This document shows, piece after piece, positions 1 to 64,000 of a DNA stretch of 64,000 nt (positions are counted from its first letter, which is position 1; each line of letters opens with the position of its first letter). The DNA is taken from positions 1 to 64,000 of IMG/VR virus record IMGVR_UViG_3300021599_001992; one strand, 5' to 3'. This DNA is from a virus. The notes beneath the pieces are model-generated. The model searched no databases. It had not been told where the DNA came from and saw only the letters and a list, made by a program, of their open reading frames with translations. Position numbers and translations under genes: made by a program.

Positions 1-677
1 CTCCTGAATTGGCTCAAGACGTAAGTGCATTCCACAACATCGACGCTGAAGCTGAGTTAACAGCATTGTTATCTGAGCAAATCGCAGCTGAAATCGATCG
101 TGAAATCCTTCGTGACCTTCGTAAAGGTGCCGCTTGGACTGCTAAGTGGGACTATAACGAATGGAGATATGGTAATGGTGGTGTAGCATTCGCTGGTTAC
201 ACTCAAAAAGACTGGAACCAAACTTTGATCACTAAGATCAATCAGGTTTCTGCTCAAATCCATAAATCAACTTTAAGAGGTGGTGCTAACTGGATCGTTG
301 TATCTTCAGAAGTTTCTGCTGTATTAGATGATTTAGAGTATTTCCACGTATCAAATGCTCATCCTGAGCAAGATCAGTACAACATGGGTATCGAGAAAAT
401 CGGTTCAATAGCAGGTCGTTATCAAGTTTACCGTGATCCATATTTACCAGCTGGTAAAATTATCATGGGACACAAAGGTAAGTCATTGTTAGACGCTGGT
501 TACATCTACGCACCATATGTACCTTTACAGTTGACCCCAACTATGTACAATCCGTTCAACTTTACCCCAATCAAGGGTATCATGACAAGATACGCGAAGA
601 AAATGGTTAACAACCGTTACTTCGGTGTGATCAACTGTTTCGGATTACAAACATTCAGTTTGGACACTTTAAGATAA
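1..677 (+). CDS. 23: Major capsid protein gp23, C-terminal part (5' truncated by window)
   Basis: Forms the hexameric shell of the phage head. The frame is open from the first bases (codons begin at position 3), so this is only the C-terminal ~224 residues. The stretch PELAQDVSAFHNIDAEAEL, followed by LLSEQIAAEIDREIL, matches the conserved C-terminal region of T4 gp23-type capsid proteins, as I recall that family. The TTG at position 9 is an internal codon and not a start. Many codons end in C (AAC, ATC, TTC) and arginine is often CGT, unlike the A/T-ending style of most other genes here, as expected for a very highly expressed protein. A strong terminator follows. The scaffold, portal and protease genes expected next to it lie outside the window. 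Confidence 0.93.
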   Translation, partial: PELAQDVSAFHNIDAEAELTALLSEQIAAEIDREILRDLRKGAAWTAKWDYNEWRYGNGGVAFAGYTQKDWNQTLITKINQVSAQIHKSTLRGGANWIVVSSEVSAVLDDLEYFHVSNAHPEQDQYNMGIEKIGSIAGRYQVYRDPYLPAGKIIMGHKGKSLLDAGYIYAPYVPLQLTPTMYNPFNFTPIKGIMTRYAKKMVNNRYFGVINCFGLQTFSLDTLR

Positions 678-696
678 TTTTTATCTTGATATATAA

Positions 697-725
697 AGAA
701 CCCCCGAGAAATTGGGGGTTTTTTA
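697..725 (+). terminator. Rho-independent terminator after the capsid gene
   Basis: Stem AACCCCC (699-705) pairs with GGGGGTT (714-720) around an 8-nt loop and is followed by a T run. It lies 22 nt after the capsid stop and closes the capsid transcript before the next promoter. Confidence 0.92.
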
Positions 726-727
726 TT

Positions 728-759
728 TTTGGTATATTCCAGATTATTTTGTATATTTG
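728..759 (+). promoter_or_regulatory. Host-type (Bacteroidota) promoter
   Basis: TTTG (728-731), 20 nt, then TATATTTG (752-759) fits the Bacteroidota primary-sigma consensus TTTG-N19/21-TAnnTTTG. The ATG at 764 starts 5 nt after the -7 element, so the transcript would begin at or next to the start codon. The 29723 gene has the same layout. Confidence 0.7.
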
Positions 760-763
760 CAAT

Positions 764-1078
764 ATGTCAGATACAGATTATAGTAAATTAAGGTTAGATG
801 TCCTTGAAAAAATGATATATTCAAGAGGAATTGAATGTAAAATGAAGAAGGACGAAATGGTGAAAATGTTGAAACTTTATGATGAAGGAAAATATGTTGA
901 ACCAACGAAAGACACAATTTATATAAAAGACGGGAATGGTTATATGGTTGGAGTAGATATTAAAAACAAAGATCACGTATCACAAATAAGTAAATTAATA
1001 GAAAAAAAAGAAGGGAAATCACTAAACAGATATTCTGAAGAAAGAATATGGTATTGGATACCGAATAAATTAATATGA
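764..1078 (+). CDS. Small SAP-like protein, 104 aa
   Basis: Function not established. The frame opens at 686, but the first 26 codons overlap the terminator and promoter, so the ATG at 764 is the likely start (MSDTDYSKLRLDVL). Residues ~5-45 form two short helices around a KMKKDEMVKML segment, like SAP or Rho-N type nucleic-acid-binding motifs. The remainder (residues ~50-104) looks like a small beta-rich domain. Its stop overlaps the start of the dCMP deaminase gene by 4 nt (ATGA), so the two are probably co-transcribed and translationally coupled. The host-type promoter in front suggests early expression. Confidence 0.7.
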   Translation: MSDTDYSKLRLDVLEKMIYSRGIECKMKKDEMVKMLKLYDEGKYVEPTKDTIYIKDGNGYMVGVDIKNKDHVSQISKLIEKKEGKSLNRYSEERIWYWIPNKLI

Positions 1079-1515
1079 ATTGGAACGAATATTTTTTAGG
1101 AATTGCAGAACAAGTTAAACTTAAATCCAAAGATCAATCTACACAGATAGGTGCTGTTATTGTTGGAGAGGATAATGAGGTACTTTCTACGGGTTATAAT
1201 TCATTTCCAAGGGGAATGGACGATTCTAAAGAAGAACGTCAGGAAAGACCTGAAAAATACTTCTGGTTTGAACATGCGGAACGTAATGCAATATATAACG
1301 CCGCTCGTGTTGGTACTCCTTTAAAAGGTGCCACAATATACTTAACATCTGGTTTACCTTGTATGGATTGTGCAAGAGGAATTGTAAACTGCGGTATCAG
1401 GGTCGTTTACTGTAAACATATTTGTACCACAAAAAATAAGGAGAAGTGGGACGAATCACAAAGTAAATCCTACCAACTTCTCCTTGAATGTAATATTAAT
1501 GTAATTTTTTACTAA
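1075..1515 (+). CDS. cd: dCMP deaminase
   Basis: Deaminates dCMP to dUMP, the precursor for dTMP, in the cytoplasm. The 146-aa protein has the zinc-dependent cytidine/deoxycytidylate deaminase signature: H67-A68-E69 supplies a zinc ligand and the catalytic glutamate, and P95-C96-x-x-C99 supplies two zinc cysteines. The N-terminal TQIGAVIV and GYNSFPRG segments are typical of the dCMP deaminase (ComEB/T4 Cd) group. Length is close to bacterial homologues and shorter than T4 Cd. It overlaps the preceding small gene by 4 nt and ends tail-to-tail against the minus-strand gene at 1516. With the dUTPase and ribonucleotide reductase in this window it forms a dUMP/dNTP supply set. Confidence 0.92.
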   Translation: MNWNEYFLGIAEQVKLKSKDQSTQIGAVIVGEDNEVLSTGYNSFPRGMDDSKEERQERPEKYFWFEHAERNAIYNAARVGTPLKGATIYLTSGLPCMDCARGIVNCGIRVVYCKHICTTKNKEKWDESQSKSYQLLLECNINVIFY

Positions 1516-2265
1516 TTACCAAGTTCTACATGCCCAATATCTTGGTTTCCAACGTGGACCTGGATTATCACAATGATGTCTCGCTCTAAATGATTTTCTT
1601 CTTTCAGGGTTATTTTTCTTGATTTTCATAACTTTTCCTTTAGCAGATTTTCCACCAAATCCAAAGTTAACTTTCACTACTTTACCTTTATCATTTTTAA
1701 CGTAAACTTTGAATTTCTTTACGTCTCCTTGCATTATTTTACCTAATTGTACTTTACGACCTTGGTATTCGGCTTCATTTAATAAATCATCTAATTCATA
1801 GTTTGTATTTTGAATTGACCCAAATTCGTCTTCGTACATTAGTACGGGTACTTGTTCATTATAGTTAAATAATCTATTAAATTGTTCCTCGGTTATTTGA
1901 ATTACAGTTCTTTTCTCCATATTTTCATCAAATTTTGTCATTGTCGGTTTATTTCCCTTTCCGACTTTAGGGTCTTTTTTTTCGGCTCTTCTTTTTTGAG
2001 AAGTCATTGATTTCTTTTCTTTTTTACTGTAAGAAGATGCTGTTTTTGGTGTTTCTTTCGATACTTTTTTTGATGGTCTACATTTTGGATATGCTTTACC
2101 ATCAGCATCTTTTCTACCACAAGGTGGGTGTTTACCTTTTACTTTTCTACTAACATCTACCCATTTCTCTTTGAACCATCTTCTTAAGTCCTCTTTTAAA
2201 ACTTCACCTGATTCAAGACATTCGTTTATGTAATCCTTATCTTCTTTAGATACAATGATATTCAT
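1516..2265 (-). CDS. Virion-associated protein with two marine-phage domains (DUF5872-/DUF6321-like)
   Basis: Function unknown. The 249-aa, very basic protein has an N-terminal part with WVDVSRKVKGKHPPCGRKDA (residues ~36-55), like the DUF5872-type Cys motif seen in marine myophages. A Lys/Ser-rich linker follows, then VIQITEEQFNRLF (~121-133). The C-terminal domain (~170-249) ends RKSFRARHHCDNPGP...RYWACRTW, similar to the DUF6321 family as I remember it. Conserved Cys/His/Trp residues suggest a structured metal- or DNA-binding fold. It is the last gene of the minus-strand virion block, so a packaged protein is likely. The domain assignments are from memory and need a profile search. Confidence 0.6.
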   Translation of the reverse strand: MNIIVSKEDKDYINECLESGEVLKEDLRRWFKEKWVDVSRKVKGKHPPCGRKDADGKAYPKCRPSKKVSKETPKTASSYSKKEKKSMTSQKRRAEKKDPKVGKGNKPTMTKFDENMEKRTVIQITEEQFNRLFNYNEQVPVLMYEDEFGSIQNTNYELDDLLNEAEYQGRKVQLGKIMQGDVKKFKVYVKNDKGKVVKVNFGFGGKSAKGKVMKIKKNNPERRKSFRARHHCDNPGPRWKPRYWACRTW

Positions 2266-2269
2266 ATTA

Positions 2270-2410
2270 TTATTTATTTAACCAACCATCCATAATCCCA
2301 CTCTTAATATCGGGATAATAATTAAGGAGTATAAGTACTCCTGATATAATTACTATAGGTCTCCAATTTTTTCTAAGAAATGTTTCTAAATCTTTGATAA
2401 ATTCTTTCAT
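2270..2410 (-). CDS. Small single-pass membrane protein, 46 aa
   Basis: A short gene read on the minus strand from the ATG at 2410 to a TAA at 2270. The product begins MKEFIKDLETFLRKNWRP, has one hydrophobic segment (IVIISGVLILLNYY, residues ~19-32) and ends PDIKSGIMDGWLNK. Spacing supports it: its start is 3 nt after the upstream gene's stop, and its stop is 4 nt before the next ATG at 2265, so it fills the gap exactly. A basic amphipathic N-terminus before one membrane span is compatible with a lysis accessory protein (holin- or spanin-like) or a small inner-membrane protein, but I cannot assign a role. Confidence 0.68.
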   Translation of the reverse strand: MKEFIKDLETFLRKNWRPIVIISGVLILLNYYPDIKSGIMDGWLNK

Positions 2411-2413
2411 GGT

Positions 2414-2884
2414 TTATTTTTTACATTTTCTCCATCCACCACCTTTGGATTTGTAGTTTTTTGCTGCCCAACCGTTTGCATATGCAGAAGGGTACACATC
2501 AAATTTAGCTTTGGCCGCCGCTTTAGATGCTGCCCATTTTGCAGGATCCGTGGGACAATTTTTACTTTCATCAATTTCTTCCATTTCGTTTAGACTAAAT
2601 TGAGAAGTGTCAGCTTTTACTGATTTTTCTTCTCCATCTCCTTTGGTTTGGTTCATTAGGAAATCGAAAACTTGGTCTAATAAACTTTTGGCCTCTGCAA
2701 TATGATCTTGAGCCCAATCATGTTCTTTTAATATACCATCGATCATATCGTGATCTTCTTTCATCAAAAGATCACACTGTCTTTTCATTTGTTCAATATT
2801 TCCAAAAAACATGTAGTTTTCATGATTCTGTTCTTCAGTTATTTGTTTCAAGTGTTTTTTTATAATTTCGTCTAACTTTTTCAT
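2414..2884 (-). CDS. Candidate internal head protein with Trp/Tyr-rich C-terminal motif
   Basis: Function unknown; 156 aa. The N-terminus MKKLDEIIKKHLKQITEEQ is an amphipathic helix ending in I-T-E, which fits the T4 capsid-targeting rule (short helix, then cleavage after L/I-x-E by the prohead protease). The middle is acidic and helical. The C-terminus (~109-156) has CPTDPAKWAASKAAAKAKF, then DVYPSAYANGWAAKNYKSK and GGGWRKCKK, a motif I associate with short proteins of marine myophages. A late-promoter-like element lies 4 nt before the ATG. Confidence 0.55.
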   Translation of the reverse strand: MKKLDEIIKKHLKQITEEQNHENYMFFGNIEQMKRQCDLLMKEDHDMIDGILKEHDWAQDHIAEAKSLLDQVFDFLMNQTKGDGEEKSVKADTSQFSLNEMEEIDESKNCPTDPAKWAASKAAAKAKFDVYPSAYANGWAAKNYKSKGGGWRKCKK

Positions 2885-2888
2885 ATTT

Positions 2889-2896
2889 TATAAATA
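2889..2896 (-). promoter_or_regulatory. Late-promoter-like element
   Basis: TATTTATA on the minus strand, ending 4 nt before the ATG at 2884. Part of the repeated TATTTAT(T/A)A set described in the findings. Confidence 0.5.
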
Positions 2897-2905
2897 TTGA
2901 TTAAT

Positions 2906-4303
2906 TTATGATACGCTGTTCATTAATGAAGCCCTTTCTGAAAGAATTTCAAATTTTATTTCTTCATTAAAGAAAATCTCTTCATTATTTATTTTTGCTT
3001 TTATTTCTACGTAATATTCTCTTGGTATGTATATTGAAGTATCCAAAGTAAAGGAGTTTTCGTTTGTTGTATCCATTTGTGTCCAATCGTGAACAACTAC
3101 ATTTGTTCTACCTTCTTTAATGTATATTCTGTAAAATACATCGTCAAAAACATTTGAAATTGGATTTTCTATAGATTTCAAAATTGATACAACTTTTCTT
3201 TTTTCTCCTCTTATAATTTTTTCATTTTGTTTTATACCATAAAATTGTACAACATATCTCTTATAATCTTTTGGGTTATCACCAATACCATATAAACTTG
3301 TATATGGTTTAGGAATAAATTTTTGTGTTGTATCTGATACTGAAACCCCATCTATTGTTAATCCTTTCCATTTGTCAAAGAAAAATCGTTTTCCGTCACA
3401 TAATAAACCATCAATACCAAATGTAACTTTATATACTCCTTTTCTTATTTTTGTGGATGTTAATCCTGTTAAACTTGGAATTGGTGTATTGTTACTATCC
3501 AATATGTCAACGGTTGGGTTTGAATCTAAATCATAAAAATTAGTACCCTTAGTTATGTATAGATACAAATTTTGATCAACTTTTTCAACAAAGTTTAATC
3601 TATCGTCATTAATTCTATCGTCAAAAAAAGTTTCAACAAACGGTTCAAAAAATGTTTGTGTGTATTTTGTGAAAAACGCTACGGATTGTTCAAATTCTGT
3701 TTTGATATCTTGATACGGTATAGAAAATGCAAGACCTATCCCATGATTTACAGTACCCCCTGTTAATATACCATTAACATAATTGGTAATATCAACCATT
3801 ATATTTTCATTTCCTTTGTCAAAATGAATAGTTGAGATTATATCAGGTGTTGTTCCGTATATACCTTCAGTTGTCCATTCGTAAAGTGTTGTCCTATTGA
3901 ACCAATTCGAGGGTCTTTCGTCGTATGTGTTATTTCCACTTGTGAAATCATAAGAACCTTCTTCATAATCAAAACCCAAACCCTCATCCCAAAACTCATT
4001 TATTTTAAATAAAATTAAATCAAAGGAATTTGTTCTTTGTCTACCCGTTCCTCTTTTTGCACCTAAAAAAGTTTCATCGCCAAATATTGTGTTTGTTAAA
4101 TTAAGTGTATGAGTGGTGCCTGTGGTTATAACATAATCCCCACCGGTAATTTTATTTTTTAAATCTTCAAAATCAATTTTAAAGATAAATTTAGAAAATT
4201 TGTCACCGTAAAAAATTTCGGTTGATGGATTTTTGGAGGTGTTAACCACCGAATCTTTTATAATTGTGTTATTTTTCTCAAAATATGAACGGAAATATGA
4301 CAT
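2906..4303 (-). CDS. Virion structural protein, DNRLRE-like
   Basis: A 465-aa beta-rich protein without a certain assignment. Residues ~55-220 (THTLNLTNTIFGDE, then WDEGLGFDYEEGSY, SNWFNRTTLYEW, ENIMVDITNYVNGI and IGLAFSIPY) resemble the DNRLRE/CBM96-type beta-sandwich found in cell-surface and phage proteins. The segment DDRINDDRLNFVEK then leads into two more domains that look Ig-like. It lies next to the gp5-like hub gene in a run of late genes and has its own late-promoter-like element, so a baseplate or tail-surface component is likely. No catalytic motif is visible. Confidence 0.6.
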   Translation of the reverse strand: MSYFRSYFEKNNTIIKDSVVNTSKNPSTEIFYGDKFSKFIFKIDFEDLKNKITGGDYVITTGTTHTLNLTNTIFGDETFLGAKRGTGRQRTNSFDLILFKINEFWDEGLGFDYEEGSYDFTSGNNTYDERPSNWFNRTTLYEWTTEGIYGTTPDIISTIHFDKGNENIMVDITNYVNGILTGGTVNHGIGLAFSIPYQDIKTEFEQSVAFFTKYTQTFFEPFVETFFDDRINDDRLNFVEKVDQNLYLYITKGTNFYDLDSNPTVDILDSNNTPIPSLTGLTSTKIRKGVYKVTFGIDGLLCDGKRFFFDKWKGLTIDGVSVSDTTQKFIPKPYTSLYGIGDNPKDYKRYVVQFYGIKQNEKIIRGEKRKVVSILKSIENPISNVFDDVFYRIYIKEGRTNVVVHDWTQMDTTNENSFTLDTSIYIPREYYVEIKAKINNEEIFFNEEIKFEILSERASLMNSVS

Positions 4304-4312
4304 CTTTTTATT

Positions 4313-4321
4313 TAATAAATA
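4313..4321 (-). promoter_or_regulatory. Late-promoter-like element
   Basis: TATTTATTA on the minus strand, ending 9 nt before the ATG at 4303. Confidence 0.5.
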
Positions 4322-4325
4322 TCAA

Positions 4326-5843
4326 TTAGTTAATTCTAATTGACTTATTTAAGATGTCGTTTTCGAGAGTTTCTAATAATCTTTTTAATTCTTCACCTTC
4401 CGAATAATCTGTTTGTCCAATTATTGAGTTCAGAAGATTGTGTCTATGGGTGAAAATCACATTAATTATTGATCTTAATACCGCCAATAAATTTTCCCCT
4501 CTTACGGTTGAAAATGTATTTGGATCTATGTCTTTGACATAGTTTTCTTGTGTATATTCATACTTATCTAAATCATAAAAGGGTACAGGTGTAGATGATT
4601 CGTTATCACCTAAATCAGTAGAAAGAAAATATATTTTATCAGATTTTATGGCCGAAAAAGTTTGCTCGGGTGTATTTTCATCAATTTCTAAATATTTTTC
4701 TATTTGAACACCATCTTTAAATGGTACCTTAACACTGTTTTGTGACCAAATTAATCCTGCGGTTGGTCCAACTCTTGCAACTGATGTATTTTGTATAAAG
4801 TATTCTTTATTTGTCTGTTCTGTTGGATTTGCAGGTGACAGCGATACCATTGATTTAGATGGTCTAAAATAAAAAGGATGAATATCTTCATCGGTGTATA
4901 AAGGGTTAACTTCAGATAAATTTAAATCGTGAATATCAAATATAATTGATCTCACTTGTTTAGATGCATCAATAATATCTGTAATGGTTTCTGTAAAAGT
5001 AGGTGTAGTTGCAGAGTTGTCCTCATTGATGAGTTGTAGTAAACTTCCTGGTGCCTCTGTGGCAATATTAAAAAAATCAGTTTTAAAGACATTACCATAC
5101 TCAGATAAAACTTTATAAACAAAGATTTTTATTGTTGCAGGATTTGATTCAGTTGGGGATAGTGAGTCTATTTCATATTCGACTAAATAATTTAAGTTTT
5201 TTATTTCATAGTTTCTTTGTGTAATCTCCCTCTCCTTAAGAACCATTTTTTTAGGAAATTTCTTTAAGTATAAGTTTGAAGATTTTTTTGCAAAAATTGG
5301 TTCATTAATTAATATCTCTTTATTTTTTACACTCGCAGCATCTTTAGATAATAATTTTCCACCTCTTAATTGTAATCCATTTTCGGTGAATAATAAATCT
5401 GAACCTGACTTACCATAAACAGCATAATCTTCTTCGTTTGCAAAACAGTTTTCTGTCTTACCTCTATATGTTCCAGAATCATCTCTTATATCAGGTTTAT
5501 CTTGTACGAAAATACCATATGTTGTGTTAGATATTTGTTGTGAATATGTTTGATTATTAAAATCATATGTTGTTGTAAAAGGACCCGCAATGTATTCTTG
5601 GTTAACAGTTTCTTTGTTTGGATTATAATTAATTATTTTAACTGCTTGACCATTTTCTGGTATAAAATTAATGTTTGTTGGTAAAAATGGTGATGCAACA
5701 AATGGATCACTTTTATCCCATAGAGTATATTTTATAGATTTTTCTTTTCCTGATATATAATCATTATATCGAATACATCTAATTCTTCCTAAACCTTTCG
5801 GATCAATATTATCAAGACATATACCTAAATCAATAATTTTCAT
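4326..5843 (-). CDS. Baseplate hub/spike protein with gp5-like OB domain, no lysozyme domain seen
   Basis: Probably part of the central hub or spike at the tail tip. Residues ~1-100 (LDNIDPKGLGRIRCIRYND, WDKSDPFVASPFLP, PENGQAVKIINYN) have the pattern of the N-terminal OB-fold of T4 gp5 and VgrG-like proteins: 'xDPxxxGRIRV', then a polar DPFxxPFLP stretch. The rest (505 aa in total) is not recognisable. It lacks the T4 gp5 lysozyme domain and an obvious C-terminal beta-helix repeat. The C-terminus is helical (LLAVLRSIINVIF, then RLLETLENDILNK). It overlaps the downstream partner at 5840 by 4 nt, indicating coupling. Confidence 0.68.
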   Translation of the reverse strand: MKIIDLGICLDNIDPKGLGRIRCIRYNDYISGKEKSIKYTLWDKSDPFVASPFLPTNINFIPENGQAVKIINYNPNKETVNQEYIAGPFTTTYDFNNQTYSQQISNTTYGIFVQDKPDIRDDSGTYRGKTENCFANEEDYAVYGKSGSDLLFTENGLQLRGGKLLSKDAASVKNKEILINEPIFAKKSSNLYLKKFPKKMVLKEREITQRNYEIKNLNYLVEYEIDSLSPTESNPATIKIFVYKVLSEYGNVFKTDFFNIATEAPGSLLQLINEDNSATTPTFTETITDIIDASKQVRSIIFDIHDLNLSEVNPLYTDEDIHPFYFRPSKSMVSLSPANPTEQTNKEYFIQNTSVARVGPTAGLIWSQNSVKVPFKDGVQIEKYLEIDENTPEQTFSAIKSDKIYFLSTDLGDNESSTPVPFYDLDKYEYTQENYVKDIDPNTFSTVRGENLLAVLRSIINVIFTHRHNLLNSIIGQTDYSEGEELKRLLETLENDILNKSIRIN

Positions 5844-6043
5844 AATCCTTCATGTCTTTTTTTAATTTCATTATTTATCATATTATAATATTCTTCTATA
5901 ATATCCAAATGTTTGGTCATTTCAACTATTAGTTGTTTTGTATTTTCAAATTCATCACTTAATATTTCAATTGCGGAAAATAAATCTTTGTTAGATTTAT
6001 TTTTTATATCACTGATAATTTCTAATAGTTTTTCCTTTTCCAT
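5840..6043 (-). CDS. Small helical protein, 67 aa
   Basis: Unrecognised. It is entirely charged and alpha-helical (MEKEKLLEIISDIKNKSNK through to NNEIKKRHEGL), with heptad-like spacing that suggests a coiled coil. Its stop overlaps the start of the OB-domain hub gene by 4 nt (ATGA), and the upstream large structural gene ends 1 nt before its ATG. Tight packing among hub genes suggests a small hub component or assembly chaperone, by analogy with the small hub genes of T4. That is inference from position only. Confidence 0.6.
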   Translation of the reverse strand: MEKEKLLEIISDIKNKSNKDLFSAIEILSDEFENTKQLIVEMTKHLDIIEEYYNMINNEIKKRHEGL

Positions 6044-6044
6044 A

Positions 6045-8036
6045 TTAAGTATTAAAAAGACCCGTACTGTTATTTGTAAATGGAGGAATAATTCCCGGTC
6101 CTAAAGGTGTCACAACAGTTATTGGTCTCGCATTAGTTGTTGACATTGGTGCCTTTGCTAAGTTTTTTACAAGTGAATCCATCATAGAGGATATTGCCGA
6201 AACAAAACCATTGTTTTCTCCATTTATTGGTCCGACATCAATACCATTTGCCTGTAATTTAGATATTGTATCCATCATAATTTTTGCACTGTTCAATGAT
6301 GGTAATTTTTCTGATAACGCCAATAATGGTTTTGGGATTTTGAGATCTAATCCACCGGCAGATTCAATTCCTTTGTCTATTGATTTTATTATGGTTTCAA
6401 TTAATTCCGCACAACTATCTATATCGTCTTCTTTTATTTCTTTTAAAAACGCAATTAATGCGGATATTACCATGTAATATTTTTTATACTTGGATTTTAT
6501 TATTTTTGCCGCAACATCTTTTATAAAATTTTTAATATCTTTTTTAATTCTTTTCCAAAAATCTCTCAAGAATGTCCAAAAAACCTCTTTGATTATACAA
6601 TAAAACATATTGGATAATTTTTTCATGAAAAGTTTAATATCCATGGTAGCCTGAACAGTACCATCTATCGTTACTGAAAACAATTTATATATTGCAACTA
6701 TAGGTAAGAAAATTTTTGGCGATAAAATACTTTGGATTATTGCTTTAGGTATGTTGATTAAAAATTTTATATTTAATGATAATTGAAAACTTGGTAAATC
6801 GAAAGATCCGTCTGATTGTTCAAATGCGTCTGCTGCTGCTTTGTTAAGAGTTGAATTAATTAAATCGTTTGCACTTTTTTTATTTTCTAAAAATATGAAA
6901 TCTTCTACAATTTGTGTGTTTACTGGAACTTCAAAATTATTACATGTTTGAAATACTAAAACTTTTCTCAGTCTTGCATCCTCATCATCAAGATCAATTC
7001 CTTCCACGTCGTCAAAATTGAAATAAAATTCTTTATCTTCATCGTTCTCATCAAACATGTCAGTTGGATTCTGATTTTTTAAATCATCTCGTTTTGTTTG
7101 ATTTCCACAGAAAGACATAATTTTCTTCAATAATCTTTCTAAATCATTAATTGCACTATCAAAACTTACATTTACAGTATCACCTCCTCCACTTGTAGAT
7201 ATTGGGTTAGTATTGACAGCATTTAATGTCATTATCATAGCATTTTTTAAAATGGTTTTTATATCCGGCATTTCAATACTACTATAATAATCATCCAAAA
7301 AATCCTCAACCTTAACATCAACCCCACAGTTACCAGGTGAACTACCTTGTGTTAATCCTGTGATATTAAAACGTTGATTAGAATCATCCCAATTTATGGT
7401 AAATAATGTTTTATTACTTGGTGTATCAAATTGATAGGGAGTACCTTGGAATGTGGTAAAAAGATTTCTGTTTACCTTTTCTTTACCCGATTCTTTTATT
7501 GGTTCGTATATAATTTTACCCAAATCACTATTTGGGGTAATTGTCAAAATATTTAAAAAATCTATTTCTCTTGGTTTGAGTGTAACTTGATCATATGTAC
7601 AACCACTAAATGTCTTATTATTACCACAAACTCCACCATTAGAAAACAATGCTGTTTTCACACAATCCATAACAATCTCTTTGGATTTATTTACAGTTGA
7701 ATCTGCGGCATCAATTGCGTGTCTTTTTAATCTTTGTGTCGATGCGAATTTATCGAAATCATCAGCCTTTCTACCACTTTCTAAAATCTTATTTAATGGA
7801 CCAAGTATTTCAGAAAATATATCCTTTTTATTTTGTTTTTTTCTATTTCTATTTTTTCTTGAGGATTTTAAACCTTCTAATTTTTGACTTAATTCTTTAC
7901 TTGATGGTAAATCTTTTGTAACGAGATCGGCAAGATCAGTGAATGAACGAGAATCAAGTGTATTTTCATTTGTTTTCGTTGCATCAATTGCCTCAATTTT
8001 GGCTAATAATTCATTTATTTTTTTCTTTAAACTCAT
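6045..8036 (-). CDS. Large virion structural protein, 663 aa
   Basis: Unrecognised but clearly a real late gene. Residues ~1-75 are a basic, helical and probably disordered N-terminus (RKNRNRKKQNKKD). The middle (~120-360) carries several cysteines (VCGNNKTFSGC, NCGVDV, CGNQTKRD). The C-terminal third (~430-620) has long hydrophobic helices (LINIPKAIIQSILSPKIFL, VFWTFLRDFWKRIKKDIKNF, YYMVISALIAFLKEI). The amphipathic C-terminal region could insert in a membrane or pack within the hub. It sits between the hub gene and gp55 with 1-nt junctions on both sides. A baseplate-hub or pilot-type role is possible. Confidence 0.6.
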   Translation of the reverse strand: MSLKKKINELLAKIEAIDATKTNENTLDSRSFTDLADLVTKDLPSSKELSQKLEGLKSSRKNRNRKKQNKKDIFSEILGPLNKILESGRKADDFDKFASTQRLKRHAIDAADSTVNKSKEIVMDCVKTALFSNGGVCGNNKTFSGCTYDQVTLKPREIDFLNILTITPNSDLGKIIYEPIKESGKEKVNRNLFTTFQGTPYQFDTPSNKTLFTINWDDSNQRFNITGLTQGSSPGNCGVDVKVEDFLDDYYSSIEMPDIKTILKNAMIMTLNAVNTNPISTSGGGDTVNVSFDSAINDLERLLKKIMSFCGNQTKRDDLKNQNPTDMFDENDEDKEFYFNFDDVEGIDLDDEDARLRKVLVFQTCNNFEVPVNTQIVEDFIFLENKKSANDLINSTLNKAAADAFEQSDGSFDLPSFQLSLNIKFLINIPKAIIQSILSPKIFLPIVAIYKLFSVTIDGTVQATMDIKLFMKKLSNMFYCIIKEVFWTFLRDFWKRIKKDIKNFIKDVAAKIIKSKYKKYYMVISALIAFLKEIKEDDIDSCAELIETIIKSIDKGIESAGGLDLKIPKPLLALSEKLPSLNSAKIMMDTISKLQANGIDVGPINGENNGFVSAISSMMDSLVKNLAKAPMSTTNARPITVVTPLGPGIIPPFTNNSTGLFNT

Positions 8037-8410
8037 TACAATTTATAATTCTCGTTTTTTTTATCTTCGTCATCAGTTAATAATTTATCAAGTAAATCTC
8101 TGTCCTCGTCTGATAAACTCAATTTACCCATAGGTGATCCTTTCGAACCCCCCTGAGTTTGTTTTAATAAAACACCTTGTAATTTTACAAGTGAAATTTT
8201 CTTTTCGGTACAGTCATTTAAAATTTTTTGTTGTTCCTTAATTACAGGACCAATAACACTCATATCCTCAGCGTCTTTCATGAAAGACATCATTTTACGC
8301 ATGATTGTAGATGCGGTATTTCTATTTTCAACAACATCATTATATATTTCTTGCATTAGTGCTAAAGCGGAATCAACATCTAATGTTATGTTTTTTCTTT
8401 CTCCTCTCAT
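8036..8410 (-). CDS. Small helical virion-block protein, 124 aa
   Basis: Unrecognised. It begins MRGERKNITLDVDSALALMQ and is predicted helical throughout, with a disordered Gln/Gly/Ser stretch near residue 90 and an acidic C-terminal tail (LSLSDEDRDLLDKLLTDDED). The stop overlaps the next gene's start by 1 nt (TAATG-type junction), so it is translated with the 663-aa structural protein. A TATTTATTT element lies a few nt before its ATG. The size and coupling suggest a chaperone or small structural partner of that protein. Confidence 0.6.
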   Translation of the reverse strand: MRGERKNITLDVDSALALMQEIYNDVVENRNTASTIMRKMMSFMKDAEDMSVIGPVIKEQQKILNDCTEKKISLVKLQGVLLKQTQGGSKGSPMGKLSLSDEDRDLLDKLLTDDEDKKNENYKL

Positions 8411-8425
8411 AACAAATAAATAGAT

Positions 8426-9124
8426 TTATTCTAAAAACCCACTCAAAATACCATCATATAATTTTTTAAACTTTTTTAGTGATATTCGAATTTCTTTAGT
8501 GGAAAGTGAAGTCATTTCTCTTAATGATAGTAAAATCAAGTTTTTATTGAATTTGTTACCATCACCAATTTGGAATATTTTATCAAAATTGCTAAAAATT
8601 TCCAATAACGCATATCCAAGTTTTTGTTCATTTTCAGTTAAAGATTCTTTTTCCATGAATTCTTCTAAAGAAATGGTTAACTTGATTATGACATCTCTAT
8701 AATCTAAAACATCGTCATCAATGGTGTACGAATGTTCGGGACTTTCTTCTATCGACGATGAGATATCATCATATGATACGCTTCTATTCATTTCTTTGGT
8801 GTCTTTCTGAATTGCTCCCATTAGGTAATTCTTACAAATAGTTCCAAAATATGAATATGCTTTGTGATTTTTTGTGTGGTCAAATTTATTGATTTTAGTA
8901 ATCAAAAATGACATGGTATCATCATGTATTTCTTGAAACTCTAAATCTTTTCTATACAATTTATAACGTCGAATAATTGATTCGACCATTATAATCAGGG
9001 GTTCTCTTAAATATTCGTTGAATATCTTATTTCTATCGTCCTCGGATTCAGATTCTAAATATCTTATTACCGCTTGTTCTTGATCCTCCCCAAAATATAT
9101 TTTTTGGGTTCTTTTTCTCGGCAT
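8426..9124 (-). CDS. 55: Late-transcription sigma factor gp55
   Basis: Redirects host RNA polymerase to late promoters. The N-terminal KRTQKIYFGEDQEQAVIRYL and the following DDRNKIFNEYLREPLIIMVE are typical of sigma region 2 in T4-like gp55. They are followed by FQEIHDDTMSFLITKINKFD and KAYSYFGTICKNYLMG, the conserved core helix with aromatic residues. At 232 aa it is longer than T4 gp55 (about 185 aa), with an extra helical C-terminal part. The T4 co-factors gp33 and the sliding clamp are not in this window. It probably reads the TATTTAT(T/A)A elements. It lies 1 nt from the glycosyltransferase gene. Confidence 0.88.
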   Translation of the reverse strand: MPRKRTQKIYFGEDQEQAVIRYLESESEDDRNKIFNEYLREPLIIMVESIIRRYKLYRKDLEFQEIHDDTMSFLITKINKFDHTKNHKAYSYFGTICKNYLMGAIQKDTKEMNRSVSYDDISSSIEESPEHSYTIDDDVLDYRDVIIKLTISLEEFMEKESLTENEQKLGYALLEIFSNFDKIFQIGDGNKFNKNLILLSLREMTSLSTKEIRISLKKFKKLYDGILSGFLE

Positions 9125-9904
9125 TTATGATTCAATATAATTTACATCACGTTTATTTTTGAAGAAAAATTCTTTTTTTGCCGTTTCTAACCAAAATTTA
9201 ACTTCGGGTTCTTTCAATTTAGTATCCTCATTATTTTTATATAACCAAAATAGTGAATCTTCTCTGAAATTGACATGCTCATAACCAATTTTAGGTACAG
9301 TAATAATTTTAACACCATTATGTGTCATTCTTAATAAAAACTCATATGTGAATGTTAATTTTATATTTTCTTTAAACATTCCATTTTCTTTTATTACTGA
9401 TGTTCTATATAACGCACCACTTGTTTGATAATTTTGAAAATCTAATAATACTTCATTATCTAAGTATCCCTGTTTTTCTGTGAAACCATATGCCCAAGTT
9501 GATTCATTTGTGAAACTTAAAAACTTCCCTTCTTGATTAATATCTTTAACGATAGGTAAGAATATATCAACATCCGGATTTTCTTGGATATAATCATTCA
9601 TGTTTTTCAACCAAACGGATTTGTACTGATCGTCAACTTCTAAAATTGAAAACCATTCGGTGTCACATTTCGTGATACCTAAATTAATTTGAGTACAAAA
9701 ATCCGTACTACCATTATTAATTACATAATCAATTTCTAATTTATTTGATAAATTTTTAATTTTGTCTTTAAGACTTCCTGGACAAACAATACTAACTTTC
9801 ACATCGTTATGAAAATCTTCTACCGATTGAATAGAATTTTTTAACATTACGTCATAGTTATCATCCAATTTATGAATTGGTAATATAATTGTTATTTTTT
9901 TCAT
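9125..9904 (-). CDS. Family-2 glycosyltransferase
   Basis: Transfers a sugar from a nucleotide-sugar donor; the acceptor is unknown. The 259-aa protein has the GT-A layout: start ITIILPIHKLDDNYD, NNGSTDFCTQINLGI (donor-binding loop), then EVDD (D91-D92), the metal-binding DxD equivalent. It also has the acceptor-side TSGALYRTSVI and an EF(L)LRMTHNG segment corresponding to the ED motif, with E instead of ED. No membrane span is visible. It overlaps the preceding GT-B gene by 4 nt and is the last member of the glycan-modification run that starts at 16315. Confidence 0.85.
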   Translation of the reverse strand: MKKITIILPIHKLDDNYDVMLKNSIQSVEDFHNDVKVSIVCPGSLKDKIKNLSNKLEIDYVINNGSTDFCTQINLGITKCDTEWFSILEVDDQYKSVWLKNMNDYIQENPDVDIFLPIVKDINQEGKFLSFTNESTWAYGFTEKQGYLDNEVLLDFQNYQTSGALYRTSVIKENGMFKENIKLTFTYEFLLRMTHNGVKIITVPKIGYEHVNFREDSLFWLYKNNEDTKLKEPEVKFWLETAKKEFFFKNKRDVNYIES

Positions 9905-10965
9905 GCTGTTTCTTTTTCTTTTAATTTTTCAATTCCTGATTTTATTGTTTCAAATCTTCTTGATTTAAAAGATTCAAATATTGACAAGATGTTATTTTTT
10001 GTTACTTCAGAATTGTAAGGTAAAAGTGTATCTTTCATTTTTTGTTTAACATCATCATTCAAATCAATTCCTTCAATCCATGCTAAAACAAATGTTCCTA
10101 AAATATCGACAAGTTTATCAATATCATATGTCCACATACCATTTTCAGATAACCAATCGGGTTCGGTATCTGGAATTTTTCCAACCACAGGGACACCACA
10201 TTTCATTGATTCAAGAGGAAACGTACCAAATGTTGACTCATCATCAACCCACAATGACACCATACATTCTGATAAATTTTTAGAAAATTCTTCATATGTC
10301 ATTTGTACCATATCTCTAAAAGTGATCCATCTTAGTTGAGGATATTTTAAATAAAACTCTGAAATTAATCTTCTATGTATATTTCTATCTCTACAAGATA
10401 TTGCAACATATGGTTTTTTTAATTTATCATTTGGTTGGAATATATCTTCTACCATTGGTGGGATGATATGAACTAAGCTTTCAGGAAAAATACTTAGAAT
10501 ATATTTTTTTGTTGCTTCTGTTGTGGTGATTGCTCTATCAAAACCATAATCACTCCATCTACTACCAATTGGTAAATTTTCAAAAATATAATCTTTTTGT
10601 TGTACTAACATTACTTTCATGCATTTCACATTGGAAAGTTGGTGTAAAACATTTGAATAATATTCAGGGACAACAAGAATGTCATCAATTCTAAGTTCTA
10701 CTTTATCATCTTTTATAGATAGTACCTCTAAATCTTGATACTTATCTCCTAACCATGATGATACACCTTGATAATTTTTATCTTCAACTAAAATTTTTGG
10801 GTTTTTACCATTTTGTTTTAGGTGTAGTGCCATATCGTAGATATGTTTTATTGATGCTCTCGGGTTTGATTTTGAATCGTATGTTAAAAAATAAATGGAG
10901 TTTTCATTATTTTCTAATCTTAATAACGATTCTTCTAATTTAATAATAGTTTCTTCTTTATTCAT
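9901..10965 (-). CDS. GT-B type glycosyltransferase (family 4-like)
   Basis: Likely a nucleotide-sugar-dependent transferase. The ORF can be extended three codons to a TTG at 10974, but the ATG at 10965 (MNKEETIIKLEE) is preferred. Two Rossmann-like halves are visible. The C-terminal half has ISCRDRNIHRRLISEF, then DDESTFGTFPLESMKCGVPV (residues ~240-260), which is the E-x7-E type donor site of GT4/GT-B enzymes. It is cytoplasmic, with no signal peptide. It is coupled by 4 nt to the GT2 gene and overlaps the gene before it by 8 nt. The substrate may be the virion, the phage DNA or a host surface glycan; the sequence does not decide this. Confidence 0.78.
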   Translation of the reverse strand: MNKEETIIKLEESLLRLENNENSIYFLTYDSKSNPRASIKHIYDMALHLKQNGKNPKILVEDKNYQGVSSWLGDKYQDLEVLSIKDDKVELRIDDILVVPEYYSNVLHQLSNVKCMKVMLVQQKDYIFENLPIGSRWSDYGFDRAITTTEATKKYILSIFPESLVHIIPPMVEDIFQPNDKLKKPYVAISCRDRNIHRRLISEFYLKYPQLRWITFRDMVQMTYEEFSKNLSECMVSLWVDDESTFGTFPLESMKCGVPVVGKIPDTEPDWLSENGMWTYDIDKLVDILGTFVLAWIEGIDLNDDVKQKMKDTLLPYNSEVTKNNILSIFESFKSRRFETIKSGIEKLKEKETA

Positions 10966-11239
10966 TTTCTTCAATTAAAATTTCATATTTTATTAATGTG
11001 TTAAACGCAAATTTAAAAGATGTTGTAGTATCTTTTTGACCAAAAACTCCCATGTCTTCATCAGTTTCATCAAATTCATTTAAAAGTCTTTCTAAACACA
11101 TTTTGATTACTTCATACTTGAAGATATTGATTTCAGTTGTTTCTGACCCATCGTCTTCTTTTATTGTGTTTTCTGTTCTACATTTTTCGGTAATTCCATC
11201 AATGTCGATGTAATAGTACTTTCCGAAGATTTCAACCAT
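10958..11239 (-). CDS. Conserved phage protein of unknown function, 93 aa
   Basis: Unrecognised small acidic protein. It starts MVEIFGKYYYIDIDGITEKC and continues with IFKYEVIKMCLERLLNEFDE and a TSFKFAFNTLIKYEILIEE C-terminus, a beta-then-helix layout. The start is fixed by the only sensible ATG (11239), which places its first 26 codons inside the 3' end of the upstream HAD-like gene in another frame (79-nt overlap). Both proteins look natural through the overlap. It is followed by the GT-B gene with an 8-nt overlap. Confidence 0.65.
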   Translation of the reverse strand: MVEIFGKYYYIDIDGITEKCRTENTIKEDDGSETTEINIFKYEVIKMCLERLLNEFDETDEDMGVFGQKDTTTSFKFAFNTLIKYEILIEENE

Positions 11240-11811
11240 ATTTCTTGTATTTCACTTAATTTAGTTATTTCTTTATTATGTTTAAAGTATTCGTTGTATG
11301 TTGTATTAAATTTTATAAACTCTTTATCACTTGGACATTTATCCAAGATTTTTTTATTATCGGAAATCCATAAATCACATTTTTTCCATTCATCGTCAAT
11401 TTTTTCTGAATAAATAAATTTTATATTACTACATAAACATCCATTTTTAGATAAAAAGAATAATGTACCAGGTTTTGATTTACCCCATTCATCCAATCCA
11501 ATTAATGTAAAATTGTGATTTTTATTTTCGTAAATTAATTTATTCAACTCAGTGAATGTATTAAAATAACTTAATCCGGCGTGACCAAATATCTCTATTG
11601 GGTATTCAATAAATAAAAAATTTTCAAACTCTTCTTTAGATTGAAATTTATAATAATCTAATAAATTATCATTTTGAACCGGTTCAACTTTACCGTATTC
11701 AAAATTGTTTTCGTCAATAAATTCAGAATTAATGAAATTATCATTATAGTGATAATCGAATTTTTGAATAATATTTCTCAATACTCCATCTATACTAATA
11801 TAAATTTCCAT
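11161..11811 (-). CDS. HAD-like protein with altered first motif, 216 aa
   Basis: The N-terminus MEIYISIDGVLRNIIQKFDY has the shape of HAD motif I (hhhhDxDGxL), but the nucleophile position is Ser (S-I-D-G) while the second Asp is kept. Later, FTLIGLDEWGKSKPGTLFFL could be motif II/III, and KCDLWISDNKKIL resembles the 'DLxIsDN' end of 5'-nucleotidase-like HADs. If the fold is right, phosphatase activity is probably lost or changed. A host-promoter-like TATATTTT lies 4 nt before its ATG, without a clear TTTG box upstream. Its 3' end overlaps the next gene by 79 nt. Confidence 0.6.
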   Translation of the reverse strand: MEIYISIDGVLRNIIQKFDYHYNDNFINSEFIDENNFEYGKVEPVQNDNLLDYYKFQSKEEFENFLFIEYPIEIFGHAGLSYFNTFTELNKLIYENKNHNFTLIGLDEWGKSKPGTLFFLSKNGCLCSNIKFIYSEKIDDEWKKCDLWISDNKKILDKCPSDKEFIKFNTTYNEYFKHNKEITKLSEIQEIWLKSSESTITSTLMELPKNVEQKTQ

Positions 11812-11848
11812 ATTGAAAATATATGTGTAATATTGTTATAAGTAAACC

Positions 11849-12553
11849 CTATTCGTATCTTTCAAGTATTTTACCAATGATTGGGTTTCTCACAATGTCT
11901 TCGTTTCCAAATTCAAAGATCCCAACACCATATAAATTTTCTAATCTTTTTTTGGCGTCGTATAATCCTGATTTGGTTTTATCTTTGTATTTGTCTGATT
12001 GTTCTAAATCTCCTGATAAGAAAAATTTTGAATTAAAACCAATTCTTGTAAGTAATAATTTAATTTGAGCGGGAGTTGCGTTTTGTGCTTCTTCAAATAC
12101 AAGAATAGTGTTATCAACATTCCAACCTCTCATATAAGCAAGTGCGGCAATTTCAATGAATCCTTCATCTTTTAATCTTTCTCTTGATTCTTTACCAATA
12201 ATCTTATTTAATAGATAATAAGAAGGATAGATATATGGATCTAACTTTTCTTCAAGACCACCAGGTAATGAACCTAATTTTTCTTCAGCTTCAACCGCCG
12301 GTCTAACTATGATAATTTTTTCATATTTGTTATTTTCGTCCCATAGTAAATCTATGGCTCTTTTCATAGCAATATATGATTTACCGACTCCCGCAGGTCC
12401 AAAACACAAGGTTATTTGATTTTCACCTAATATTCTCCAATACTCTTCTTGTGATTTTGTGAGAAATTTTTCTTTTGGTTTTTTTATTATTTCTCTAATT
12501 CTTTGCTTGTTAGTTGTTTTCTTCTCCTCTACAATTTTTACCTTCTGTCTCAA
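11849..12553 (-). CDS. phoH: PhoH-family ATPase
   Basis: A cytoplasmic ATPase related to the N-terminal part of RecD-like helicases, common in marine and T4-like phages. Its cellular role in phage infection is not settled. Walker A is GPAGVGKS (residues 52-59) and Walker B is TILVFEEAQN with the family's Glu pair. Between them are IIIVRPAVEAEEKLGSLPG and LAYMRGWN, and FFLSGDLEQSD follows, all PhoH signatures. At 234 aa it is a single-domain PhoH. No in-frame ATG exists before Walker A, and an in-frame TAA lies 6 nt upstream, so the start is the TTG at 12553. A TATTTATA element lies 28 nt upstream. Confidence 0.92.
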   Translation of the reverse strand: MRQKVKIVEEKKTTNKQRIREIIKKPKEKFLTKSQEEYWRILGENQITLCFGPAGVGKSYIAMKRAIDLLWDENNKYEKIIIVRPAVEAEEKLGSLPGGLEEKLDPYIYPSYYLLNKIIGKESRERLKDEGFIEIAALAYMRGWNVDNTILVFEEAQNATPAQIKLLLTRIGFNSKFFLSGDLEQSDKYKDKTKSGLYDAKKRLENLYGVGIFEFGNEDIVRNPIIGKILERYE

Positions 12554-12581
12554 AATTTATATTTAAAATTACGTTTATTTA

Positions 12582-12589
12582 TATAAATA
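12582..12589 (-). promoter_or_regulatory. Late-promoter-like element before phoH
   Basis: TATTTATA on the minus strand, 28 nt before the TTG start at 12553, in the 39-nt gap between phoH and the dUTPase gene. Confidence 0.4.
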
Positions 12590-12592
12590 TAA

Positions 12593-13207
12593 TTACTTAC
12601 CAGTTGACCCAAATCCACCAACACCTCTATCGGTTTCAGAAAGATTTGTCGATTCCACAAAATTAACTCGTGGATATGGTATAATCATAATCTGTGCAAC
12701 TCGATCACCTACTTTATAATCCATTTCATCAATTCTAATATCATTTTTTCCGTACACCTTTTTAAACGTTGCTTGTAATTCACCTCTATATCCACTATCA
12801 ACCACACCCACACAATTTGTTAAACTCAAATCAGTTTTTCTAATAGATGAACGAGGAAAAATTAATCCAACAAATCCTTCTGGTATTTCTAAAGCAACAC
12901 CTAACCCATAGGTTATATCAAATGTGGTATTAGATATAATTGACGTTGCAACTAAATCCATTCCAGCGTCACCTGGTTTTGCGTATGTAGGAATTACAGC
13001 ATTATCATGTAGTTTTTTAATTTTAACATTAATTAAAAAATTAGATGATTGAGTATTGTTAACATTTATTTCCTGATTCAACTTTTTCAATAAATTATCG
13101 ATGTCATTAATAAATTCTACATCTAATTCATCGTCATCATCTTCATTTAGATTTTTTTCAATCTCTTGTAATTTTTTCAAGTAGTTTTGAAATTCAGCTT
13201 GATCCAT
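12593..13207 (-). CDS. dut: dUTPase with acidic N-terminal extension
   Basis: Hydrolyses dUTP to dUMP and pyrophosphate, keeping uracil out of DNA and feeding dTMP synthesis. All five trimeric dUTPase motifs are present: DAGMD (80-84), PRSS (118-121), GVVDSGYRGEL (134-144), GDRVAQIMI (167-175) and the C-terminal arm RGVGGFGSTGK (194-204). The catalytic core starts near residue 58. The first ~57 residues are an extra acidic, probably coiled-coil segment (EIEKNLNEDDDDELDVEF) not found in standard ~150-aa dUTPases; it may be a partner-binding tail. The 5' end overlaps the next gene upstream by 14 nt. Confidence 0.93.
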   Translation of the reverse strand: MDQAEFQNYLKKLQEIEKNLNEDDDDELDVEFINDIDNLLKKLNQEINVNNTQSSNFLINVKIKKLHDNAVIPTYAKPGDAGMDLVATSIISNTTFDITYGLGVALEIPEGFVGLIFPRSSIRKTDLSLTNCVGVVDSGYRGELQATFKKVYGKNDIRIDEMDYKVGDRVAQIMIIPYPRVNFVESTNLSETDRGVGGFGSTGK

Positions 13208-13424
13208 TTTTTAAATTTATTTTTTCATTAATCCAAAGATCTAATTTTTTAATTCTATCTTTTAGATCGTTATCTATTGGTCTAAGACAACATTCAACAA
13301 ATACATCTGTTATTCGTTGTAGTTCTTCAACCGTAATTGTAACACCTCTTTGGGACACATACTCCAAAGCAAGTTTACTTTGAGACTGTCTTAATATTTG
13401 TATGTCTCTACTGAAAAATTCCAT
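13194..13424 (-). CDS. Small helical protein, 76 aa
   Basis: Unrecognised. It is all-helical (RDIQILRQSQSKLALEYVSQ, TVEELQRITDVFVECCLRP, LKDRIKKLDLWINEKI). The stop lies 14 nt inside the dUTPase start region, and its ATG overlaps the stop of the DUF4494-like gene by 1 nt, so the three genes are read as one unit. The size and position suggest a small early/middle accessory protein. No motif allows a function to be named. Confidence 0.55.
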   Translation of the reverse strand: MEFFSRDIQILRQSQSKLALEYVSQRGVTITVEELQRITDVFVECCLRPIDNDLKDRIKKLDLWINEKINLKNGSS

Positions 13425-13654
13425 TATTTGTAATATTCAGGTGTGTTTTTGTTGTCTATGATACATTCGATCGGCATTTTAACAATCGAAATACTTTCAC
13501 TTGATCTTATGTCTCCTGAACGATATTTCGATGCAACAATAGTTGCCTCTTCTACTGTTTCTGCTTCAACAATATATTTCAATTTTTGAAGTCTTGGGTT
13601 ACCATTTCTGTCCATTTGTTCAGTTTCATAACCGATTGTTACTAAGTAATGCAT
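13424..13654 (-). CDS. DUF4494-like small protein, 76 aa
   Basis: Resembles the DUF4494 family of Bacteroidota proteins, whose function is unknown. It begins MHYLVTIGYETEQMDRNGNP and continues LKYIVEAETVEEATIVASKY, the typical beta-beta-'EAxTxxEAE' pattern, ending in a beta strand and tail. The family link is from memory and moderate. If correct, it supports a Bacteroidota host range for the phage. It overlaps the 13194 gene by 1 nt, and the glycosyltransferase gene upstream ends 11 nt before its start. Confidence 0.55.
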   Translation of the reverse strand: MHYLVTIGYETEQMDRNGNPRLQKLKYIVEAETVEEATIVASKYRSGDIRSSESISIVKMPIECIIDNKNTPEYYK

Positions 13655-13665
13655 AATTTTTGTTT

Positions 13666-14892
13666 TTATTTTTTAATTATTGATTTGAAAAATTCTACTC
13701 TGTCTTTACAAACTTTTTTTAATGAATATTTGTCTTTTACTGTTTCATATAATCTATTTCCCATATCCTCTATCATATTAGGGTTTTCAATTAATTTTTT
13801 CATTAATTTTGCCCAATCTTTGTGATTTCTATTAGGTGAAACTAACAACGCGTTTCCTTTTGAATTAAATTTACCATTATCTAAAATGTTTACTAAATCT
13901 AAAGTATATGGTTGAACTTCACTTGCGATAATAGCCTTTTTATGGAATCCCGCTTCAATTGCCTTTAATTGTGATTTATTTGAATTAAAAACTGAATCGA
14001 TAAGAGGTGCCAATGACACATCAAAATAATTATAATTTAACGCATATTTGTTAATGTCTTGTGTCCATCTTCTTACATATGGTTTGTCTTTATCTTGATA
14101 TTCTATTTGTACAAAGTTATTTAAAAATTTTGAATATTCTTCATCTAAAACTTTATAATCATCAGTAAACATCTGTTCGTATCTGTACCAAACTGTTTCT
14201 GTGGGTTTTAAGTCTCTTCGATTAATTTTTCCTGTTGTTTGATCAATCTCAGTCATAGTACCTCTAAGATCAAATCCACATAGTACAAATTGTACTTTAT
14301 TTTTATACGAATTATGAATTGAGGAGATTCCGTTTTTCATTAACTCTATATCATGTAAGTGAGAAGATCCTCCTAACCATCCGAATCTAATTTTTTCGCT
14401 TGGTAATGGATTTGGTTTAAATTGATTTTCTTCTTCATTTATTGAGTTTGGAAAAATTGCAATCTTATCAATTTTTAATTTATCTTTTATTGTTTTTTGG
14501 AAAATCGGAGTAGTTGTTGTAACATAGTCAACAAGTTTCATCATCTCAATTTTCTTTTCTGCGATTTTTGCGGTTTTAACTTGCACGTACATTGGATGTC
14601 TTTGATCTACTGTCCAAAAATCATCAATGTCCATAACAGTAACAATGCCTTGTTTTTTCAACCAATTAATTCTATCGATATTTTCTTCATGTGTGTTAGA
14701 ATGAATGAAACTGTGAAAAACTACAATATCGTAATTTTTAAAAACGTCATCATTATTTGGGACATCGAATTGGATATCAACATGAACATCTTCGGTGTAG
14801 TTTTCACCAATAAATGTAAAAGGATCTAATATTCTATATTTACCAACACCATGTTTATCTGAAGGTATTGCAAGTATTCTTATCTTTGACAT
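13666..14892 (-). CDS. GT-B glycosyltransferase (family 4-like), 408 aa
   Basis: Likely a cytoplasmic glycosyltransferase. The N-terminal half has IRILAIPSDKHGVGKYRILDP (glycine-rich acceptor loop), DIVVFHSFIHSNTHEENIDR and TVMDIDDFWTVDQRHPMY, a 'D-D-x-W' pattern common in phage and bacterial GT4-like proteins. The C-terminal half has RFGWLGGSSHLHDIELMKNG (donor-domain start) and SLAPLIDSVFNSNKSQLKAIE then AGFHKKAIIASEVQPY, the usual S/NK-SxxKxxEA donor motif. It is separate from the other two transferases and shares no obvious close identity with them. An AT-rich 50-nt gap upstream holds no clear promoter. Confidence 0.8.
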   Translation of the reverse strand: MSKIRILAIPSDKHGVGKYRILDPFTFIGENYTEDVHVDIQFDVPNNDDVFKNYDIVVFHSFIHSNTHEENIDRINWLKKQGIVTVMDIDDFWTVDQRHPMYVQVKTAKIAEKKIEMMKLVDYVTTTTPIFQKTIKDKLKIDKIAIFPNSINEEENQFKPNPLPSEKIRFGWLGGSSHLHDIELMKNGISSIHNSYKNKVQFVLCGFDLRGTMTEIDQTTGKINRRDLKPTETVWYRYEQMFTDDYKVLDEEYSKFLNNFVQIEYQDKDKPYVRRWTQDINKYALNYNYFDVSLAPLIDSVFNSNKSQLKAIEAGFHKKAIIASEVQPYTLDLVNILDNGKFNSKGNALLVSPNRNHKDWAKLMKKLIENPNMIEDMGNRLYETVKDKYSLKKVCKDRVEFFKSIIKK

Positions 14893-14942
14893 TATAATAT
14901 TTTATATGATAAAATATAGAAAAAAAAATTAAGAAAACAAAA

Positions 14943-15770
14943 TCAAATCGATTTATTTGCCATACAGATTCCTGATTCGGAATGTAAATTATAACCCTTG
15001 TTAATCAAGTAATTATAAACAGATGATTTCTCATCATCTAATAAATTAAAATCTTCGAATATTATAAAATTTGGTAGGTGTTTACTACTTAATATAAGTT
15101 TTGCATCCAAACCTTCAACGTCTAAATGTAACCAATTGATGTCGTTTGTGAGTAATTCATTTATACTTATAGATTCTTTTTTCGTCGAGTATATTTTTTC
15201 AGTTTCCCAATTTTTTATAACTCTTTCTACAATTGAATTAGTATATCCCCGTCCTCCTTCAAAAAATTCAACACTTCCTCCATTTGGAGTAATGATGGAA
15301 TTAATTAATTTGATTCCATCTTTTCCGTCATAATTATATTTTAATTTATCGTATTGTTTTTCACTACCTTCAACTAATATCATATCAGACATATAGTTTC
15401 TAACTAAAGGTACCCACTCACCAAATTCACCATCGTGTGTGCCAATAACCAAACCTTTAGGTTTAATATTGTTATTGATTAATTTTTTACAATATAACCA
15501 TAATGACTTATAAAAAATTGATCCGTGTTGCATAATATCCCAATAGTATTGGTATATGAACTTTCCAAATTTATCTTTAACAACAACATCATTAATTTCA
15601 GATTCAGGATATTGTGCCCACATATTACTATTTAACTCAACGGACCATACGATATTTTTTGATACTACATTTTTAATTTCAAATTTTAATGGTAATTGAT
15701 CTACTGTGAATATTTTTGAAAGATCACCTGTTGTAATTTTAATATCCTTATCGTACTTAATATCAATCAT
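14943..15770 (-). CDS. FkbM-like SAM-dependent methyltransferase
   Basis: Probably transfers a methyl group from S-adenosylmethionine to a sugar or other small acceptor. Motif I is GLVIGTHDGEFGEW (~106-119), followed by the acidic-loop segment LVEGSEKQYDKLKYNY, SINELLTNDINWLHLDVEG (the D-V-E-G motif of FkbM-type enzymes) and FIIFEDFNLLDDEKSSV. The N-terminal ~100 residues are a separate beta-rich part. It overlaps the acetyltransferase gene by 4 nt (ATGA), so the two modify a common product in all likelihood. Confidence 0.78.
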   Translation of the reverse strand: MIDIKYDKDIKITTGDLSKIFTVDQLPLKFEIKNVVSKNIVWSVELNSNMWAQYPESEINDVVVKDKFGKFIYQYYWDIMQHGSIFYKSLWLYCKKLINNNIKPKGLVIGTHDGEFGEWVPLVRNYMSDMILVEGSEKQYDKLKYNYDGKDGIKLINSIITPNGGSVEFFEGGRGYTNSIVERVIKNWETEKIYSTKKESISINELLTNDINWLHLDVEGLDAKLILSSKHLPNFIIFEDFNLLDDEKSSVYNYLINKGYNLHSESGICMANKSI

Positions 15771-16315
15771 AAATGCTTGTCAATAAAAATATCTATATTA
15801 TTTGACCATAAAGTTTTTGCCTCTGTTTTAATTCTATCCTCGGTCCAATCCCACCATGCTATTTTTAATAATGATTCAATTTGTTTTGGATTGAATCTAT
15901 ATTTTACAATTTTTGCGGGATTACCAACAACAATTGAATATGGAGGAACATCTTTAGTCACTATTGATCCTGTTCCAATAACTGATCCATTATGAATTTT
16001 AACACCAGACATAATTGTCGATTTTGCACCAATCCAAACATCATTTTCAATGATAATATCACCTTTACATGTTGGATGACCCATTTGCATGTGTATGTCC
16101 GCGATTTCAGGTGTAACGGGTCCCCACAATTGAGAGCTTGTTGTAATCCAATCTACTCTATGGTTTGCATGTAAAAAAAAATTACAATCTCTACCTATGG
16201 AATTATATTTTCCTATATAAACATGATAATCATCACTCCAAGAAATTATATTTACATTTCTATCGAAGTAAGTCCCTCTATCTGCATGCCAAAGATGAAT
16301 ATTTTCAATACTCAT
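15767..16315 (-). CDS. Hexapeptide-repeat acetyltransferase (CatB/Vat-like)
   Basis: Transfers an acetyl group from acetyl-CoA to a hydroxyl or amino acceptor, often a sugar. Left-handed beta-helix repeats run through residues ~33-140 (HVYIGKYNSIGRDCNFF; DIIIENDVWIGAKSTIMSGV; KIHNGSVIGTGSIVTKDVPP), ending in the signature YSIVVGNPAKIVK. HANHRVDW contains the likely catalytic His52, as in xenobiotic acetyltransferases. The C-terminal WWDW helix is typical of this group. Coupling to the methyltransferase and nearby glycosyltransferases points to glycan decoration rather than antibiotic inactivation. Confidence 0.88.
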   Translation of the reverse strand: MSIENIHLWHADRGTYFDRNVNIISWSDDYHVYIGKYNSIGRDCNFFLHANHRVDWITTSSQLWGPVTPEIADIHMQMGHPTCKGDIIIENDVWIGAKSTIMSGVKIHNGSVIGTGSIVTKDVPPYSIVVGNPAKIVKYRFNPKQIESLLKIAWWDWTEDRIKTEAKTLWSNNIDIFIDKHL

Positions 16316-16318
16316 AAA

Positions 16319-16888
16319 CTATTTCGCCTTGTTAACTCCGGTGATCTTTCCTTTAAAAATAGAATCTCCGACCTTGAGTACAAGATTTTCGTTTATAGTT
16401 GCTGTTTGTTGTGCTGTGAGTATTTGATTTAATTTTTCGTCTAAAACTTTTCTAACAGTATTTTCTATCATTACCGCAATAGAATTCATATCTATACCAT
16501 TAGATATGTTTTGTGTTTGTTTTTTTTGTGTACCCTTTGTGACAATACCCTCTTGCTCCATTAATCGTTTTGCACCTTTGACAACTTCCATATCTAAAGT
16601 ATCATTCAAAGATATTGTGGGTATAGGATTTTCAATCATTGCCCTTTTAATTGCATCAGGCAATTTTGAATTTTGAATTTTTGATGTATTGATTGGCATT
16701 GGAGACTTTACTGTTTGAGTTTGTAAAGTAGAAATGTCAATTTCTTCAGGTGAAGATTTAATTATCGATTCGTTTACATTTCCTCTTTCAAAATTTCCCG
16801 AATCAACAACATTCATAACCTTTTTAGCTTGTACGAGTCTTGACATTAAATCATTTTGACTTATAACTCCTTTACCTTGTTGTGACAT
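16319..16888 (-). CDS. Candidate virion/core protein, 189 aa
   Basis: Unrecognised. The N-terminal ~110 residues are low in hydrophobics and probably disordered (GVISQNDLMSRLVQAKKVM, then SSPEEIDISTLQTQTVKSP). Residues ~135-165 form a coiled-coil-like helix (IAVMIENTVRKVLDEKLNQI), followed by a small beta hairpin (NENLVLKVGDSIFKGKITGV). The pattern of a disordered N-terminus, coiled coil and small domain recurs in myophage core or internal proteins. A late-promoter-like element lies 2 nt before the ATG. It separates the glycan genes from the candidate internal-head genes. Confidence 0.55.
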   Translation of the reverse strand: MSQQGKGVISQNDLMSRLVQAKKVMNVVDSGNFERGNVNESIIKSSPEEIDISTLQTQTVKSPMPINTSKIQNSKLPDAIKRAMIENPIPTISLNDTLDMEVVKGAKRLMEQEGIVTKGTQKKQTQNISNGIDMNSIAVMIENTVRKVLDEKLNQILTAQQTATINENLVLKVGDSIFKGKITGVNKAK

Positions 16889-16890
16889 AA

Positions 16891-16899
16891 TAATAAATA
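16891..16899 (-). promoter_or_regulatory. Late-promoter-like element
   Basis: TATTTATTA on the minus strand, ending 2 nt before the ATG at 16888. Confidence 0.5.
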
Positions 16900-16921
16900 T
16901 TTTAAATAATAATAACGTTTT

Positions 16922-17683
16922 TTAAAAAAACATTAAAGTTTTAATTCTTTTGATGGATTCTTGAAGATTTTTATTTTCTTCTTCGTCTTCTTCAGGATTT
17001 ACTGGTGGTTTTTCCTGTGGTTTTGGTTCTGGTAATTCTTTTTCTTTGTTAGAAATCTCATCACCCTCGATATCTTTTGTTGGTTCTTGATCTGGTTTTT
17101 CCTGTGGTTTTGGTTCTGGTAATTTTTCTACCTCAGGTTTTTCAGGTTCTTTTTTTGTTATTGGTTCTGGTTTAACAGTTTCGGGTTTTTTAGGTTCAGG
17201 TTTTGTAATCTCAGGTTCCGTTGGAGTTGGTTGAGGTTTTTTCTTTTTCTCTATGTCTTTTTTATCTTTGAATGATGTCTGTACATATACAGGATTCATT
17301 TTAGAATCACCATCTTCCCTATAACCCGGTCTTTTTTCAAAGGTTTCATCTGATATCGTCAAATTTTTCATTCTACTTAGAATGAATGTTCTCCAATTAC
17401 CTTTTTGAAATCCTGATTTGGTTACTGAACCCGAATTTGAATCAACCCACGCTCTTAATATTAGTTTACCTTTGGAACTAACCCCCATGGCAACAGGTTC
17501 TACATTAAATCTTTTTCCTTGTTTTACACTATCTTTTTTCGGTTTTCTTGGGCCAGTATAAAAAAATGTAATTTTGTTTCTATTTCTAATTGCGTCAACA
17601 ATAGGTTTATTTGCCGTTGTTTTTAAAATAGCAGGATCTGTTTGTTCTGAAACAATATTTGTTATAATTTCTAAAAATCTCAT
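16922..17683 (-). CDS. WYL-like domain protein with Pro-rich tail; candidate internal head protein
   Basis: A 253-aa protein of unknown role. It begins MRFLEIITNIVSEQTDP, an amphipathic helix then V-S-E, which resembles a capsid-targeting peptide. Residues ~28-115 (IVDAIRNRNKITFFYTGP, FNVEPVAMGVSSKGKLILRA, NWRTFILSRMKNLTI) follow the WYL-domain pattern seen in ligand-binding bacterial regulators, but no DNA-binding domain is attached. Residues ~145-235 are a Pro/Glu/Lys linker with the repeat PEPKPQEKP occurring twice. The end, LQESIKRIKTLMFF, matches the C-terminus of the 18347 gene. It overlaps the 17680 gene by 4 nt. Confidence 0.62.
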   Translation of the reverse strand: MRFLEIITNIVSEQTDPAILKTTANKPIVDAIRNRNKITFFYTGPRKPKKDSVKQGKRFNVEPVAMGVSSKGKLILRAWVDSNSGSVTKSGFQKGNWRTFILSRMKNLTISDETFEKRPGYREDGDSKMNPVYVQTSFKDKKDIEKKKKPQPTPTEPEITKPEPKKPETVKPEPITKKEPEKPEVEKLPEPKPQEKPDQEPTKDIEGDEISNKEKELPEPKPQEKPPVNPEEDEEENKNLQESIKRIKTLMFF

Positions 17684-18345
17684 TTTGTTGGGAAGTCGGG
17701 ATATGTTTTATTAGAATTGTATTTCACATTCACTTTAGTATTACTTGTTCTCTCATTCACATCTGTTTTACTACCCGCAGAATAATTATAAACATCTAAA
17801 AATTTACCTGTTCCTTTTCCTTTGTCATCACCATTACCTCTTGCATTAGGGTGTTCTGTTGAATATGAATTATCTGATTTGTAGGTATTTTTAACAATAT
17901 TTTCATTTCTTTTTTGAATATCTGTTAATGTTCCAATTTTACCGTTAACATCACCTCTACCCTTTTCATCATCATTTGATAATGCATTTGGATGTTCTGA
18001 TCCATATTTGTTATTTGATTTATAAATGTTTTTGGCAAGTAACTCTGTTCTTTTTTTAACATCAGTTGAGTTACCAATTTCATTTTTTCCTTTTTCATCA
18101 CCATCAGAATTCGCATTAGGATGTTCGGTACCATATTGATTTTTTTCTCCGTACATATTTTTTGTAACATTATCTGTTCGAGATAAAATATCAACTGAAC
18201 TTCCTATTTCATTTTTTCCTTTTTCATCACCATCCGAATTTGCATTAGGATGTGAACTATCGTAATTTTGTTTCTCGTTATAAACATTTCTTGCAACAAG
18301 TTCTTGTCTAAATTTATCGGATATTAAATCGATTTGTGATGGCAT
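17680..18345 (-). CDS. Tandem-repeat protein (HPNA repeats), 221 aa
   Basis: Unrecognised. The protein is built from four imperfect repeats of ~40-45 residues covering residues ~8-185. Each has an N-x-Y segment, a conserved HPNA, an acidic-to-basic DGDEKGK-type loop, then a D-x-x-x-R helix start (for example EHPNANSDGDEKGKNEIG). A fifth partial unit ends the protein. It is highly polar, rich in N, K, D and G, with no cysteine and no hydrophobic core, so it is probably extended or disordered. It is coupled by 4 nt to the WYL-like gene downstream. Packaging inside the head or a role as a core scaffold is a guess from location. Confidence 0.62.
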   Translation of the reverse strand: MPSQIDLISDKFRQELVARNVYNEKQNYDSSHPNANSDGDEKGKNEIGSSVDILSRTDNVTKNMYGEKNQYGTEHPNANSDGDEKGKNEIGNSTDVKKRTELLAKNIYKSNNKYGSEHPNALSNDDEKGRGDVNGKIGTLTDIQKRNENIVKNTYKSDNSYSTEHPNARGNGDDKGKGTGKFLDVYNYSAGSKTDVNERTSNTKVNVKYNSNKTYPDFPTK

Positions 18346-18346
18346 T

Positions 18347-18820
18347 TTACATTAATTTTTTTATTCGTTCAATTTCTTCAAATAATTTTAAAGAAGTTGA
18401 AAATTTATTAGAGTTATTTTTCATACTCATATCAGGTAAAAATGAGGGTTTTTTTCTATGTTTTGAAAGGTGACTATTTTTTCTACTTCCTTCCCCCGCA
18501 ATTTCATCTGCTCTTTTTTTTGAATCTTTTCTGTTACTTATTAATTCTCTTTCACCATCTAAAAATTGTTTACCCCATTTTAACATTTCATGTCCTCCCG
18601 CTAAATCGTATTTCACTCTATTAACAGAAGTATCCATATTTTGTAAATCGTGTATTATTCTTTTTAATTTACCATATTTGACTTTTTTATCCGCCAAAAG
18701 TTTTTCAGCTCTTTTGGTGCCATTATGACTTTCACCATTTAAACCAACTAATGTATGATTTATTTTATCAAGTATATTTTGTGGTATATCAAATTCTCTA
18801 TGTCTTAATTCTCTATTCAT
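18347..18820 (-). CDS. Candidate internal/core protein with C-terminal RIKKLM motif, 157 aa
   Basis: Unrecognised. The first ~95 residues are helical and basic (VGLNGESHNGTKRAEKLLAD, KVKYGKLKRIIHDLQNMD, LAGGHEMLKWGKQFLDGER). A basic linker follows (SKKRADEIAGEGSRKNSHLS), and the protein ends LKLFEEIERIKKLM. The last ten residues match the C-terminus of the 16922 gene product (E-x-I-x-R-I-K-x-L-M), so both may carry the same sorting or docking tag. It lies between the repeat protein (1-nt gap) and the 18817 gene (4-nt overlap). Confidence 0.6.
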   Translation of the reverse strand: MNRELRHREFDIPQNILDKINHTLVGLNGESHNGTKRAEKLLADKKVKYGKLKRIIHDLQNMDTSVNRVKYDLAGGHEMLKWGKQFLDGERELISNRKDSKKRADEIAGEGSRKNSHLSKHRKKPSFLPDMSMKNNSNKFSTSLKLFEEIERIKKLM

Positions 18821-19608
18821 CCTTTTTTCAAATAATTTAATATATCTTCAGGTGATAAGTCGTTACTCTCCATTGCACTTTTTAGAGAATCTAACTGTCT
18901 TTTAACTATTGAATTTATTTCTTTAGTTTCCATTTCTCCATTTTTAACAATATCATTGACATCTGATTTCTTTTTTAAAACACTTTCCAAATACTCTTCA
19001 ACAAACTTTTTTGGATTTTCGACTAATCTTACTTGTCCATTCGGTAAATCTTTGTCATAACCCATATCATCTAATTTTTCTTCAGCACTATCTTCGGGAA
19101 CTTCTAATTCATCTTCTAAATGTTTTTTAGCCTTATCATATGGTAAATCTTTAAGAATCGTATCATCCGCACCTAATATATTGTCCAATTCGACTTCAAG
19201 GATATCTTTTTTTGTAAGTTCTTTACCTTCCGCCCAATATTTCAATGAAGTTGCAACACCATATCTACCACCACCAAGTTGTCCAAACGCATGATTACCC
19301 ATTTGACCCGCGGAACTTAATGTAACTTCGTCACTTATTTTATTTTGTGTAATAAACTTAGATGCGAAATTTGCGTATTTTTTACCTCTTGCAATATTAC
19401 CTTTGCCATCCACAATTTCATCAACTTCTTCCTCTTTTTCTACTTTATCAGGTATTTTTTCGTAATCTGTCTTATCTGAGAACTCTTTTGCCCATTTAGC
19501 CCATTTTTTACCTTTTTTACCACCTTTTCCGGCTTGAGCGTAAAAAAATCTTTGTTGTGCTTTTGATGCAAACTTCTCTTCAATTACTTGTTTAATAAAA
19601 TTATTCAT
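18817..19608 (-). CDS. DUF3008-like protein; candidate internal head protein, 263 aa
   Basis: Function unknown. The N-terminus MNNFIKQVIEEKFASKAQQR combines an amphipathic helix ending in V-I-E (possible prohead-protease site) with KAQQRFFYAQAGK, then WAKEFSDKTDYEKIPDKVEK. This fits the 'KAQQRxFG ... FAxTxxxxLPxKV' pattern of DUF3008. Residues ~95-150 hold LSSAGQMGNHAFGQLGGGRY and an acidic segment. The C-terminal ~80 residues are helical. First gene of the minus-strand block, with a late-promoter-like element 15 nt before its ATG. Confidence 0.58.
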   Translation of the reverse strand: MNNFIKQVIEEKFASKAQQRFFYAQAGKGGKKGKKWAKWAKEFSDKTDYEKIPDKVEKEEEVDEIVDGKGNIARGKKYANFASKFITQNKISDEVTLSSAGQMGNHAFGQLGGGRYGVATSLKYWAEGKELTKKDILEVELDNILGADDTILKDLPYDKAKKHLEDELEVPEDSAEEKLDDMGYDKDLPNGQVRLVENPKKFVEEYLESVLKKKSDVNDIVKNGEMETKEINSIVKRQLDSLKSAMESNDLSPEDILNYLKKG

Positions 19609-19661
19609 CTAAACAGTTTTTTATATAAATATCAAACTTAGGGAAAGATATTTATTATAAC
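19609..19661. promoter_or_regulatory. Divergent late promoters
   Basis: This 53-nt gap separates the two divergent transcription units. TATTTATA on the minus strand (19624-19631) serves the 18817 gene, and TATTTATTA on the plus strand (19649-19657) ends 4 nt before the ATG at 19662. No Shine-Dalgarno sequence precedes either start. Confidence 0.55.
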
Positions 19662-21122
19662 ATGAATACACAGAATATTTTAAAATATTACGGGTCTAAA
19701 TTGGATGTCAAGTTAGATTATTCGGAATTTTACGATTATGAAATTGCTAAAGTGGATTTAGATTATAATTCAGAAGTACTGGATTTAACTACACCTATAT
19801 CATACGACACCTTAAAAATTAACACAAACTTAGAAGATTTCAGTTGTGGAAGGTCTACGATATCTCTCTATGAAATTGATAATCGAGATAATGATCCGAA
19901 CTATCCATATTCAGGATTAACCGCTACGATTGATTATACAAACTTTGTTAACAGGATTTCTAACACATTTTCAAATACTATATTGAATAGTAATGTCTTT
20001 ACATATACAGGAATTACAGGAGAAACACATTTTTTTGGGATCAATTCCTATAATCAATCGAAAACCTATGATGTTGATTTTGGAGTTCCTAATGAATCGG
20101 TATTAATAAGTGGATTTACAACAGGGACAACTCTTGTATTAAAATGTGGGGAAAGGTTAGAAAATGAATTAAATTGTTGTTCCGTACCAAATAAATTATC
20201 GAATAAACCATGGGCATATCAATTCATGGAACCATTTATATCGGGTTGTACTAAAGTTATTGAAAGACGTGTTGAAAAGGGTTGGACATTAGATTTTATT
20301 TTCAATAGAGAGGATTTACCGTGGTCAAGCGGTGGAGTATTTTATTATTTTGGTGTAAGGGGTTCTGATTCGGTATCAGACTATGCTGATAATAATTTGT
20401 CATTTCAATTTACTTCAGATAGAAGAATTAAATGGGTTGCACATCATTATTCTGGTTATTGTCAAACCACAAATGGATTCTCTGAAAGTTATTATATAAG
20501 TTCAGGACAAACACCTCAATTGTGTACCACAGGATCCACAAAAGATTTTAATCTAACCATAGTTTTTGATAGATACAATAGATATCAAAATTGTGATTTG
20601 GAAAATGATGGGGGTTGGAACGATTTACTTGGTTATCAAATCAACGACTATAGTGATACTACAGTTACCGCAGTAACCTCCACTCAATTATCTACATATG
20701 AAGATACTTATGAATTTTTAAATAAAAAATGGTCTGATGAAAGAGATAAAAGACTTGGGACATTAAAAATTTATTTAAATGGTAGACCAATTTATAAATT
20801 AGAAAATTGGGAAGAGATTGTTCCATCGAATAGAGGTACACAACCATTTATACAATCATGGGGAGGAGGAACTGGTCTTATGAATAACATACATAACGGT
20901 GTATGTTGTTTTAATATGAAATCAATAAAATATTATGAAGAACCCTTAGATTTTGTTCGTGTTAGACATAATTTTTTAACAAGACTCAATAATTTTGATT
21001 TCTTTATTTGTGGAGAAAATTGTGAAGAGGATATTTTTAGTTTGGGTGATGGTCATATTTTAGATGATGAAGATAATATTTTATTAGGTGACGGAGACTC
21101 ACATTTAATATATAACGGATAA
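19662..21122 (+). CDS. Tail-surface protein with LamG/ConA-like fold, 486 aa
   Basis: First gene of the plus-strand adhesin cluster. The middle and C-terminal parts (residues ~170-440) have beta-strand-rich segments typical of laminin-G/concanavalin-like sandwiches: WTLDFIFNREDLPWSSGGVF, FNLTIVFDRYNRYQNCD, RLGTLKIYLNGRPIYKLENW and GVCCFNMKSIKYYEEPL. The 'G.LKIYLNG' and 'K.Y...L' strands are the clearest sign. The last ~30 residues contain a double FSLGDGHILDD/ILLGDGD motif. Such folds bind glycans, so a receptor-binding or fibre-attached role is likely. It contains many Cys residues for an intracellularly assembled protein. Confidence 0.6.
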   Translation: MNTQNILKYYGSKLDVKLDYSEFYDYEIAKVDLDYNSEVLDLTTPISYDTLKINTNLEDFSCGRSTISLYEIDNRDNDPNYPYSGLTATIDYTNFVNRISNTFSNTILNSNVFTYTGITGETHFFGINSYNQSKTYDVDFGVPNESVLISGFTTGTTLVLKCGERLENELNCCSVPNKLSNKPWAYQFMEPFISGCTKVIERRVEKGWTLDFIFNREDLPWSSGGVFYYFGVRGSDSVSDYADNNLSFQFTSDRRIKWVAHHYSGYCQTTNGFSESYYISSGQTPQLCTTGSTKDFNLTIVFDRYNRYQNCDLENDGGWNDLLGYQINDYSDTTVTAVTSTQLSTYEDTYEFLNKKWSDERDKRLGTLKIYLNGRPIYKLENWEEIVPSNRGTQPFIQSWGGGTGLMNNIHNGVCCFNMKSIKYYEEPLDFVRVRHNFLTRLNNFDFFICGENCEEDIFSLGDGHILDDEDNILLGDGDSHLIYNG

Positions 21123-21127
21123 AATTA

Positions 21128-21135
21128 TATTTATA
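21128..21135 (+). promoter_or_regulatory. Late-promoter-like element
   Basis: TATTTATA ending 4 nt before the ATG at 21140. Confidence 0.5.
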
Positions 21136-21139
21136 TAAA

Positions 21140-22879
21140 ATGGCAACAAATAAGTACATACATCAATTATCAGGAATAACAAATCCAAGTCTAACAGGTT
21201 TTACAGTTTTTGATACTCAGGAATCGACATATAAAGTTTCTTTGGACAGTTTGAGACAAACTCTTGTTGATAGTGGGTCTCACTTTTTTACGGGAAGTCA
21301 AACTATAAATGGAAACTTAACTGTTAGTGGATCAATAACAGCACAACAATATGTTGTAAGTTCATCTTTAATTAACGTTACAAATTATAATGTAAGTGGA
21401 TCATCAATATTTGGAAACTCATTAGACGATAAACATCAATTTACTGGTAGTGTTAATATAACAGGTAGTTTCACAATAAATGGAACCACATTCTCCGCAA
21501 TGACATCAGGAACTTCCGGTACTTCGGGTGCCGCGGGAAGTTCAGGAACAAGTGGGACATCAGGTCAATCGTCAATTCTTGGATTAACATGGAAAAAGGG
21601 AAATTTTAATGATGAAGGATATTTTGGATCGGGACCAAGTAATCAATATTTATCGGTCGATTATTTTTTATTTAACAACACATCTTGGGATTATAATAAT
21701 GATTCTGTCGCAAGTAGTGGAAATGCCACTAACTTTTTAAATGGTATTTCTTTTGGTACAATTTTTCATTTTACAAAAATTGGTCAACCACAAAATTTTG
21801 GAATTTATAGGGTAACAGGGGTAACTACCGGTGCAACAAGTACAACAGTTTACGTACAAGATTTGGCGGGAAATAGTTTACAAGGAATACAACCTAATGA
21901 AGTATATAGTGTTTTTTACACTAATTCGGGAGATAGTATTTTTGCTCAAACAGGTTCTGTTTGGGCAACAACAAATGATTTAGAAATTACGGGTTCTATC
22001 GGAGTCGAGGGGATCGTAACATCTTCTCAATTTATATCTACCGATATCAATAACGCAGAAAATTTTAAAGTGGGTGATAATGTTTGGTTAGGTGATATTG
22101 GAATGACTGATACTTTAGTTGTTAAAGGTATTCAAGATTCGGGATCAGGTTATATCAAATTTGGTTTAGCAAACACACATCAAAATCCATATATTGGACA
22201 TGATTCAGGTGAAGATGCCAATGTGCTTTCTGTTAATGCCGACACCACCAAATTTTCAAATGCAATAATTGTTGGTGGGGGAGGACTAATCGCCGGCAAT
22301 CCACAAATGTTACATGTAAACAGCTCAGGTAGTTTTAATATTGCTTATTTTGTTGGTGACACTGATACATATTCTCAAATAAATGTAAAAAATATAAATT
22401 CAGGCGGAGGTTCAAGTAGTGATATCGTCGCCACCGCGGATAATGGAACAGAAGATTTACATTATGTAAACATGGGTATCAATTCAAGTGGATTTGATAC
22501 ACCTTTTTCTGTTGGTTATCAGAATGATGCATATGTAATTAACAGAGGTAGAGATTTATATATTGGTTCATTGGATGGTCCCGATCCCGACCACACACAC
22601 GTTCACTTATTCTCATCAAATAGTTGGCAAAATCCACAGATTAATATTATAAGTGATGCAAGAATTGGATTTAATACGGGATCTGTTAGTTCAGGATTTA
22701 CATATGAATTTAGTGGTAGTGTTAAATTAAAAAATGATTTAAGTGTTAATGGTAGTGCAACTTTGAATAATAGTAATATAGTTTCATCAGACACTATATT
22801 AAAAATAGAAACAATAACATCATCATCATATACATCAATAACACCCGTTAGTGGAACATTATATATTATAATTGATTAA
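21140..22879 (+). CDS. Tail fibre protein with GTSG repeats, 579 aa
   Basis: Probably a long or short tail fibre. The N-terminus (MATNKYIHQLSGITNPSLTG) looks like an attachment domain. Residues ~45-125 are repeated beta strands of the kind NGNLTVSGSI, GSVNITGSFTINGTTF, common in trimeric fibres. A short collagen-like Gly/Ser/Thr run (TSGTSGTSGAAGSSGTSGTS, ~122-142) follows. The C-terminal ~430 residues include GSVKLKNDLSVNGSATLNNS, again fibre-like, and end in a short beta strand (TPVSGTLYIIID). No intramolecular chaperone domain is seen. The stop is 1 nt before the next start. Confidence 0.72.
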   Translation: MATNKYIHQLSGITNPSLTGFTVFDTQESTYKVSLDSLRQTLVDSGSHFFTGSQTINGNLTVSGSITAQQYVVSSSLINVTNYNVSGSSIFGNSLDDKHQFTGSVNITGSFTINGTTFSAMTSGTSGTSGAAGSSGTSGTSGQSSILGLTWKKGNFNDEGYFGSGPSNQYLSVDYFLFNNTSWDYNNDSVASSGNATNFLNGISFGTIFHFTKIGQPQNFGIYRVTGVTTGATSTTVYVQDLAGNSLQGIQPNEVYSVFYTNSGDSIFAQTGSVWATTNDLEITGSIGVEGIVTSSQFISTDINNAENFKVGDNVWLGDIGMTDTLVVKGIQDSGSGYIKFGLANTHQNPYIGHDSGEDANVLSVNADTTKFSNAIIVGGGGLIAGNPQMLHVNSSGSFNIAYFVGDTDTYSQINVKNINSGGGSSSDIVATADNGTEDLHYVNMGINSSGFDTPFSVGYQNDAYVINRGRDLYIGSLDGPDPDHTHVHLFSSNSWQNPQINIISDARIGFNTGSVSSGFTYEFSGSVKLKNDLSVNGSATLNNSNIVSSDTILKIETITSSSYTSITPVSGTLYIIID

Positions 22880-22880
22880 G

Positions 22881-24089
22881 ATGGGTTTATTTGAAAATAT
22901 AGATAATATAATTCTTAATGGTAATAGTGCAAGTAAGGCTTTCTTAAACGGTAATGATGTTTGGGGGATGATGACACCTACACCCACACCAACCGAAACT
23001 CCTACACCAACACCTACGGTAACACCAACCCCAACTCCATTAGATTCAACACAATTATTAATAAATCCTCATTTCGATTTAGGAACAACAGGATGGTCTG
23101 CAACAGGAGGATTTGGGACATGGTCCTTTACTTCATCAAATCAAGTCGCCGTTTTAAATAGTGTCTTATATTTTACATATGTAAGTCGAACTGTTAGTCA
23201 ATCTGTTAACGTTAGTAGTTACATTTCATCCTCAGATTCTTTTGAGGGTGTCCTTAATATTAAACGTGAGGAAAATGGACCCAATAATAATGATACGTAT
23301 ACTTTTACTTTGTTATTTAAAAACTCAAGTGGGGCAACGGTTGCAACGAAAACAACAGGGTCAAATGTTGCACCTCTAAATTACACAGATATAACGTTAA
23401 CGTTAAATAGAAGTGAAATCCCATCAACATACGATACAATTACAACAGTTGATGTTCAGATTACAGGTGTAGATGCGGGATTTTGGAATGGAAATCATGG
23501 ACCGTGGGTTGAATACGTAAATTTAAATGTAGTTAGTTATTTGGATTTAACACCAACTCCCACACCTACGATGACACCTACTTCCACACCAACACCAACC
23601 GAAACACCAACACCAACACCAACACCAACCGAAACACCAACACCAACACCTACGGCAACGCCAACAGGATATTCATTTAATTTAGTATCAACACCATATA
23701 ATTTCCCTTCATCAGGAAATTCAATAATGAATGACCCAATAGGAAACGTATCGGGTTCTACTGAAATAAATTTATTACAAACAACAGGTAGAGGGTTCTA
23801 TTTTAATAAAATAGATAATGAAAGTGTTGATAGAATAAGTTACTATTCTGGATTTACAGGACATAGTGTAACAATAACATTGACTCAAAATAATAGTACT
23901 GTAATATATTCGGGTGATACAAATTCATTTAAGTTTTGGAGTCAAGGTGGGGTTGAGGGATTTGTATTCGGAACGAACATAGGTGTTCCTCCAACACCAT
24001 CACCGAGTGGTGTGGCAACTTTAATACAATCGGCACCAACACCTTGGGTTATTGGTGACCCTGTTTATGTGGGTTTACAAAATAATTAG
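22881..24089 (+). CDS. Adhesin with Thr/Pro-rich linkers, 402 aa
   Basis: A probable receptor-binding tail protein. A TTG at 22872 could extend the frame by three codons, but the ATG at 22881 (MGLFENIDNIILNGNSASKA) lies right after the upstream stop and is preferred. The N-terminal ~30 residues include NGNDVW, similar to the fibre-docking peptide of phage tail proteins. A TPTPTPTETPTPTPT linker leads to a beta-sandwich of ~165 residues (INPHFDLGTTGWSATGGFG, a carbohydrate-binding-module-like start). A second TP linker and a C-terminal ~130-residue beta domain follow. The linkers are encoded by short DNA repeats. Confidence 0.68.
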   Translation: MGLFENIDNIILNGNSASKAFLNGNDVWGMMTPTPTPTETPTPTPTVTPTPTPLDSTQLLINPHFDLGTTGWSATGGFGTWSFTSSNQVAVLNSVLYFTYVSRTVSQSVNVSSYISSSDSFEGVLNIKREENGPNNNDTYTFTLLFKNSSGATVATKTTGSNVAPLNYTDITLTLNRSEIPSTYDTITTVDVQITGVDAGFWNGNHGPWVEYVNLNVVSYLDLTPTPTPTMTPTSTPTPTETPTPTPTPTETPTPTPTATPTGYSFNLVSTPYNFPSSGNSIMNDPIGNVSGSTEINLLQTTGRGFYFNKIDNESVDRISYYSGFTGHSVTITLTQNNSTVIYSGDTNSFKFWSQGGVEGFVFGTNIGVPPTPSPSGVATLIQSAPTPWVIGDPVYVGLQNN

Positions 24090-24097
24090 TATTTATA
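24090..24097 (+). promoter_or_regulatory. Late-promoter-like element
   Basis: TATTTATA ending 4 nt before the ATG at 24102, overlapping the end of the gap after the adhesin gene. Confidence 0.5.
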
Positions 24098-24101
24098 AGA
24101 T

Positions 24102-24470
24102 ATGGAATTTTTTATTAGACAAGGGGCTTCAGACCCAATATTAAAAATGAGATTAATTGATGATGGTAAAAATGATAAATCATCATTTAATGACATGTTG
24201 GAAAATTCTGACATTACATTTGAAATGTTTGATGTTGAAAATGATGTGTACCATATATTAAATGGTCAATGTTTAATAACTACAAGAACAAAAAAATATG
24301 ACCAAACAACTGACGAATATTATATAACATATAGATTTACAGAAGAAAACACAAAGATTAAAGGTAGATACGAAGGTATTGTTACAATACAATTTTTAGA
24401 TGTAAATTCAAATCCAACAAACAAACTAATACTTCCAATAAAAGAAAAACTTTTTATTAACATAGTATAA
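24102..24470 (+). CDS. Baseplate/fibre-associated protein, BppU-like N-domain pattern, 122 aa
   Basis: Unassigned but with a recognisable style: MEFFIRQGASDPILKMRLID, SDITFEMFDVENDVYHILNG, YYITYRFTEENTKIKGRYEG, LPIKEKLFINIV. This is a single beta-sandwich, as in the upper baseplate/fibre-docking proteins of other phages ('I.FSM.D...G..KI ... GxYxGxFxI...LPixeKLxIxV'). It overlaps the next adhesin gene by 1 nt (TAATG), so its product may be the adaptor that fixes the neighbouring adhesin to the tail. Confidence 0.6.
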   Translation: MEFFIRQGASDPILKMRLIDDGKNDKSSFNDMLENSDITFEMFDVENDVYHILNGQCLITTRTKKYDQTTDEYYITYRFTEENTKIKGRYEGIVTIQFLDVNSNPTNKLILPIKEKLFINIV

Positions 24471-25573
24471 TGCCAAAGAAAATTAAAAGTTTTGGAAGTA
24501 CAAACAAAGTCATCACAACACAGAATACAAATTTTAGTATTGGTATAGACAGTTTAGATGATTATGGTGAAACAAAAAACTCCGGATTTTGGATGGGTAT
24601 TGATAACCCACCATGTGGATACACAATTTATGTTCATAGAAATATTGGAGGACCAACTATACATGTTGCACATGACGATACACAATGTATATTTTTTTTA
24701 AGATCTTTTGGATCGACAGGTACTACTATAAGTGAAGTTCTCGCTTGGTCAACAGGAAGAACCGATTTGTGGGTAGATGGAACAGGATGTGGGGGTTCAA
24801 CTCCTACTCCTACACCTACACCTACCGCAACTCCTACACCTACACCTACACCTACCGCACCACCACCAGTTGCATCAGATCCGACTTTGGAAATATGGTA
24901 TGATTTCTCAGATAGTGCGACTATTACCTTAGGTACGGGTACAGATATAAACTCTGTAAATGATAAATCAACTGGAACGGTAAAACCATCAAACTCTACT
25001 GGAGGTAAAAGACCAAAACAAGTTACTTCATATCAAAATGGTCTTAGTGTTGCATATTTTGATGGTGATAATGATCAATTTAGTGTTAACCCAATTACAA
25101 ATTTCCAATCAATATCTGGTGCCACTATGATAGTTGTTGGTAAATTTAATACAACAGGTATAACATATACAATGGTACAAGGAGGTCAAAATAACAACCA
25201 AAGAAATGCAAACTGGTTAGGTACAACGGGTGGAAAATACAGAATTGGTATGGGTCAAGGATTATCAACAACAACCAATACAGTTGATACTAACTTCAAT
25301 ATATTTACTTGTGTTTATGACGGTTCACAAATAGGAAATAGTGATAGGTTGAAATTTAGAATTAATGGAATAGACCAATCATTAACATTTAGTGTAAATG
25401 TAAGTGGCACAACTTCATCAGATACGAACTACATTTATATTGGAGAAACGGCAAATGGTGTTGAGGATTTAAATGGATACGTTGGTGAAGTGTTGTTATA
25501 CACTAAGACATTAACTAATAGTGAAATAGTAAACACCGAAAATTATCTCAAAAATAAATGGGGGATATCCTAA
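24470..25573 (+). CDS. Adhesin with LamG-like lectin domain and TP linker, 367 aa
   Basis: Probable glycan-binding tail protein. Residues ~1-105 form a small domain (FGSTNKVITTQNTNFSIGID, CGYTIYVHRNIGGPTIHVA). A TPTPTPTPTATPTPTPTPT linker (~111-131) follows. The C-terminal ~230 residues are a LamG/concanavalin-like sandwich: LEIWYDFSDSATITLGTGTD, LSVAYFDGDNDQFSV, TMIVVGKFNTTG, LKFRINGIDQSLTFSVN, YIYIGETANGVEDLNGYVGE and VLLYTKTLTNSEI, the canonical end of such domains. The TP linker resembles those in the 22881 gene. It is translationally coupled to the 24102 gene. Confidence 0.75.
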   Translation: MPKKIKSFGSTNKVITTQNTNFSIGIDSLDDYGETKNSGFWMGIDNPPCGYTIYVHRNIGGPTIHVAHDDTQCIFFLRSFGSTGTTISEVLAWSTGRTDLWVDGTGCGGSTPTPTPTPTATPTPTPTPTAPPPVASDPTLEIWYDFSDSATITLGTGTDINSVNDKSTGTVKPSNSTGGKRPKQVTSYQNGLSVAYFDGDNDQFSVNPITNFQSISGATMIVVGKFNTTGITYTMVQGGQNNNQRNANWLGTTGGKYRIGMGQGLSTTTNTVDTNFNIFTCVYDGSQIGNSDRLKFRINGIDQSLTFSVNVSGTTSSDTNYIYIGETANGVEDLNGYVGEVLLYTKTLTNSEIVNTENYLKNKWGIS

Positions 25574-25598
25574 TTTTTTTTTACAAAAATTTTAATTA

Positions 25599-25607
25599 TA
25601 TTTATTA
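25599..25607 (+). promoter_or_regulatory. Late-promoter-like element upstream of the polymerase gene
   Basis: TATTTATTA, 61 nt before the polymerase ATG. It is further from the start than most members of the set, so it may be a chance match. Confidence 0.25.
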
Positions 25608-25620
25608 GTGTCAAGGCAAA

Positions 25621-25639
25621 TTGTGATTTAACATCACAA
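25621..25639 (+). promoter_or_regulatory. Hairpin in the polymerase leader
   Basis: TTGTGAT (25621-25627) and ATCACAA (25633-25639) form a perfect 7-bp stem with a 5-nt loop, 29 nt before the ATG. T4 and RB69 gp43 repress their own translation by binding a leader hairpin; this could be the equivalent, though here it does not overlap a Shine-Dalgarno site. Confidence 0.4.
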
Positions 25640-25668
25640 GCAAATACGTCACATTAAAAATATAAATA

Positions 25669-28566
25669 ATGAAAGAGGTTATTTCTCAGGAAATTATCGA
25701 AAATTTCCTAAACGGATCCGATCCGGAAGAATTCATAGTTGGTGTAGAATACGATTATCCAACAAATACAATTTATAAAATTATACAAGATCCTGAAAAA
25801 GGAAAAAAAGTAATATCAGATAAATTCATTCCATTTTTATGGGTTGGTGATTTGTCTGGATTAAATTTTTATAATAATTCCAAGGCAACTCAAAAAAGGG
25901 CCATGATGAAACATGGTATTCTAATTGAAAAATTGGAAACATATGGAAACGAAAGGTTAGAAAATGGTTTAAAATATCTCGTAAAAAGCACAAAAAGTTA
26001 TACCAATTTAACAAGTTTTTTTAGAGAGGGTGGTGTTGATCCGTGGAATGAAAATTTTAGACAATATTTTCAAGTATTGTCTCCTGTAGAACAATATCTA
26101 ATAGATAAAAAGAAAAGATTATTCAAGGGTATTGAGAATTATTCAGATGTTTACAGATTCGTATTTGACATTGAGACTACAGGTCTTGAACCAGAAAAAA
26201 ATAATATTATTCTTATTGGGGTTAAAGATAATCGTGGATTAAATGAAACAATCCCCGCATTTGGTCAAGACGGAGAAAAAAAATGTATTGAAAGATTCTT
26301 TCAATTAATAAGAGAAAGAAAACCCACAATTATAGGTGGATATAACTCGGCATTTTTCGATTGGCCCTTTATATTAAAACGTGCAGAAATATTGGGTGTT
26401 GATGTACAGGGTTTAACAGCAATCTTTACTCCTAAAGGTATTACGGAAAAAGAAGGTATGTTGAAATTAGCAAATGAAGTTGAACCGTATACACAACATG
26501 TTATTTGGGGATTTAATATCATTGATATTGCGCACGCAGTTAGAAGAGCACAGGCGATTAATAGTGAAATTAAATCGTGGGGTTTGAAATATATCACAAA
26601 ATATTTGGAGAAAGAAAAATCAAATCGTGTGTATGTTGACGGTGCATATATTTCAAAAATATATCTTGATAATGAGAGTTATTATGTGAATCCAAAAACA
26701 GGTAACTATAAAAAAATAGGTGAACCAGGCACAGAGAATTTATTAGAAAAATATCCCGGCAAATTTGAAATATGGCCAGGTAGAAAAATTGTTGAACAAT
26801 ATCTTGATGATGACTTGTATGAAACTATGATTGTTGACGATTCTTTTTCACAATCAACTTTCTTACTTTCAAAACTTGTACCGACAACGTATGAAAGAAT
26901 CGCAACAATGGGTACCGCAACGTTATGGAAAATAATCATGTTGGCTTGGTCCTATGAAAACAATTTGGCAATTCCAACTAAAGATGAGAAACGTGCAATC
27001 ACAGGTGGATTATCAAGGTTATTAAATGTTGGTTATTCAAAGAATATTGTCAAGTTTGACTACGCGTCACTTTACCCATCTATTCAACTTGTTTATGATG
27101 TATTTCCTGAATGTGATGTGATGGGTGTTCAGAAATCAATGCTAAAATATTTCCGTAACATTCGTATCAAATACAAAAGACTTGCGGGTGAACTTGCTAA
27201 AACAAATCCTGTTGAGGCTGAGATGTACGACCGTAAACAATTACCAATTAAGATTTTCATCAATGCATACTTTGGTTCACTTTCCGCACCACAAGTATTT
27301 CCGTGGGGTGATATGAATATGGGTGAAACAATTACATGTACCGGTAGACAATGTCTCCGTATGATGATTATGTTTTTCATGAAGAAAGGATACAAACCAC
27401 TTGTAATGGATACGGATGGTGTTAACTTTGAAACTCCTGATGACATTCAAAATACAATTTACATAGGTAAAGGTAATAATGAATTAGTGGAAGAAGGTAA
27501 GGAATATAAGGGTATTGAAGCAGATACCGCAGAATTCAATGATTTATTCATGAGAAACGAAATGGGTTTAGATATTGACTATATGGCACCCGCATGTATT
27601 AATGTTTCTCGTAAAAATTATATAATAAAACTAATAAAGAAAGGTAAGGAAAAAATTAAATTAACAGGTAACACTATAAAATCTAAAAAACTACAACAAT
27701 ATATTGTGGAATTTTTAGATGAGGGTTTGAAACATCTATTAAATGGTGATGGTGCCTCATTTGTTGAATTATATTATGAATATGTAACTAAGATATTCAA
27801 TAAGGAAATACCATTATCTAAGATTGCAAATAAGGCAAGAGTAAAACAATCTGTTGATGAATATAGAAAACACATTAAAAAAGTAACTAAGGCAGGTTCT
27901 TTAATGTCACGTCAGGCACATATGGAACTTGTTATGTTAAATGATTATCCTGCAGGTTTAGGTGAAACAATTTATTATGTAAATAATGGTCTTAAAAAAT
28001 CATCGGGGGACGTTCAGAAAATTTCAAAACCAACAAAAAAACAACAGGAAGAATTTTTACAGAAACATGGTCATCCCATGCCGTCAGATTACATTGAAAT
28101 AAATTGTTATATGATTCCTGAAAAGGAAATTCAAAATAATCCTGAGATGACAGGGGAATATAATGTTGCGAGATATCTCTCCACATTTAACAAAAGAATA
28201 GAACCTTTATTGTGTGTTTTCAAACCTGAGATTAGAGAAGATATATTAATTGAAGATCCTAAAGACAGACAATATTTTACAAAATCACAATGTGAACTTG
28301 TAAACGGTTATCCTTTGAAAGAAGGTGGACAAGATAACTTTGATGAGGTTATGACTTTATCTGATAGTGAGGTACTTTTTTGGAACAGAGTGAATAGAGA
28401 CCCTTTCTTTATGTATGTTGAAAATAGTTTGGAGTTAGTTGATCAATATTGGGTGGATCATAATAGGAAAGTAGTTTCACTACAGGCAAATAGTACTAAG
28501 AGTAATGAGGATGAAATAATTGAAACTAACGGAAATGACTTCGCGTATCACGCGGTGGAAAGTTAG
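25669..28566 (+). CDS. 43: Family-B DNA polymerase (gp43)
   Basis: Replicative polymerase with 3'-5' proofreading. Exo I is FDIETTGLEP (D167, E169); Exo II is IGGYNSAFFDWPF (~222-234). Polymerase motif A is KFDYASLYPSIQL (~462-474). Motif B is KIFINAYFGSL (~528-538), with NAYFG in place of the usual NSxYG. Motif C is VMDTDGVNF (~577-585), with DTDG in place of DTDS. All three catalytic Asp/Lys positions are kept. At 965 aa it is slightly longer than T4 gp43. It sits among late tail genes rather than next to the other replication genes at 53-60 kb, and ends with a 4-nt tail-to-tail overlap with the neck gene. Confidence 0.96.
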   Translation: MKEVISQEIIENFLNGSDPEEFIVGVEYDYPTNTIYKIIQDPEKGKKVISDKFIPFLWVGDLSGLNFYNNSKATQKRAMMKHGILIEKLETYGNERLENGLKYLVKSTKSYTNLTSFFREGGVDPWNENFRQYFQVLSPVEQYLIDKKKRLFKGIENYSDVYRFVFDIETTGLEPEKNNIILIGVKDNRGLNETIPAFGQDGEKKCIERFFQLIRERKPTIIGGYNSAFFDWPFILKRAEILGVDVQGLTAIFTPKGITEKEGMLKLANEVEPYTQHVIWGFNIIDIAHAVRRAQAINSEIKSWGLKYITKYLEKEKSNRVYVDGAYISKIYLDNESYYVNPKTGNYKKIGEPGTENLLEKYPGKFEIWPGRKIVEQYLDDDLYETMIVDDSFSQSTFLLSKLVPTTYERIATMGTATLWKIIMLAWSYENNLAIPTKDEKRAITGGLSRLLNVGYSKNIVKFDYASLYPSIQLVYDVFPECDVMGVQKSMLKYFRNIRIKYKRLAGELAKTNPVEAEMYDRKQLPIKIFINAYFGSLSAPQVFPWGDMNMGETITCTGRQCLRMMIMFFMKKGYKPLVMDTDGVNFETPDDIQNTIYIGKGNNELVEEGKEYKGIEADTAEFNDLFMRNEMGLDIDYMAPACINVSRKNYIIKLIKKGKEKIKLTGNTIKSKKLQQYIVEFLDEGLKHLLNGDGASFVELYYEYVTKIFNKEIPLSKIANKARVKQSVDEYRKHIKKVTKAGSLMSRQAHMELVMLNDYPAGLGETIYYVNNGLKKSSGDVQKISKPTKKQQEEFLQKHGHPMPSDYIEINCYMIPEKEIQNNPEMTGEYNVARYLSTFNKRIEPLLCVFKPEIREDILIEDPKDRQYFTKSQCELVNGYPLKEGGQDNFDEVMTLSDSEVLFWNRVNRDPFFMYVENSLELVDQYWVDHNRKVVSLQANSTKSNEDEIIETNGNDFAYHAVES

Positions 28567-29681
28567 ATCACATTATATGGAGAAGGCATCGCTCTATACT
28601 TGAGAGCCTTGTTAAGATTTTCTGCTTCGTTTCCTTTTCTTTCAAGTATTTTTTCTGGACGAAGTCTTTCAAGTCTTGCCATTAATTCTTCAACTAATTT
28701 AGATCTTTCATCCTTAGCTTCGGTTAATAATGTACTGTAATCAAGTTTTACCGTACTATCAGGTACTTGTAAATCACCAGAGAATTTACCCCATATTCTT
28801 GCCAATCCTTCTTTAGAATATGCTATCAAATATTTTCTAACCCAATTTTGTGCTGGTTTATTTAAATCGTCCCAAGTTAATGGTTGGGTATCAACATCGG
28901 AAGGTAACTTTATAACATCTTTATTTTGATCTAAACAAGTGTCTCTATCAAAAGTATCATAGTACCAATACCAAACTCTATAATTGTTATTTTTAATTGA
29001 GCCGAAATCAAATCTACCACCGGGAACATTCATTAAATGCACTATTTTAGTTCCATCAGGTCCTGCGGTAATTCTATATGTTAAATCACCACCAATCATT
29101 CTGTTTTTTATGTTTCTGTCCTGCATCCTAAGTAACAAGTCAAATGCGGGAAGAAGAAAATACGAACCCGCAGATCCTGTTTGTGCAAAACCACCTACAC
29201 CACCAAATCCGACACCTCCTAATCCACCAAATCCACCAAGAAATGGATCGACAATCGAGTCTGTTAATTCTGCTCTATTATACCATAATAATTCATTAAG
29301 TTCTCTTCCTGCTGGTATCGTATATGTCTGTACCCCCCTTTCTAAAGTTATATAATCCTTTTTTAATTCCCACGGTCCATTCGCTTGTAATCCGACTATT
29401 TTAGAATAAGAATACGTGTATTGTGTTTCATAATCCAAACTTCTTGTTGTGAACGCTCTCGTAAGTGATTGGGTATCAACATCTAATCCCGCCAATGCCG
29501 ACCATTGAGACTCAATAAGCCAATCACTAACATATTGTTCATATTCGGATAATGATAACTCTAAAAAAGTATCCATTTGTTCCTCAGTTAATTCAATACC
29601 CCTTACTGGCATACCTAATAAATGGAAAACCTGTGTAAAAAGTTTATCTTTTTGTTCGGGTGTTATTATTGTTGTTGACAT
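28563..29681 (-). CDS. Neck/head-completion-like structural protein, 372 aa
   Basis: A conserved type of structural protein in T4-like marine phages, probably at the head-tail joint. It begins with helical ITPEQKDKLFTQVFHLLGMP and TEEQMDTFLELSLSEYEQYV, then RGVQTYTIPAGRELNELLWY. A Gly/Phe-rich insert (FLGGFGGLGGVGFGGVGGF, ~146-164) follows, then FDLLLRMQDRNIKNRMIGGD. The C-terminus has KYLIAYSKEGLARIWGKFSG, DSTVKLDYSTLLTEAKDER and RLERLRPEKIL. The start is the ATG at 29681, with a late-promoter-like element 17 nt upstream. It is separated from the other neck genes by a nuclease-like gene and a helicase. Confidence 0.6.
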   Translation of the reverse strand: MSTTIITPEQKDKLFTQVFHLLGMPVRGIELTEEQMDTFLELSLSEYEQYVSDWLIESQWSALAGLDVDTQSLTRAFTTRSLDYETQYTYSYSKIVGLQANGPWELKKDYITLERGVQTYTIPAGRELNELLWYNRAELTDSIVDPFLGGFGGLGGVGFGGVGGFAQTGSAGSYFLLPAFDLLLRMQDRNIKNRMIGGDLTYRITAGPDGTKIVHLMNVPGGRFDFGSIKNNNYRVWYWYYDTFDRDTCLDQNKDVIKLPSDVDTQPLTWDDLNKPAQNWVRKYLIAYSKEGLARIWGKFSGDLQVPDSTVKLDYSTLLTEAKDERSKLVEELMARLERLRPEKILERKGNEAENLNKALKYRAMPSPYNVI

Positions 29682-29686
29682 AATTT

Positions 29687-29718
29687 TTTGTTATATTCTA
29701 ATAAATAGTTAATATTTG
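29687..29718 (+). promoter_or_regulatory. Host-type (Bacteroidota) promoter
   Basis: TTTG (29687-29690), 20 nt, then AATATTTG (29711-29718); one mismatch to TAnnTTTG. The ATG at 29723 begins 5 nt after the -7 element, exactly as at the 764 gene, and both read TTTGCA(A/T)(T)ATG at the junction. Confidence 0.62.
29699..29707 (-). promoter_or_regulatory. Late-promoter-like element for the neck gene
   Basis: TATTTATTA on the minus strand, ending 17 nt before the ATG at 29681, interleaved with the plus-strand promoter of the 29723 gene. Confidence 0.45.
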
Positions 29719-29722
29719 CATT

Positions 29723-30775
29723 ATGGATATTCTAACATCAAACATAAGAAAGTACCGATATGACTATTTTAAGGGTCTTTTATCTGGTGATTTTAAAAAA
29801 TTATATAAAGAAAGGTGTAATAAAGTTTTCGAAAAAAAAGGTAAGGAATTAGGAATTTGGGGATTTTGGAAAAAAAATAAAATGTGGGGTATTCTAAATT
29901 ATCAAAAACAAATACCTGTTTCTTGGTGTTGGAGAAATACTCCAAATACACATCCTTATTGTTTTCACGATTTTTATTATTTGTTTTATGATAGTACCGG
30001 TATAGAATTAGATTTTAATGACAAGAATAAGTGGGGAAAAAACTTAGATATTCTTTTTAGTTTTATCGAAAAAAATTTTCAACTTTATTTTACAACCGAT
30101 ATTGATACAAAATATTTTTATCATTTTTGGTTTAGATGTAATCAATCGTGGACTTCAGGTCAAATTACAATAATTGCCCTGATGTATAAAATCCGTAAAA
30201 TATTTGATGAATTCAAAATAATAGATATGGATTTTGCCTTAGAAAGAGGAGATCCAAATGATTTTAAAGGAATTGATGTTATTTTAACAATAGAAACTAA
30301 AGACATATATAAGAATAGAGAAAAAATTAAAATACAAGTAAAAGGTGGGAGAGTAATAAGTTATAATGAAGAGGGGTATTTGGTATCAGGTTCAGCTAAT
30401 GATTTAAAAGCGGATGTTAATTATTGGTGCTATATTGACATAAAAGATAAAAAGACAGAAATTGTTTTATTTCAAAATATAAATCGATATATAGAACGTA
30501 TTGGTTATAACATTTTATTTAAAAAAGAAATAATTCACCCAATAAAAATTGAAGAAAGTATTATGGTACCTGAAAAATTAGATGAGATTGCGAAATATTG
30601 TTATGATAAAAAAATATTAATTGAAATTGAACATTTACCACAAGGTGTAAATGAAGTTATATTACAAAAAGATCCCGAAAAAATCATTAATATAAAAATT
30701 GCCGATTTTAAAGATAAAAATCTTATAATTCTATTAACGAATAAATTCGATGAATTAAAGAAGTTCTTTAATTAA
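29723..30775 (+). CDS. Possible PD-(D/E)XK nuclease-like protein, 350 aa
   Basis: No family recognised. Residues ~170-210 (MDFALERGDPNDFKGIDVIL, then KIKIQVKGGRV) carry a D185 on one strand and Q205-x-K207 on the next, the D...(E/Q)xK layout of restriction-endonuclease-like folds. The N-terminal ~150 residues are rich in Trp, Tyr and Phe (IPVSWCWRNTPNTHPYCFHD). The C-terminal part (~240-350) is a mixed domain. It is the only gene of its strand between two minus-strand genes and has its own host-type promoter, like an early accessory gene. The 3' end overlaps the helicase gene by 21 nt. Activity is not proven. Confidence 0.6.
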   Translation: MDILTSNIRKYRYDYFKGLLSGDFKKLYKERCNKVFEKKGKELGIWGFWKKNKMWGILNYQKQIPVSWCWRNTPNTHPYCFHDFYYLFYDSTGIELDFNDKNKWGKNLDILFSFIEKNFQLYFTTDIDTKYFYHFWFRCNQSWTSGQITIIALMYKIRKIFDEFKIIDMDFALERGDPNDFKGIDVILTIETKDIYKNREKIKIQVKGGRVISYNEEGYLVSGSANDLKADVNYWCYIDIKDKKTEIVLFQNINRYIERIGYNILFKKEIIHPIKIEESIMVPEKLDEIAKYCYDKKILIEIEHLPQGVNEVILQKDPEKIINIKIADFKDKNLIILLTNKFDELKKFFN

Positions 30776-32497
30776 ATCCTTACTAAAAGTTTCGGAATAT
30801 TCACCATCACCCATAACTTGATCAATTATATTCTTTTTCTTTTGCAGAATATTATATATTATTTTTTCAATAGTATTTTCAAAAACAGGATAATATACAA
30901 GTACACTATTTTTTTGTCCGTATCTATATGCACGATCTTCCGCTTGACTATGATGTGCAGGAACAAATGACAAGTCATTCATAATCACAGTTTCGGCTGC
31001 AGTTAATGTTATCCCAACACCACCCGCAACAATATTTGATATGAATATTTTAATTTTATCTTCATTTTGAAACCTGTCTACAGATTCTTGTCTTCTTTCT
31101 TTAGTCATACGACCATCAAGGACCACAGATTGTTTTTTATATTTCTCGTGTAACATATCTAAAGTCATCGTAAAATTTGTAAACACAATTACTTTTTTAC
31201 CCTGTTCTAAACATCTATCAATTATTTCACATGTATAAGGAATTTTTTCATATGAAATTAATTGTCTTACTTTCATTAAACGATTTAATGTTACACTAAT
31301 AGTATCTGTTTCCTTATTTTCTTTACTGATTCTTGTAAATTCTTCGAGTTCTTCATCATACATTTTAGAATTTAGTTCAACAAATATTGGAGTTATAATT
31401 TTTTCAGGTAAATCAAGAATATCTGTTTTCATTCTACGAAGTACAATATTTTTAGTTCTTTCTCTTAACTCATCCAAATTACTTGCACCGCTTGTGTTCC
31501 AAACTTTTCTATTACCAACTCTAAATTGAAATCCCTTACAATATCTTTTAACATATGTTTGCCAATTAAGTGTTAAAGGTGAATCTACAATTTTAAGGAG
31601 ATTAAAATAATTAATCGGTCTCGATGTCATTGGAGTACCTGTAAGTAACCATACTTTTGGTATTTGATCTAAAACATCATTTAGTAATCTTGTTCTATTT
31701 GCCGTAGTATTTGAAATATAGTGTGCCTCATCTACAATTGCCAAATCAAAACCTTCATTAACCAATAATTTATAATCATCACTATCTTCACTTTTATCTG
31801 TTGTGTGATAATTCTTTAATATATCATAATTTATTATATAAAAATCAAAAGTGGATCCCCATTTACGACCCTCTACAATTAATGTTCTTCTATCGGTATA
31901 ATTTTCAATTTCTCTTTTCCAATTTATTTTTAATGATGCGGGACAGACAATTAATATTTTTTTTGCTCCACTTTCTAATGCACCGATAACAGCTGAAGTA
32001 GTTTTACCTAAACCCATATCATCCGCAAGAATAAATTTATCATTTGCTAATAATTTTTCAACTGCAGTTTTTTGATGATCCATGGGTGGTCTACTTCCAT
32101 ATTTAGAATAATCAATTACTCTATTTAATTTTTTTTCGGGTTGTACTACCGCCGCCTTCGGTAACCAAAATGCATTATTTTGTTCAGAATCTATAATCTT
32201 ACCCCATATGTGATACGCTTTTTCACTTTCACATAATAATTTTTCACACCATATTTTTGTTGGGGGTACAGGTAGTAATTTGTCTTCTTGAATTTTTTCT
32301 CCAAAAGTTGAGACTATCTCAATATATTTTCTTGCAATTTTAGGAACACTATCTTTATACTTTAAAACATATTCAGCTTGTGGACGAGTAAGTTTAAAAT
32401 TTTTTTGATCAATAAATTTTCTTTTCCAATCTAATAGTTGATTATTGGAACCATCGTAATTTGATAATAATTCTCTTGCCTCTATTTCAGGTATCAT
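30755..32497 (-). CDS. SNF2-family helicase/ATPase
   Basis: DNA-dependent ATPase of superfamily 2 that remodels or anneals DNA, comparable to phage SNF2 and SMARCAL1-like proteins. The frame reaches a longer start at 32575, but those 26 residues are hydrophobic and run into the divergent promoter, so the ATG at 32497 (MIPEIEARELLSNYDG) is chosen (580 aa). Motif I is ADDMGLGKT (~158-166); motif II is VDEAH (~255-259). Motif III is LTGTPMTSRP. The C-terminal lobe has VIFVTNFTM-like strand KVIVFTNFTMTLDML, NIVAGGVGITL, and motif VI QAEDRAYRYGQ. It converges on the nuclease-like gene. A role in replication restart similar to T4 UvsW is possible. Confidence 0.92.
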   Translation of the reverse strand: MIPEIEARELLSNYDGSNNQLLDWKRKFIDQKNFKLTRPQAEYVLKYKDSVPKIARKYIEIVSTFGEKIQEDKLLPVPPTKIWCEKLLCESEKAYHIWGKIIDSEQNNAFWLPKAAVVQPEKKLNRVIDYSKYGSRPPMDHQKTAVEKLLANDKFILADDMGLGKTTSAVIGALESGAKKILIVCPASLKINWKREIENYTDRRTLIVEGRKWGSTFDFYIINYDILKNYHTTDKSEDSDDYKLLVNEGFDLAIVDEAHYISNTTANRTRLLNDVLDQIPKVWLLTGTPMTSRPINYFNLLKIVDSPLTLNWQTYVKRYCKGFQFRVGNRKVWNTSGASNLDELRERTKNIVLRRMKTDILDLPEKIITPIFVELNSKMYDEELEEFTRISKENKETDTISVTLNRLMKVRQLISYEKIPYTCEIIDRCLEQGKKVIVFTNFTMTLDMLHEKYKKQSVVLDGRMTKERRQESVDRFQNEDKIKIFISNIVAGGVGITLTAAETVIMNDLSFVPAHHSQAEDRAYRYGQKNSVLVYYPVFENTIEKIIYNILQKKKNIIDQVMGDGEYSETFSKDLIKELL

Positions 32498-32538
32498 ATA
32501 TAAATTAAAATATAAATAATTAGAATCAAAGATTAAAC

Positions 32539-32546
32539 TATTTATA
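32539..32546 (+). promoter_or_regulatory. Late-promoter-like element
   Basis: TATTTATA ending 4 nt before the ATG at 32551. Confidence 0.5.
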
Positions 32547-32550
32547 AGGT

Positions 32551-33063
32551 ATGGACAACAAACTACCAATAACACGTTTAAGTAAGTTTTTTTCTCAAGA
32601 CGATTTTGACATTAATATTCAATTGGGTCAAGAATATCTTCATGGAGATTTAAACATGAAGGTTGTTTTGTATAGAATTGATAGAACAAGTACTGATACC
32701 GATTCGGTCTACGCTGAAGCGGGAAAAGATCAGAAAAAATTTTATCCTCCTATGGAAATCAATGCATTGGTTAAAATTGATGAACCAAAAAACTCATCAT
32801 ATAAAAATGGTTTGGTTAGATATAGTGAACCGGGTAATCTAACACTTTCAGTATATATAAGACATTTAGAGGAGTTAAAGGTTGATATAACATATGGTGA
32901 TTATATTGGATATGCTGATTCAGAAAATAAATTAAGATTTTATACTGTAACAAATGATGGTAAAGTCACATCTGATAATAAACATAAAATGTTTGGTTAT
33001 AAACCACATTACAGAACAATAACTTGTGTACCAACACAGGAAAACGAATTTAGAGGAGTTTAA
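32551..33063 (+). CDS. Neck-like virion protein, 170 aa
   Basis: A conserved virion protein by style and place. It has MKVVLYRIDRTSTDTDSVYA, FYPPMEINALVKIDEPKNSS, NLTLSVYIRHLEELKVDITY, GDYIGYADSENKLRFYTVTN and YKPHYRTITCVPTQENEFRG. The combination of 'LxRxD', a GDYIGY turn and a C-terminal NEFRG is common in T4-like marine phages directly upstream of the sheath genes. By synteny with T4 (13-14-15-18-19), a neck or head-closure role near gp14 is the best guess. Only 2 nt separate its stop from the next gene. Confidence 0.58.
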   Translation: MDNKLPITRLSKFFSQDDFDINIQLGQEYLHGDLNMKVVLYRIDRTSTDTDSVYAEAGKDQKKFYPPMEINALVKIDEPKNSSYKNGLVRYSEPGNLTLSVYIRHLEELKVDITYGDYIGYADSENKLRFYTVTNDGKVTSDNKHKMFGYKPHYRTITCVPTQENEFRGV

Positions 33064-33065
33064 TC

Positions 33066-34319
33066 ATGGGTATACCTAAAAGAAAAAATAATATTGATGT
33101 ATACAGTAAAAGGGAACATCTAAGAGGTCAAGATATTGTTGACAGAAGACAAGAACTTTTAGATAGAATCACAAAATCCGATTCCTATTTACCCGACTCA
33201 ATTCTTCATGATGATTTGGATGGAGGAATGTTAGATTTTGTCAAGAAGAACTTTAAAATCGTTACAGACGGTGAATCAATCCCAATTATTCCAAAAATAT
33301 TAACAATTCAAAGATGGGGTGAATTTTCAAATAATTGGGAATTTTCAGATGAAGACGGTAATGTTAAAATACCGTTTATTGCAATTGTGAGAAAACCTGA
33401 TGTTCAACCAGGTACCAATCCTGTTACACAAAGAACAATTCCTGATAGAAGTACTTTTTATTATGCGTCAGTACCTACTTGGAATGGAACACAAATGGGT
33501 GCAGATATATATAAAATCCCGCAACCTGTTGCAGTTGATTTGTCATTTGATGTTACAATTGTTTGTAATAAGTTTAGAGATTTAAATAGATTTAATAAAA
33601 TAGTTTTACAGAAATTTTCTTCAAGACAAGCATACACATCAATTAAAGGTCATTACATACCTATTGTTTTAGATAAAATAGAAGATAACACACCAATGGA
33701 TACAATAGATGGTCGTAGATTTTACATCCAAAATTACACCTTTATTATGTTGGGTATTTTAATAGATTCTGAAGAATTTGAGGTAAAGCCGGCTATAAGT
33801 AGATTCTTTTTATTAAATGAATTTTTAAAAGGTGGTAATGTAGGTAAAAAAATAGTTAAGAGAGGATTATTTGAAACTAAAACCGCAACATTTGTGGCCG
33901 ATGGAATGCAAACACAATTCAGTGTTGGTGAGACAATTGGAATTTTATTTAATGTAACAATAAATGGTATAATACAAGAAAGAGATACAGATTACTTTCA
34001 TATTTCAAAAACATCTAAAATAACTTTTGATAACCCACCCCCTGATGGATCTTCAATTGTCATATCGTATTATGTAGGAAGTAAGGAAACTCTTGTTGAT
34101 GAATATGGTAAAATATTTAACGTTTCTACAGAATATTTTACATTTACAGGAAATAGAGAAATAAACGTTACGAATTACGTTAGTGACGTAATTTCTTTGG
34201 ATATAAACGGTTTATTAGAAGAAGAAGGATCAGGATTTGAAGTTTTAGGTGGAACAAAAATATCATTATTATTTAGTCCAGCGTTAAATTCAAGAATTGG
34301 TATAACGTACCTACACTAA
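33066..34319 (+). CDS. Tail-completion-like virion protein, 417 aa
   Basis: Probable neck/tail terminator component. The core (residues ~80-265) has IPKILTIQRWGEFSNNWEFS, AVDLSFDVTIVCNKFRDLNR, VLQKFSSRQAYTSIKGHYIP and FYIQNYTFIMLGILIDSEEF. These are well-ordered alpha/beta segments typical of the T4-like gene located one or two places before the sheath (T4 gene 15 position). The C-terminal ~140 residues are two small beta domains with the repeated pattern 'F.V...I.G....L'. It ends 1 nt before the stop of the minus-strand RHH gene. Confidence 0.58.
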   Translation: MGIPKRKNNIDVYSKREHLRGQDIVDRRQELLDRITKSDSYLPDSILHDDLDGGMLDFVKKNFKIVTDGESIPIIPKILTIQRWGEFSNNWEFSDEDGNVKIPFIAIVRKPDVQPGTNPVTQRTIPDRSTFYYASVPTWNGTQMGADIYKIPQPVAVDLSFDVTIVCNKFRDLNRFNKIVLQKFSSRQAYTSIKGHYIPIVLDKIEDNTPMDTIDGRRFYIQNYTFIMLGILIDSEEFEVKPAISRFFLLNEFLKGGNVGKKIVKRGLFETKTATFVADGMQTQFSVGETIGILFNVTINGIIQERDTDYFHISKTSKITFDNPPPDGSSIVISYYVGSKETLVDEYGKIFNVSTEYFTFTGNREINVTNYVSDVISLDINGLLEEEGSGFEVLGGTKISLLFSPALNSRIGITYLH

Positions 34320-34481
34320 TCATTCTCCATACAAATCCTTCTTTTTAGGTTTACAGTTATCTTCTATCAATTTTTCTAAAATCTTATGGATTTTTAACCC
34401 CAATTTATCACAATATTGTTTCAATAGTTCGTGATGTTTTTCACTTATTTTAACGTTTTTATAAACTGTTTTATTTGACAT
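34320..34481 (-). CDS. Ribbon-helix-helix-like small protein, 53 aa
   Basis: A short minus-strand gene between the two plus-strand tail genes, from the ATG at 34481 to a TGA at 34320. The product starts MSNKTVYKNVKISEKHHELL and continues KQYCDKLGLKIHKILEKLIE, ending in a Lys-rich tail. A beta strand (VYKNVKIS) followed by two helices is the layout of Arc/MetJ-type repressors. A 9-bp inverted repeat lies 17 nt upstream of its start and could be its operator. It is the only minus-strand gene from 32.5 kb to the window end, which suggests a separately controlled regulator. Confidence 0.62.
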   Translation of the reverse strand: MSNKTVYKNVKISEKHHELLKQYCDKLGLKIHKILEKLIEDNCKPKKKDLYGE

Positions 34482-34497
34482 AGATAATTAAATATAT

Positions 34498-34521
34498 TTT
34501 TAGATAAATAAATATCTAAAA
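34498..34521. repeat. Inverted repeat, possible operator
   Basis: TTTTAGATA (34498-34506), 6-nt spacer AATAAA, TATCTAAAA (34513-34521): a perfect 9-bp inverted repeat upstream of the RHH-like gene and 82 nt before the sheath gene. Confidence 0.55.
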
Positions 34522-34557
34522 TGAAAAAATCCCTGAAATCTTTGATAAAAACAAAGA

Positions 34558-34566
34558 TATTTATTA
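34558..34566 (+). promoter_or_regulatory. Late-promoter-like element for the sheath gene
   Basis: TATTTATTA ending 36 nt before the ATG at 34603. This one leaves room for a real leader of about 30 nt, unlike most others. Confidence 0.45.
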
Positions 34567-34602
34567 GAAAACTAATAAAATATTTTAACCAAACATTAAT
34601 CA

Positions 34603-37494
34603 ATGGCAAATTCTAACAAAGTATTCGTTTCTCCAGGTGTTTATACCTCTGAGAAAGACTTAACATTCGTAGCACAAAGTGTTGGTGTAACAACTTTAGG
34701 TATGGCAGGTGAAACTTTAAAGGGTCCCGCTTTCGAACCTATACTAATTACAAATTTTGATGAATTCAGAACATACTTCGGTTCCACTTCACCAGTGAAA
34801 GATGGGGCGGGTAATCCAAAATATGAATTACCATATTTTGCAAAATCTTATTTACAAGAATCAAATCAATTATTTGTAACAAGAATTCTTGGTTTAACAG
34901 GTTACAAACCATATAACACTTTTGGTATTGTTACACTTGGAGGTGTTAATCTTGGTTCATTAAGTGGTACAACATTAAATCTTGTAATGTCAGGTGACAC
35001 TTTGGCGAACATGACCGGAAGTACAATATATGCTGAATTATCAGGTAAAACTGCTTTTGACGGTACTTCAATAACTAATTACATTTTATCAAACTTTAGT
35101 GGTTTTACAACTGCCGATGATGGTAAATGGTTTGTAATGGGTGAAATACCATCTTCAGGACTTACAAGTTTAAGTTCAGTGAAAGAAGTAAACTCTCCTT
35201 TAACAAATAAAAATAATTCTAATAATAATAATGAAAAAGAATGGTATAACACATTCTACACAGAAACTACACCGGGTGATGATAGTACAATAGACGGTGT
35301 ATATTCCTATAAATTTGTATATTCAAGTGGTAATTCAAGATTTGATGTTACAAGATACAAATACAACGCAAGTTTGAATACAGATTATGATGATGTTGTA
35401 GTTGGTGCACTTAGATCAAGAGGTAGATATAGTGGACAAACTCTTATACATGAAGTTACTGGTTCTACTAAAGTTTCAATAAGTGGATCAACAATATTAA
35501 GAAATCCATTATCTGATTTTGTTTTACAAGTAACAGGATACACAGGTGGAGCAAAAGAATTTACATGTAATTTTGATCATACTTCCACAAAATTCATATC
35601 TAAGGTTTTAGGTACTGAGGTTTTCGATAAAGAATATGCGGACTTTCCTTTATATATTCATGAAAATTACAGTAAATTTTTGAAGGCAGCATATGATAGA
35701 GGTATAATTAGAGGTATTGATACTTCATTAGTTTATAATTCAGATGGTAATGATTTCTTAGGTGAATGGGACACACCATCATCACCAATGGTTGTTTCCG
35801 AAGTTCGTGGTGGTAAAGTTTCAGATCTTTTCCAAATCATGACCATATCTGATGGTGATACCGCTAATTTCCAATATAAAATAATGATTCAAAATGTTAA
35901 TTTAGAAACAGGAGAATTTGATTTATTGGTACGTGATTTTAATGATACAGATGATAATATAGTTGTATTAGAAAAATATTCAAGATGTTCAATGAATCCT
36001 GAGTTACCGGGTTATATTGGTAGAAAAATTGGTACGGCTGATGGTGAATATGAATTACGTTCAAAGTTAATTATGGTTTCTCTTGCCGATGAACATCCAA
36101 CGGACGCAATTCCTTGTGGATTTAAAGGATTCGGAGCAAATTCAGATTTCGCGTCATCAACTATTGGTACTGTAATGTATAAAACAGAATACTATGACGC
36201 TGGTGATATTATTCTATATGATGCTGACGGTACACCTGTAGTTGAAAGTGGTGATAAAGTAAGAAAAGTAAGTTTAGGTCTATCATCACAAACAGGATTC
36301 GATTCTGACTTATTTAAGTACAAAGGAGCAAGTGGTGATAATGAAACTTATGGTTTCCACTTATCAATAAACGCTTCGGGTATCACGGGTAACACACCTT
36401 CTGGTTATATGTTTAAAACAACCCCATATGATCTCGAAGGTCAAACGGGTACCAATAATAAATTAACTTCACTTTCATTCCGTAAGTTCACTTTTGGTGT
36501 GTTTGGTGGTAACGACGGTTGGGATATCTACAGAAATGTTAGAACAAATACCGATGGTTATATATTCGGAAAAACAACTTATATAAGTGGAAATACTGTT
36601 AATAGTGGTGTTTTTAGTACAAGTGTAGGAAATTCAGACTATTACGCATATTTGAAGGGTATTGAAACATTTTCAAATCCAGAAGCGGTTGATATAAATG
36701 TATTTACCACACCTGGTATTGATTTTTATAATCATAGTTCATTAATTAATCAGGCAATAGATATGGTAGAAACTGATAGAGCAGATTCTTTATACATAAT
36801 GAACGCACCTGGACCTGTATATACAACTGATGCTGAGGAAGTTGCAGGATTTCTTGATGGAATCGCAGTGGATTCTAACTACTCCGCAACCTATTGGCCT
36901 TGGATCCAAGTAAGAGATACAGATAATTCAACTCAACTTTATATTCCACCAACAGGTGAAGTTTTAAAGAACATTGCGTTAACCGATAATGTTTCTTATC
37001 CATGGTTCGCGGTGGCGGGTTATTCAAGAGGTCTTGTAAATGCAATCAAAGCAAATAAGAAATTAACACTTGATGAGAGAGATGAATTATATAAAAACAG
37101 AATTAACCCAATTGCAACCTTCTCTGATACAGGTACAATTATTTGGGGTAACAAAACCCTTCAAGTAAGAGAATCTGCTTTGGATAGAATTAACGTAAGA
37201 AGATTATTATTAAGAGCAAGAAAGTTAATATCTGCAGTTGCGATTAGACTATTGTTTGAACAAAATGACGAACAAGTTAGAAATGAATTCCTTAGATTGG
37301 TAAATCCAATTTTAGAATCAATAAAGAAAGAAAGAGGTTTAACCGAATTCCGTGTTACCGTATCTAATGATCCAGAGGATATAGATGCAAATACTTTAAG
37401 AGGTAAGATTTATATCAAACCAACACGTTCACTTGAATTTATTGACTTAGAATTCATTATAACACCAACCGGTGCTTCGTTTGAGAATATCTAA
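34603..37494 (+). CDS. 18: Tail sheath protein gp18, enlarged
   Basis: Forms the contractile sheath that drives the tube into the host. The N-terminus MANSNKVFVSPGVYTSEKDL then FVAQSVGVTTLGMAGETLKG and GPAFEPILITNFDEFRTYFG is the classic sheath start. The C-terminal core has PGIDFYNHSSLINQAIDMVE, YWPWIQVRDTDNSTQLYIPP, SYPWFAVAGYSRGLVNAIKA, DRINVRRLLLRARKLIS and SVLEF-like end RSLEFIDLEFIITPTG, all gp18 hallmarks. At 963 aa it is about 300 residues longer than T4 gp18. The extra sequence (~90-600) is beta-rich with an Asn run (NNSNNNNEKE) and would decorate the sheath exterior. Confidence 0.95.
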   Translation: MANSNKVFVSPGVYTSEKDLTFVAQSVGVTTLGMAGETLKGPAFEPILITNFDEFRTYFGSTSPVKDGAGNPKYELPYFAKSYLQESNQLFVTRILGLTGYKPYNTFGIVTLGGVNLGSLSGTTLNLVMSGDTLANMTGSTIYAELSGKTAFDGTSITNYILSNFSGFTTADDGKWFVMGEIPSSGLTSLSSVKEVNSPLTNKNNSNNNNEKEWYNTFYTETTPGDDSTIDGVYSYKFVYSSGNSRFDVTRYKYNASLNTDYDDVVVGALRSRGRYSGQTLIHEVTGSTKVSISGSTILRNPLSDFVLQVTGYTGGAKEFTCNFDHTSTKFISKVLGTEVFDKEYADFPLYIHENYSKFLKAAYDRGIIRGIDTSLVYNSDGNDFLGEWDTPSSPMVVSEVRGGKVSDLFQIMTISDGDTANFQYKIMIQNVNLETGEFDLLVRDFNDTDDNIVVLEKYSRCSMNPELPGYIGRKIGTADGEYELRSKLIMVSLADEHPTDAIPCGFKGFGANSDFASSTIGTVMYKTEYYDAGDIILYDADGTPVVESGDKVRKVSLGLSSQTGFDSDLFKYKGASGDNETYGFHLSINASGITGNTPSGYMFKTTPYDLEGQTGTNNKLTSLSFRKFTFGVFGGNDGWDIYRNVRTNTDGYIFGKTTYISGNTVNSGVFSTSVGNSDYYAYLKGIETFSNPEAVDINVFTTPGIDFYNHSSLINQAIDMVETDRADSLYIMNAPGPVYTTDAEEVAGFLDGIAVDSNYSATYWPWIQVRDTDNSTQLYIPPTGEVLKNIALTDNVSYPWFAVAGYSRGLVNAIKANKKLTLDERDELYKNRINPIATFSDTGTIIWGNKTLQVRESALDRINVRRLLLRARKLISAVAIRLLFEQNDEQVRNEFLRLVNPILESIKKERGLTEFRVTVSNDPEDIDANTLRGKIYIKPTRSLEFIDLEFIITPTGASFENI

Positions 37495-37515
37495 TTGGTA
37501 AATAAATAAAAAAGG

Positions 37516-37547
37516 AAAAGGGGTGTGAAAACATCCCTTTTTTTTTG
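37516..37547 (+). terminator. Terminator after the sheath gene
   Basis: Stem AAGGGGTGT (37518-37526) and ACATCCCTT (37531-37539) with a GAAA tetraloop and one G-T pair, followed by a 7-T run. Closes the sheath transcript. Confidence 0.88.
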
Positions 37548-37795
37548 TTCCACATGGAACCATATTTTATAAAAATAATACTTTTATATTTTACCCAGAA
37601 TGCTGGAACCAGATATTCTGGTATTTATTATTAATAAAAAGAAAAATAATTAATTTACTGGTGCTATATACTGGATATGTTAAAAACTACGAAATTTTTT
37701 TGATAAAAACAATAGTTAACTAAAAATAAATTATTTTAATTTGAGATATATTTATAATAAACAAAATAAACCAAAAAAAGTAATACTAATACAAC
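37548..37795 (+). other. Structured intergenic region between sheath and tube genes
   Basis: The longest gap without a gene. After the terminator there is GTTCCA-CA-TGGAAC (~37548-37561). Then CCAGAAT (37595-37601) pairs perfectly with ATTCTGG (37615-37621) and encloses CTGG-AA-CCAG, giving two stacked hairpins. CTGGT and ACTGG motifs recur at about 37657-37673. A TATTTATA late element at 37749-37756 serves the tube gene. No ORF of sensible length is present. The folded part could be a processed RNA end, an RNA stability element or a small RNA. Confidence 0.45.
37749..37756 (+). promoter_or_regulatory. Late-promoter-like element for the tube gene
   Basis: TATTTATA, ending 39 nt before the ATG at 37796, so the tube mRNA would have a leader of about 30 nt. 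Confidence 0.4.
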
Positions 37796-38284
37796 ATGGC
37801 CGATTTATTAATGAAAATGCCGACACCCTATGAACCAAAAAGGGTAAACCGATTTATCTTAAGATTTCACTCTTCATTAGGTATAAATGAGTGGTATGTA
37901 ACATCCGCTTCAAGACCAAGTGCAAAAATTAATTCAGTAGCAATACCGTTTTTAAATACCTCAACTTATGTTGCCGGTAGATTTGAATGGAATGAAATAA
38001 AAGTAAAATTTAGAGACCCAATAGGACCTTCAGCATCACAGGCTTTAATGGAATGGTTTCGTTTACATGCGGAATCGGTAACAGGTCGTATGGGTTATGC
38101 TGCTGGCTATAAAAAAGATATTGATCTCGAGATGCTTGATCCAACAGGAGTAGTGGTAGAAAAATGGTTGTTACAACAGTGTTTCATCACCGACCTAAAC
38201 TTTGGTGAACTTGATTATTCAAGAGACGACTTAGCAAACATTGATTGTTCATTAAGAATGGATAGATGTATACTTATTTACTAA
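37796..38284 (+). CDS. 19: Tail tube protein gp19
   Basis: Stacks as hexameric rings to form the rigid tail tube. The 162-aa length matches T4 gp19 (about 163 aa). Residues PYEPKRVNRFILRFHSSLGI, WYVTSASRPSAKINSVAIPF, TYVAGRFEWNEIKVKFRDPI, ASQALMEWFRLHAESVTGRM and KKDIDLEMLDPTGVVVEKWL reproduce the conserved tube protein order. The 3' end LDYSRDDLANIDCSLRMDRC is typical. It is flanked by strong terminators on both sides, giving a dedicated, probably abundant mRNA. Confidence 0.95.
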   Translation: MADLLMKMPTPYEPKRVNRFILRFHSSLGINEWYVTSASRPSAKINSVAIPFLNTSTYVAGRFEWNEIKVKFRDPIGPSASQALMEWFRLHAESVTGRMGYAAGYKKDIDLEMLDPTGVVVEKWLLQQCFITDLNFGELDYSRDDLANIDCSLRMDRCILIY

Positions 38285-38304
38285 CATAACACTAAACAAA
38301 ATAC

Positions 38305-38332
38305 AGAAACCGGTTTTATACCGGTTTTTTTA
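38305..38332 (+). terminator. Terminator after the tube gene
   Basis: Stem AAACCGG (38307-38313) and CCGGTTT (38321-38327) with a 7-nt loop, then a T run. Confidence 0.88.
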
Positions 38333-38377
38333 TTTGTAAAACTTTACTTTAAAATAGTTATAGTTTAAATTAACACT

Positions 38378-39130
38378 ATGGAAGAATTAAGAATAGACCC
38401 AGCAATTGCATATGATGTAATTGAATTACCAAGTAAAGGTATTCATTATACTAATGGAAAAAAATCAATCAGAGTAGCATATCTAACCGCATCTGATGAA
38501 AATATATTAGCGTCTCCAACTTTAATGTCGACAAATTCAATTGTAAGTGAGTTACTAAAGAGAAAAATTTTAGATAGGGATATTAATATTGAAGAAATAG
38601 TTGAGGAAGATAAACAAGCGATTTTAATATTTTTAAGAAATACCGCATTTGGTTCAGAATATAAGTTTACATTAACTGATCCTAAAACAGAAAAAGAATT
38701 TGAAACTACGATAGATTTATCAGAAATTAAAATAAAAGATTTTAATCTAACAACAGATGTTAATGGAGAATATTCGTATTTTTTACAAAAAAGTAATGTC
38801 GAGATAACTTTTAAATTTTTAACACAAAAACAAGAAGACGAGATTAATAAAATAAGAGATAGTTGGAATGGAATAGGTGTTGCTCCTATTGTTACCAAAC
38901 AACTTGAATTCATGATAAAATCAATAGGTGGAGTAAGAGATCCTTTACAAATACGAAATTTTATCGAAACAAAAATGCCCATTAAAGATTCTCAAGATTT
39001 TAAAAAGTTTGTAAAAGAAAATAAACCAAGTTTAGATTTAACTAAAAGTGTAATTACCCCATCAGGAGATACAATCCAAGTAAATATTGGATTTGGGGTA
39101 GAATTTTTTCGCCCTTTCTACGGATTATAG
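38378..39130 (+). CDS. Tail assembly chaperone / gp26-like protein (frame-0 product, 250 aa)
   Basis: Lies between the tube and the tape-measure gene, where most long-tailed phages keep their tail assembly chaperone. The N-terminal part (VIELPSKGIHYTNGKKSIRV, YLTASDENILASPTLMS, KQAILIFLRNTAFGSEYKFT) follows the T4 gp26-type pattern in myophages. Residues ~140-180 hold FKFLTQKQEDEINKIRDSWN. The frame-0 product ends GFGVEFFRPFYGL at 39130. A +1 frame stays open from 39102 through a TTTTTTC run to 39254, adding a conserved-looking 47-residue tail, so the full protein may be a frameshift product (see the next entry). Start ATG at 38378, with no Shine-Dalgarno. Confidence 0.75.
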   Translation: MEELRIDPAIAYDVIELPSKGIHYTNGKKSIRVAYLTASDENILASPTLMSTNSIVSELLKRKILDRDINIEEIVEEDKQAILIFLRNTAFGSEYKFTLTDPKTEKEFETTIDLSEIKIKDFNLTTDVNGEYSYFLQKSNVEITFKFLTQKQEDEINKIRDSWNGIGVAPIVTKQLEFMIKSIGGVRDPLQIRNFIETKMPIKDSQDFKKFVKENKPSLDLTKSVITPSGDTIQVNIGFGVEFFRPFYGL

Positions 39131-39254
39131 AAAAGGTTTATTAAATGAGATTTTATTCTTAATAAAAAAGGGTTTTTCATATTCTGACATAATTTCAATG
39201 CCTGTATATGTAAGAAGATATTATATAAACTATATAATTGAATTAGAAAGTTAA
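39102..39254 (+). other. +1-frame extension of the tail assembly chaperone
   Basis: The +1 frame opens just after a TAG (39099-39101) and reads through 39254. Shifting at the TTT-TTT-C run (39104-39110) gives ...EFF-ALSTDYRKGLLNEILFL..., then IKKGFSYSDIISMPVYVRRY and a final YINYIIELES, ending TAA 21 nt before the next ATG. Tail-assembly chaperones of other phages are made by frameshifting at the same genome position. The fused protein would be about 291 aa. A sequencing insertion of one T would give the same picture. Confidence 0.62.
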
Positions 39255-39262
39255 TTTAGTCG

Positions 39263-39271
39263 TATTTATTA
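39263..39271 (+). promoter_or_regulatory. Late-promoter-like element
   Basis: TATTTATTA ending 3 nt before the ATG at 39275. Confidence 0.5.
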
Positions 39272-39274
39272 CAT

Positions 39275-39457
39275 ATGGCAGATTTATATGATTTAGCGAA
39301 AGCTAATAAAGTTACGGAATTTGAAAAAGAATGGGCAAGTTTACAATCACCTCCTGTAGCTTGGCCATTTACGAATTCAACCGATAGATCAAATTGTAGT
39401 GCTTCATTTAATTATTATAAAAGTTTATCAGGAGGAGGGGGCGGCGGAAAAAAATAA
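39275..39457 (+). CDS. Short protein at the tape-measure start, possibly its N-terminus
   Basis: A 60-aa product beginning MADLYDLAKANKVTEFEKEW and ending with a Gly run then two lysines (SLSGGGGGGKK). The middle, WPFTNSTDRSNCSASFNYYK, is a compact conserved-looking block. A linker-like Gly run right before a stop is unusual for a complete protein. The stop (39455-39457) follows an A7 run, and one extra base there separates it from the tape-measure frame; removing one A joins the two. It may therefore be a true small protein, a frameshift partner, or a sequencing split. Confidence 0.55.
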   Translation: MADLYDLAKANKVTEFEKEWASLQSPPVAWPFTNSTDRSNCSASFNYYKSLSGGGGGGKK

Positions 39458-39458
39458 A

Positions 39459-41000
39459 ATGATTCAAGGTGAAATGTTGAATCAATTAAAAAGAGAGTCT
39501 GATTTACATACAAATATTTCAGAAAAAATTGGTTTATCTGGTGATTTATTGGAAATATATGTTGATAGAATTGCTGAATCACAAATCAACGCATTAAGAT
39601 TTGGGTACAATATGGAACAGGTTTCAGGTATGATTACAAGCATGTCTGACGCGAATGGTAAATTTAATTTATTATCAGAAAAAACATTAAACAGAACATA
39701 TGAAACCGGTAGGGCGTTTATTGGAAGTTTGAGAGAATTAGGTGTTGCAATGACAGAATTTGAAAAAGTTGGTATTGGGGCTAAAAACGCCATGGACGCA
39801 ATAGATAAATCAGGAAGATCTTCTATGTCTTTAGGTTTGAATGCGAAGAAAACAACAGAAATGTTGAGAAACGACATAGGTAAATTAAATGAATTTGGAT
39901 TTAGTGGTGGTGTGGATGGTTTGAGTAGAATGGTACAAAAATCTTTAGAATTTAGAATGAACATGAGTGAAGTTTTTAAATTCGCAGATAAAGTAATGGA
40001 TCCTGATAAAGCAATAGAGTTGACCGCAAATATGCAAATGTTAGGTGGTGCTGTTGGAGATTTAAATGATCCACTTAAATTAATGTATATGGCAACAAAT
40101 AATGTTGAGGGTTTACAAGATGCATTAATTGGTGCGGCCGGTGAATTGGCGGTATTTAACGAGGAACAAGGTAGATTTGAAATTACCGGTTTGAATCTTA
40201 GAAGAGCAAAAGAAATGGCGAACCAACTTGGTATAAGTTATCAAGAATTAACAAAAAGTGCTATTGCTTCTCAAGAAAGACTTGTTGCAACAAATGATTT
40301 ACTTAGTAAAGGATTTGATATATCTGACGCAGATAGAGAATTTATAGTGAATATGTCACAAATGAAGGATGGTAAAATGACCATAACTGTACCAGATGAT
40401 GTTGCAAAAAAATTAGGAACAAGTACTGAGGTTGCAATAGAAAGTCTTACAGAAGAACAGGTTAAAACACTTACAAGTCTAAAAGAGGATTTAAGGACTA
40501 AAAGTGTTGAAGAAATTGCAAGAGGTCAATTTGATTCAGTAAAAAACATTGAAAACGATTTAAAATCTTTAACACAAAGATCAATAAGGGATTTTGGAAA
40601 AAAAACGATAGGTAAGGGTGGTACAGTTGATGTTGGTAAGTCATTAGACAATGTATTTGGTGATTCTTTAGAAATTCTCGGTAAAAGACAAACGGCAGGA
40701 GATGCGGGTATTTTTAAAACTTTATTAGAACCAATCACGAATACTATTGAGACAGCGTTGACTGATTTGGATATAAAAGGTAAGTTTGAAGATATGTTTA
40801 AATCTCTTGGAGATCAATTAAAGGCCATGTCAAAATCAGGTGATATGACAAAATACAATGAACAAGAATCCGAAAGAAGATTGAGAAATGAGGATAACAA
40901 ACCTATCGCATTTAATTTTAAACATGATTTTAATCTTGTTCCACGTTTTGATGTTCCATTTAATTTAGAATATAAAGGTTCGAAAGAAGAATACGTTTAA
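39459..41000 (+). CDS. Tape-measure-like tail protein
   Basis: Probably the tail tape measure (T4 gp29 position). The longest ORF starts at 39399, but its first 20 residues are out of character and the ATG at 39459 (MIQGEMLNQLKRESDLHTNI) follows the previous stop by 1 nt, giving 513 aa. The protein is long, helical and repetitive in style (GYNMEQVSGMITSMSDANGK, DKVMDPDKAIELTANMQMLG, KEMANQLGISYQELTKSAIA). The 'LxxxGxxxxDLxDPxKLMYMA' segment is one I associate with tape-measure proteins of flavophages. It ends FNFKHDFNLVPRFDVPFNLE, a possible hub-binding tail. Confidence 0.65.
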   Translation: MIQGEMLNQLKRESDLHTNISEKIGLSGDLLEIYVDRIAESQINALRFGYNMEQVSGMITSMSDANGKFNLLSEKTLNRTYETGRAFIGSLRELGVAMTEFEKVGIGAKNAMDAIDKSGRSSMSLGLNAKKTTEMLRNDIGKLNEFGFSGGVDGLSRMVQKSLEFRMNMSEVFKFADKVMDPDKAIELTANMQMLGGAVGDLNDPLKLMYMATNNVEGLQDALIGAAGELAVFNEEQGRFEITGLNLRRAKEMANQLGISYQELTKSAIASQERLVATNDLLSKGFDISDADREFIVNMSQMKDGKMTITVPDDVAKKLGTSTEVAIESLTEEQVKTLTSLKEDLRTKSVEEIARGQFDSVKNIENDLKSLTQRSIRDFGKKTIGKGGTVDVGKSLDNVFGDSLEILGKRQTAGDAGIFKTLLEPITNTIETALTDLDIKGKFEDMFKSLGDQLKAMSKSGDMTKYNEQESERRLRNEDNKPIAFNFKHDFNLVPRFDVPFNLEYKGSKEEYV

Positions 41001-41026
41001 ATGTTTATTAGTTTTTTTATTTTATC

Positions 41027-41034
41027 TATTTATA
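41027..41034 (+). promoter_or_regulatory. Late-promoter-like element
   Basis: TATTTATA ending 15 nt before the ATG at 41050. Confidence 0.45.
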
Positions 41035-41049
41035 GTATAAAAAGGACTA

Positions 41050-44000
41050 ATGCCAAGTTACACAAGTTTTGAATATACTAAAAGTTTAAGAGACGATCTT
41101 CTCAGAAGGACGTTAGATCCCGTATATGGTAATTATGTATCTCCTAAGAGGTTTACAAGAGACAACTATCAAGTACAAACACAAAATGACTATTCCAATA
41201 TAGATTTACCACCAGTAGATTCAAATAGATCAACAGAATTATCTAAACCCAAGTCTTTAAATACTTTTAAACCTACAGAATATAATATATTTGAAAATTT
41301 ATCAAATTTACAAAGACGAGCTAACTTACAGTTATATCCTTATTTTACAAAAACAAATGATGGATTAATAGGCATACTTACCACCAAATCATATGATAAC
41401 GAATCTGAATTATTTAAATTTGCTGCTCGTCACATAAAATCAGAAAAAACAGGTCCACTATTATCAAGAATTGAACAGAATTTATACACCTCTACAGTTG
41501 CTAAAGTAAGAATTGCGGATGCATTACAAGGTAATACCACAACATTAGTCAACATATTAAAAGGTAAAGAACCTTTAATTGAAGGTAATAATAAAATAAC
41601 GGTGGCAAAAAGTCTACCGGGTAAAGCTATAGATTTTGCACAGACTGTTGCGGGACTTCAATTACCATTTACAGAAATACCGGGTGATTATTTATCTAAT
41701 CCAAGAAATCCTGTTAATGTTAGACCAACACAAACAACTTTAGCAACAAAAGTGTGGCAAGATGTCACTGGTGTTTTAGGTAGTATTGTGGGTATTGATA
41801 GAAGACCACTACCAAGTAGAAAACCATCAGATTTGATGATAGAATATATGGGAAGTGCATCAAAAAATAGACTTTTTGATTTATTGGCGTACTCAAAGTA
41901 TGCACCAAATTATACAACTCTTGCAAGATCACAACAGTCAACTAAAATATTTGATATACCAAATGCATTTGCACAAGGAATTAAAACATTGTTAGGTACG
42001 GAGGCACCAAATGGTTTAGCATATATTGGAGATGATAGAGGGAACGATGTTAAAAATGCAACAACAGATTTATTTAGTGGAAGAAAAATTAAAAGTAATT
42101 ACTATCAAACAATTTTATTTGATCCTGAATTATCTAAATTAACAAGACAAACATCTCTTTCTGAAAAGGGATCGATACCTGGAAATCTAACTTGGATAGG
42201 AAAAAAATCAGAAAACAAACTTAATTTATATAGTAATTCAACTAACGAGGAACAAACAAAATTAAATGAATCTTTATCTAAAATATTCAAGTTTAGAACT
42301 GATAGTATTTTAGAAACAACACAACAAATTTTAGAAACACAACCAAAAGGTGGTGAAGGTAAATCACATATTGCCAATGTAATTGACCAAACAAGTAGAT
42401 TTTTTAAGGAAGGAGATATAATGATATCTAAAGGGTCTGCGGTAAAATATGTTGCAAATGGTAAAGATATAGGAGTTGAATATGCGAGAGTATGGACTAA
42501 AGATAGACCGTATTATAAAATGGCAGATACTATGCCGTTCTATAAAGAAACAGAATCAACACCTTATTATAAAAAAACAGAAAGACCATATAGAAGAACT
42601 AATGTTAGAAGATTTGATGGTAGTGTTATGTCGGATACATGGAATCTGAATATTGCACCAATGTCTAACGGGAAAAAAGATTTTTCAAGTTCATCGAATA
42701 TTTTTAAAATTGAAGGAAGTCAAGAATTTTATGCTAAAAAGTATATGTTATCAATAGAAAACTTAGCATGGAAGACATCAAATAAAGAATTTTTCACTGT
42801 TAATGATTTACCATTTTGCGAAAGAGGACCAAATGGAGGAAGAGTAATGTGGTTTCCACCTTATGATTTAAAAGTTAGTGAACAAAACAATGCCACTTGG
42901 GATAAGAACGTTTTCTTAGGAAGACCGGAACCAATTTATACATATCAGGGTACAGAAAGAAACGGACAACTTTCGTTTAAAATTATTGTTGACCACCCGA
43001 GTATATTAAATTTATTAATCCGTGAACATTTTAAAAATATGACGGATGAACAGGCGGATGATTATATTAATGCATATTTTTCTGGTGCTAAAGATATTGA
43101 TTTTTATAGTTTAATAAGAACATATACAACATTAGATTCATCTGATATACAATTAGTTCAAAGATATCTTGCGTCGGCAAACAAAGAAGAAAATTTAAAA
43201 AAGGCACAACAACTAAAACAACAACAAGTAAAAGATGACCCGTCAAGTGTTGAAAATCCTGAAGGTAAAGATGAAACAATAAAAAAAGATTTTGTTTTAA
43301 ATTTCATTAAAAATGTTCCATTAGGAAGTGATGAAAAATATAATGGTGATTATGGTGAAGTACCTGGTAAATTTAGTGTGATAGAAAACTCATATATTGA
43401 TGAGTTAACAGACGATTTGACACAATTAATTGCAGGAGATAAACCTGAAGATACTCAAGATATGTTAATAATTTTTGGTAAAGAAAGACTTGAAACATCT
43501 GAAATTACACCGGCAACCGAAATAGTTTTAAATAAAGTTAATGAAGTTTTTCAAAATATTAATTCACAAATTAATGATTTAGATTCTGTATTGTCGGATA
43601 TAAAAGATAATTTAGATAAAAGATCATTAAAAGAAATAATTGTTAATATAAATTCATTTACATCTGATTTATCTGATGACGATGCGTCATATAAATTATC
43701 ACTAAGAAGAGCACATTCAATAATAAAATATATAGTTAAAAAAATATCTAATTCAGATTCTTCAACAATTGATCAAGAATGGACAAATTTTGAAGACAAT
43801 AGTGTAATTGCAAGAGGTCAACAAATTATAAAAGACATAATAGTACCCTTTAATAAGTTAGGATATGTGAATGTTGATGGATCTTTTGTAATAAAAACCG
43901 TAAGTCACGGACCAAAATTACAAAATGATTACGATCAAGATTGTCATCAAAAAACATTTAACAATCCAAAATTAAGACAATATACACCAAAATCTTTTGG

Positions 44001-45798
44001 TTGTAGAAGATCTGCGGTAAAAGTGGAGTATACTAAAATAGTAAAAAAAGAAACACCACCTGCATCAAATACAACTATAGTAATAGAACCAACAACAGAT
44101 ACTACTAAACCACCAATTGATGTGATGAAAAGAATAGTAATGAAAACATTAACAGAATGTTACTATTTTAAAATGTTAGAGGAAACATCCCCCGTACAGT
44201 TCAACACGTTAAGAGAAAAATTAAAATATTTTCATCCGGGATTTCATTCAATGACTCCTGAAGGGTTAAATGCAAGATTAACATTTTTAAATCAGTGTTT
44301 AAGACCTGGTGATACAATACCAGTAAAAGGTCTTGCCGAAACTTCAGATATTAATGCAAGAAATACATCTTTTGGTCCACCACCTATTTGTGTATTAAGA
44401 GTTGGTGATTTTTATCATTCAAAAATAATCATAAGAGATGTTAATATAACTTTCGATGATGGGGTTTGGGATTTAAATGCTGATGGAATTGGAGTACAAC
44501 CAATGATTGCAAGTGTCTCATTACAAATTAATTTTATAGGTGGACACGGATTAGAAAGACCAATTGAAAGGTTACAAAACGCATTATCCTCAAATTTTTA
44601 TGCTAATACTGAAATGTATGATGAAAGATCAATTTCAACAGCAACAAAAATTGGAGGTAAAGACGCGGAAGAATTTACAAAAGAATTTTTAACTGAATTA
44701 AATAACGATTACATATCTAAACAAAAATTAAAAGATTCAAACGGAAATACATTTGTAGAGGGAAAGTATTTTGGAACACTTTCAGGGTCCACATTAGACT
44801 ATACTACTATGATAGATGAATTATTCACAAATACAGAAGAATATTTCAATTCATACGAAAAGACACATGAAATTATATTAGAAAAATATGGATCAGATGT
44901 TGGTAGATTACTATTACATCCTGATTACAGAACAACAAAAACATTAGATGTTGAGAATGGATCAACAGGAACATCTGTTGAATTATTTGGTATAACATCA
45001 AATAATTTTAGTATACCCTCTACATTAGATTCTTTGAGATTAAAATTTATTAGTGAAATTTTTACAAATGAAAATCTTGCAACATTAATGACACTAAACG
45101 AAGTTATACCAAGTGATAAACTACAAAATGTAGATGATGTTTTATATCAAGAATATAACTTTGATCAAAAATTTTCTGACATATTATTAGGAGTTTTTAG
45201 TGATTTTGAAAGTACAATAAAAGATGTTGAAAAAAATAGAAATAAAATTATAAAGACAATTGACGAATTAAACTATGTAGTAAAAAATAGTTTTGATGTA
45301 AAATTCCAAGACAATAATTCTACTAAAGCAGTTTTATCTGCTTTCACACCTTCAGATTTTTATAAAAATTATGACAATTGTATTGAGGAAATAAAAAAGA
45401 ACGCACCTAAATTTTATTCTAAAATAGATAGTACGTTAGATTTTAAAAATCTTAGTTCAATAACTAACGATCAAAAGAGTATAATTATTGCACAATTAAC
45501 TTCAAAATTAGAAGAAGAAATTTATAATATATTAGTTGAAAAATTACCATTATACAGTATTGAAGTTAGTGAGGAAATGAAAAGACAAATAAAAAGACAA
45601 CTTAATAGGTTTTATAGTAAGAATAAAGTAAAAAATACAAATTTAAGAATACCTAAATTAAGAAAAAGAAGAAACGATAAAAAAATTTCATATTCAGTTA
45701 GTTTACAAGATACTATCACAACAACCGATGAAATTAAAAAATTATTTTCTACACAAAATTCAGTTACAAATAAACTAAATTATTATAGAGTGATATGA
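41050..45798 (+). CDS. Large baseplate protein with internal OmpA-like domain, 1582 aa
   Basis: A very large structural protein of the baseplate region. Residues ~560-660 contain EGSQEFYAKKYMLSIENLAW, LPFCERGPNGGRVMWFPPYD, FLGRPEPIYTYQGTERNGQL and SFKIIVDHPSILNLLI, a block shared by baseplate proteins of flavophages as I recall. Residues ~855-1000 resemble an OmpA/MotB peptidoglycan-binding domain: IVNINSFTSDLSDDDASYKL, SLRRAHSIIKYIVKK and, later, FGCRRSAVKVEY. ~1070-1200 has PICVLRVGDFYHSKIIIRDV, IGVQPMIASVSLQINFIGGH. The C-terminus is a basic helical tail. It overlaps the next gene by 4 nt (ATGA). Confidence 0.72.
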   Translation: MPSYTSFEYTKSLRDDLLRRTLDPVYGNYVSPKRFTRDNYQVQTQNDYSNIDLPPVDSNRSTELSKPKSLNTFKPTEYNIFENLSNLQRRANLQLYPYFTKTNDGLIGILTTKSYDNESELFKFAARHIKSEKTGPLLSRIEQNLYTSTVAKVRIADALQGNTTTLVNILKGKEPLIEGNNKITVAKSLPGKAIDFAQTVAGLQLPFTEIPGDYLSNPRNPVNVRPTQTTLATKVWQDVTGVLGSIVGIDRRPLPSRKPSDLMIEYMGSASKNRLFDLLAYSKYAPNYTTLARSQQSTKIFDIPNAFAQGIKTLLGTEAPNGLAYIGDDRGNDVKNATTDLFSGRKIKSNYYQTILFDPELSKLTRQTSLSEKGSIPGNLTWIGKKSENKLNLYSNSTNEEQTKLNESLSKIFKFRTDSILETTQQILETQPKGGEGKSHIANVIDQTSRFFKEGDIMISKGSAVKYVANGKDIGVEYARVWTKDRPYYKMADTMPFYKETESTPYYKKTERPYRRTNVRRFDGSVMSDTWNLNIAPMSNGKKDFSSSSNIFKIEGSQEFYAKKYMLSIENLAWKTSNKEFFTVNDLPFCERGPNGGRVMWFPPYDLKVSEQNNATWDKNVFLGRPEPIYTYQGTERNGQLSFKIIVDHPSILNLLIREHFKNMTDEQADDYINAYFSGAKDIDFYSLIRTYTTLDSSDIQLVQRYLASANKEENLKKAQQLKQQQVKDDPSSVENPEGKDETIKKDFVLNFIKNVPLGSDEKYNGDYGEVPGKFSVIENSYIDELTDDLTQLIAGDKPEDTQDMLIIFGKERLETSEITPATEIVLNKVNEVFQNINSQINDLDSVLSDIKDNLDKRSLKEIIVNINSFTSDLSDDDASYKLSLRRAHSIIKYIVKKISNSDSSTIDQEWTNFEDNSVIARGQQIIKDIIVPFNKLGYVNVDGSFVIKTVSHGPKLQNDYDQDCHQKTFNNPKLRQYTPKSFGCRRSAVKVEYTKIVKKETPPASNTTIVIEPTTDTTKPPIDVMKRIVMKTLTECYYFKMLEETSPVQFNTLREKLKYFHPGFHSMTPEGLNARLTFLNQCLRPGDTIPVKGLAETSDINARNTSFGPPPICVLRVGDFYHSKIIIRDVNITFDDGVWDLNADGIGVQPMIASVSLQINFIGGHGLERPIERLQNALSSNFYANTEMYDERSISTATKIGGKDAEEFTKEFLTELNNDYISKQKLKDSNGNTFVEGKYFGTLSGSTLDYTTMIDELFTNTEEYFNSYEKTHEIILEKYGSDVGRLLLHPDYRTTKTLDVENGSTGTSVELFGITSNNFSIPSTLDSLRLKFISEIFTNENLATLMTLNEVIPSDKLQNVDDVLYQEYNFDQKFSDILLGVFSDFESTIKDVEKNRNKIIKTIDELNYVVKNSFDVKFQDNNSTKAVLSAFTPSDFYKNYDNCIEEIKKNAPKFYSKIDSTLDFKNLSSITNDQKSIIIAQLTSKLEEEIYNILVEKLPLYSIEVSEEMKRQIKRQLNRFYSKNKVKNTNLRIPKLRKRRNDKKISYSVSLQDTITTTDEIKKLFSTQNSVTNKLNYYRVI

Positions 45799-46121
45799 GT
45801 AGACAATATTATGATAGATATGAATTCTTTGAAAAAGACGGATCATTTAATGTGGTGCCAGGAATTGATTTACCATTTAAAGGAACCGATAAATACATTC
45901 AAATGAAGAGAGGTAAAGATAGATTTGATAAACTATCTCAAGAATATTACGGTTCACCATTATATGGATGGTTAATTCAATTAGCAAATCCTTCTGTTAA
46001 TAGTGTTGAATTTGAAATACCTGATAATACTTTTATAAGAATACCATATCCTTTAATTACGACTTTACAAGATTATAAAAGAGGTGTAGAATTGTACAGA
46101 TTATATTATGGACAGGATTGA
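45795..46121 (+). CDS. Baseplate wedge gp53/LysM-like protein, 108 aa
   Basis: Small baseplate component. GKDRFDKLSQEYYGSPLYGW followed by LIQLANPSVNS and IPDNTFIRIPYPL has the LysM-like 'D.l..iA...Yg....w..i...N.....d.....G..l.iP' layout found in T4 gp53 and in tail proteins of contractile systems. The N-terminal YYDRYEFFEKDGSFNVVPGI is probably a docking strand. It overlaps the large upstream gene by 4 nt and the giant hub gene by 14 nt, so the three are translated together. The gp53 assignment is moderate. Confidence 0.72.
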   Translation: MSRQYYDRYEFFEKDGSFNVVPGIDLPFKGTDKYIQMKRGKDRFDKLSQEYYGSPLYGWLIQLANPSVNSVEFEIPDNTFIRIPYPLITTLQDYKRGVELYRLYYGQD

Positions 46122-49100
46122 TAATAAAAACGAAGAAATTCTTATTAAGGTTGATCAAAATAATTTGATTTATATTGATCCAAATAGCGTGGTTGATGAA
46201 ACGGGATTGGTATATCCAAGAAATCTTAACCAAGAAAAATTAGTAATGTATGCTAATTTAGAGGCAGATATTGTACCGAGGTCAAATCTTGTTGCTGGAA
46301 ATGACAAAAATACACTTACAAGTATTGCAAAAGGTACTTTGAATTTTCTAAAAAATCAAGAAGGTGAAGATTACGACACAAATTGGACTGATTCATATTC
46401 GGAATATAGAGAAAAAACAAAAAAAGTTGATGGGAAAATAGTATCTACAGGTGAATTTTATCAATCAGACACAACTGGTCAATCTTTTGGAATTGACACT
46501 ATAAAAGTTGATATAAAAGGAGCAAATTCAATACCACAAGTACAGATAAATTTTATTGATGTAAGAGGAAAGACATTATTTGAATCACCCGAAAATTCAC
46601 CATATAGAGCATTCTTTCATGTCCCTTGGCCAATATTTTATTTAACTCTTAAAGGGTACTTTGGAAAGGCAATTAGATATAGATTACATTTAGTAAAATT
46701 CACATCAAAGTTTAACGAGTCTAATGGTAATTTTGAAGTACAGACTACATTTGTAGGATCAACGTATGCATATCTTTCAGATATAACATTACAAGGAATT
46801 TTGAATGCTCCGTATATGTACATAAAAGATACAATAAGTGATAAAATTTTTAATCCAAATACCCAACTATATGATCAAAAAGCATCAAAATCATCTAAAG
46901 GTTATTCGATATTAAAAAGTGTATATAGTGAATATAAAGCTAAAGGTCTTCTTAATGAAAATTTTCCAGTAAAAACACTAAGAGAACTTGTACTCAATGC
47001 TCAGTCTTTAGACAAAATATTAGAACAAGAAATTTTTGGTAAGTATGTTGACATGAGCATATTTGCAGCATTAAAAAAGTTTGAAACAGACATTATCAAT
47101 TTTGAAAAATCTGTTAAAGCATGGGGAGGTAAAAATTTAGATAGGAAAACAGGTCTTAGTTTAGGTAATTCAACAGATGAAGAAAGTAAGGTGTTTTATC
47201 CATTGAAAGAAAATAAAAACAGTTTAGACTTAGTAACAGGAGACACTAAAAATGGTGCATTGGAACAATTAATTGTTTCATATACAACAAAACTTTCAGA
47301 AAGTAATTTATTAGCAAGTAATATTTTAAATAAAACAAGTTCGGTGTTCTCAAAGGGTAGTATGAAATTGAACACCAAAATTCAAAAAATAGGTGATTAC
47401 TATAAAACAACAGATAACGGTGCTGTCTATGTCGGTATAAATCTTTTGGTAAATGACATTAGAGATGTTAACAAAAGTTTTAATGAACAAAAAGAAAAAT
47501 TGGAAACGGATGTTGAATCCAAAATGAATGAAATAGTAAAAGACCCATCTAAAGGAATCGGGTTCGAACCTACAGTTAGAAATATATTTGCGGTAATTTT
47601 AGCAAACACCGATACATACATAAGATTACATAAAGATGTTCACCAAAGAGCCATTGATGTTGGAAATGAAAGAAAAAAAATTATAAAAAGTTTTACAGAC
47701 GAAACACCCGGAGAACCAATTTATCCTTGGCCTGAAATTAAAAAAAACGCAGACAAATCAAAACAAAAAGTAATTGCTTACCCTGGTGAAACAAGTTTAA
47801 AAGACAAACTAAAATCATACGATTCTAAACTTTGGCCTGAAGTAGAGTTTGTTGAAAATTTTGTATCGGTAGCAACTCAAAAAGACGACCCAAGTTCAGA
47901 AGAATCAAATTCAGGTGTTAATTTTATTTTTGAAACGGATTTAGATAAAACAAAAATTGGTTCGATAAATACATTATTATCCTTAAGTAAAATAATACCA
48001 TATGTAGATAAAACACAAGCAGGATTTTTATATGAAATGTGGGAAAGAAGTTTTAATACATTAATGTTTGAATCATATAATAATGAAATTATAAAAAGAT
48101 TAGCTAATATTGAATATGAATCAATACAAGAATCAATCAAAGAAGATCAAGATTTAATAAAATTACTTATAAAAAAATCAAGAAGTTTAAGTGATTTAAA
48201 AAACGTATTAAAAGAAATTGCACCAATACAAAAATATCTTTACTACGAAGATCAATTACCATCAACACAATATATTCAAGAATTAATTGAAAATCCATAT
48301 AACATTGAACAATATGAACCTAAACCACAATCAACAAAATTAAATGATGATTATGATAGATTAAGTAAAGAATTGGAAAACTTTAGTGTTGAAAATTATA
48401 GACAACACATGTTTCCATTTAATGCAACTAATTACTTAAAATATGTAAATGACCCTCAATTCACTAAAAAAGAAAATAGGTATAATTTTAATAATTACTT
48501 TTCAGTAAACTTATCACAGGGTTTTATATCTGGTATAATTGATCCTAATTTGTGGGTAAATGGTAACTATTTTAAACAAAATATATTTGGCAGAGGTTTA
48601 ACTATCGATGATACATTCATTAATATTTTAAACACACCATATTTCCATAATCAACTATATTCAGATTTTAAATCAAATACAAATATTACAGGGAAATACG
48701 CTGGATCTGCATATCTTTTATTAAATTCATTACCATTTGTTGATTTAGAAACAAAATTTGATCATACATTAAGTAACGGTAAAAAGATTGAAAATTTAAC
48801 AGTTTCACATGTTTTCAGAGAATTAAGTGCAAGTCATTATATTCCATATCATTTAATGTTAAAATGGGGATCAATTTATCATAGATATAAAAAATATATT
48901 AAAGAAGGAATTGATATATTAGGTGAACATATACCAACCCAAAGAACAGGTTTTATTGATTCATCGAATAATGTAATACCTGTTGACGCAGATTTATTAT
49001 TTAACAACTATGGTACTGAAACATTTAGTATTAGTGGATATTCAGTAAATAATACAAGTAAAGATGTTGGAATTTATCCATTTTATCAATCAGTATATTC

Positions 49101-51918
49101 ACAAATAGTGAATGGATATAATCATTACGAAGTGTTGTCGGGTGCAACTTCATACACAGGTAACACAGTAAATGGTTCAATTATTCATAATATTAGATTT
49201 GGAACATTAAATGAATTAAGATATTGGACGGTATTAACTGACAATGAAAAATTTGGGACTGATAAATCGTATACACTTCTACCATGTGATGGTGGAAATG
49301 AATATATAGATTTAAAAAATACACCAAATTTAATGAACAATGCAGATACCTTAGATAGAGGTAAACAAATATACTATAGAACAATATGGTCCGATAATGA
49401 TTATATTAATAATGATTTTAGTGGTAAAACATTCTCTTCTTATTCGGAATATCAAAGAGGATTTGTTGGTAGCGGCGCAACTACTGATGATAGATTTGAA
49501 ATGACAAAAAATTATAGAAAAATCTATGATCTAATTGCAACATTTAGTCCTAAAATATTAGATGAGTTTGAATCGATGTTTTTGGAATTCTCGTCTGCAA
49601 AAACACAACAAAATTTACAAATAATTGATTTTAACAGAGTACAATATTATAAATTTCAAGATTTATTAAAAGCAATTAGTAACATAGAAAAAAAATCCGA
49701 TGATAGTAATCTAACATTATCTGAACTATTTACAGAACTAAGAAATAGACAAAATCTTAAACTCGAATATATCACCAAAAAAATATTATCAAATGATAAT
49801 TTAATAAAATTAACAATTGGTAACTCTAAAGAATACGATACACATGTTTTACATGGATTTACAAAAATATCAAATACAGGTAGATTTGTGACAGGTGATT
49901 TTACGACATCACAATTAAATACACAAACACAAAATTTAATTAAATTATATGTAGGAGAAAATCCTGAATCATTATTAGCAACGAATTTATATGAAAACTT
50001 TTTCTTAACAAATAACATTGAAGTAAATGAACAAAATATATTAACATTTAGACCGTTAATTTATTTGTATTCAGGATTTGTCAACAAAAAAATTGAAGAA
50101 TTAGGATCGTACACACCAACTAATGATGATTTCATAAATTACTTAAAGACAAATATTTTTGAAAAAAATTATAACGACAATCCATTTGATAGCAAAGGGT
50201 TTAATCAGAAAATAGATTTATACTTCTCAACTCTAACAAATAACTTTAAAAAACTAAGAGAAAAAAGAGAAGAGGATTTAACAATACTTGGTGGATATAA
50301 TAACGATCCATTAAAAATTGAATTATATAATACGTTTAAATCGTTCAATGATAAGTGGATTGCCGGTAACTCTATTGGACAAAGAGTGTTGTTAGATGAA
50401 TTTCTATTTTTAGATAGAGCAAATAGAGACATTGGAGACAGATATTATTTCAATTTAGATAGGATCGCACAATTAGACGATAAAAAAAATAAAAAACAAA
50501 GTCTTTACGGGTTAATATCAATTCTTTTAGATAAAACAGGATTTGATATGAGACCATTACCTGCATATGTTAATTTTTACGGAACTAATTTTTCATCTAA
50601 ACCAAAATTAACACCATCTAAAAAAGTTGCGGAAAACATATTCGGTACATTTTTAGATGTTGATTATCAAGAATCGTCACCTAAAATTATTATTCAATAT
50701 ATTGGTAACACATCTAAGAGACCTGATATGTCGAGTGAAAAATATAATTTTACTGATGATAGTTTTAACATTGCGAATACAAATAACAATCCTATTTTAA
50801 TCACAACACCAGAAGTTTTTAGAATTGGTGAACTATCCAAATCAAACAAAGCGGTTGCGTTTGAAATAAGTTTTGGAGATCAAAATCAAAGTATATTCAA
50901 AACCATTCAACTCGATCAACAATCAATTAAAAATACATCTGAATCCTTTGCGGTTTTAGAAAATTTAGGTAGATCTGAAAGTGGTGCAGGTGCATATAAT
51001 GTAGACGTAAGTTTATATGATTATTATAAAACGGCATCATATAGTTGTTCAGTTACATGTATGGGGAATGTAATGATACAACCGACTATGTTCTTCTATT
51101 TAAAAAATGTACCCATGTTCAGAGGTACATATTGGATTACTGAAGTTTCACATAATATAAAAAATAATAATATAGTAACTTCTTTTAAAGGTACAAGAAT
51201 TCCATATACTAATTTACCCGACCCAAAAGATTCATTCTTATCAAGTTATAGAGTATTCTTTGATAAGTTAATGAAAAAAGCGGTAAGTAGAGTGGATGCA
51301 AATAGTAAAACAAATACATCGACAACAAAAAACATAACAGTAGACGGAATAAACTACTCTGTGGATATTATTAAACAATTACCAAATGAAAATTTTGTAT
51401 CGGCATCTTCTTTAACAAGTTACGGTATTCCATTTAATGGATTCAATAACGAGAGATACATTCAAATGGTTAACCATGATGGTAAGGATTGGTTGAGAGC
51501 TGCGGTTGTGATGATGGGAGGTTCAAATTATTCTATTTCACCAAATACGCACATGTCATTGATTGATAAATTATCAGAAACCACACCATTTACTATAATA
51601 AAACCCAAAGAATTATTATGGAAAGACATACAAAATTCGGGTCAATTATTTTATTCAAGTAAATTTAAATTAGGTGGTGCGGTTACGGCTAATAGTATTT
51701 TACAATTAAAAACACTATTTTATAATCCACAAACAAAAGGACCGATATACACACTCGAATCTGATTTTCAACTTGATGAAGATGCTGGACCAAGAAGATT
51801 TAAAGGACCTATCGATGTCGGACCAACAGGAATATATGGAATTGCAATGTCAAAAGAATTAATGAAAGAATTGAATATAGATAAAGAGGGTGATATTATA
51901 TATTTCAGACTTGAGTAG
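46108..51918 (+). CDS. Giant baseplate hub-like protein, 1936 aa
   Basis: Largest gene in the window. Residues ~130-240 have TIKVDIKGANSIPQVQINFI, YRAFFHVPWPIFYLTLKGYF and SNGNFEVQTTFVGSTYAYLS, as in hub proteins that build the first ring above the spike. The C-terminal part (~1640-1710) has YSCSVTCMGNVMIQPTMFFY, LKNVPMFRGTYWITEVSHNI and NNNIVTSFKGTRIPYTNLPD, the pattern of T4 gp27/gpD-type hub domains. The end (~1760-1936) contains FNGFNNERYIQMVNHDGKDW and a small domain of unknown fold. I found no lysozyme or protease triad. It starts at an ATG inside the gp53-like gene. Confidence 0.7.
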   Translation: MDRIDNKNEEILIKVDQNNLIYIDPNSVVDETGLVYPRNLNQEKLVMYANLEADIVPRSNLVAGNDKNTLTSIAKGTLNFLKNQEGEDYDTNWTDSYSEYREKTKKVDGKIVSTGEFYQSDTTGQSFGIDTIKVDIKGANSIPQVQINFIDVRGKTLFESPENSPYRAFFHVPWPIFYLTLKGYFGKAIRYRLHLVKFTSKFNESNGNFEVQTTFVGSTYAYLSDITLQGILNAPYMYIKDTISDKIFNPNTQLYDQKASKSSKGYSILKSVYSEYKAKGLLNENFPVKTLRELVLNAQSLDKILEQEIFGKYVDMSIFAALKKFETDIINFEKSVKAWGGKNLDRKTGLSLGNSTDEESKVFYPLKENKNSLDLVTGDTKNGALEQLIVSYTTKLSESNLLASNILNKTSSVFSKGSMKLNTKIQKIGDYYKTTDNGAVYVGINLLVNDIRDVNKSFNEQKEKLETDVESKMNEIVKDPSKGIGFEPTVRNIFAVILANTDTYIRLHKDVHQRAIDVGNERKKIIKSFTDETPGEPIYPWPEIKKNADKSKQKVIAYPGETSLKDKLKSYDSKLWPEVEFVENFVSVATQKDDPSSEESNSGVNFIFETDLDKTKIGSINTLLSLSKIIPYVDKTQAGFLYEMWERSFNTLMFESYNNEIIKRLANIEYESIQESIKEDQDLIKLLIKKSRSLSDLKNVLKEIAPIQKYLYYEDQLPSTQYIQELIENPYNIEQYEPKPQSTKLNDDYDRLSKELENFSVENYRQHMFPFNATNYLKYVNDPQFTKKENRYNFNNYFSVNLSQGFISGIIDPNLWVNGNYFKQNIFGRGLTIDDTFINILNTPYFHNQLYSDFKSNTNITGKYAGSAYLLLNSLPFVDLETKFDHTLSNGKKIENLTVSHVFRELSASHYIPYHLMLKWGSIYHRYKKYIKEGIDILGEHIPTQRTGFIDSSNNVIPVDADLLFNNYGTETFSISGYSVNNTSKDVGIYPFYQSVYSQIVNGYNHYEVLSGATSYTGNTVNGSIIHNIRFGTLNELRYWTVLTDNEKFGTDKSYTLLPCDGGNEYIDLKNTPNLMNNADTLDRGKQIYYRTIWSDNDYINNDFSGKTFSSYSEYQRGFVGSGATTDDRFEMTKNYRKIYDLIATFSPKILDEFESMFLEFSSAKTQQNLQIIDFNRVQYYKFQDLLKAISNIEKKSDDSNLTLSELFTELRNRQNLKLEYITKKILSNDNLIKLTIGNSKEYDTHVLHGFTKISNTGRFVTGDFTTSQLNTQTQNLIKLYVGENPESLLATNLYENFFLTNNIEVNEQNILTFRPLIYLYSGFVNKKIEELGSYTPTNDDFINYLKTNIFEKNYNDNPFDSKGFNQKIDLYFSTLTNNFKKLREKREEDLTILGGYNNDPLKIELYNTFKSFNDKWIAGNSIGQRVLLDEFLFLDRANRDIGDRYYFNLDRIAQLDDKKNKKQSLYGLISILLDKTGFDMRPLPAYVNFYGTNFSSKPKLTPSKKVAENIFGTFLDVDYQESSPKIIIQYIGNTSKRPDMSSEKYNFTDDSFNIANTNNNPILITTPEVFRIGELSKSNKAVAFEISFGDQNQSIFKTIQLDQQSIKNTSESFAVLENLGRSESGAGAYNVDVSLYDYYKTASYSCSVTCMGNVMIQPTMFFYLKNVPMFRGTYWITEVSHNIKNNNIVTSFKGTRIPYTNLPDPKDSFLSSYRVFFDKLMKKAVSRVDANSKTNTSTTKNITVDGINYSVDIIKQLPNENFVSASSLTSYGIPFNGFNNERYIQMVNHDGKDWLRAAVVMMGGSNYSISPNTHMSLIDKLSETTPFTIIKPKELLWKDIQNSGQLFYSSKFKLGGAVTANSILQLKTLFYNPQTKGPIYTLESDFQLDEDAGPRRFKGPIDVGPTGIYGIAMSKELMKELNIDKEGDIIYFRLE

Positions 51919-51937
51919 AAAAATACATTTATTTAGA

Positions 51938-51946
51938 TATTTATTA
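51938..51946 (+). promoter_or_regulatory. Late-promoter-like element
   Basis: TATTTATTA ending 10 nt before the ATG at 51957. Confidence 0.5.
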
Positions 51947-51956
51947 TAAAAAAACT

Positions 51957-52160
51957 ATGAGTAACTTAAATATACATAATTCTTTGGATCAATTTTTAAA
52001 TCCTAAGAAATATAAGGTTATTTCTAATGACAGTATGTCTCAAGAAGTTTGTGATTTACAAACAGGTGAATGTTATGTTATTAGATCTAAAGATGGTATA
52101 GTGGAAAGAATAAATAAAAAATATATTACCGAAGACGGTAGACAACCTTTACAAGATTAA
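51957..52160 (+). CDS. Small conserved phage protein, 67 aa
   Basis: Unrecognised small protein with a beta-hairpin-like middle (YKVISNDSMSQEVCDLQTGE, CYVIRSKDGIVERINKKY) and a charged end (ITEDGRQPLQD). Its start is preceded by a late-promoter-like element, and its stop is 4 nt before the next gene, so it heads a late unit with the Pro-rich protein and the ferritin-like protein. The V-C-D-L-Q-T-G-E-C-Y-V pattern is compatible with a small metal-free beta fold. No function can be named. Confidence 0.58.
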   Translation: MSNLNIHNSLDQFLNPKKYKVISNDSMSQEVCDLQTGECYVIRSKDGIVERINKKYITEDGRQPLQD

Positions 52161-52164
52161 TACT

Positions 52165-52815
52165 ATGAGCTTAGAAAAAAAATTACACGAAGAATTACAG
52201 CGTTATAAGGAAATTAACAACTACACTAAGAAATTAGTAGTAGAACAAGACGCACCTCCTCCCCCTCCCCCTGTTGGTGGTGAACCAACAGACGCAGCGG
52301 CGGATACCGGAGGATTAGATACACCCCCACCACCACCTCCATCTGGTGGAATGGATACCCCTCCATCATCTTTAGGTGAAACCACACCTTCAGATACCGA
52401 AGAAATAGATATTACTGATTTAGTTAATATGACTAAAAGTATTAAAAAGGATATCGAAGATAATAAACAAGAACACGGAACTGTTTTAAGTCAGATGGAT
52501 GCGGTGTTTTCTAAATTAGATGATTTAGAAGCTAAATTGGGTCAAATGGATTCAGTTATAGCTAAAATAGACGAATTGGGATCTAAGGTTCAAGATATGA
52601 AACCTCATACACCACAAGAAAAACTTGAATTGAGATCATTGGATTCTTATCCATTTAACCAAAAACCTCAAGAATTTTTTGCACAAAAGCAAGGCGAAAT
52701 GCAAATGACCGGTAAAAATGAATACGTATTAACAAAAGATGATGTTGAAAACTATTCAAAAACCATAACACAAACATTTAATCCCGAATTAGAAAAAGAT
52801 GAATTTAAATTCTAA
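52165..52815 (+). CDS. Pro-rich coiled-coil protein; candidate core/internal head protein, 216 aa
   Basis: Unrecognised. It begins MSLEKKLHEELQRYKEINNY then TKKLVVEQDAPPPPPP. The helix followed by V-V-E is again like a capsid-targeting/protease-cleavage start. Residues ~30-75 are Pro/Gly-rich with two hexaproline-type runs. Residues ~95-150 are a coiled coil with strict heptads (SQMDAVFSKLDDLEAKLGQM, DSVIAKIDELGSKVQDMK). The C-terminal ~65 residues include LDSYPFNQKPQEFFAQK and NEYVLTKDDVENYSKTI. Its 3' end overlaps the ferritin-like gene by 17 nt. Confidence 0.58.
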   Translation: MSLEKKLHEELQRYKEINNYTKKLVVEQDAPPPPPPVGGEPTDAAADTGGLDTPPPPPPSGGMDTPPSSLGETTPSDTEEIDITDLVNMTKSIKKDIEDNKQEHGTVLSQMDAVFSKLDDLEAKLGQMDSVIAKIDELGSKVQDMKPHTPQEKLELRSLDSYPFNQKPQEFFAQKQGEMQMTGKNEYVLTKDDVENYSKTITQTFNPELEKDEFKF

Positions 52816-53170
52816 CGTAAATTTACTATTAGGGTTACACGCTCAATTAAAAGTATTTCATTGGCAAACTAAAGGTTTTGCGAGACATGAAGCATTTGCA
52901 GATATTAGATCAACTATTGAAGATTTAATGGATGAATTTATTGAACAAGCTATGGGTCAATACGGAAGATTTGTTTTGGATGATGAAACAAAAGTTATAA
53001 ACTTAATTAACTTATCCGAGGCTAAACCATCTCAAATGGCTGAAACCATATGTGGTGCTTTAGTTCAATTAACAGATCAAATAGATCCTAAGGATACCAA
53101 TCTTTTAAATTTAAGAGATGAGTTATTAGGTGCAGTTCAAAAATTAAAATATCTATTAACCTTAGAGTAA
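52799..53170 (+). CDS. Ferritin/Dps-like DUF5856 protein, 123 aa
   Basis: A four-helix protein. The N-terminus NLLLGLHAQLKVFHWQTKGF and ARHEAFADIRSTIEDLMDEF match the ferritin-like pattern of phage DUF5856, in which 'LHxQxKxxHWQT' parallels the iron-ligand helix of Dps proteins. MGQYGRFVLDDETKVINLIN follows. The family name is from memory. Dps-like proteins bind DNA or iron; whether this one keeps a metal site is unknown. It ends at a strong terminator and overlaps the Pro-rich gene by 17 nt, so expression is late. Confidence 0.7.
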   Translation: MNLNSNVNLLLGLHAQLKVFHWQTKGFARHEAFADIRSTIEDLMDEFIEQAMGQYGRFVLDDETKVINLINLSEAKPSQMAETICGALVQLTDQIDPKDTNLLNLRDELLGAVQKLKYLLTLE

Positions 53171-53191
53171 AAATATTTTTAAAAAATTTGT

Positions 53192-53221
53192 AACCCGGAA
53201 TTTTCTTTCCGGGTTTTTTTA
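53192..53221 (+). terminator. Terminator between the late tail block and the replication block
   Basis: Stem AACCCGGAA (53192-53200) and TTCCGGGTT (53207-53215) with a 6-nt loop and a run of T. It separates the tail genes from the SSB gene. Confidence 0.92.
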
Positions 53222-53266
53222 TGTATATTATATCTATAACTTATTATTAATTTAAATTTCAATTTT

Positions 53267-54112
53267 ATGTCAACATTTGATGCAGTACTTGCACAGTACG
53301 AGAAAAACAAACAATCCGCAAGCGGTAACGGAAACAAAGTTTCGCAAGAAGACAGAATGAAAAAGTATTTCACTACTGTTCTTCCTAAAGGTTCTAAAGG
53401 TGAAGAAAGACGAATTCGTATTCTTCCTACTACAGATGGTTCCTCACCATTTAAAGAGGTTTATTTCCATGAAATTCAAGTGGACGGTAAATGGGTAAAA
53501 TTATATGACCCAAAACAAGAAGGAAAACGTTCACCATTGAACGAGGTTAAAGAAAGTCTTGAAATGACAGGAGTTCAGTCAGATAAAGAACTCGCTCGTC
53601 AATATCGTTCTCGTAAATTTTACATTGTAAAAGTGATTGATCGTGATCACGAACAAGATGGAGTTAAATTTTGGAGATTTAAACATAATGCAAAACAAGA
53701 CGGTGTTTTGGATAAAATTTTTCCAATCTTTCAAAAGAAAGGGGATATTACGGATCCAACAAAAGGTCGTGATTTAACATTATTTTTAACTCTTACAAAA
53801 TCAGGAACAGGTAAAGAGTATACTACAATCAATTCAATTATTCCTGAAGATTCTTCACCATTACATGAAGACAAATCAACTTCAGATTCATGGTTAAATG
53901 ATGAATTGGTTTGGTCTGATGTATATTCTAAAAAACCCGAAGAGTATCTTGATATGGTAGCAAAAGGTGAAGTTCCTCGTTGGGATTCAGATAGTAAAAA
54001 ATGGGTCTCTAATTCACAATCAGAGGAGACTATGGGAAACACAACAGTAAAGACGACAACAATTGAAGATCCACAAGAAGATTCAGAAGTTGATGACGAT
54101 TTACCGTTCTAA
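53267..54112 (+). CDS. 32: Single-stranded DNA-binding protein gp32
   Basis: Covers single-stranded DNA in replication and recombination and loads UvsX-type machinery. The 281-aa protein has the gp32 layout: an N-terminal basic arm (MSTFDAVLAQYEKNKQSA), a core with RRIRILPTTDGSSPFKEVYF, KFYIVKVIDRDHEQDGVKFW and DPTKGRDLTLFLTLTKSGTG, then an acidic C-terminus. Typical gp32 zinc Cys/His ligands are not obvious in the core. The last residues are VDDDLPF, the tip sequence of bacterial SSB rather than of T4 gp32. The 45-nt leader is all A/T with no stable fold. Arginines are largely CGT codons, as in the capsid gene. Confidence 0.88.
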   Translation: MSTFDAVLAQYEKNKQSASGNGNKVSQEDRMKKYFTTVLPKGSKGEERRIRILPTTDGSSPFKEVYFHEIQVDGKWVKLYDPKQEGKRSPLNEVKESLEMTGVQSDKELARQYRSRKFYIVKVIDRDHEQDGVKFWRFKHNAKQDGVLDKIFPIFQKKGDITDPTKGRDLTLFLTLTKSGTGKEYTTINSIIPEDSSPLHEDKSTSDSWLNDELVWSDVYSKKPEEYLDMVAKGEVPRWDSDSKKWVSNSQSEETMGNTTVKTTTIEDPQEDSEVDDDLPF

Positions 54113-54118
54113 TTAATC

Positions 54119-54159
54119 AAGGACACTTTCAAGGACATATTGTCTTCGAGAGTGTCCTT
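54119..54159 (+). terminator. Hairpin between gp32 and uvsX
   Basis: A 12-bp stem (54119-54130 with 54148-54159, one G-T pair) around a 17-nt loop containing a second short stem, followed by TTTAAATTTT. It lies 14 nt before the uvsX ATG, so it may act as an attenuator or RNA end rather than a full terminator. Confidence 0.7.
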
Positions 54160-54173
54160 TAAATTTTAAAAAT

Positions 54174-55148
54174 ATGGCAATTAAGAAAAACGATTTTAGT
54201 TCAATAAAGAAAAAATTTTCAAAGGAGGCGGAGTATAAACCTGATCGTTTCTTTGATTTAGGTGATGCGTTTTTGGACGCAACAGGTATACCGGGTCCCG
54301 CTGTTGGACATTTAAATATGTTTTTGGGGCATAGTGATACAGGTAAAACTACTGCACTTGTAAAGGCGGCAGTAGACGCACAAAAAAAAGGTATTTTACC
54401 CGTGTTCATTATTACTGAACAAAAATGGAATTGGGACCACGCAGTTTTAATGGGTTTCAATAAGGAAGACGATTTCTATCTATTCAATAGTGATTTTGAA
54501 TATATTGAACAGATTACAGATTTTATTAATGAAGTATTGGATGCACAAGAAAAAGGTGAAATCCCACACGACATTCTTTTCTTATGGGATTCAGTTGGTT
54601 CTGTTCCTTGTAAGATGACATATGACGGCAAAGGTGGTAAACAACACAACGCATCTGTATTAGCTGATAAAATAGGTATGGGTCTAAACCAAAGAATCTC
54701 TGGTTCAAGACGTGTCGATAAAAAACATACAAACACATTGATCATTGTTAACCAACCTTGGGTAGAATTACCTGATAATCCTTTTGGACAACCAAAGATT
54801 AAGGCAAAAGGTGGAGAGGCAATTTGGTTAAACTCAACTCTTGTATTTTTATTCGGTAATCAAAAGGGTGCAGGAACAACAAAAATCTCAATCACGAAAG
54901 ATAAGAGAAAAGTCAAGATTGCAACAAGAACAAAAATTTCAATAATGAAAAACCACGTAAATGGTTTGGGTTATGAAGATGGAAGAATTCTTGTTACAGC
55001 ACATGACTTTATGAAAGGTAGAGATGATGTTGAAGAAAAGAAAAGCATTGAACTTTACAAATCAGAACACGGAGATTATATTAGTAAAATGTTAGGCGTT
55101 AATGTTACAGACGCAGAAGATATTGAAGTTGTAACTGAGGATGAATAA
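54174..55148 (+). CDS. uvsX: UvsX, RecA-family recombinase
   Basis: Promotes strand exchange for recombination-dependent replication. Walker A is GHSDTGKTT (~52-60); the catalytic Glu follows in FIITEQKWNW; Walker B is ILFLWDSVGSV (~140-150). TLIIVNQPWVELPDNPFGQP and KAKGGEAIWLNSTLVFLFGN mark loop L2 and the following strand. At 324 aa it lacks part of the T4 UvsX C-terminus (391 aa). The segment KNHVNGLGYEDGRILVTAHD is typical of UvsX proteins. It follows gp32 directly, the same functional pair as in T4. Confidence 0.93.
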   Translation: MAIKKNDFSSIKKKFSKEAEYKPDRFFDLGDAFLDATGIPGPAVGHLNMFLGHSDTGKTTALVKAAVDAQKKGILPVFIITEQKWNWDHAVLMGFNKEDDFYLFNSDFEYIEQITDFINEVLDAQEKGEIPHDILFLWDSVGSVPCKMTYDGKGGKQHNASVLADKIGMGLNQRISGSRRVDKKHTNTLIIVNQPWVELPDNPFGQPKIKAKGGEAIWLNSTLVFLFGNQKGAGTTKISITKDKRKVKIATRTKISIMKNHVNGLGYEDGRILVTAHDFMKGRDDVEEKKSIELYKSEHGDYISKMLGVNVTDAEDIEVVTEDE

Positions 55149-55164
55149 TTTATAATAAACATTA

Positions 55165-56184
55165 ATGTCCGTTTTATTAGTTGATGGAGATAATTTACTT
55201 ACGATTGGTTTCTATGGTCTCAAAAACCATTTTTACAAGGGAAAACATATTGGAGCAATATATCATTTTATTAATACTCTTCGTAGAGCGTTTGAGACAT
55301 ACCATTTAGATAAAATAGTTGTTTTTTGGGATGGAGAAGAAGGTTCTCAAACAAGGAAACAAATCTATCATCTATATAAAGAAAATAGAAGATCTCGTTT
55401 AAGAACTGAAGAAGAAGTTAATTCATATCAGTATCAAAGACAAAGAGTAAAACAGTACTTAGAAGAACTATTTGTTAGACAAGGTGAGTTTCAATATTGT
55501 GAAACGGACGATTGTATTGCTTATTATGTACAAAATTCATTATCAGAATACAAAATAATATATTCTGCGGACGGAGACCTTACTCAATTGGTTTCTGAAT
55601 CAACACAAATATTCAATCCAAGTCATCAAAAATTATATAAACATCATGATAAAATTATGTATGATCATGAAGAAATATGTATTGAGAATGTGAAGATTGT
55701 TAAGATGTTGTGTGGTGACCCATCTGATAATATTTCAGGAATAAAAAACATGGGTATCAAGAGATTAATATCATTGTTTCCTGAAATAAAAGATAAACCA
55801 ATTAGTTTAAATGATATAAAAGAAAAAACTAATATATTATTTGAACAGGATAAAAATAATTGGTTGATTAAAAATTTACTTACGGGTGTAACTAAACACG
55901 GAGTATTTGGAGATGAATTCTTTTATGTAAACAATAAGATTGTAAGTTTAGATGAACCATTTTTAACTGATGATGCTAAAGAAAATATACATGCATTGAT
56001 TAATGACAACTTAGATCAAGAAGGGAGGTCATATAAAAACGCAATGAAAATGATGAGTGAAGACGGGTTATTTCAAATACTACCCAAATCAGATGACGCA
56101 TTTATAAATTTTTTTAATCCATTTTTAAGATTAACAAGAAAAGAAAAAAATAAAAAACCAATTAAAATCAAAAACAATGACTAA
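55165..56184 (+). CDS. rnh: RNase H / 5'-3' exonuclease (T4 Rnh-type FEN)
   Basis: Removes RNA primers and 5' flaps. The PIN-like FEN nuclease core is clear: LLVDGDNLLTIGFYGLKNHF, VFWDGEEGSQTRKQIYHLYK (arch/helix with conserved Arg/Lys), ETDDCIAYYV and IIYSADGDLTQLV (acidic metal ligands), then GDPSDNISGIKNMGIKRLIS, the H3TH motif that clamps DNA. At 339 aa it is slightly longer than T4 Rnh (about 305 aa). It overlaps the next gene by 8 nt, consistent with one replication operon running from uvsX to the reductase. Confidence 0.92.
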   Translation: MSVLLVDGDNLLTIGFYGLKNHFYKGKHIGAIYHFINTLRRAFETYHLDKIVVFWDGEEGSQTRKQIYHLYKENRRSRLRTEEEVNSYQYQRQRVKQYLEELFVRQGEFQYCETDDCIAYYVQNSLSEYKIIYSADGDLTQLVSESTQIFNPSHQKLYKHHDKIMYDHEEICIENVKIVKMLCGDPSDNISGIKNMGIKRLISLFPEIKDKPISLNDIKEKTNILFEQDKNNWLIKNLLTGVTKHGVFGDEFFYVNNKIVSLDEPFLTDDAKENIHALINDNLDQEGRSYKNAMKMMSEDGLFQILPKSDDAFINFFNPFLRLTRKEKNKKPIKIKNND

Positions 56185-56623
56185 TCAAGAAAACGTAACA
56201 AAATTCGAATTTTTACTGACACTCGAAAACAACATTGTGTGTCAAAGATTCTTTAATGTTAAAGACCACGAACCTCGTTCAAGACGATCTATGGATCTTC
56301 ACTATTATGTAAAAAATATTTGTGAAGAAATTTCGGAAGATTTGAAAATAAAAAGTTCCAATTACCTATGTGAAAATCAAAATTTTTTCCTAAATTCTGA
56401 AGTTGTGGAAGAATCAAAAGCAACTGAAAAAGAACATTTTTTATTGGAAATTAAGCTTGGTGACGACGTATTTATTCAAAGAATATTCCCCGCGTATTAT
56501 TACCACCCAAAGGTTAGGTACACGGTAGATATTCGTCCAAAACTGAAGAGAGTACTGTCAGATTTGACTGACATTTTATCATCTGAGGAATTGGAGACAA
56601 GTTATTTGCAATACGAACTGTAA
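56177..56623 (+). CDS. Conserved phage protein with internal duplication, 148 aa
   Basis: Function unknown. Two halves align: residues ~8-66 (FEFLLTLENNIVCQRFFN...PRSRRSMDLHYYVKNICEEI) and ~86-145 (HFLLEIKLGDDVFIQRIFP...PKVRYTVDIRPKLKRVLSDL). Shared positions are FLL, QR, F, P-(R/K)-x-R-x-(S/T)-(M/V)-D-(L/I), and an end with 'Y-L'. Gene order places it between the Rnh and gp41 genes, the same place such two-domain proteins occupy in other marine T4-like phages, so a replication accessory role is likely. It overlaps rnh by 8 nt, and 18 nt separate it from gp41. Confidence 0.7.
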   Translation: MTNQENVTKFEFLLTLENNIVCQRFFNVKDHEPRSRRSMDLHYYVKNICEEISEDLKIKSSNYLCENQNFFLNSEVVEESKATEKEHFLLEIKLGDDVFIQRIFPAYYYHPKVRYTVDIRPKLKRVLSDLTDILSSEELETSYLQYEL

Positions 56624-56641
56624 AATATATATAAATTTATT

Positions 56642-58009
56642 ATGGAAGAAAAGAATTTTGGTTACTTAGGATTATCATTTCAACAATCGTTAATTAAATC
56701 TATCGTAGAAGATAAGAAATACGGCGAAACTATTATAGACGTATTAGATAGTAAGTATTTTGATAATGTATCCTTAAGATTCATAATGGAAAATATTAAG
56801 GAATTGTATAGAACATATAATTTTATTCCTGATTACAGTACCATTACACAAAAAATTATCGCAGAAGGTGGTAATAATAGAATTCATACTGATACATTAG
56901 ATGTAATTAGAAAAGATGAAAAAGAGGTTCCATACGTAAAAGACACTGCTTTAAATTTTTGTAAACAACAAAATCTGAAAAGGGAACTTAAGATTGTTGA
57001 AAATATCATTCAGAATGGTGAGTTTGAATCTTATAGTAAGATAGAAGAAATCATAAAAAAGGCGTTACAAGTTGGAATTACAAACGAAGAGGCAGTTGAT
57101 GTTTTCCATAATATTGATGAGGCTCTTGAAAAAGACAATAGACATCCCATTCCTACAGGAATTGTAGGTGTTGACAATTTATTGAATGGTGGATTAGGAA
57201 GAGGTGAATTGGGTGTTGTTTTGGCTCCAACAGGCACAGGTAAAACAACCTTGTTAACAAAATTTGCCAATACTGCTTTTAATCACGATTTCAATGTTGT
57301 ACAAATATTTTTTGAAGACAACCCAGGTAATATAAAAAGAAAACACTACACCATATGGTCAGGTGTTGCTCCAGATTTACAACCTGAATTCAAAGAGGAT
57401 GTAAAATCAAAAGTAGACGATGCACAAACAAGATCTAAAGGGTCAATCAAATTATTAAAATTACCATCTGATAATATTACTATTTCAGAAATAAAAAGTA
57501 GATTGAGAAAATTGATCAGTGATGGTTTTAAAGTTGATTTATTGATCATAGACTATGTGGATTGTATATCACCTGAAAGAACCGCATTAGGTGAAGAATG
57601 GAAGGGAGAAGGGTCTATCATGAGAAGTTTAGAGTCTATGACTGGTGAGTTCGATATTGCTATTTGGACAGCAACACAAGGTAATAGAGAATCAATATCA
57701 TCTGAAGTTGTAAATAGTGACCAGATGGGAGGATCAATTAAAAAGGCACAAATTGCACACGTAATACTTTCTATAGCTAAAACATTAGAACAAAAAGAAA
57801 ATAATTTGGCAACTTTAACACTTCTTAAATCTCGTATAGGTAGAGATGGTGTAATATTCCAAAATTGTAAATTCAACAATGAACTATTGGTAATTGATAC
57901 CGATTCACAAAATACTCTTCTCGGATTTGAGCAAGAGCAAGTTCAGAAAAGATCAAATAGAGCGGCAGAAGTCTATAGAAACAGACAACAAAGAGTTAAT
58001 AATAATTAA
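56642..58009 (+). CDS. 41: Replicative DNA helicase gp41 (DnaB-like)
   Basis: Hexameric 5'-3' helicase at the fork. Residues ~1-150 are the helical N-terminal domain (DSKYFDNVSLRFIMENIKEL). The RecA-like C-terminal domain has Walker A APTGTGKTT (~195-203), QIFFEDNPGNIKRKH (catalytic Glu), the Walker B LLIIDYVDCIS, TATQGNR and NLATLTLLKSRIGRDG, all DnaB-family motifs. At 455 aa it is close to T4 gp41. No primase (gp61) or loader (gp59) gene is visible in the window. Confidence 0.94.
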   Translation: MEEKNFGYLGLSFQQSLIKSIVEDKKYGETIIDVLDSKYFDNVSLRFIMENIKELYRTYNFIPDYSTITQKIIAEGGNNRIHTDTLDVIRKDEKEVPYVKDTALNFCKQQNLKRELKIVENIIQNGEFESYSKIEEIIKKALQVGITNEEAVDVFHNIDEALEKDNRHPIPTGIVGVDNLLNGGLGRGELGVVLAPTGTGKTTLLTKFANTAFNHDFNVVQIFFEDNPGNIKRKHYTIWSGVAPDLQPEFKEDVKSKVDDAQTRSKGSIKLLKLPSDNITISEIKSRLRKLISDGFKVDLLIIDYVDCISPERTALGEEWKGEGSIMRSLESMTGEFDIAIWTATQGNRESISSEVVNSDQMGGSIKKAQIAHVILSIAKTLEQKENNLATLTLLKSRIGRDGVIFQNCKFNNELLVIDTDSQNTLLGFEQEQVQKRSNRAAEVYRNRQQRVNNN

Positions 58010-58026
58010 AAAATAAAATAAACAAA

Positions 58027-60288
58027 ATGCAGAAAGGTAAAAAATTTTTGAGCGACTTAAAATTACATTCCGACTATTTCAAATGGATGGAGGATAAAAG
58101 TAGATACGAAACATGGGAAGAAGCATGTGAAAACATAATTGATGGACACAGAAAGAAATATGTGAAATATTCAAAAGAAATTGAATCATATTTACAATCT
58201 GCGGTAGAAAGTATGAAAGACCAAGTAGTTTTGGCATCACAAAGAAATCTACAGTATAGACATGAACAGATTATGAAACATAATACAAGAATGTTTAACT
58301 GTACATCAGGACACATTGCACGTAATAGAGTATTCCAAGAAATTTTTTATTTGGCACTTAGTGGATGTGGTTTTGGTGGAGGTCTTTTAATTCCATTTGT
58401 TAATAATCTCAGTAGATTACATAAAAGAACAAAAGGAACAAAAACATTCGTAATTCAAGATAGTATCGAAGGATGGGCAGATTCACTTGGAGTTTTAATG
58501 TCATCTTATTTTGTTGATGATCAACCATTTCCTGAATATGCTGGATATGAAGTAAGATTTGATTATTCTCAAATTAGAGAAAAAGGATCATTCATTAGTG
58601 GGGGTTTTAAAGCACCAGGACATGAGGGATTGAAACAATCATTAGAAAAAATTGAAACTTTAATTGAAAAGTGGATAGTAAATGAAGGTGATAAAATTAG
58701 ACCGATTTTAGCGTTTGATATTATTTGTCATTCAGCTGATGCGGTATTATCAGGTGGTGTTAGACGTTCGGCACTTAATATGATTGTCGACCCTAATGAC
58801 GATGAAATGATTCATGCAAAAACAGGTAACTGGTTTATTGAGAATCCACAAAGAGGTAGAAGTAACAACTCTGTATTATTATTGAGAAGTGAAGTAACTA
58901 AAGATCAGTTTGAATACTTGGTTAAATTAAACGATGGTGCAAATGATATTGGATTTGTTTTTGCAAACAGTTGGTTTGATATGTTTAATCCTTGTTTTGA
59001 AATTTTGAAGATTCCTGTATTAGATAATATCGACTTCTCAAAAATTCACTATGATGATATTGAAGAATATGTAAAGACAAATAAAAATAAGTTCGGTATT
59101 CAAGGATGTAATCTTAGTGAAATTAATGCCGAAAAGTGTACAACAAAAGACAAATTTTTGAAGGCATGTAAAGATGCATCGATTTTAGGTACATTACAAG
59201 CGGGATATACAGATTTTCCTTATTTAGGTGAAACCTCAAAAAAGATTTTTGAAAGAGAGGCATTACTTGGCGTTAGTATCACAGGTTGGATGAATAACCC
59301 TAAGTTATTTAACGCAGAATTATTAGAAGAAGGTGCTCAAGTTGTAAAAGACACAAATAAAGAACTCGCATTTTTAATTGATATCAATCAAGCAGCAAGA
59401 ACCACTTGTGTAAAACCATCAGGTAACGCTTCAGTTGTTTTAGGTACCGCTTCAGGTATTCATCCTGAACACTCTGAAAAATATTTCCGTATCATGCAAT
59501 TGAACAAGGAGAGTAACACGGCTAAGTGGTTAGAAGAGAATATGTCATTTTTATTAGAAGACAGTGTTTGGTCATCTACCAAATCGGACTATGTTGTTTT
59601 CGTACCTGTAGAAAATCCAAAAAATGGATTGTTTAAAAAAGATATGAAAGGGGTAAAACATCTTGAAATTATTAAACTGGTACAACAACATTGGGTAAAT
59701 GCAGGCACTAACCCTGAATTATGTACATACTCACCTGTAAATCATAATACGTCTTGTACTGTTATTATTGATGATAAGGATTCGATAATTGAGTACATAT
59801 GGAGAGAAAGAGACTTCTTTACCGCAGTTAGTTTCATTTCTGATTACGGTGACAAAGATTTCAACCAAGCACCTTTTACATCAGTTTTAAATCTTGATGA
59901 AATTGTTTCGGTATATGGTAAAGGATCAATACTTGCTTCAGGGTTGGTTGTTGATGGATTACACTATTTTAATAATAATTTATGGTCCGCATGTGATCAT
60001 CTATTAGATAGTTCCAATCCTATTACAGGTAATAGAGAACAAGTTCTATTGAAAAAATATTGGATAGAAAGAGCTAAAAAGTTTGCTAAGAATTATTTCA
60101 AAGGTGACTTAAAGAAAATGGTATATTGTTTAAAAGACATCCATTTATTCCACAAGTGGGAAACTGTTACTCGTCAATTCAAAGAAGTGAATTTTGGTGA
60201 AATTTTAGATAAACCACAATACAAAGACATCAGTGATTTCGCTTCTATGGCTTGTAGTGGTGGATCATGTGAGATTACTAAAATATGA
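58027..60288 (+). CDS. Adenosylcobalamin-dependent (class II) ribonucleotide reductase
   Basis: Reduces ribonucleotides to deoxyribonucleotides, supplying dNTPs during replication. The order of motifs matches the single-chain class II type: NTRMFNCTSGH (C92), GCGFGGGLLIPF, SGGVRRSALNMIVD, then NPCFEI (C323, radical Cys position), QGCNLSEIN (C361, partner of C92) and a C-terminal thiol pair C743-x4-C748 (SMACSGGSCEITKI). VKPSGNASVVLGTASGIHPE is the conserved substrate loop. There is no ATP-cone, no separate beta subunit and no NrdG gene nearby. Cobalamin dependence is inferred from family resemblance, since the B12-contacting residues are not easily read. Confidence 0.88.
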   Translation: MQKGKKFLSDLKLHSDYFKWMEDKSRYETWEEACENIIDGHRKKYVKYSKEIESYLQSAVESMKDQVVLASQRNLQYRHEQIMKHNTRMFNCTSGHIARNRVFQEIFYLALSGCGFGGGLLIPFVNNLSRLHKRTKGTKTFVIQDSIEGWADSLGVLMSSYFVDDQPFPEYAGYEVRFDYSQIREKGSFISGGFKAPGHEGLKQSLEKIETLIEKWIVNEGDKIRPILAFDIICHSADAVLSGGVRRSALNMIVDPNDDEMIHAKTGNWFIENPQRGRSNNSVLLLRSEVTKDQFEYLVKLNDGANDIGFVFANSWFDMFNPCFEILKIPVLDNIDFSKIHYDDIEEYVKTNKNKFGIQGCNLSEINAEKCTTKDKFLKACKDASILGTLQAGYTDFPYLGETSKKIFEREALLGVSITGWMNNPKLFNAELLEEGAQVVKDTNKELAFLIDINQAARTTCVKPSGNASVVLGTASGIHPEHSEKYFRIMQLNKESNTAKWLEENMSFLLEDSVWSSTKSDYVVFVPVENPKNGLFKKDMKGVKHLEIIKLVQQHWVNAGTNPELCTYSPVNHNTSCTVIIDDKDSIIEYIWRERDFFTAVSFISDYGDKDFNQAPFTSVLNLDEIVSVYGKGSILASGLVVDGLHYFNNNLWSACDHLLDSSNPITGNREQVLLKKYWIERAKKFAKNYFKGDLKKMVYCLKDIHLFHKWETVTRQFKEVNFGEILDKPQYKDISDFASMACSGGSCEITKI

Positions 60289-60485
60289 GTAAACTAATAG
60301 AAGGAATAGATTATGAAATTGAAAAGAAGTCGGGACTAATGATCCTGACTTCTTCTTTTTTAAGTAAAAGAGGTTATTGTTGTGGTAATAAATGTAAAAA
60401 TTGTCCATATGAACCTAAAGGACTAAGAGGTAACAAAATATTAGGTAACCCCGACTCACTTAAGGATCAGAATAAATCCACCTAA
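60285..60485 (+). CDS. DUF5522-like small Cys-rich protein, 66 aa
   Basis: A small protein with RGYCCGNKCKNCPYEPKG, the CC-G-x-x-C-x-x-CPY motif of DUF5522, a family common in bacterial genomes with unknown function. Four cysteines in this spacing suggest a metal site. It begins inside the reductase stop (4-nt overlap, ATGA), so expression is linked to that enzyme. A redox or metal-handling helper for the reductase is a reasonable guess, but untested. Family name from memory. Confidence 0.72.
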   Translation: MSKLIEGIDYEIEKKSGLMILTSSFLSKRGYCCGNKCKNCPYEPKGLRGNKILGNPDSLKDQNKST

Positions 60486-60526
60486 GACTCGATAATATTT
60501 GGGGTGAATATCGAGTCACTATTTTA
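60486..60526 (+). terminator. Terminator at the end of the replication operon
   Basis: Perfect 9-bp stem GACTCGATA (60486-60494) and TATCGAGTC (60509-60517) with a 14-nt loop, followed by ACTATTTTATTTA. The T run is interrupted, so the strength is uncertain. Confidence 0.65.
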
Positions 60527-60551
60527 TTTATTACCATTTTTCTAATCTTTA

Positions 60552-60560
60552 TATTTATTA
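60552..60560 (+). promoter_or_regulatory. Late-promoter-like element for the wedge genes
   Basis: TATTTATTA ending 2 nt before the ATG at 60563. Confidence 0.5.
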
Positions 60561-60562
60561 AT

Positions 60563-61015
60563 ATGATTAAAAAATTTGGTATTGATTTCCCATTTAGAGA
60601 CAGCGTCAGGGGTGATTTTTTCTCTATGACAGAAACACCTGAAAGAGAAATCAGAGCCAATCTAATACATTTATTATTAACGAGGAAAGGAAGTAGATAT
60701 TTTTTACCTGAATTTGGAACAAGATTATATGAGTATATTTTTGATCAAAATGATATGGTAACACATACTTTAATAGAAGAAGAAATTAGAGAGGGTGTTA
60801 AAAAATTTATACCAAACCTTGATATAAATTCTATAAACATAGTATCAGCAGATCAAGATCCTGATGAAGATAGATTATATTCGGAGGATGAAGACCAAAG
60901 ATTATTCAGAGTTTCGGATGCTTCAAATAAACCATATACAGCTAAAGTGAAAATAGATTATACCGTAAATAATGGTGCATTTTCATCTTCTGATTTCATA
61001 ATTATTAATATATAA
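60563..61015 (+). CDS. 25: Baseplate wedge protein gp25
   Basis: Wedge protein that nucleates sheath polymerisation. The protein starts MIKKFGIDFPFRDSVRGDFF and continues FSMTETPEREIRANLIHLLL, LTRKGSRYFLPEFGTRLYEY and IFDQNDMVTHTLIEEEIREG, the gp25/GPW pattern ('K.ALlhLLlTrkGERlf.PdFGs.L...LFe'). The C-terminal ~50 residues add an acidic insert (DQDPDEDRLYSEDEDQRLFR) before the final strand, longer than T4 gp25 (132 aa). It ends 1 nt before gp6; the two are neighbours in T4-like wedge clusters too. Confidence 0.92.
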   Translation: MIKKFGIDFPFRDSVRGDFFSMTETPEREIRANLIHLLLTRKGSRYFLPEFGTRLYEYIFDQNDMVTHTLIEEEIREGVKKFIPNLDINSINIVSADQDPDEDRLYSEDEDQRLFRVSDASNKPYTAKVKIDYTVNNGAFSSSDFIIINI

Positions 61016-61016
61016 A

Positions 61017-62852
61017 ATGGCAAGTAAAAAAATATCATATTCGGTAAGGGATTTTGCAGGATTAAGACAAGAGTTAACAACACTCTTTAAAAATTATTAT
61101 CCTGACTTGGTTAAAAATACAAATGATGCGTCAATTTTTTCTGTGATGCTTGATTTGAATGCTGCGGTTGCGGATAACTTACATCATCATATTGATAGAG
61201 TTTGGCAAGAAACAATGTTAGATTTCGCACAACAGAGACAATCTTTATTTCATATTGCTAAAACATATGGAATAAGATTACCTGGTGTTAGACCATCTGT
61301 TGCATTATGTGATTTTTCAATAAGCGTTCCAGTTAAAGGAGATAAAGAAGATGAAAGTTATTTAGGTGTTTTAAAAGCAGGTGCACAAGTATCGGGGGGA
61401 GGACAAATATTTGAAACGATAGAAGATTGTGATTTCTCTAATCCATTTAATAGTAAAGGAGAACCAAATAGGTTGAAAATTCCAATATTCGATGCAAATA
61501 ATAGATTACAATCATATAGAATCACTAAAAGAGAGGCTGTTGTTAATGGGGTTACAAGAATTTTTAGAAAAGTAATTACACAATTGGATCAGAAACCATT
61601 TTTAAAAATTTATTTACCTGAACAAAATGTTTTAGGTGTTACATCGGTTATACATAAAGAAGGAACAACATTTGCTGGAAACCCAACATCAACAGAATTT
61701 GATAGTTCGGTTAATAAATGGTATGAAGTGAAATCTTTAATTGAAGATAGAGTCTTTATACAAGACCCAACATCGGCATCAGACTCACAAAATTTAAAGG
61801 CTGGAAAGTTTATAAATGTTTCAAATAAGTTTATTACTGAATACACACCGGAAAATTATTTTCTATTAACTTTTGGATCGGGTACGGTAAATCCTTTAGA
61901 TAATTTAGACAATTACATCAATAACCAAATGAAAGTTAATATTGCAACTTATCTAAATAACTTTTCATTAGGTTCGGTTCCAAAAAATAATACAACATTG
62001 TTTATAAAATATAGAGTTGGTGGCGGTAAAGAAACTAACTTAGGTGTTAATGTTATTACAAATGTTGATGATGTTGAATTCAATGTAAATGGACCCAATT
62101 CAAGTATTAATACACAGGTTATTAATTCATTGACCGTAACAAATATCACACCGGCAGTGGGTGGTTCAGACCAACCTACCATAGAAGAAATAAGAAATAT
62201 GGTGGCATATAACTTTGCGGCACAAAATAGGGCAGTTACATTAAATGATTATAAATCAATTATTGAAACTATGCCGGCAACATTCGGAGCACCAGCAAAA
62301 GTTAATGTAATGGAAGAAAATAATAAGATAAAAGTTAATCTATTATCTTATGACGATAAAGGTAATTTAACAAATATTGTTTCTAACACATTGAAATCAA
62401 ATATTTTAAATTATCTAACGGAATATAAAATGATAAACGATTTTATTGAAATTGTTAGTGGTCAAGTTATTGATTTAAGTTTGAATATTGATATTAATAT
62501 TGATAGAAATTTTAATCAAACAGAAATTATACGAGAAACAATAGATACTGTAATTGATTATTTTTCAATAGATAAAAGAAAAATGGGAGACCCTCTTTTT
62601 GTAGGTAAACTAATGAGAGATATTGGAAATGTTACAGGTGTTGAAAACGTTATTGAAATTAAAGTATTCAATAAAATAGGAGGTCAATATTCAACTGCAC
62701 AAGTCATACAACCATACCTCGATCCTGCAACTAAAGAGATTAAACAAACTGATATGACAATAAGAATGGCGTCTAATCAAATCTTCCAAATTCGTTTTCC
62801 TGAAAAAGATATCTCAGTAAGGGTAAGAACCGTAGAAAACAATACATTTTAA
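61017..62852 (+). CDS. 6: Baseplate wedge protein gp6 (baseplate J-like)
   Basis: Forms the intertwined core of each baseplate wedge. The N-terminus has SYSVRDFAGLRQELTTLFKN, NDASIFSVMLDLNAAVADNL and HHHIDRVWQETMLDFAQQRQ, the usual opening of baseplate J proteins. Later, NITPAVGGSDQPTIEEIRNM, RAVTLNDYKSIIETMPATFG and ESGQ-like IVSGQVIDLSLNIDINID follow the gp6 order, and the C-terminus has FSIDKRKMGDPLFVGKLMRD. At 611 aa it is near T4 gp6 (660). It follows gp25 by 1 nt, and an inverted repeat follows it. Confidence 0.92.
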   Translation: MASKKISYSVRDFAGLRQELTTLFKNYYPDLVKNTNDASIFSVMLDLNAAVADNLHHHIDRVWQETMLDFAQQRQSLFHIAKTYGIRLPGVRPSVALCDFSISVPVKGDKEDESYLGVLKAGAQVSGGGQIFETIEDCDFSNPFNSKGEPNRLKIPIFDANNRLQSYRITKREAVVNGVTRIFRKVITQLDQKPFLKIYLPEQNVLGVTSVIHKEGTTFAGNPTSTEFDSSVNKWYEVKSLIEDRVFIQDPTSASDSQNLKAGKFINVSNKFITEYTPENYFLLTFGSGTVNPLDNLDNYINNQMKVNIATYLNNFSLGSVPKNNTTLFIKYRVGGGKETNLGVNVITNVDDVEFNVNGPNSSINTQVINSLTVTNITPAVGGSDQPTIEEIRNMVAYNFAAQNRAVTLNDYKSIIETMPATFGAPAKVNVMEENNKIKVNLLSYDDKGNLTNIVSNTLKSNILNYLTEYKMINDFIEIVSGQVIDLSLNIDINIDRNFNQTEIIRETIDTVIDYFSIDKRKMGDPLFVGKLMRDIGNVTGVENVIEIKVFNKIGGQYSTAQVIQPYLDPATKEIKQTDMTIRMASNQIFQIRFPEKDISVRVRTVENNTF

Positions 62853-62871
62853 ATTCTTTTTTGATTATAAT

Positions 62872-62901
62872 AATAGAAAATTCCATCTTTTCTATTTATT
62901 A
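62872..62901 (+). promoter_or_regulatory. Inverted repeat overlapping a late-promoter-like element
   Basis: AATAGAAAA (62872-62880) and TTTTCTATT (62888-62896) form a perfect 9-bp stem with a 7-nt loop. The right arm overlaps TATTTATTA (62893-62901), which ends 5 nt before the ATG at 62907. It could end gp6 mRNA, and/or control the promoter. Confidence 0.55.
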
Positions 62902-62906
62902 TAAGA

Positions 62907-64000
62907 ATGATACAAAAACATAGAATATCAACAGATATCGGTCGAGATAAAAAAATTTTAGTCGAACTAAATCAAAATTTCGACTTACTTGAAATTTTAT
63001 CATTAAAATTCAGTCAAAAAGATATATACGCCTCAGTTTGCTCTGATTATGGAGTAGTGTGTGGTAGAATTAGTGTAAATGACGGATTTGGTGTTCCAAA
63101 CGCAAAAGTTTCAATTTTCATACCATTATCAGATGAAGATAGTGATGATCCTGTTATTTCAGAACTATATCCATTTAAAAAAGTTAACGATAAGAATGAG
63201 GAAGGTTATAGATACAATCTATTACCAAGTAGAAAACAACACGGTGGTCATGAACCAACCGGTACTTTCCCTGATCAATTGGACATAATGACAAGGGAAG
63301 AGGTATTAGAGGTATATGAAAAATACTACAAATACACCGTCAAAACTAACGAAGCGGGTGATTTTATGATATGGGGTGTTCCTGTTGGAGAACAGGTTTT
63401 ACACGTAGATGTGGACTTATCAGATGTTGGATGTTTTTCATTAAGACCGTATGATTTTATAAAACAAGGAGAAGGTGTGGATAAATTTAAAAATTCTTAC
63501 ACTTTTAAAGCGTCACCCGATCTCGATTCTTTACCACAAATAAAAAGATTTGATAAAAATATTATAGTATATCCTTTTTGGGGTAATGAAGATTTATGTG
63601 AAATAGGTATCACAAGAACAGATTTCGATTTATCGGAAGTAGGTGTAAAAATTGAACCAAAGGCATATTTGATCGGAGGTATCTACACTGATACTGGAAA
63701 AAATAGTGTAAACAAGAATTGTGATGTAAGAAGAAAAATGGGTAGAAAATGCGACTTAACCACAAAAACGGGTAAGATCGAAGCAATAAGATTTACAACA
63801 GAAAGAGATCAAAATAATCGACCAATATTGGAGGTTTATCAAATAGATGAAGATATACCCGAGGATGGTGGGTTTGTATTTCCACTACCCATGAACATGG
63901 AATATGTGTACACAAATGAATTCGGTGAACTTGAAGTTACAAATGACACAAACAAAGGAATTCCAACTGCAGCGTGTTATAGGTTTAGGTTTAGTATGGA
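62907..64000 (+). CDS. Large baseplate-region protein with carboxypeptidase-regulatory-like domain (3' truncated by window)
   Basis: Open reading frame from the ATG at 62907 to the window end (364 codons, no stop). The start MIQKHRISTDIGRDKKILVE is followed by KFSQKDIYASVCSDYGVVCG, then RISVNDGFGVPNAKVSIFIP and, about 110 residues on, TNEAGDFMIWGVPVGEQVLH and VDVDLSDV. These are the first and last strands of an Ig-like/carboxypeptidase-regulatory-like beta sandwich with a ~100-residue insert. Later segments (YPFWGNEDLCEIGITRTDFD, AYLIGGIYTDTGKNSVNKNC) are not recognised. It follows gp25-gp6, so a further wedge or fibre-connecting component is likely. Probably continues well past the window. 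Confidence 0.72.
   Translation, partial: MIQKHRISTDIGRDKKILVELNQNFDLLEILSLKFSQKDIYASVCSDYGVVCGRISVNDGFGVPNAKVSIFIPLSDEDSDDPVISELYPFKKVNDKNEEGYRYNLLPSRKQHGGHEPTGTFPDQLDIMTREEVLEVYEKYYKYTVKTNEAGDFMIWGVPVGEQVLHVDVDLSDVGCFSLRPYDFIKQGEGVDKFKNSYTFKASPDLDSLPQIKRFDKNIIVYPFWGNEDLCEIGITRTDFDLSEVGVKIEPKAYLIGGIYTDTGKNSVNKNCDVRRKMGRKCDLTTKTGKIEAIRFTTERDQNNRPILEVYQIDEDIPEDGGFVFPLPMNMEYVYTNEFGELEVTNDTNKGIPTAACYRFRFSM

Follow-up and report, generated by a model that had tools for sequence, protein, structure and literature searches.

In bacterial genome maintenance, proteins are recruited chiefly by a signal at the C-terminal tip of SSB, and the locus studied here raises the question of whether a phage has placed a working copy of this signal on a single-stranded-DNA-binding protein of the gp32 type and, if so, which proteins would answer to it. 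The locus lies in the window, a stretch of 64,000 nucleotides from an IMG/VR virus record with a total of 86,065 bases. Phage SSBs bearing such tips (HK620), gp32 and the SSB C-terminal tip (SSB-Ct) are each known, and it is their combination in one protein and its clade-wide fixation that appear to be new: among the matches listed in the full-text literature, whose scope leaves out most subscription journals, there was no description of a gp32-type protein with an SSB-type tip.

A gp32-family protein with an SSB-type C-terminal tip

A first-pass annotation had placed a gp32 homologue at 53267-54112; the ORF has these coordinates, on the plus strand, and the profile and structure searches agree with the identification. 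The ORF encodes a gp32-family single-stranded-DNA-binding protein of 281 aa that matches PF08804 (E 1.5e-12, 48.4 bits against a curated cut-off of 26.8) and phrog_1192, 'single strand DNA binding protein' (E 1.3e-08); gp32 is its sole Pfam match at E 0.01, and PF00436, the bacterial SSB family, is not matched. The PF08804-matching core covers residues 47-209 (53405-53893, plus strand), and AlphaFold predicts strands at E45-52, E63-72, E75-81, E114-125, E133-139, E168-178 and E184-196. Searched with this predicted fold, Foldseek returns six hits at E <= 0.001, all of them T4 or RB69 gp32 (2a1k, 1gpc, 8gme, 2atq; OB-fold core), with E-values from 3e-09 to 5e-07 and TM scores of 0.36-0.57; at a mean pLDDT of 65.6, confidence in the model is modest.

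A variable acidic linker (residues 250-274, 54014-54088, plus strand), predicted to be disordered from a pLDDT that stays below 50 over residues 250-281, leads to the tip VDDDLPF (residues 275-281, 54089-54109, plus strand). The last residues of the ORF read QEDSEVDDDLPF and the stop codon TAA (54110-54112) follows directly after the terminal Phe, which bears out the SSB-type end that had been claimed. As in the bacterial SSB-Ct (DDDIPF in E. coli, DLPF in Flavobacteriaceae), an acidic-hydrophobic-Pro-Phe string stands at the extreme C-terminus behind a flexible linker, and the terminal acidic-x-Pro-Phe on a disordered tail by which an SSB-Ct is recognized is found in the window gp32; the bacterial tip, however, sits on the PF00436 fold and that of the window on a gp32-type protein. 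With T4 and RB69 gp32 the window protein shares the family by profile, the fold and an acidic C-terminal tail. T4 gp32 was rightly said to lack the tip: it ends in DTDLDDLLNDL, and its final DLDDLLNDL stands against DDDLPF in the window protein.

Downstream of gp32, on the same strand, come a RecA/UvsX-like recombinase gene that starts 61 bp further on (54174-55148; PF00154 at E 1.4e-05, below the Pfam cut-off, phrog_97 UvsX-like at E 1.8e-11, RecA chains in the structure search), whose product is a candidate phage-encoded client of the tip, a 5'-3' exonuclease gene with an N-terminal resolvase-like domain (55165-56184; PF02739, E 7.7e-27; phrog_107), an ORF of 148 aa and a gene for a DnaB-like replicative helicase (56642-58009; PF03796, E 6.4e-14; phrog_19, E 3.4e-59). 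PolB is encoded at 25669-28566 and an SNF2-type (SNF2/UvsW-like) helicase at 30755-32497. A search of the window's record and of 17 long clade records, all of which may be fragments, turned up no second, SSB-family (PF00436) gene. The 148-aa ORF (56177-56623), between exonuclease and helicase, has no family match and is a candidate loader or mediator; relatives of it are present in the tip-bearing records G435 and G440 and in the contig of a Prochlorococcus single-cell genome (SAG), and absent from G444. Directly upstream of gp32 lies a DUF5856/phrog_858 gene (52799-53170; starvation-inducible regulator-like).

Conservation of the tip in three groups of relatives

An SSB-type tip should be conserved across relatives, as the first-pass annotation had reasoned, and this is the case among close and more distant ones alike. 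A scan of viral contigs confirmed at least 597 relatives among the 600 candidates listed, and the best 80 were kept as the group of the window (group A); one of these (L001) is identical to the window protein, and all 80 end in PF (79 LPF, 1 IPF). The scan of bacterial and archaeal genomes yielded only two relatives, which were used as seeds for two further groups: a Bacteroidales MAG contig (30% identity with the window protein) gave the 73 loci of group B, and a contig in the Prochlorococcus SAG (49% identity) the 80 loci of group C. Where measured, members of these distant groups share about 30-60% identity with the window protein. PF08804 is matched by three group C members as well; L091, the representative of group B, has no hit to it at E 0.1 and matches the profile of the window group at 5.8e-37. 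One of the 73 group B loci is cut by a contig end. Of the 72 frames that were read through to a stop codon, 70 have LPF as their end; the remaining two terminate prematurely, and the same DNA, read further on in another frame, ends in DYDDLPF and DYKDLPF, a pattern suggestive of a frame error. LPF is thus the end of 72/72 complete group B genes, in two of them only via the frame jump. In group C two loci are cut off, and the complete genes have PF ends without exception (78/78; 71 LPF, 7 MPF).

Among the distinct tails (56 in group A, 54 in B and 69 in C), Pro at position -2 and Phe at -1 are conserved at 100% in all three groups, and most linker positions are far less conserved than the tip. 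Leu is written with five to six different codons in A and B and with four in C, Pro with three to four and Phe with both of its own, and this synonymous variation at conserved residues indicates that selection acts on the protein. The last 30 residues carry a mean net charge of -7.4 in the 56 group A tails. Within the 80 group A loci, which hold 595 ORFs of at least 100 aa, PF ends comprise the 80 tips and 0/515 of the other ORFs, and in three long relatives a PF end is seen in 1 of 214, 1 of 307 and 2 of 428 ORFs of at least 80 aa, in each case including gp32. Judged from these sequences, the tip is a real and selected motif that defines a clade.

The tail holds a second conserved string, D-P-Q, 12-14 residues before the end (residues 268-270 in the window protein, 54068-54076, plus strand). 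Its conservation reaches 98% for D, 95% for P and 100% for Q in the 56 group A tails, and 96%, 90% and 90%, respectively, in the 69 distinct tails of group C; in the 54 of group B it is not conserved.

Distribution of the tip in the gp32 family

C-terminal ends were read in 18 other gp32 proteins: a first set consisted of T4, S-PM2, Mosig, HTVC008M, the marine virus AG-345-P14 and Mel-JY01; a second of Campylobacter F372, Salmonella S117, Vibrio BX-1, Stenotrophomonas Moby and P-HM1, together with Aeromonas CC2 and ZHF, Erwinia Bue1, Acinetobacter Octan and the uncultured phage LR756502; and a third of LysYB2 and LR756508. None of them ends in PF (0/18, or 0/16 without the group D members Mel-JY01 and LR756508), and their ends are differing acidic-hydrophobic strings, such as DDLLNDL, LSYFAQLA, DDWLNNL and EFEQFLKQ. 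An ORF of LysYB1 (28443-29642) considered as gp32 proved to be unrelated, and the LysYB2 gene was used in its place. In a collection of 50,697 named-phage records the window protein matches 37, with ends read in five, the group B seed matches none and S-PM2 gp32 matches 2,420; a named phage with the tip may exist among the gp32 ends outside those read. The tip-bearing phages form a large group, here known from environmental sequence only.

The neighbouring group D comprises 80 loci (IMG/VR, L092-L171) found with the protein of the Microcystis phage Mel-JY01. Its members share the Pfam family with the window protein and, in Mel-JY01, the position of gp32 beside an annotated RecA. They differ from it in that 0/77 complete genes end in PF, nearly all closing on a form of (A)FDDLFN, and in that Shine-Dalgarno-like sites in the pooled loci stand well above shuffled sequence. 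(A)FDDLFN is a conserved C-terminal motif of group D gp32, for which we know of no partner. The gp32 groups examined have end motifs of their own, and these may report which partners each group uses.

In an unrooted tree of 46 gp32 sequences, each shortened by its final 30 residues, the 25 rows with the tip occupy one side of a single branch (support 100/100, recovered in each of the 200 bootstrap trees); the tree has four long end branches. Since it is unrooted, gain and loss of the tip look alike on it, and because the tip amounts to one change, the correlation between tip and host type has a sample of n = 1.

The window group does not retain the set of zinc ligands seen in T4 gp32 (H64/C77/C87/C90) and, like the window protein itself, has no Cys at all; the ligand columns (53468-53545, residues 68-93) hold H, D, a gap and N, the gap column being readable as S from the register with the group C member L248 (CPLC against SPLN). 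The Cys residues are kept in 9/9 group B rows, and in group C by only L248 of the nine rows examined (complete). They are also absent from the pelagiphage, P-HM1, Moby and group D rows, so that the H-C-C-C set is not a criterion of gp32 membership.

Likely hosts and the tips of their SSBs

Bacteroidetes are reported to lack Shine-Dalgarno sites (PMC6847099; PMC9723584), and we counted such sites for mechanically called ORFs (first ATG, at least 100 or at least 120 aa) in comparison with shuffled sequence. No excess is seen in the tip-bearing groups (4/524 against 13.2 shuffled in A, 16/299 against 15.1 in B and 18/330 against 15.8 in C); counts over whole records are for the most part consistent with this: tip-bearing ones give 1/136 (G435; 4.1 shuffled), 4/213 (G440; 6.4) and 11/270 (G444; 9.8), and the window's own record 4/56 (2.5). 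The pooled group D loci reach 140/363 against 41.5, and the group D records 52/174 (Mel-JY01; 18.2) and 13/145 (G452; 6.7, a small excess). The missing excess in the tip-bearing groups points to Bacteroidota hosts, and Bacteroidota are the likely hosts of these phages. In the phylum of the Bacteroidales MAG, seven 20-kb stretches yield 7/98 sites against 6.1, and the short SSB loci an excess of 22/85 against 7.8, which means that the phylum, as drawn here, is not uniformly free of Shine-Dalgarno sites. A scan of 395 genomes of this phylum gave as its only match the MAG that seeded group B.

The assignment to Bacteroidota is contradicted by the clade member in the Prochlorococcus SAG, whose SSB ends in NDIPF; the phage relative may have come to this genome either by infection or by co-sorting. 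On its contig (L090, QCKH01000004.1), nine of the ten window genes between 52165 and 62852 have matches in the same order, at 32-57% identity, and the same SAG (L090, L511) holds a PolB relative on a contig other than L090. Ribosomal protein S21, considered as a marker of Bacteroidota phages, proved unspecific, being present in the Microcystis phage Mel-JY01 as well; S21 genes (records G435-G440 and W01) occur in 6/18 tip-bearing records, of groups A and C only and not in the window's own record.

The SSBs of the MAG's phylum were read in two sets. In the first, 30 of 31 loci were resolved and all 30 end in LPF (L328 stayed unresolved), a count that leans towards tips, since the script preferred a PF-ending frame where several covered the SSB place. 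The second set, 30 places of the same phylum, gave 13 LPF, 2 IPF, 1 VPF, 1 LPY and 13 tipless ends, the last of which may be paralogues because the reading was limited to the top match of each genome (two for G059). Over both sets, 43 of the 46 PF-ending SSB tips are LPF; a second SSB of the Bacteroidales MAG ends in DEIPF. The short SSB loci with the Shine-Dalgarno excess are the 30 best-scoring ones of the phylum, and several of them look like Chlorobia or Ignavibacteria relatives, judging by their neighbours. The phage tip would thus have the form usual in the SSBs of its likely hosts, DLPF. Firmicutes SSBs also end in LPF, and hence Leu rather than Ile in the tip is not diagnostic. In the literature, DLPF is the SSB end of the Flavobacteriaceae Flavobacterium psychrophilum and Psychroflexus torquis, and elsewhere the end is DIPF (four cases besides E. 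coli) or DVPF (Desulfotalea) (PMC3991886). Thirty cyanobacterial SSB loci proved too messy to be used as a contrast: the best matches are often tipless, with one IPF (that of the SAG itself), no LPF and five loci not cleanly resolved.

Recruitment of host SSB partners as the proposed role

We consider it probable, with ample room for doubt, that the window protein is a gp32-type SSB with a working SSB-Ct-type tip and that its most likely clients are host SSB-interacting proteins, phage proteins being possible too. It would serve as the phage's own gp32-type ssDNA-binding protein, with a disordered acidic tail ending in a functional SSB-Ct-type motif, [D/E]-[L/M]-P-F-COOH. By coating phage ssDNA it would display many tips, and proteins endowed with an SSB-tip pocket would gather on the phage DNA. 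Such a pocket has a hydrophobic hole, edged by a basic rim, into which the terminal Phe fits. Phage proteins may bind the same tip, and host SSB-interacting proteins would be the likeliest clients because the tip appears to copy the DLPF of the likely hosts and because the phage records searched hold no SSB-family gene. From these observations we infer the binding to a pocket, the identity of the clients and a benefit to the phage.

The isolated acidic tip peptide suffices to bind E. coli RecO, PriA, PriC and chi in ITC experiments, independently of linker length (PMC7145534), so that an ssDNA-coating protein showing the tip can be expected to meet the SSB partners of its host. By analogy, the phage tip is likely to capture such partners; those named in the first-pass annotation are E. 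coli proteins, and the likely host belongs to the Bacteroidota. In T4, Dda binds gp32 at residues ~248-269, and the extreme C-terminus has been tentatively assigned functions in ssDNA binding, although the peptide 271-301 also bound weakly (PMC11551737). With the extreme end of T4 gp32 tentatively tied to ssDNA binding, recruitment through that end would be a departure within the gp32 family.

A broader version of this idea we put forward only tentatively. The tip-bearing phages, a deep clade with contigs of up to 349 kb that probably for the most part infects Bacteroidota, bear the hub motif of host SSB where gp32 otherwise has its own end, and their gp32 filaments might form a complete substitute hub that pulls SSB-dependent enzymes of repair and replication off the host chromosome and onto phage DNA, a convergent takeover of this bacterial hub by an unrelated fold. 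Strict conservation of the copy on a gp32-type protein points to a portable short motif, one that also marks a whole phage clade. The single terminal Phe offers a simple test of whether phages borrow the SSB network of their host or build their own around its motif.

Phage-encoded clients and other explanations

It seems unlikely, if still deserving of serious attention, that recruitment by the tip is confined to phage-encoded proteins, chiefly the RecA/UvsX-like protein but also the helicase, the polymerase or the SNF2/UvsW-like protein, its likeness to SSB being due to convergence of the pockets. The precedent is phage HK620, in which binding of the phage's own RecA-like Sak4 to SSB-covered ssDNA depends on the six C-terminal residues of the SSB, NDYPPF (PMC5928155). 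There, too, an SSB-type tip on a phage-encoded protein is required to recruit a RecA-like protein; the HK620 protein, however, is described as an SSB homologue and probably a tetramer, and its tip has a role shown by experiment (PMC5928155). Together with the RecA/UvsX-like gene 61 bp downstream of gp32, this precedent makes it conceivable that the client is phage-encoded, and the gp32, RecA-like and exonuclease genes adjoin in the window, in G435, G440 and G444 and in the SAG contig L090. Tipless phages also have gp32 beside an annotated RecA (Mel-JY01, LysYB2), though, which means that adjacency alone does not explain the motif, and since the bare tip peptide suffices for E. coli host clients (PMC7145534), binding of host proteins is still to be expected.

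The replication gene set bears on the same alternative. In tblastn comparisons (cut-off 1e-4) of G435, G440 and G444 with two group D records, one of them covered up to its last 1.6 kb, gp32, exonuclease and helicase match in all five records, whereas the RecA-like protein, PolB and the SNF2-type helicase match in 3/3 tip-bearing and 0/2 group D records. The annotated RecA beside gp32 in Mel-JY01 implies that the group D recombinase is strongly diverged or replaced rather than absent in function. The difference between the tip and the group D end thus goes with a recombinase and a DNA polymerase that are strongly diverged or different, an association that phage-encoded clients would explain just as well. 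It tracks at once a probable difference in hosts and a partly different replication set, two factors that sequence data cannot separate.

Recruitment of host SSB partners, our preferred reading, has less to contend with from the remaining explanations. It is improbable that the tip works mainly within the molecule, docking as a DNA mimic in the ssDNA groove of gp32 itself and tuning DNA binding, with client recruitment secondary. Such a role has been proposed for the acidic far end of T4 gp32, residues 273-301 (PMC11551737), and, by the title of a reference cited in PMC5686142, for the tail of T7 gp2.5, and the window tail is likewise acidic and predicted to be disordered; a DNA mimic needs charge and not an exact Pro-Phe, though, and the Pro at -2 and the Phe at -1 are kept at 100% in all three groups while most other tail positions vary more; other gp32 clades keep an acidic tail without Pro-Phe. 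Still more improbable is that the tip disguises phage ssDNA filaments as host SSB filaments from defence systems able to sense a foreign SSB: phage SSB triggers Retron-Eco8, E. coli SSB does not, and phage T1, whose SSB clusters with that of the host, escapes it (PMC12887533), but the rest of the window protein, its gp32 core, would still be foreign. A four-residue motif in one sequence alone could arise as a random string resembling SSB-Ct, but strict conservation with synonymous codons, 0/515 PF ends among the other ORFs and confinement to one tree branch leave chance a negligible prospect, and it was excluded.

The notion that the phage needs host DnaG for want of a primase was dropped after scans of tip-bearing and other phage records with DnaG and Toprim_2 models. 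The DnaG zinc-ribbon has no match in the 18 tip-bearing records and likewise none in 16 of 18 other phage records, T4 included; Toprim_2 gives weak matches in 4/18 tip-bearing records and in one group D record, and none in T4 with the same model, so that neither model is informative about the lack of a primase. Outside the replication genes, L089 contains at 1248-8048 (record position 76248-83048) a 2266-aa ORF made up largely of G-T/S-S-G repeats, the end of which we take to resemble a tail-fibre chaperone domain; the ORFs beside it carry long T-P repeats.
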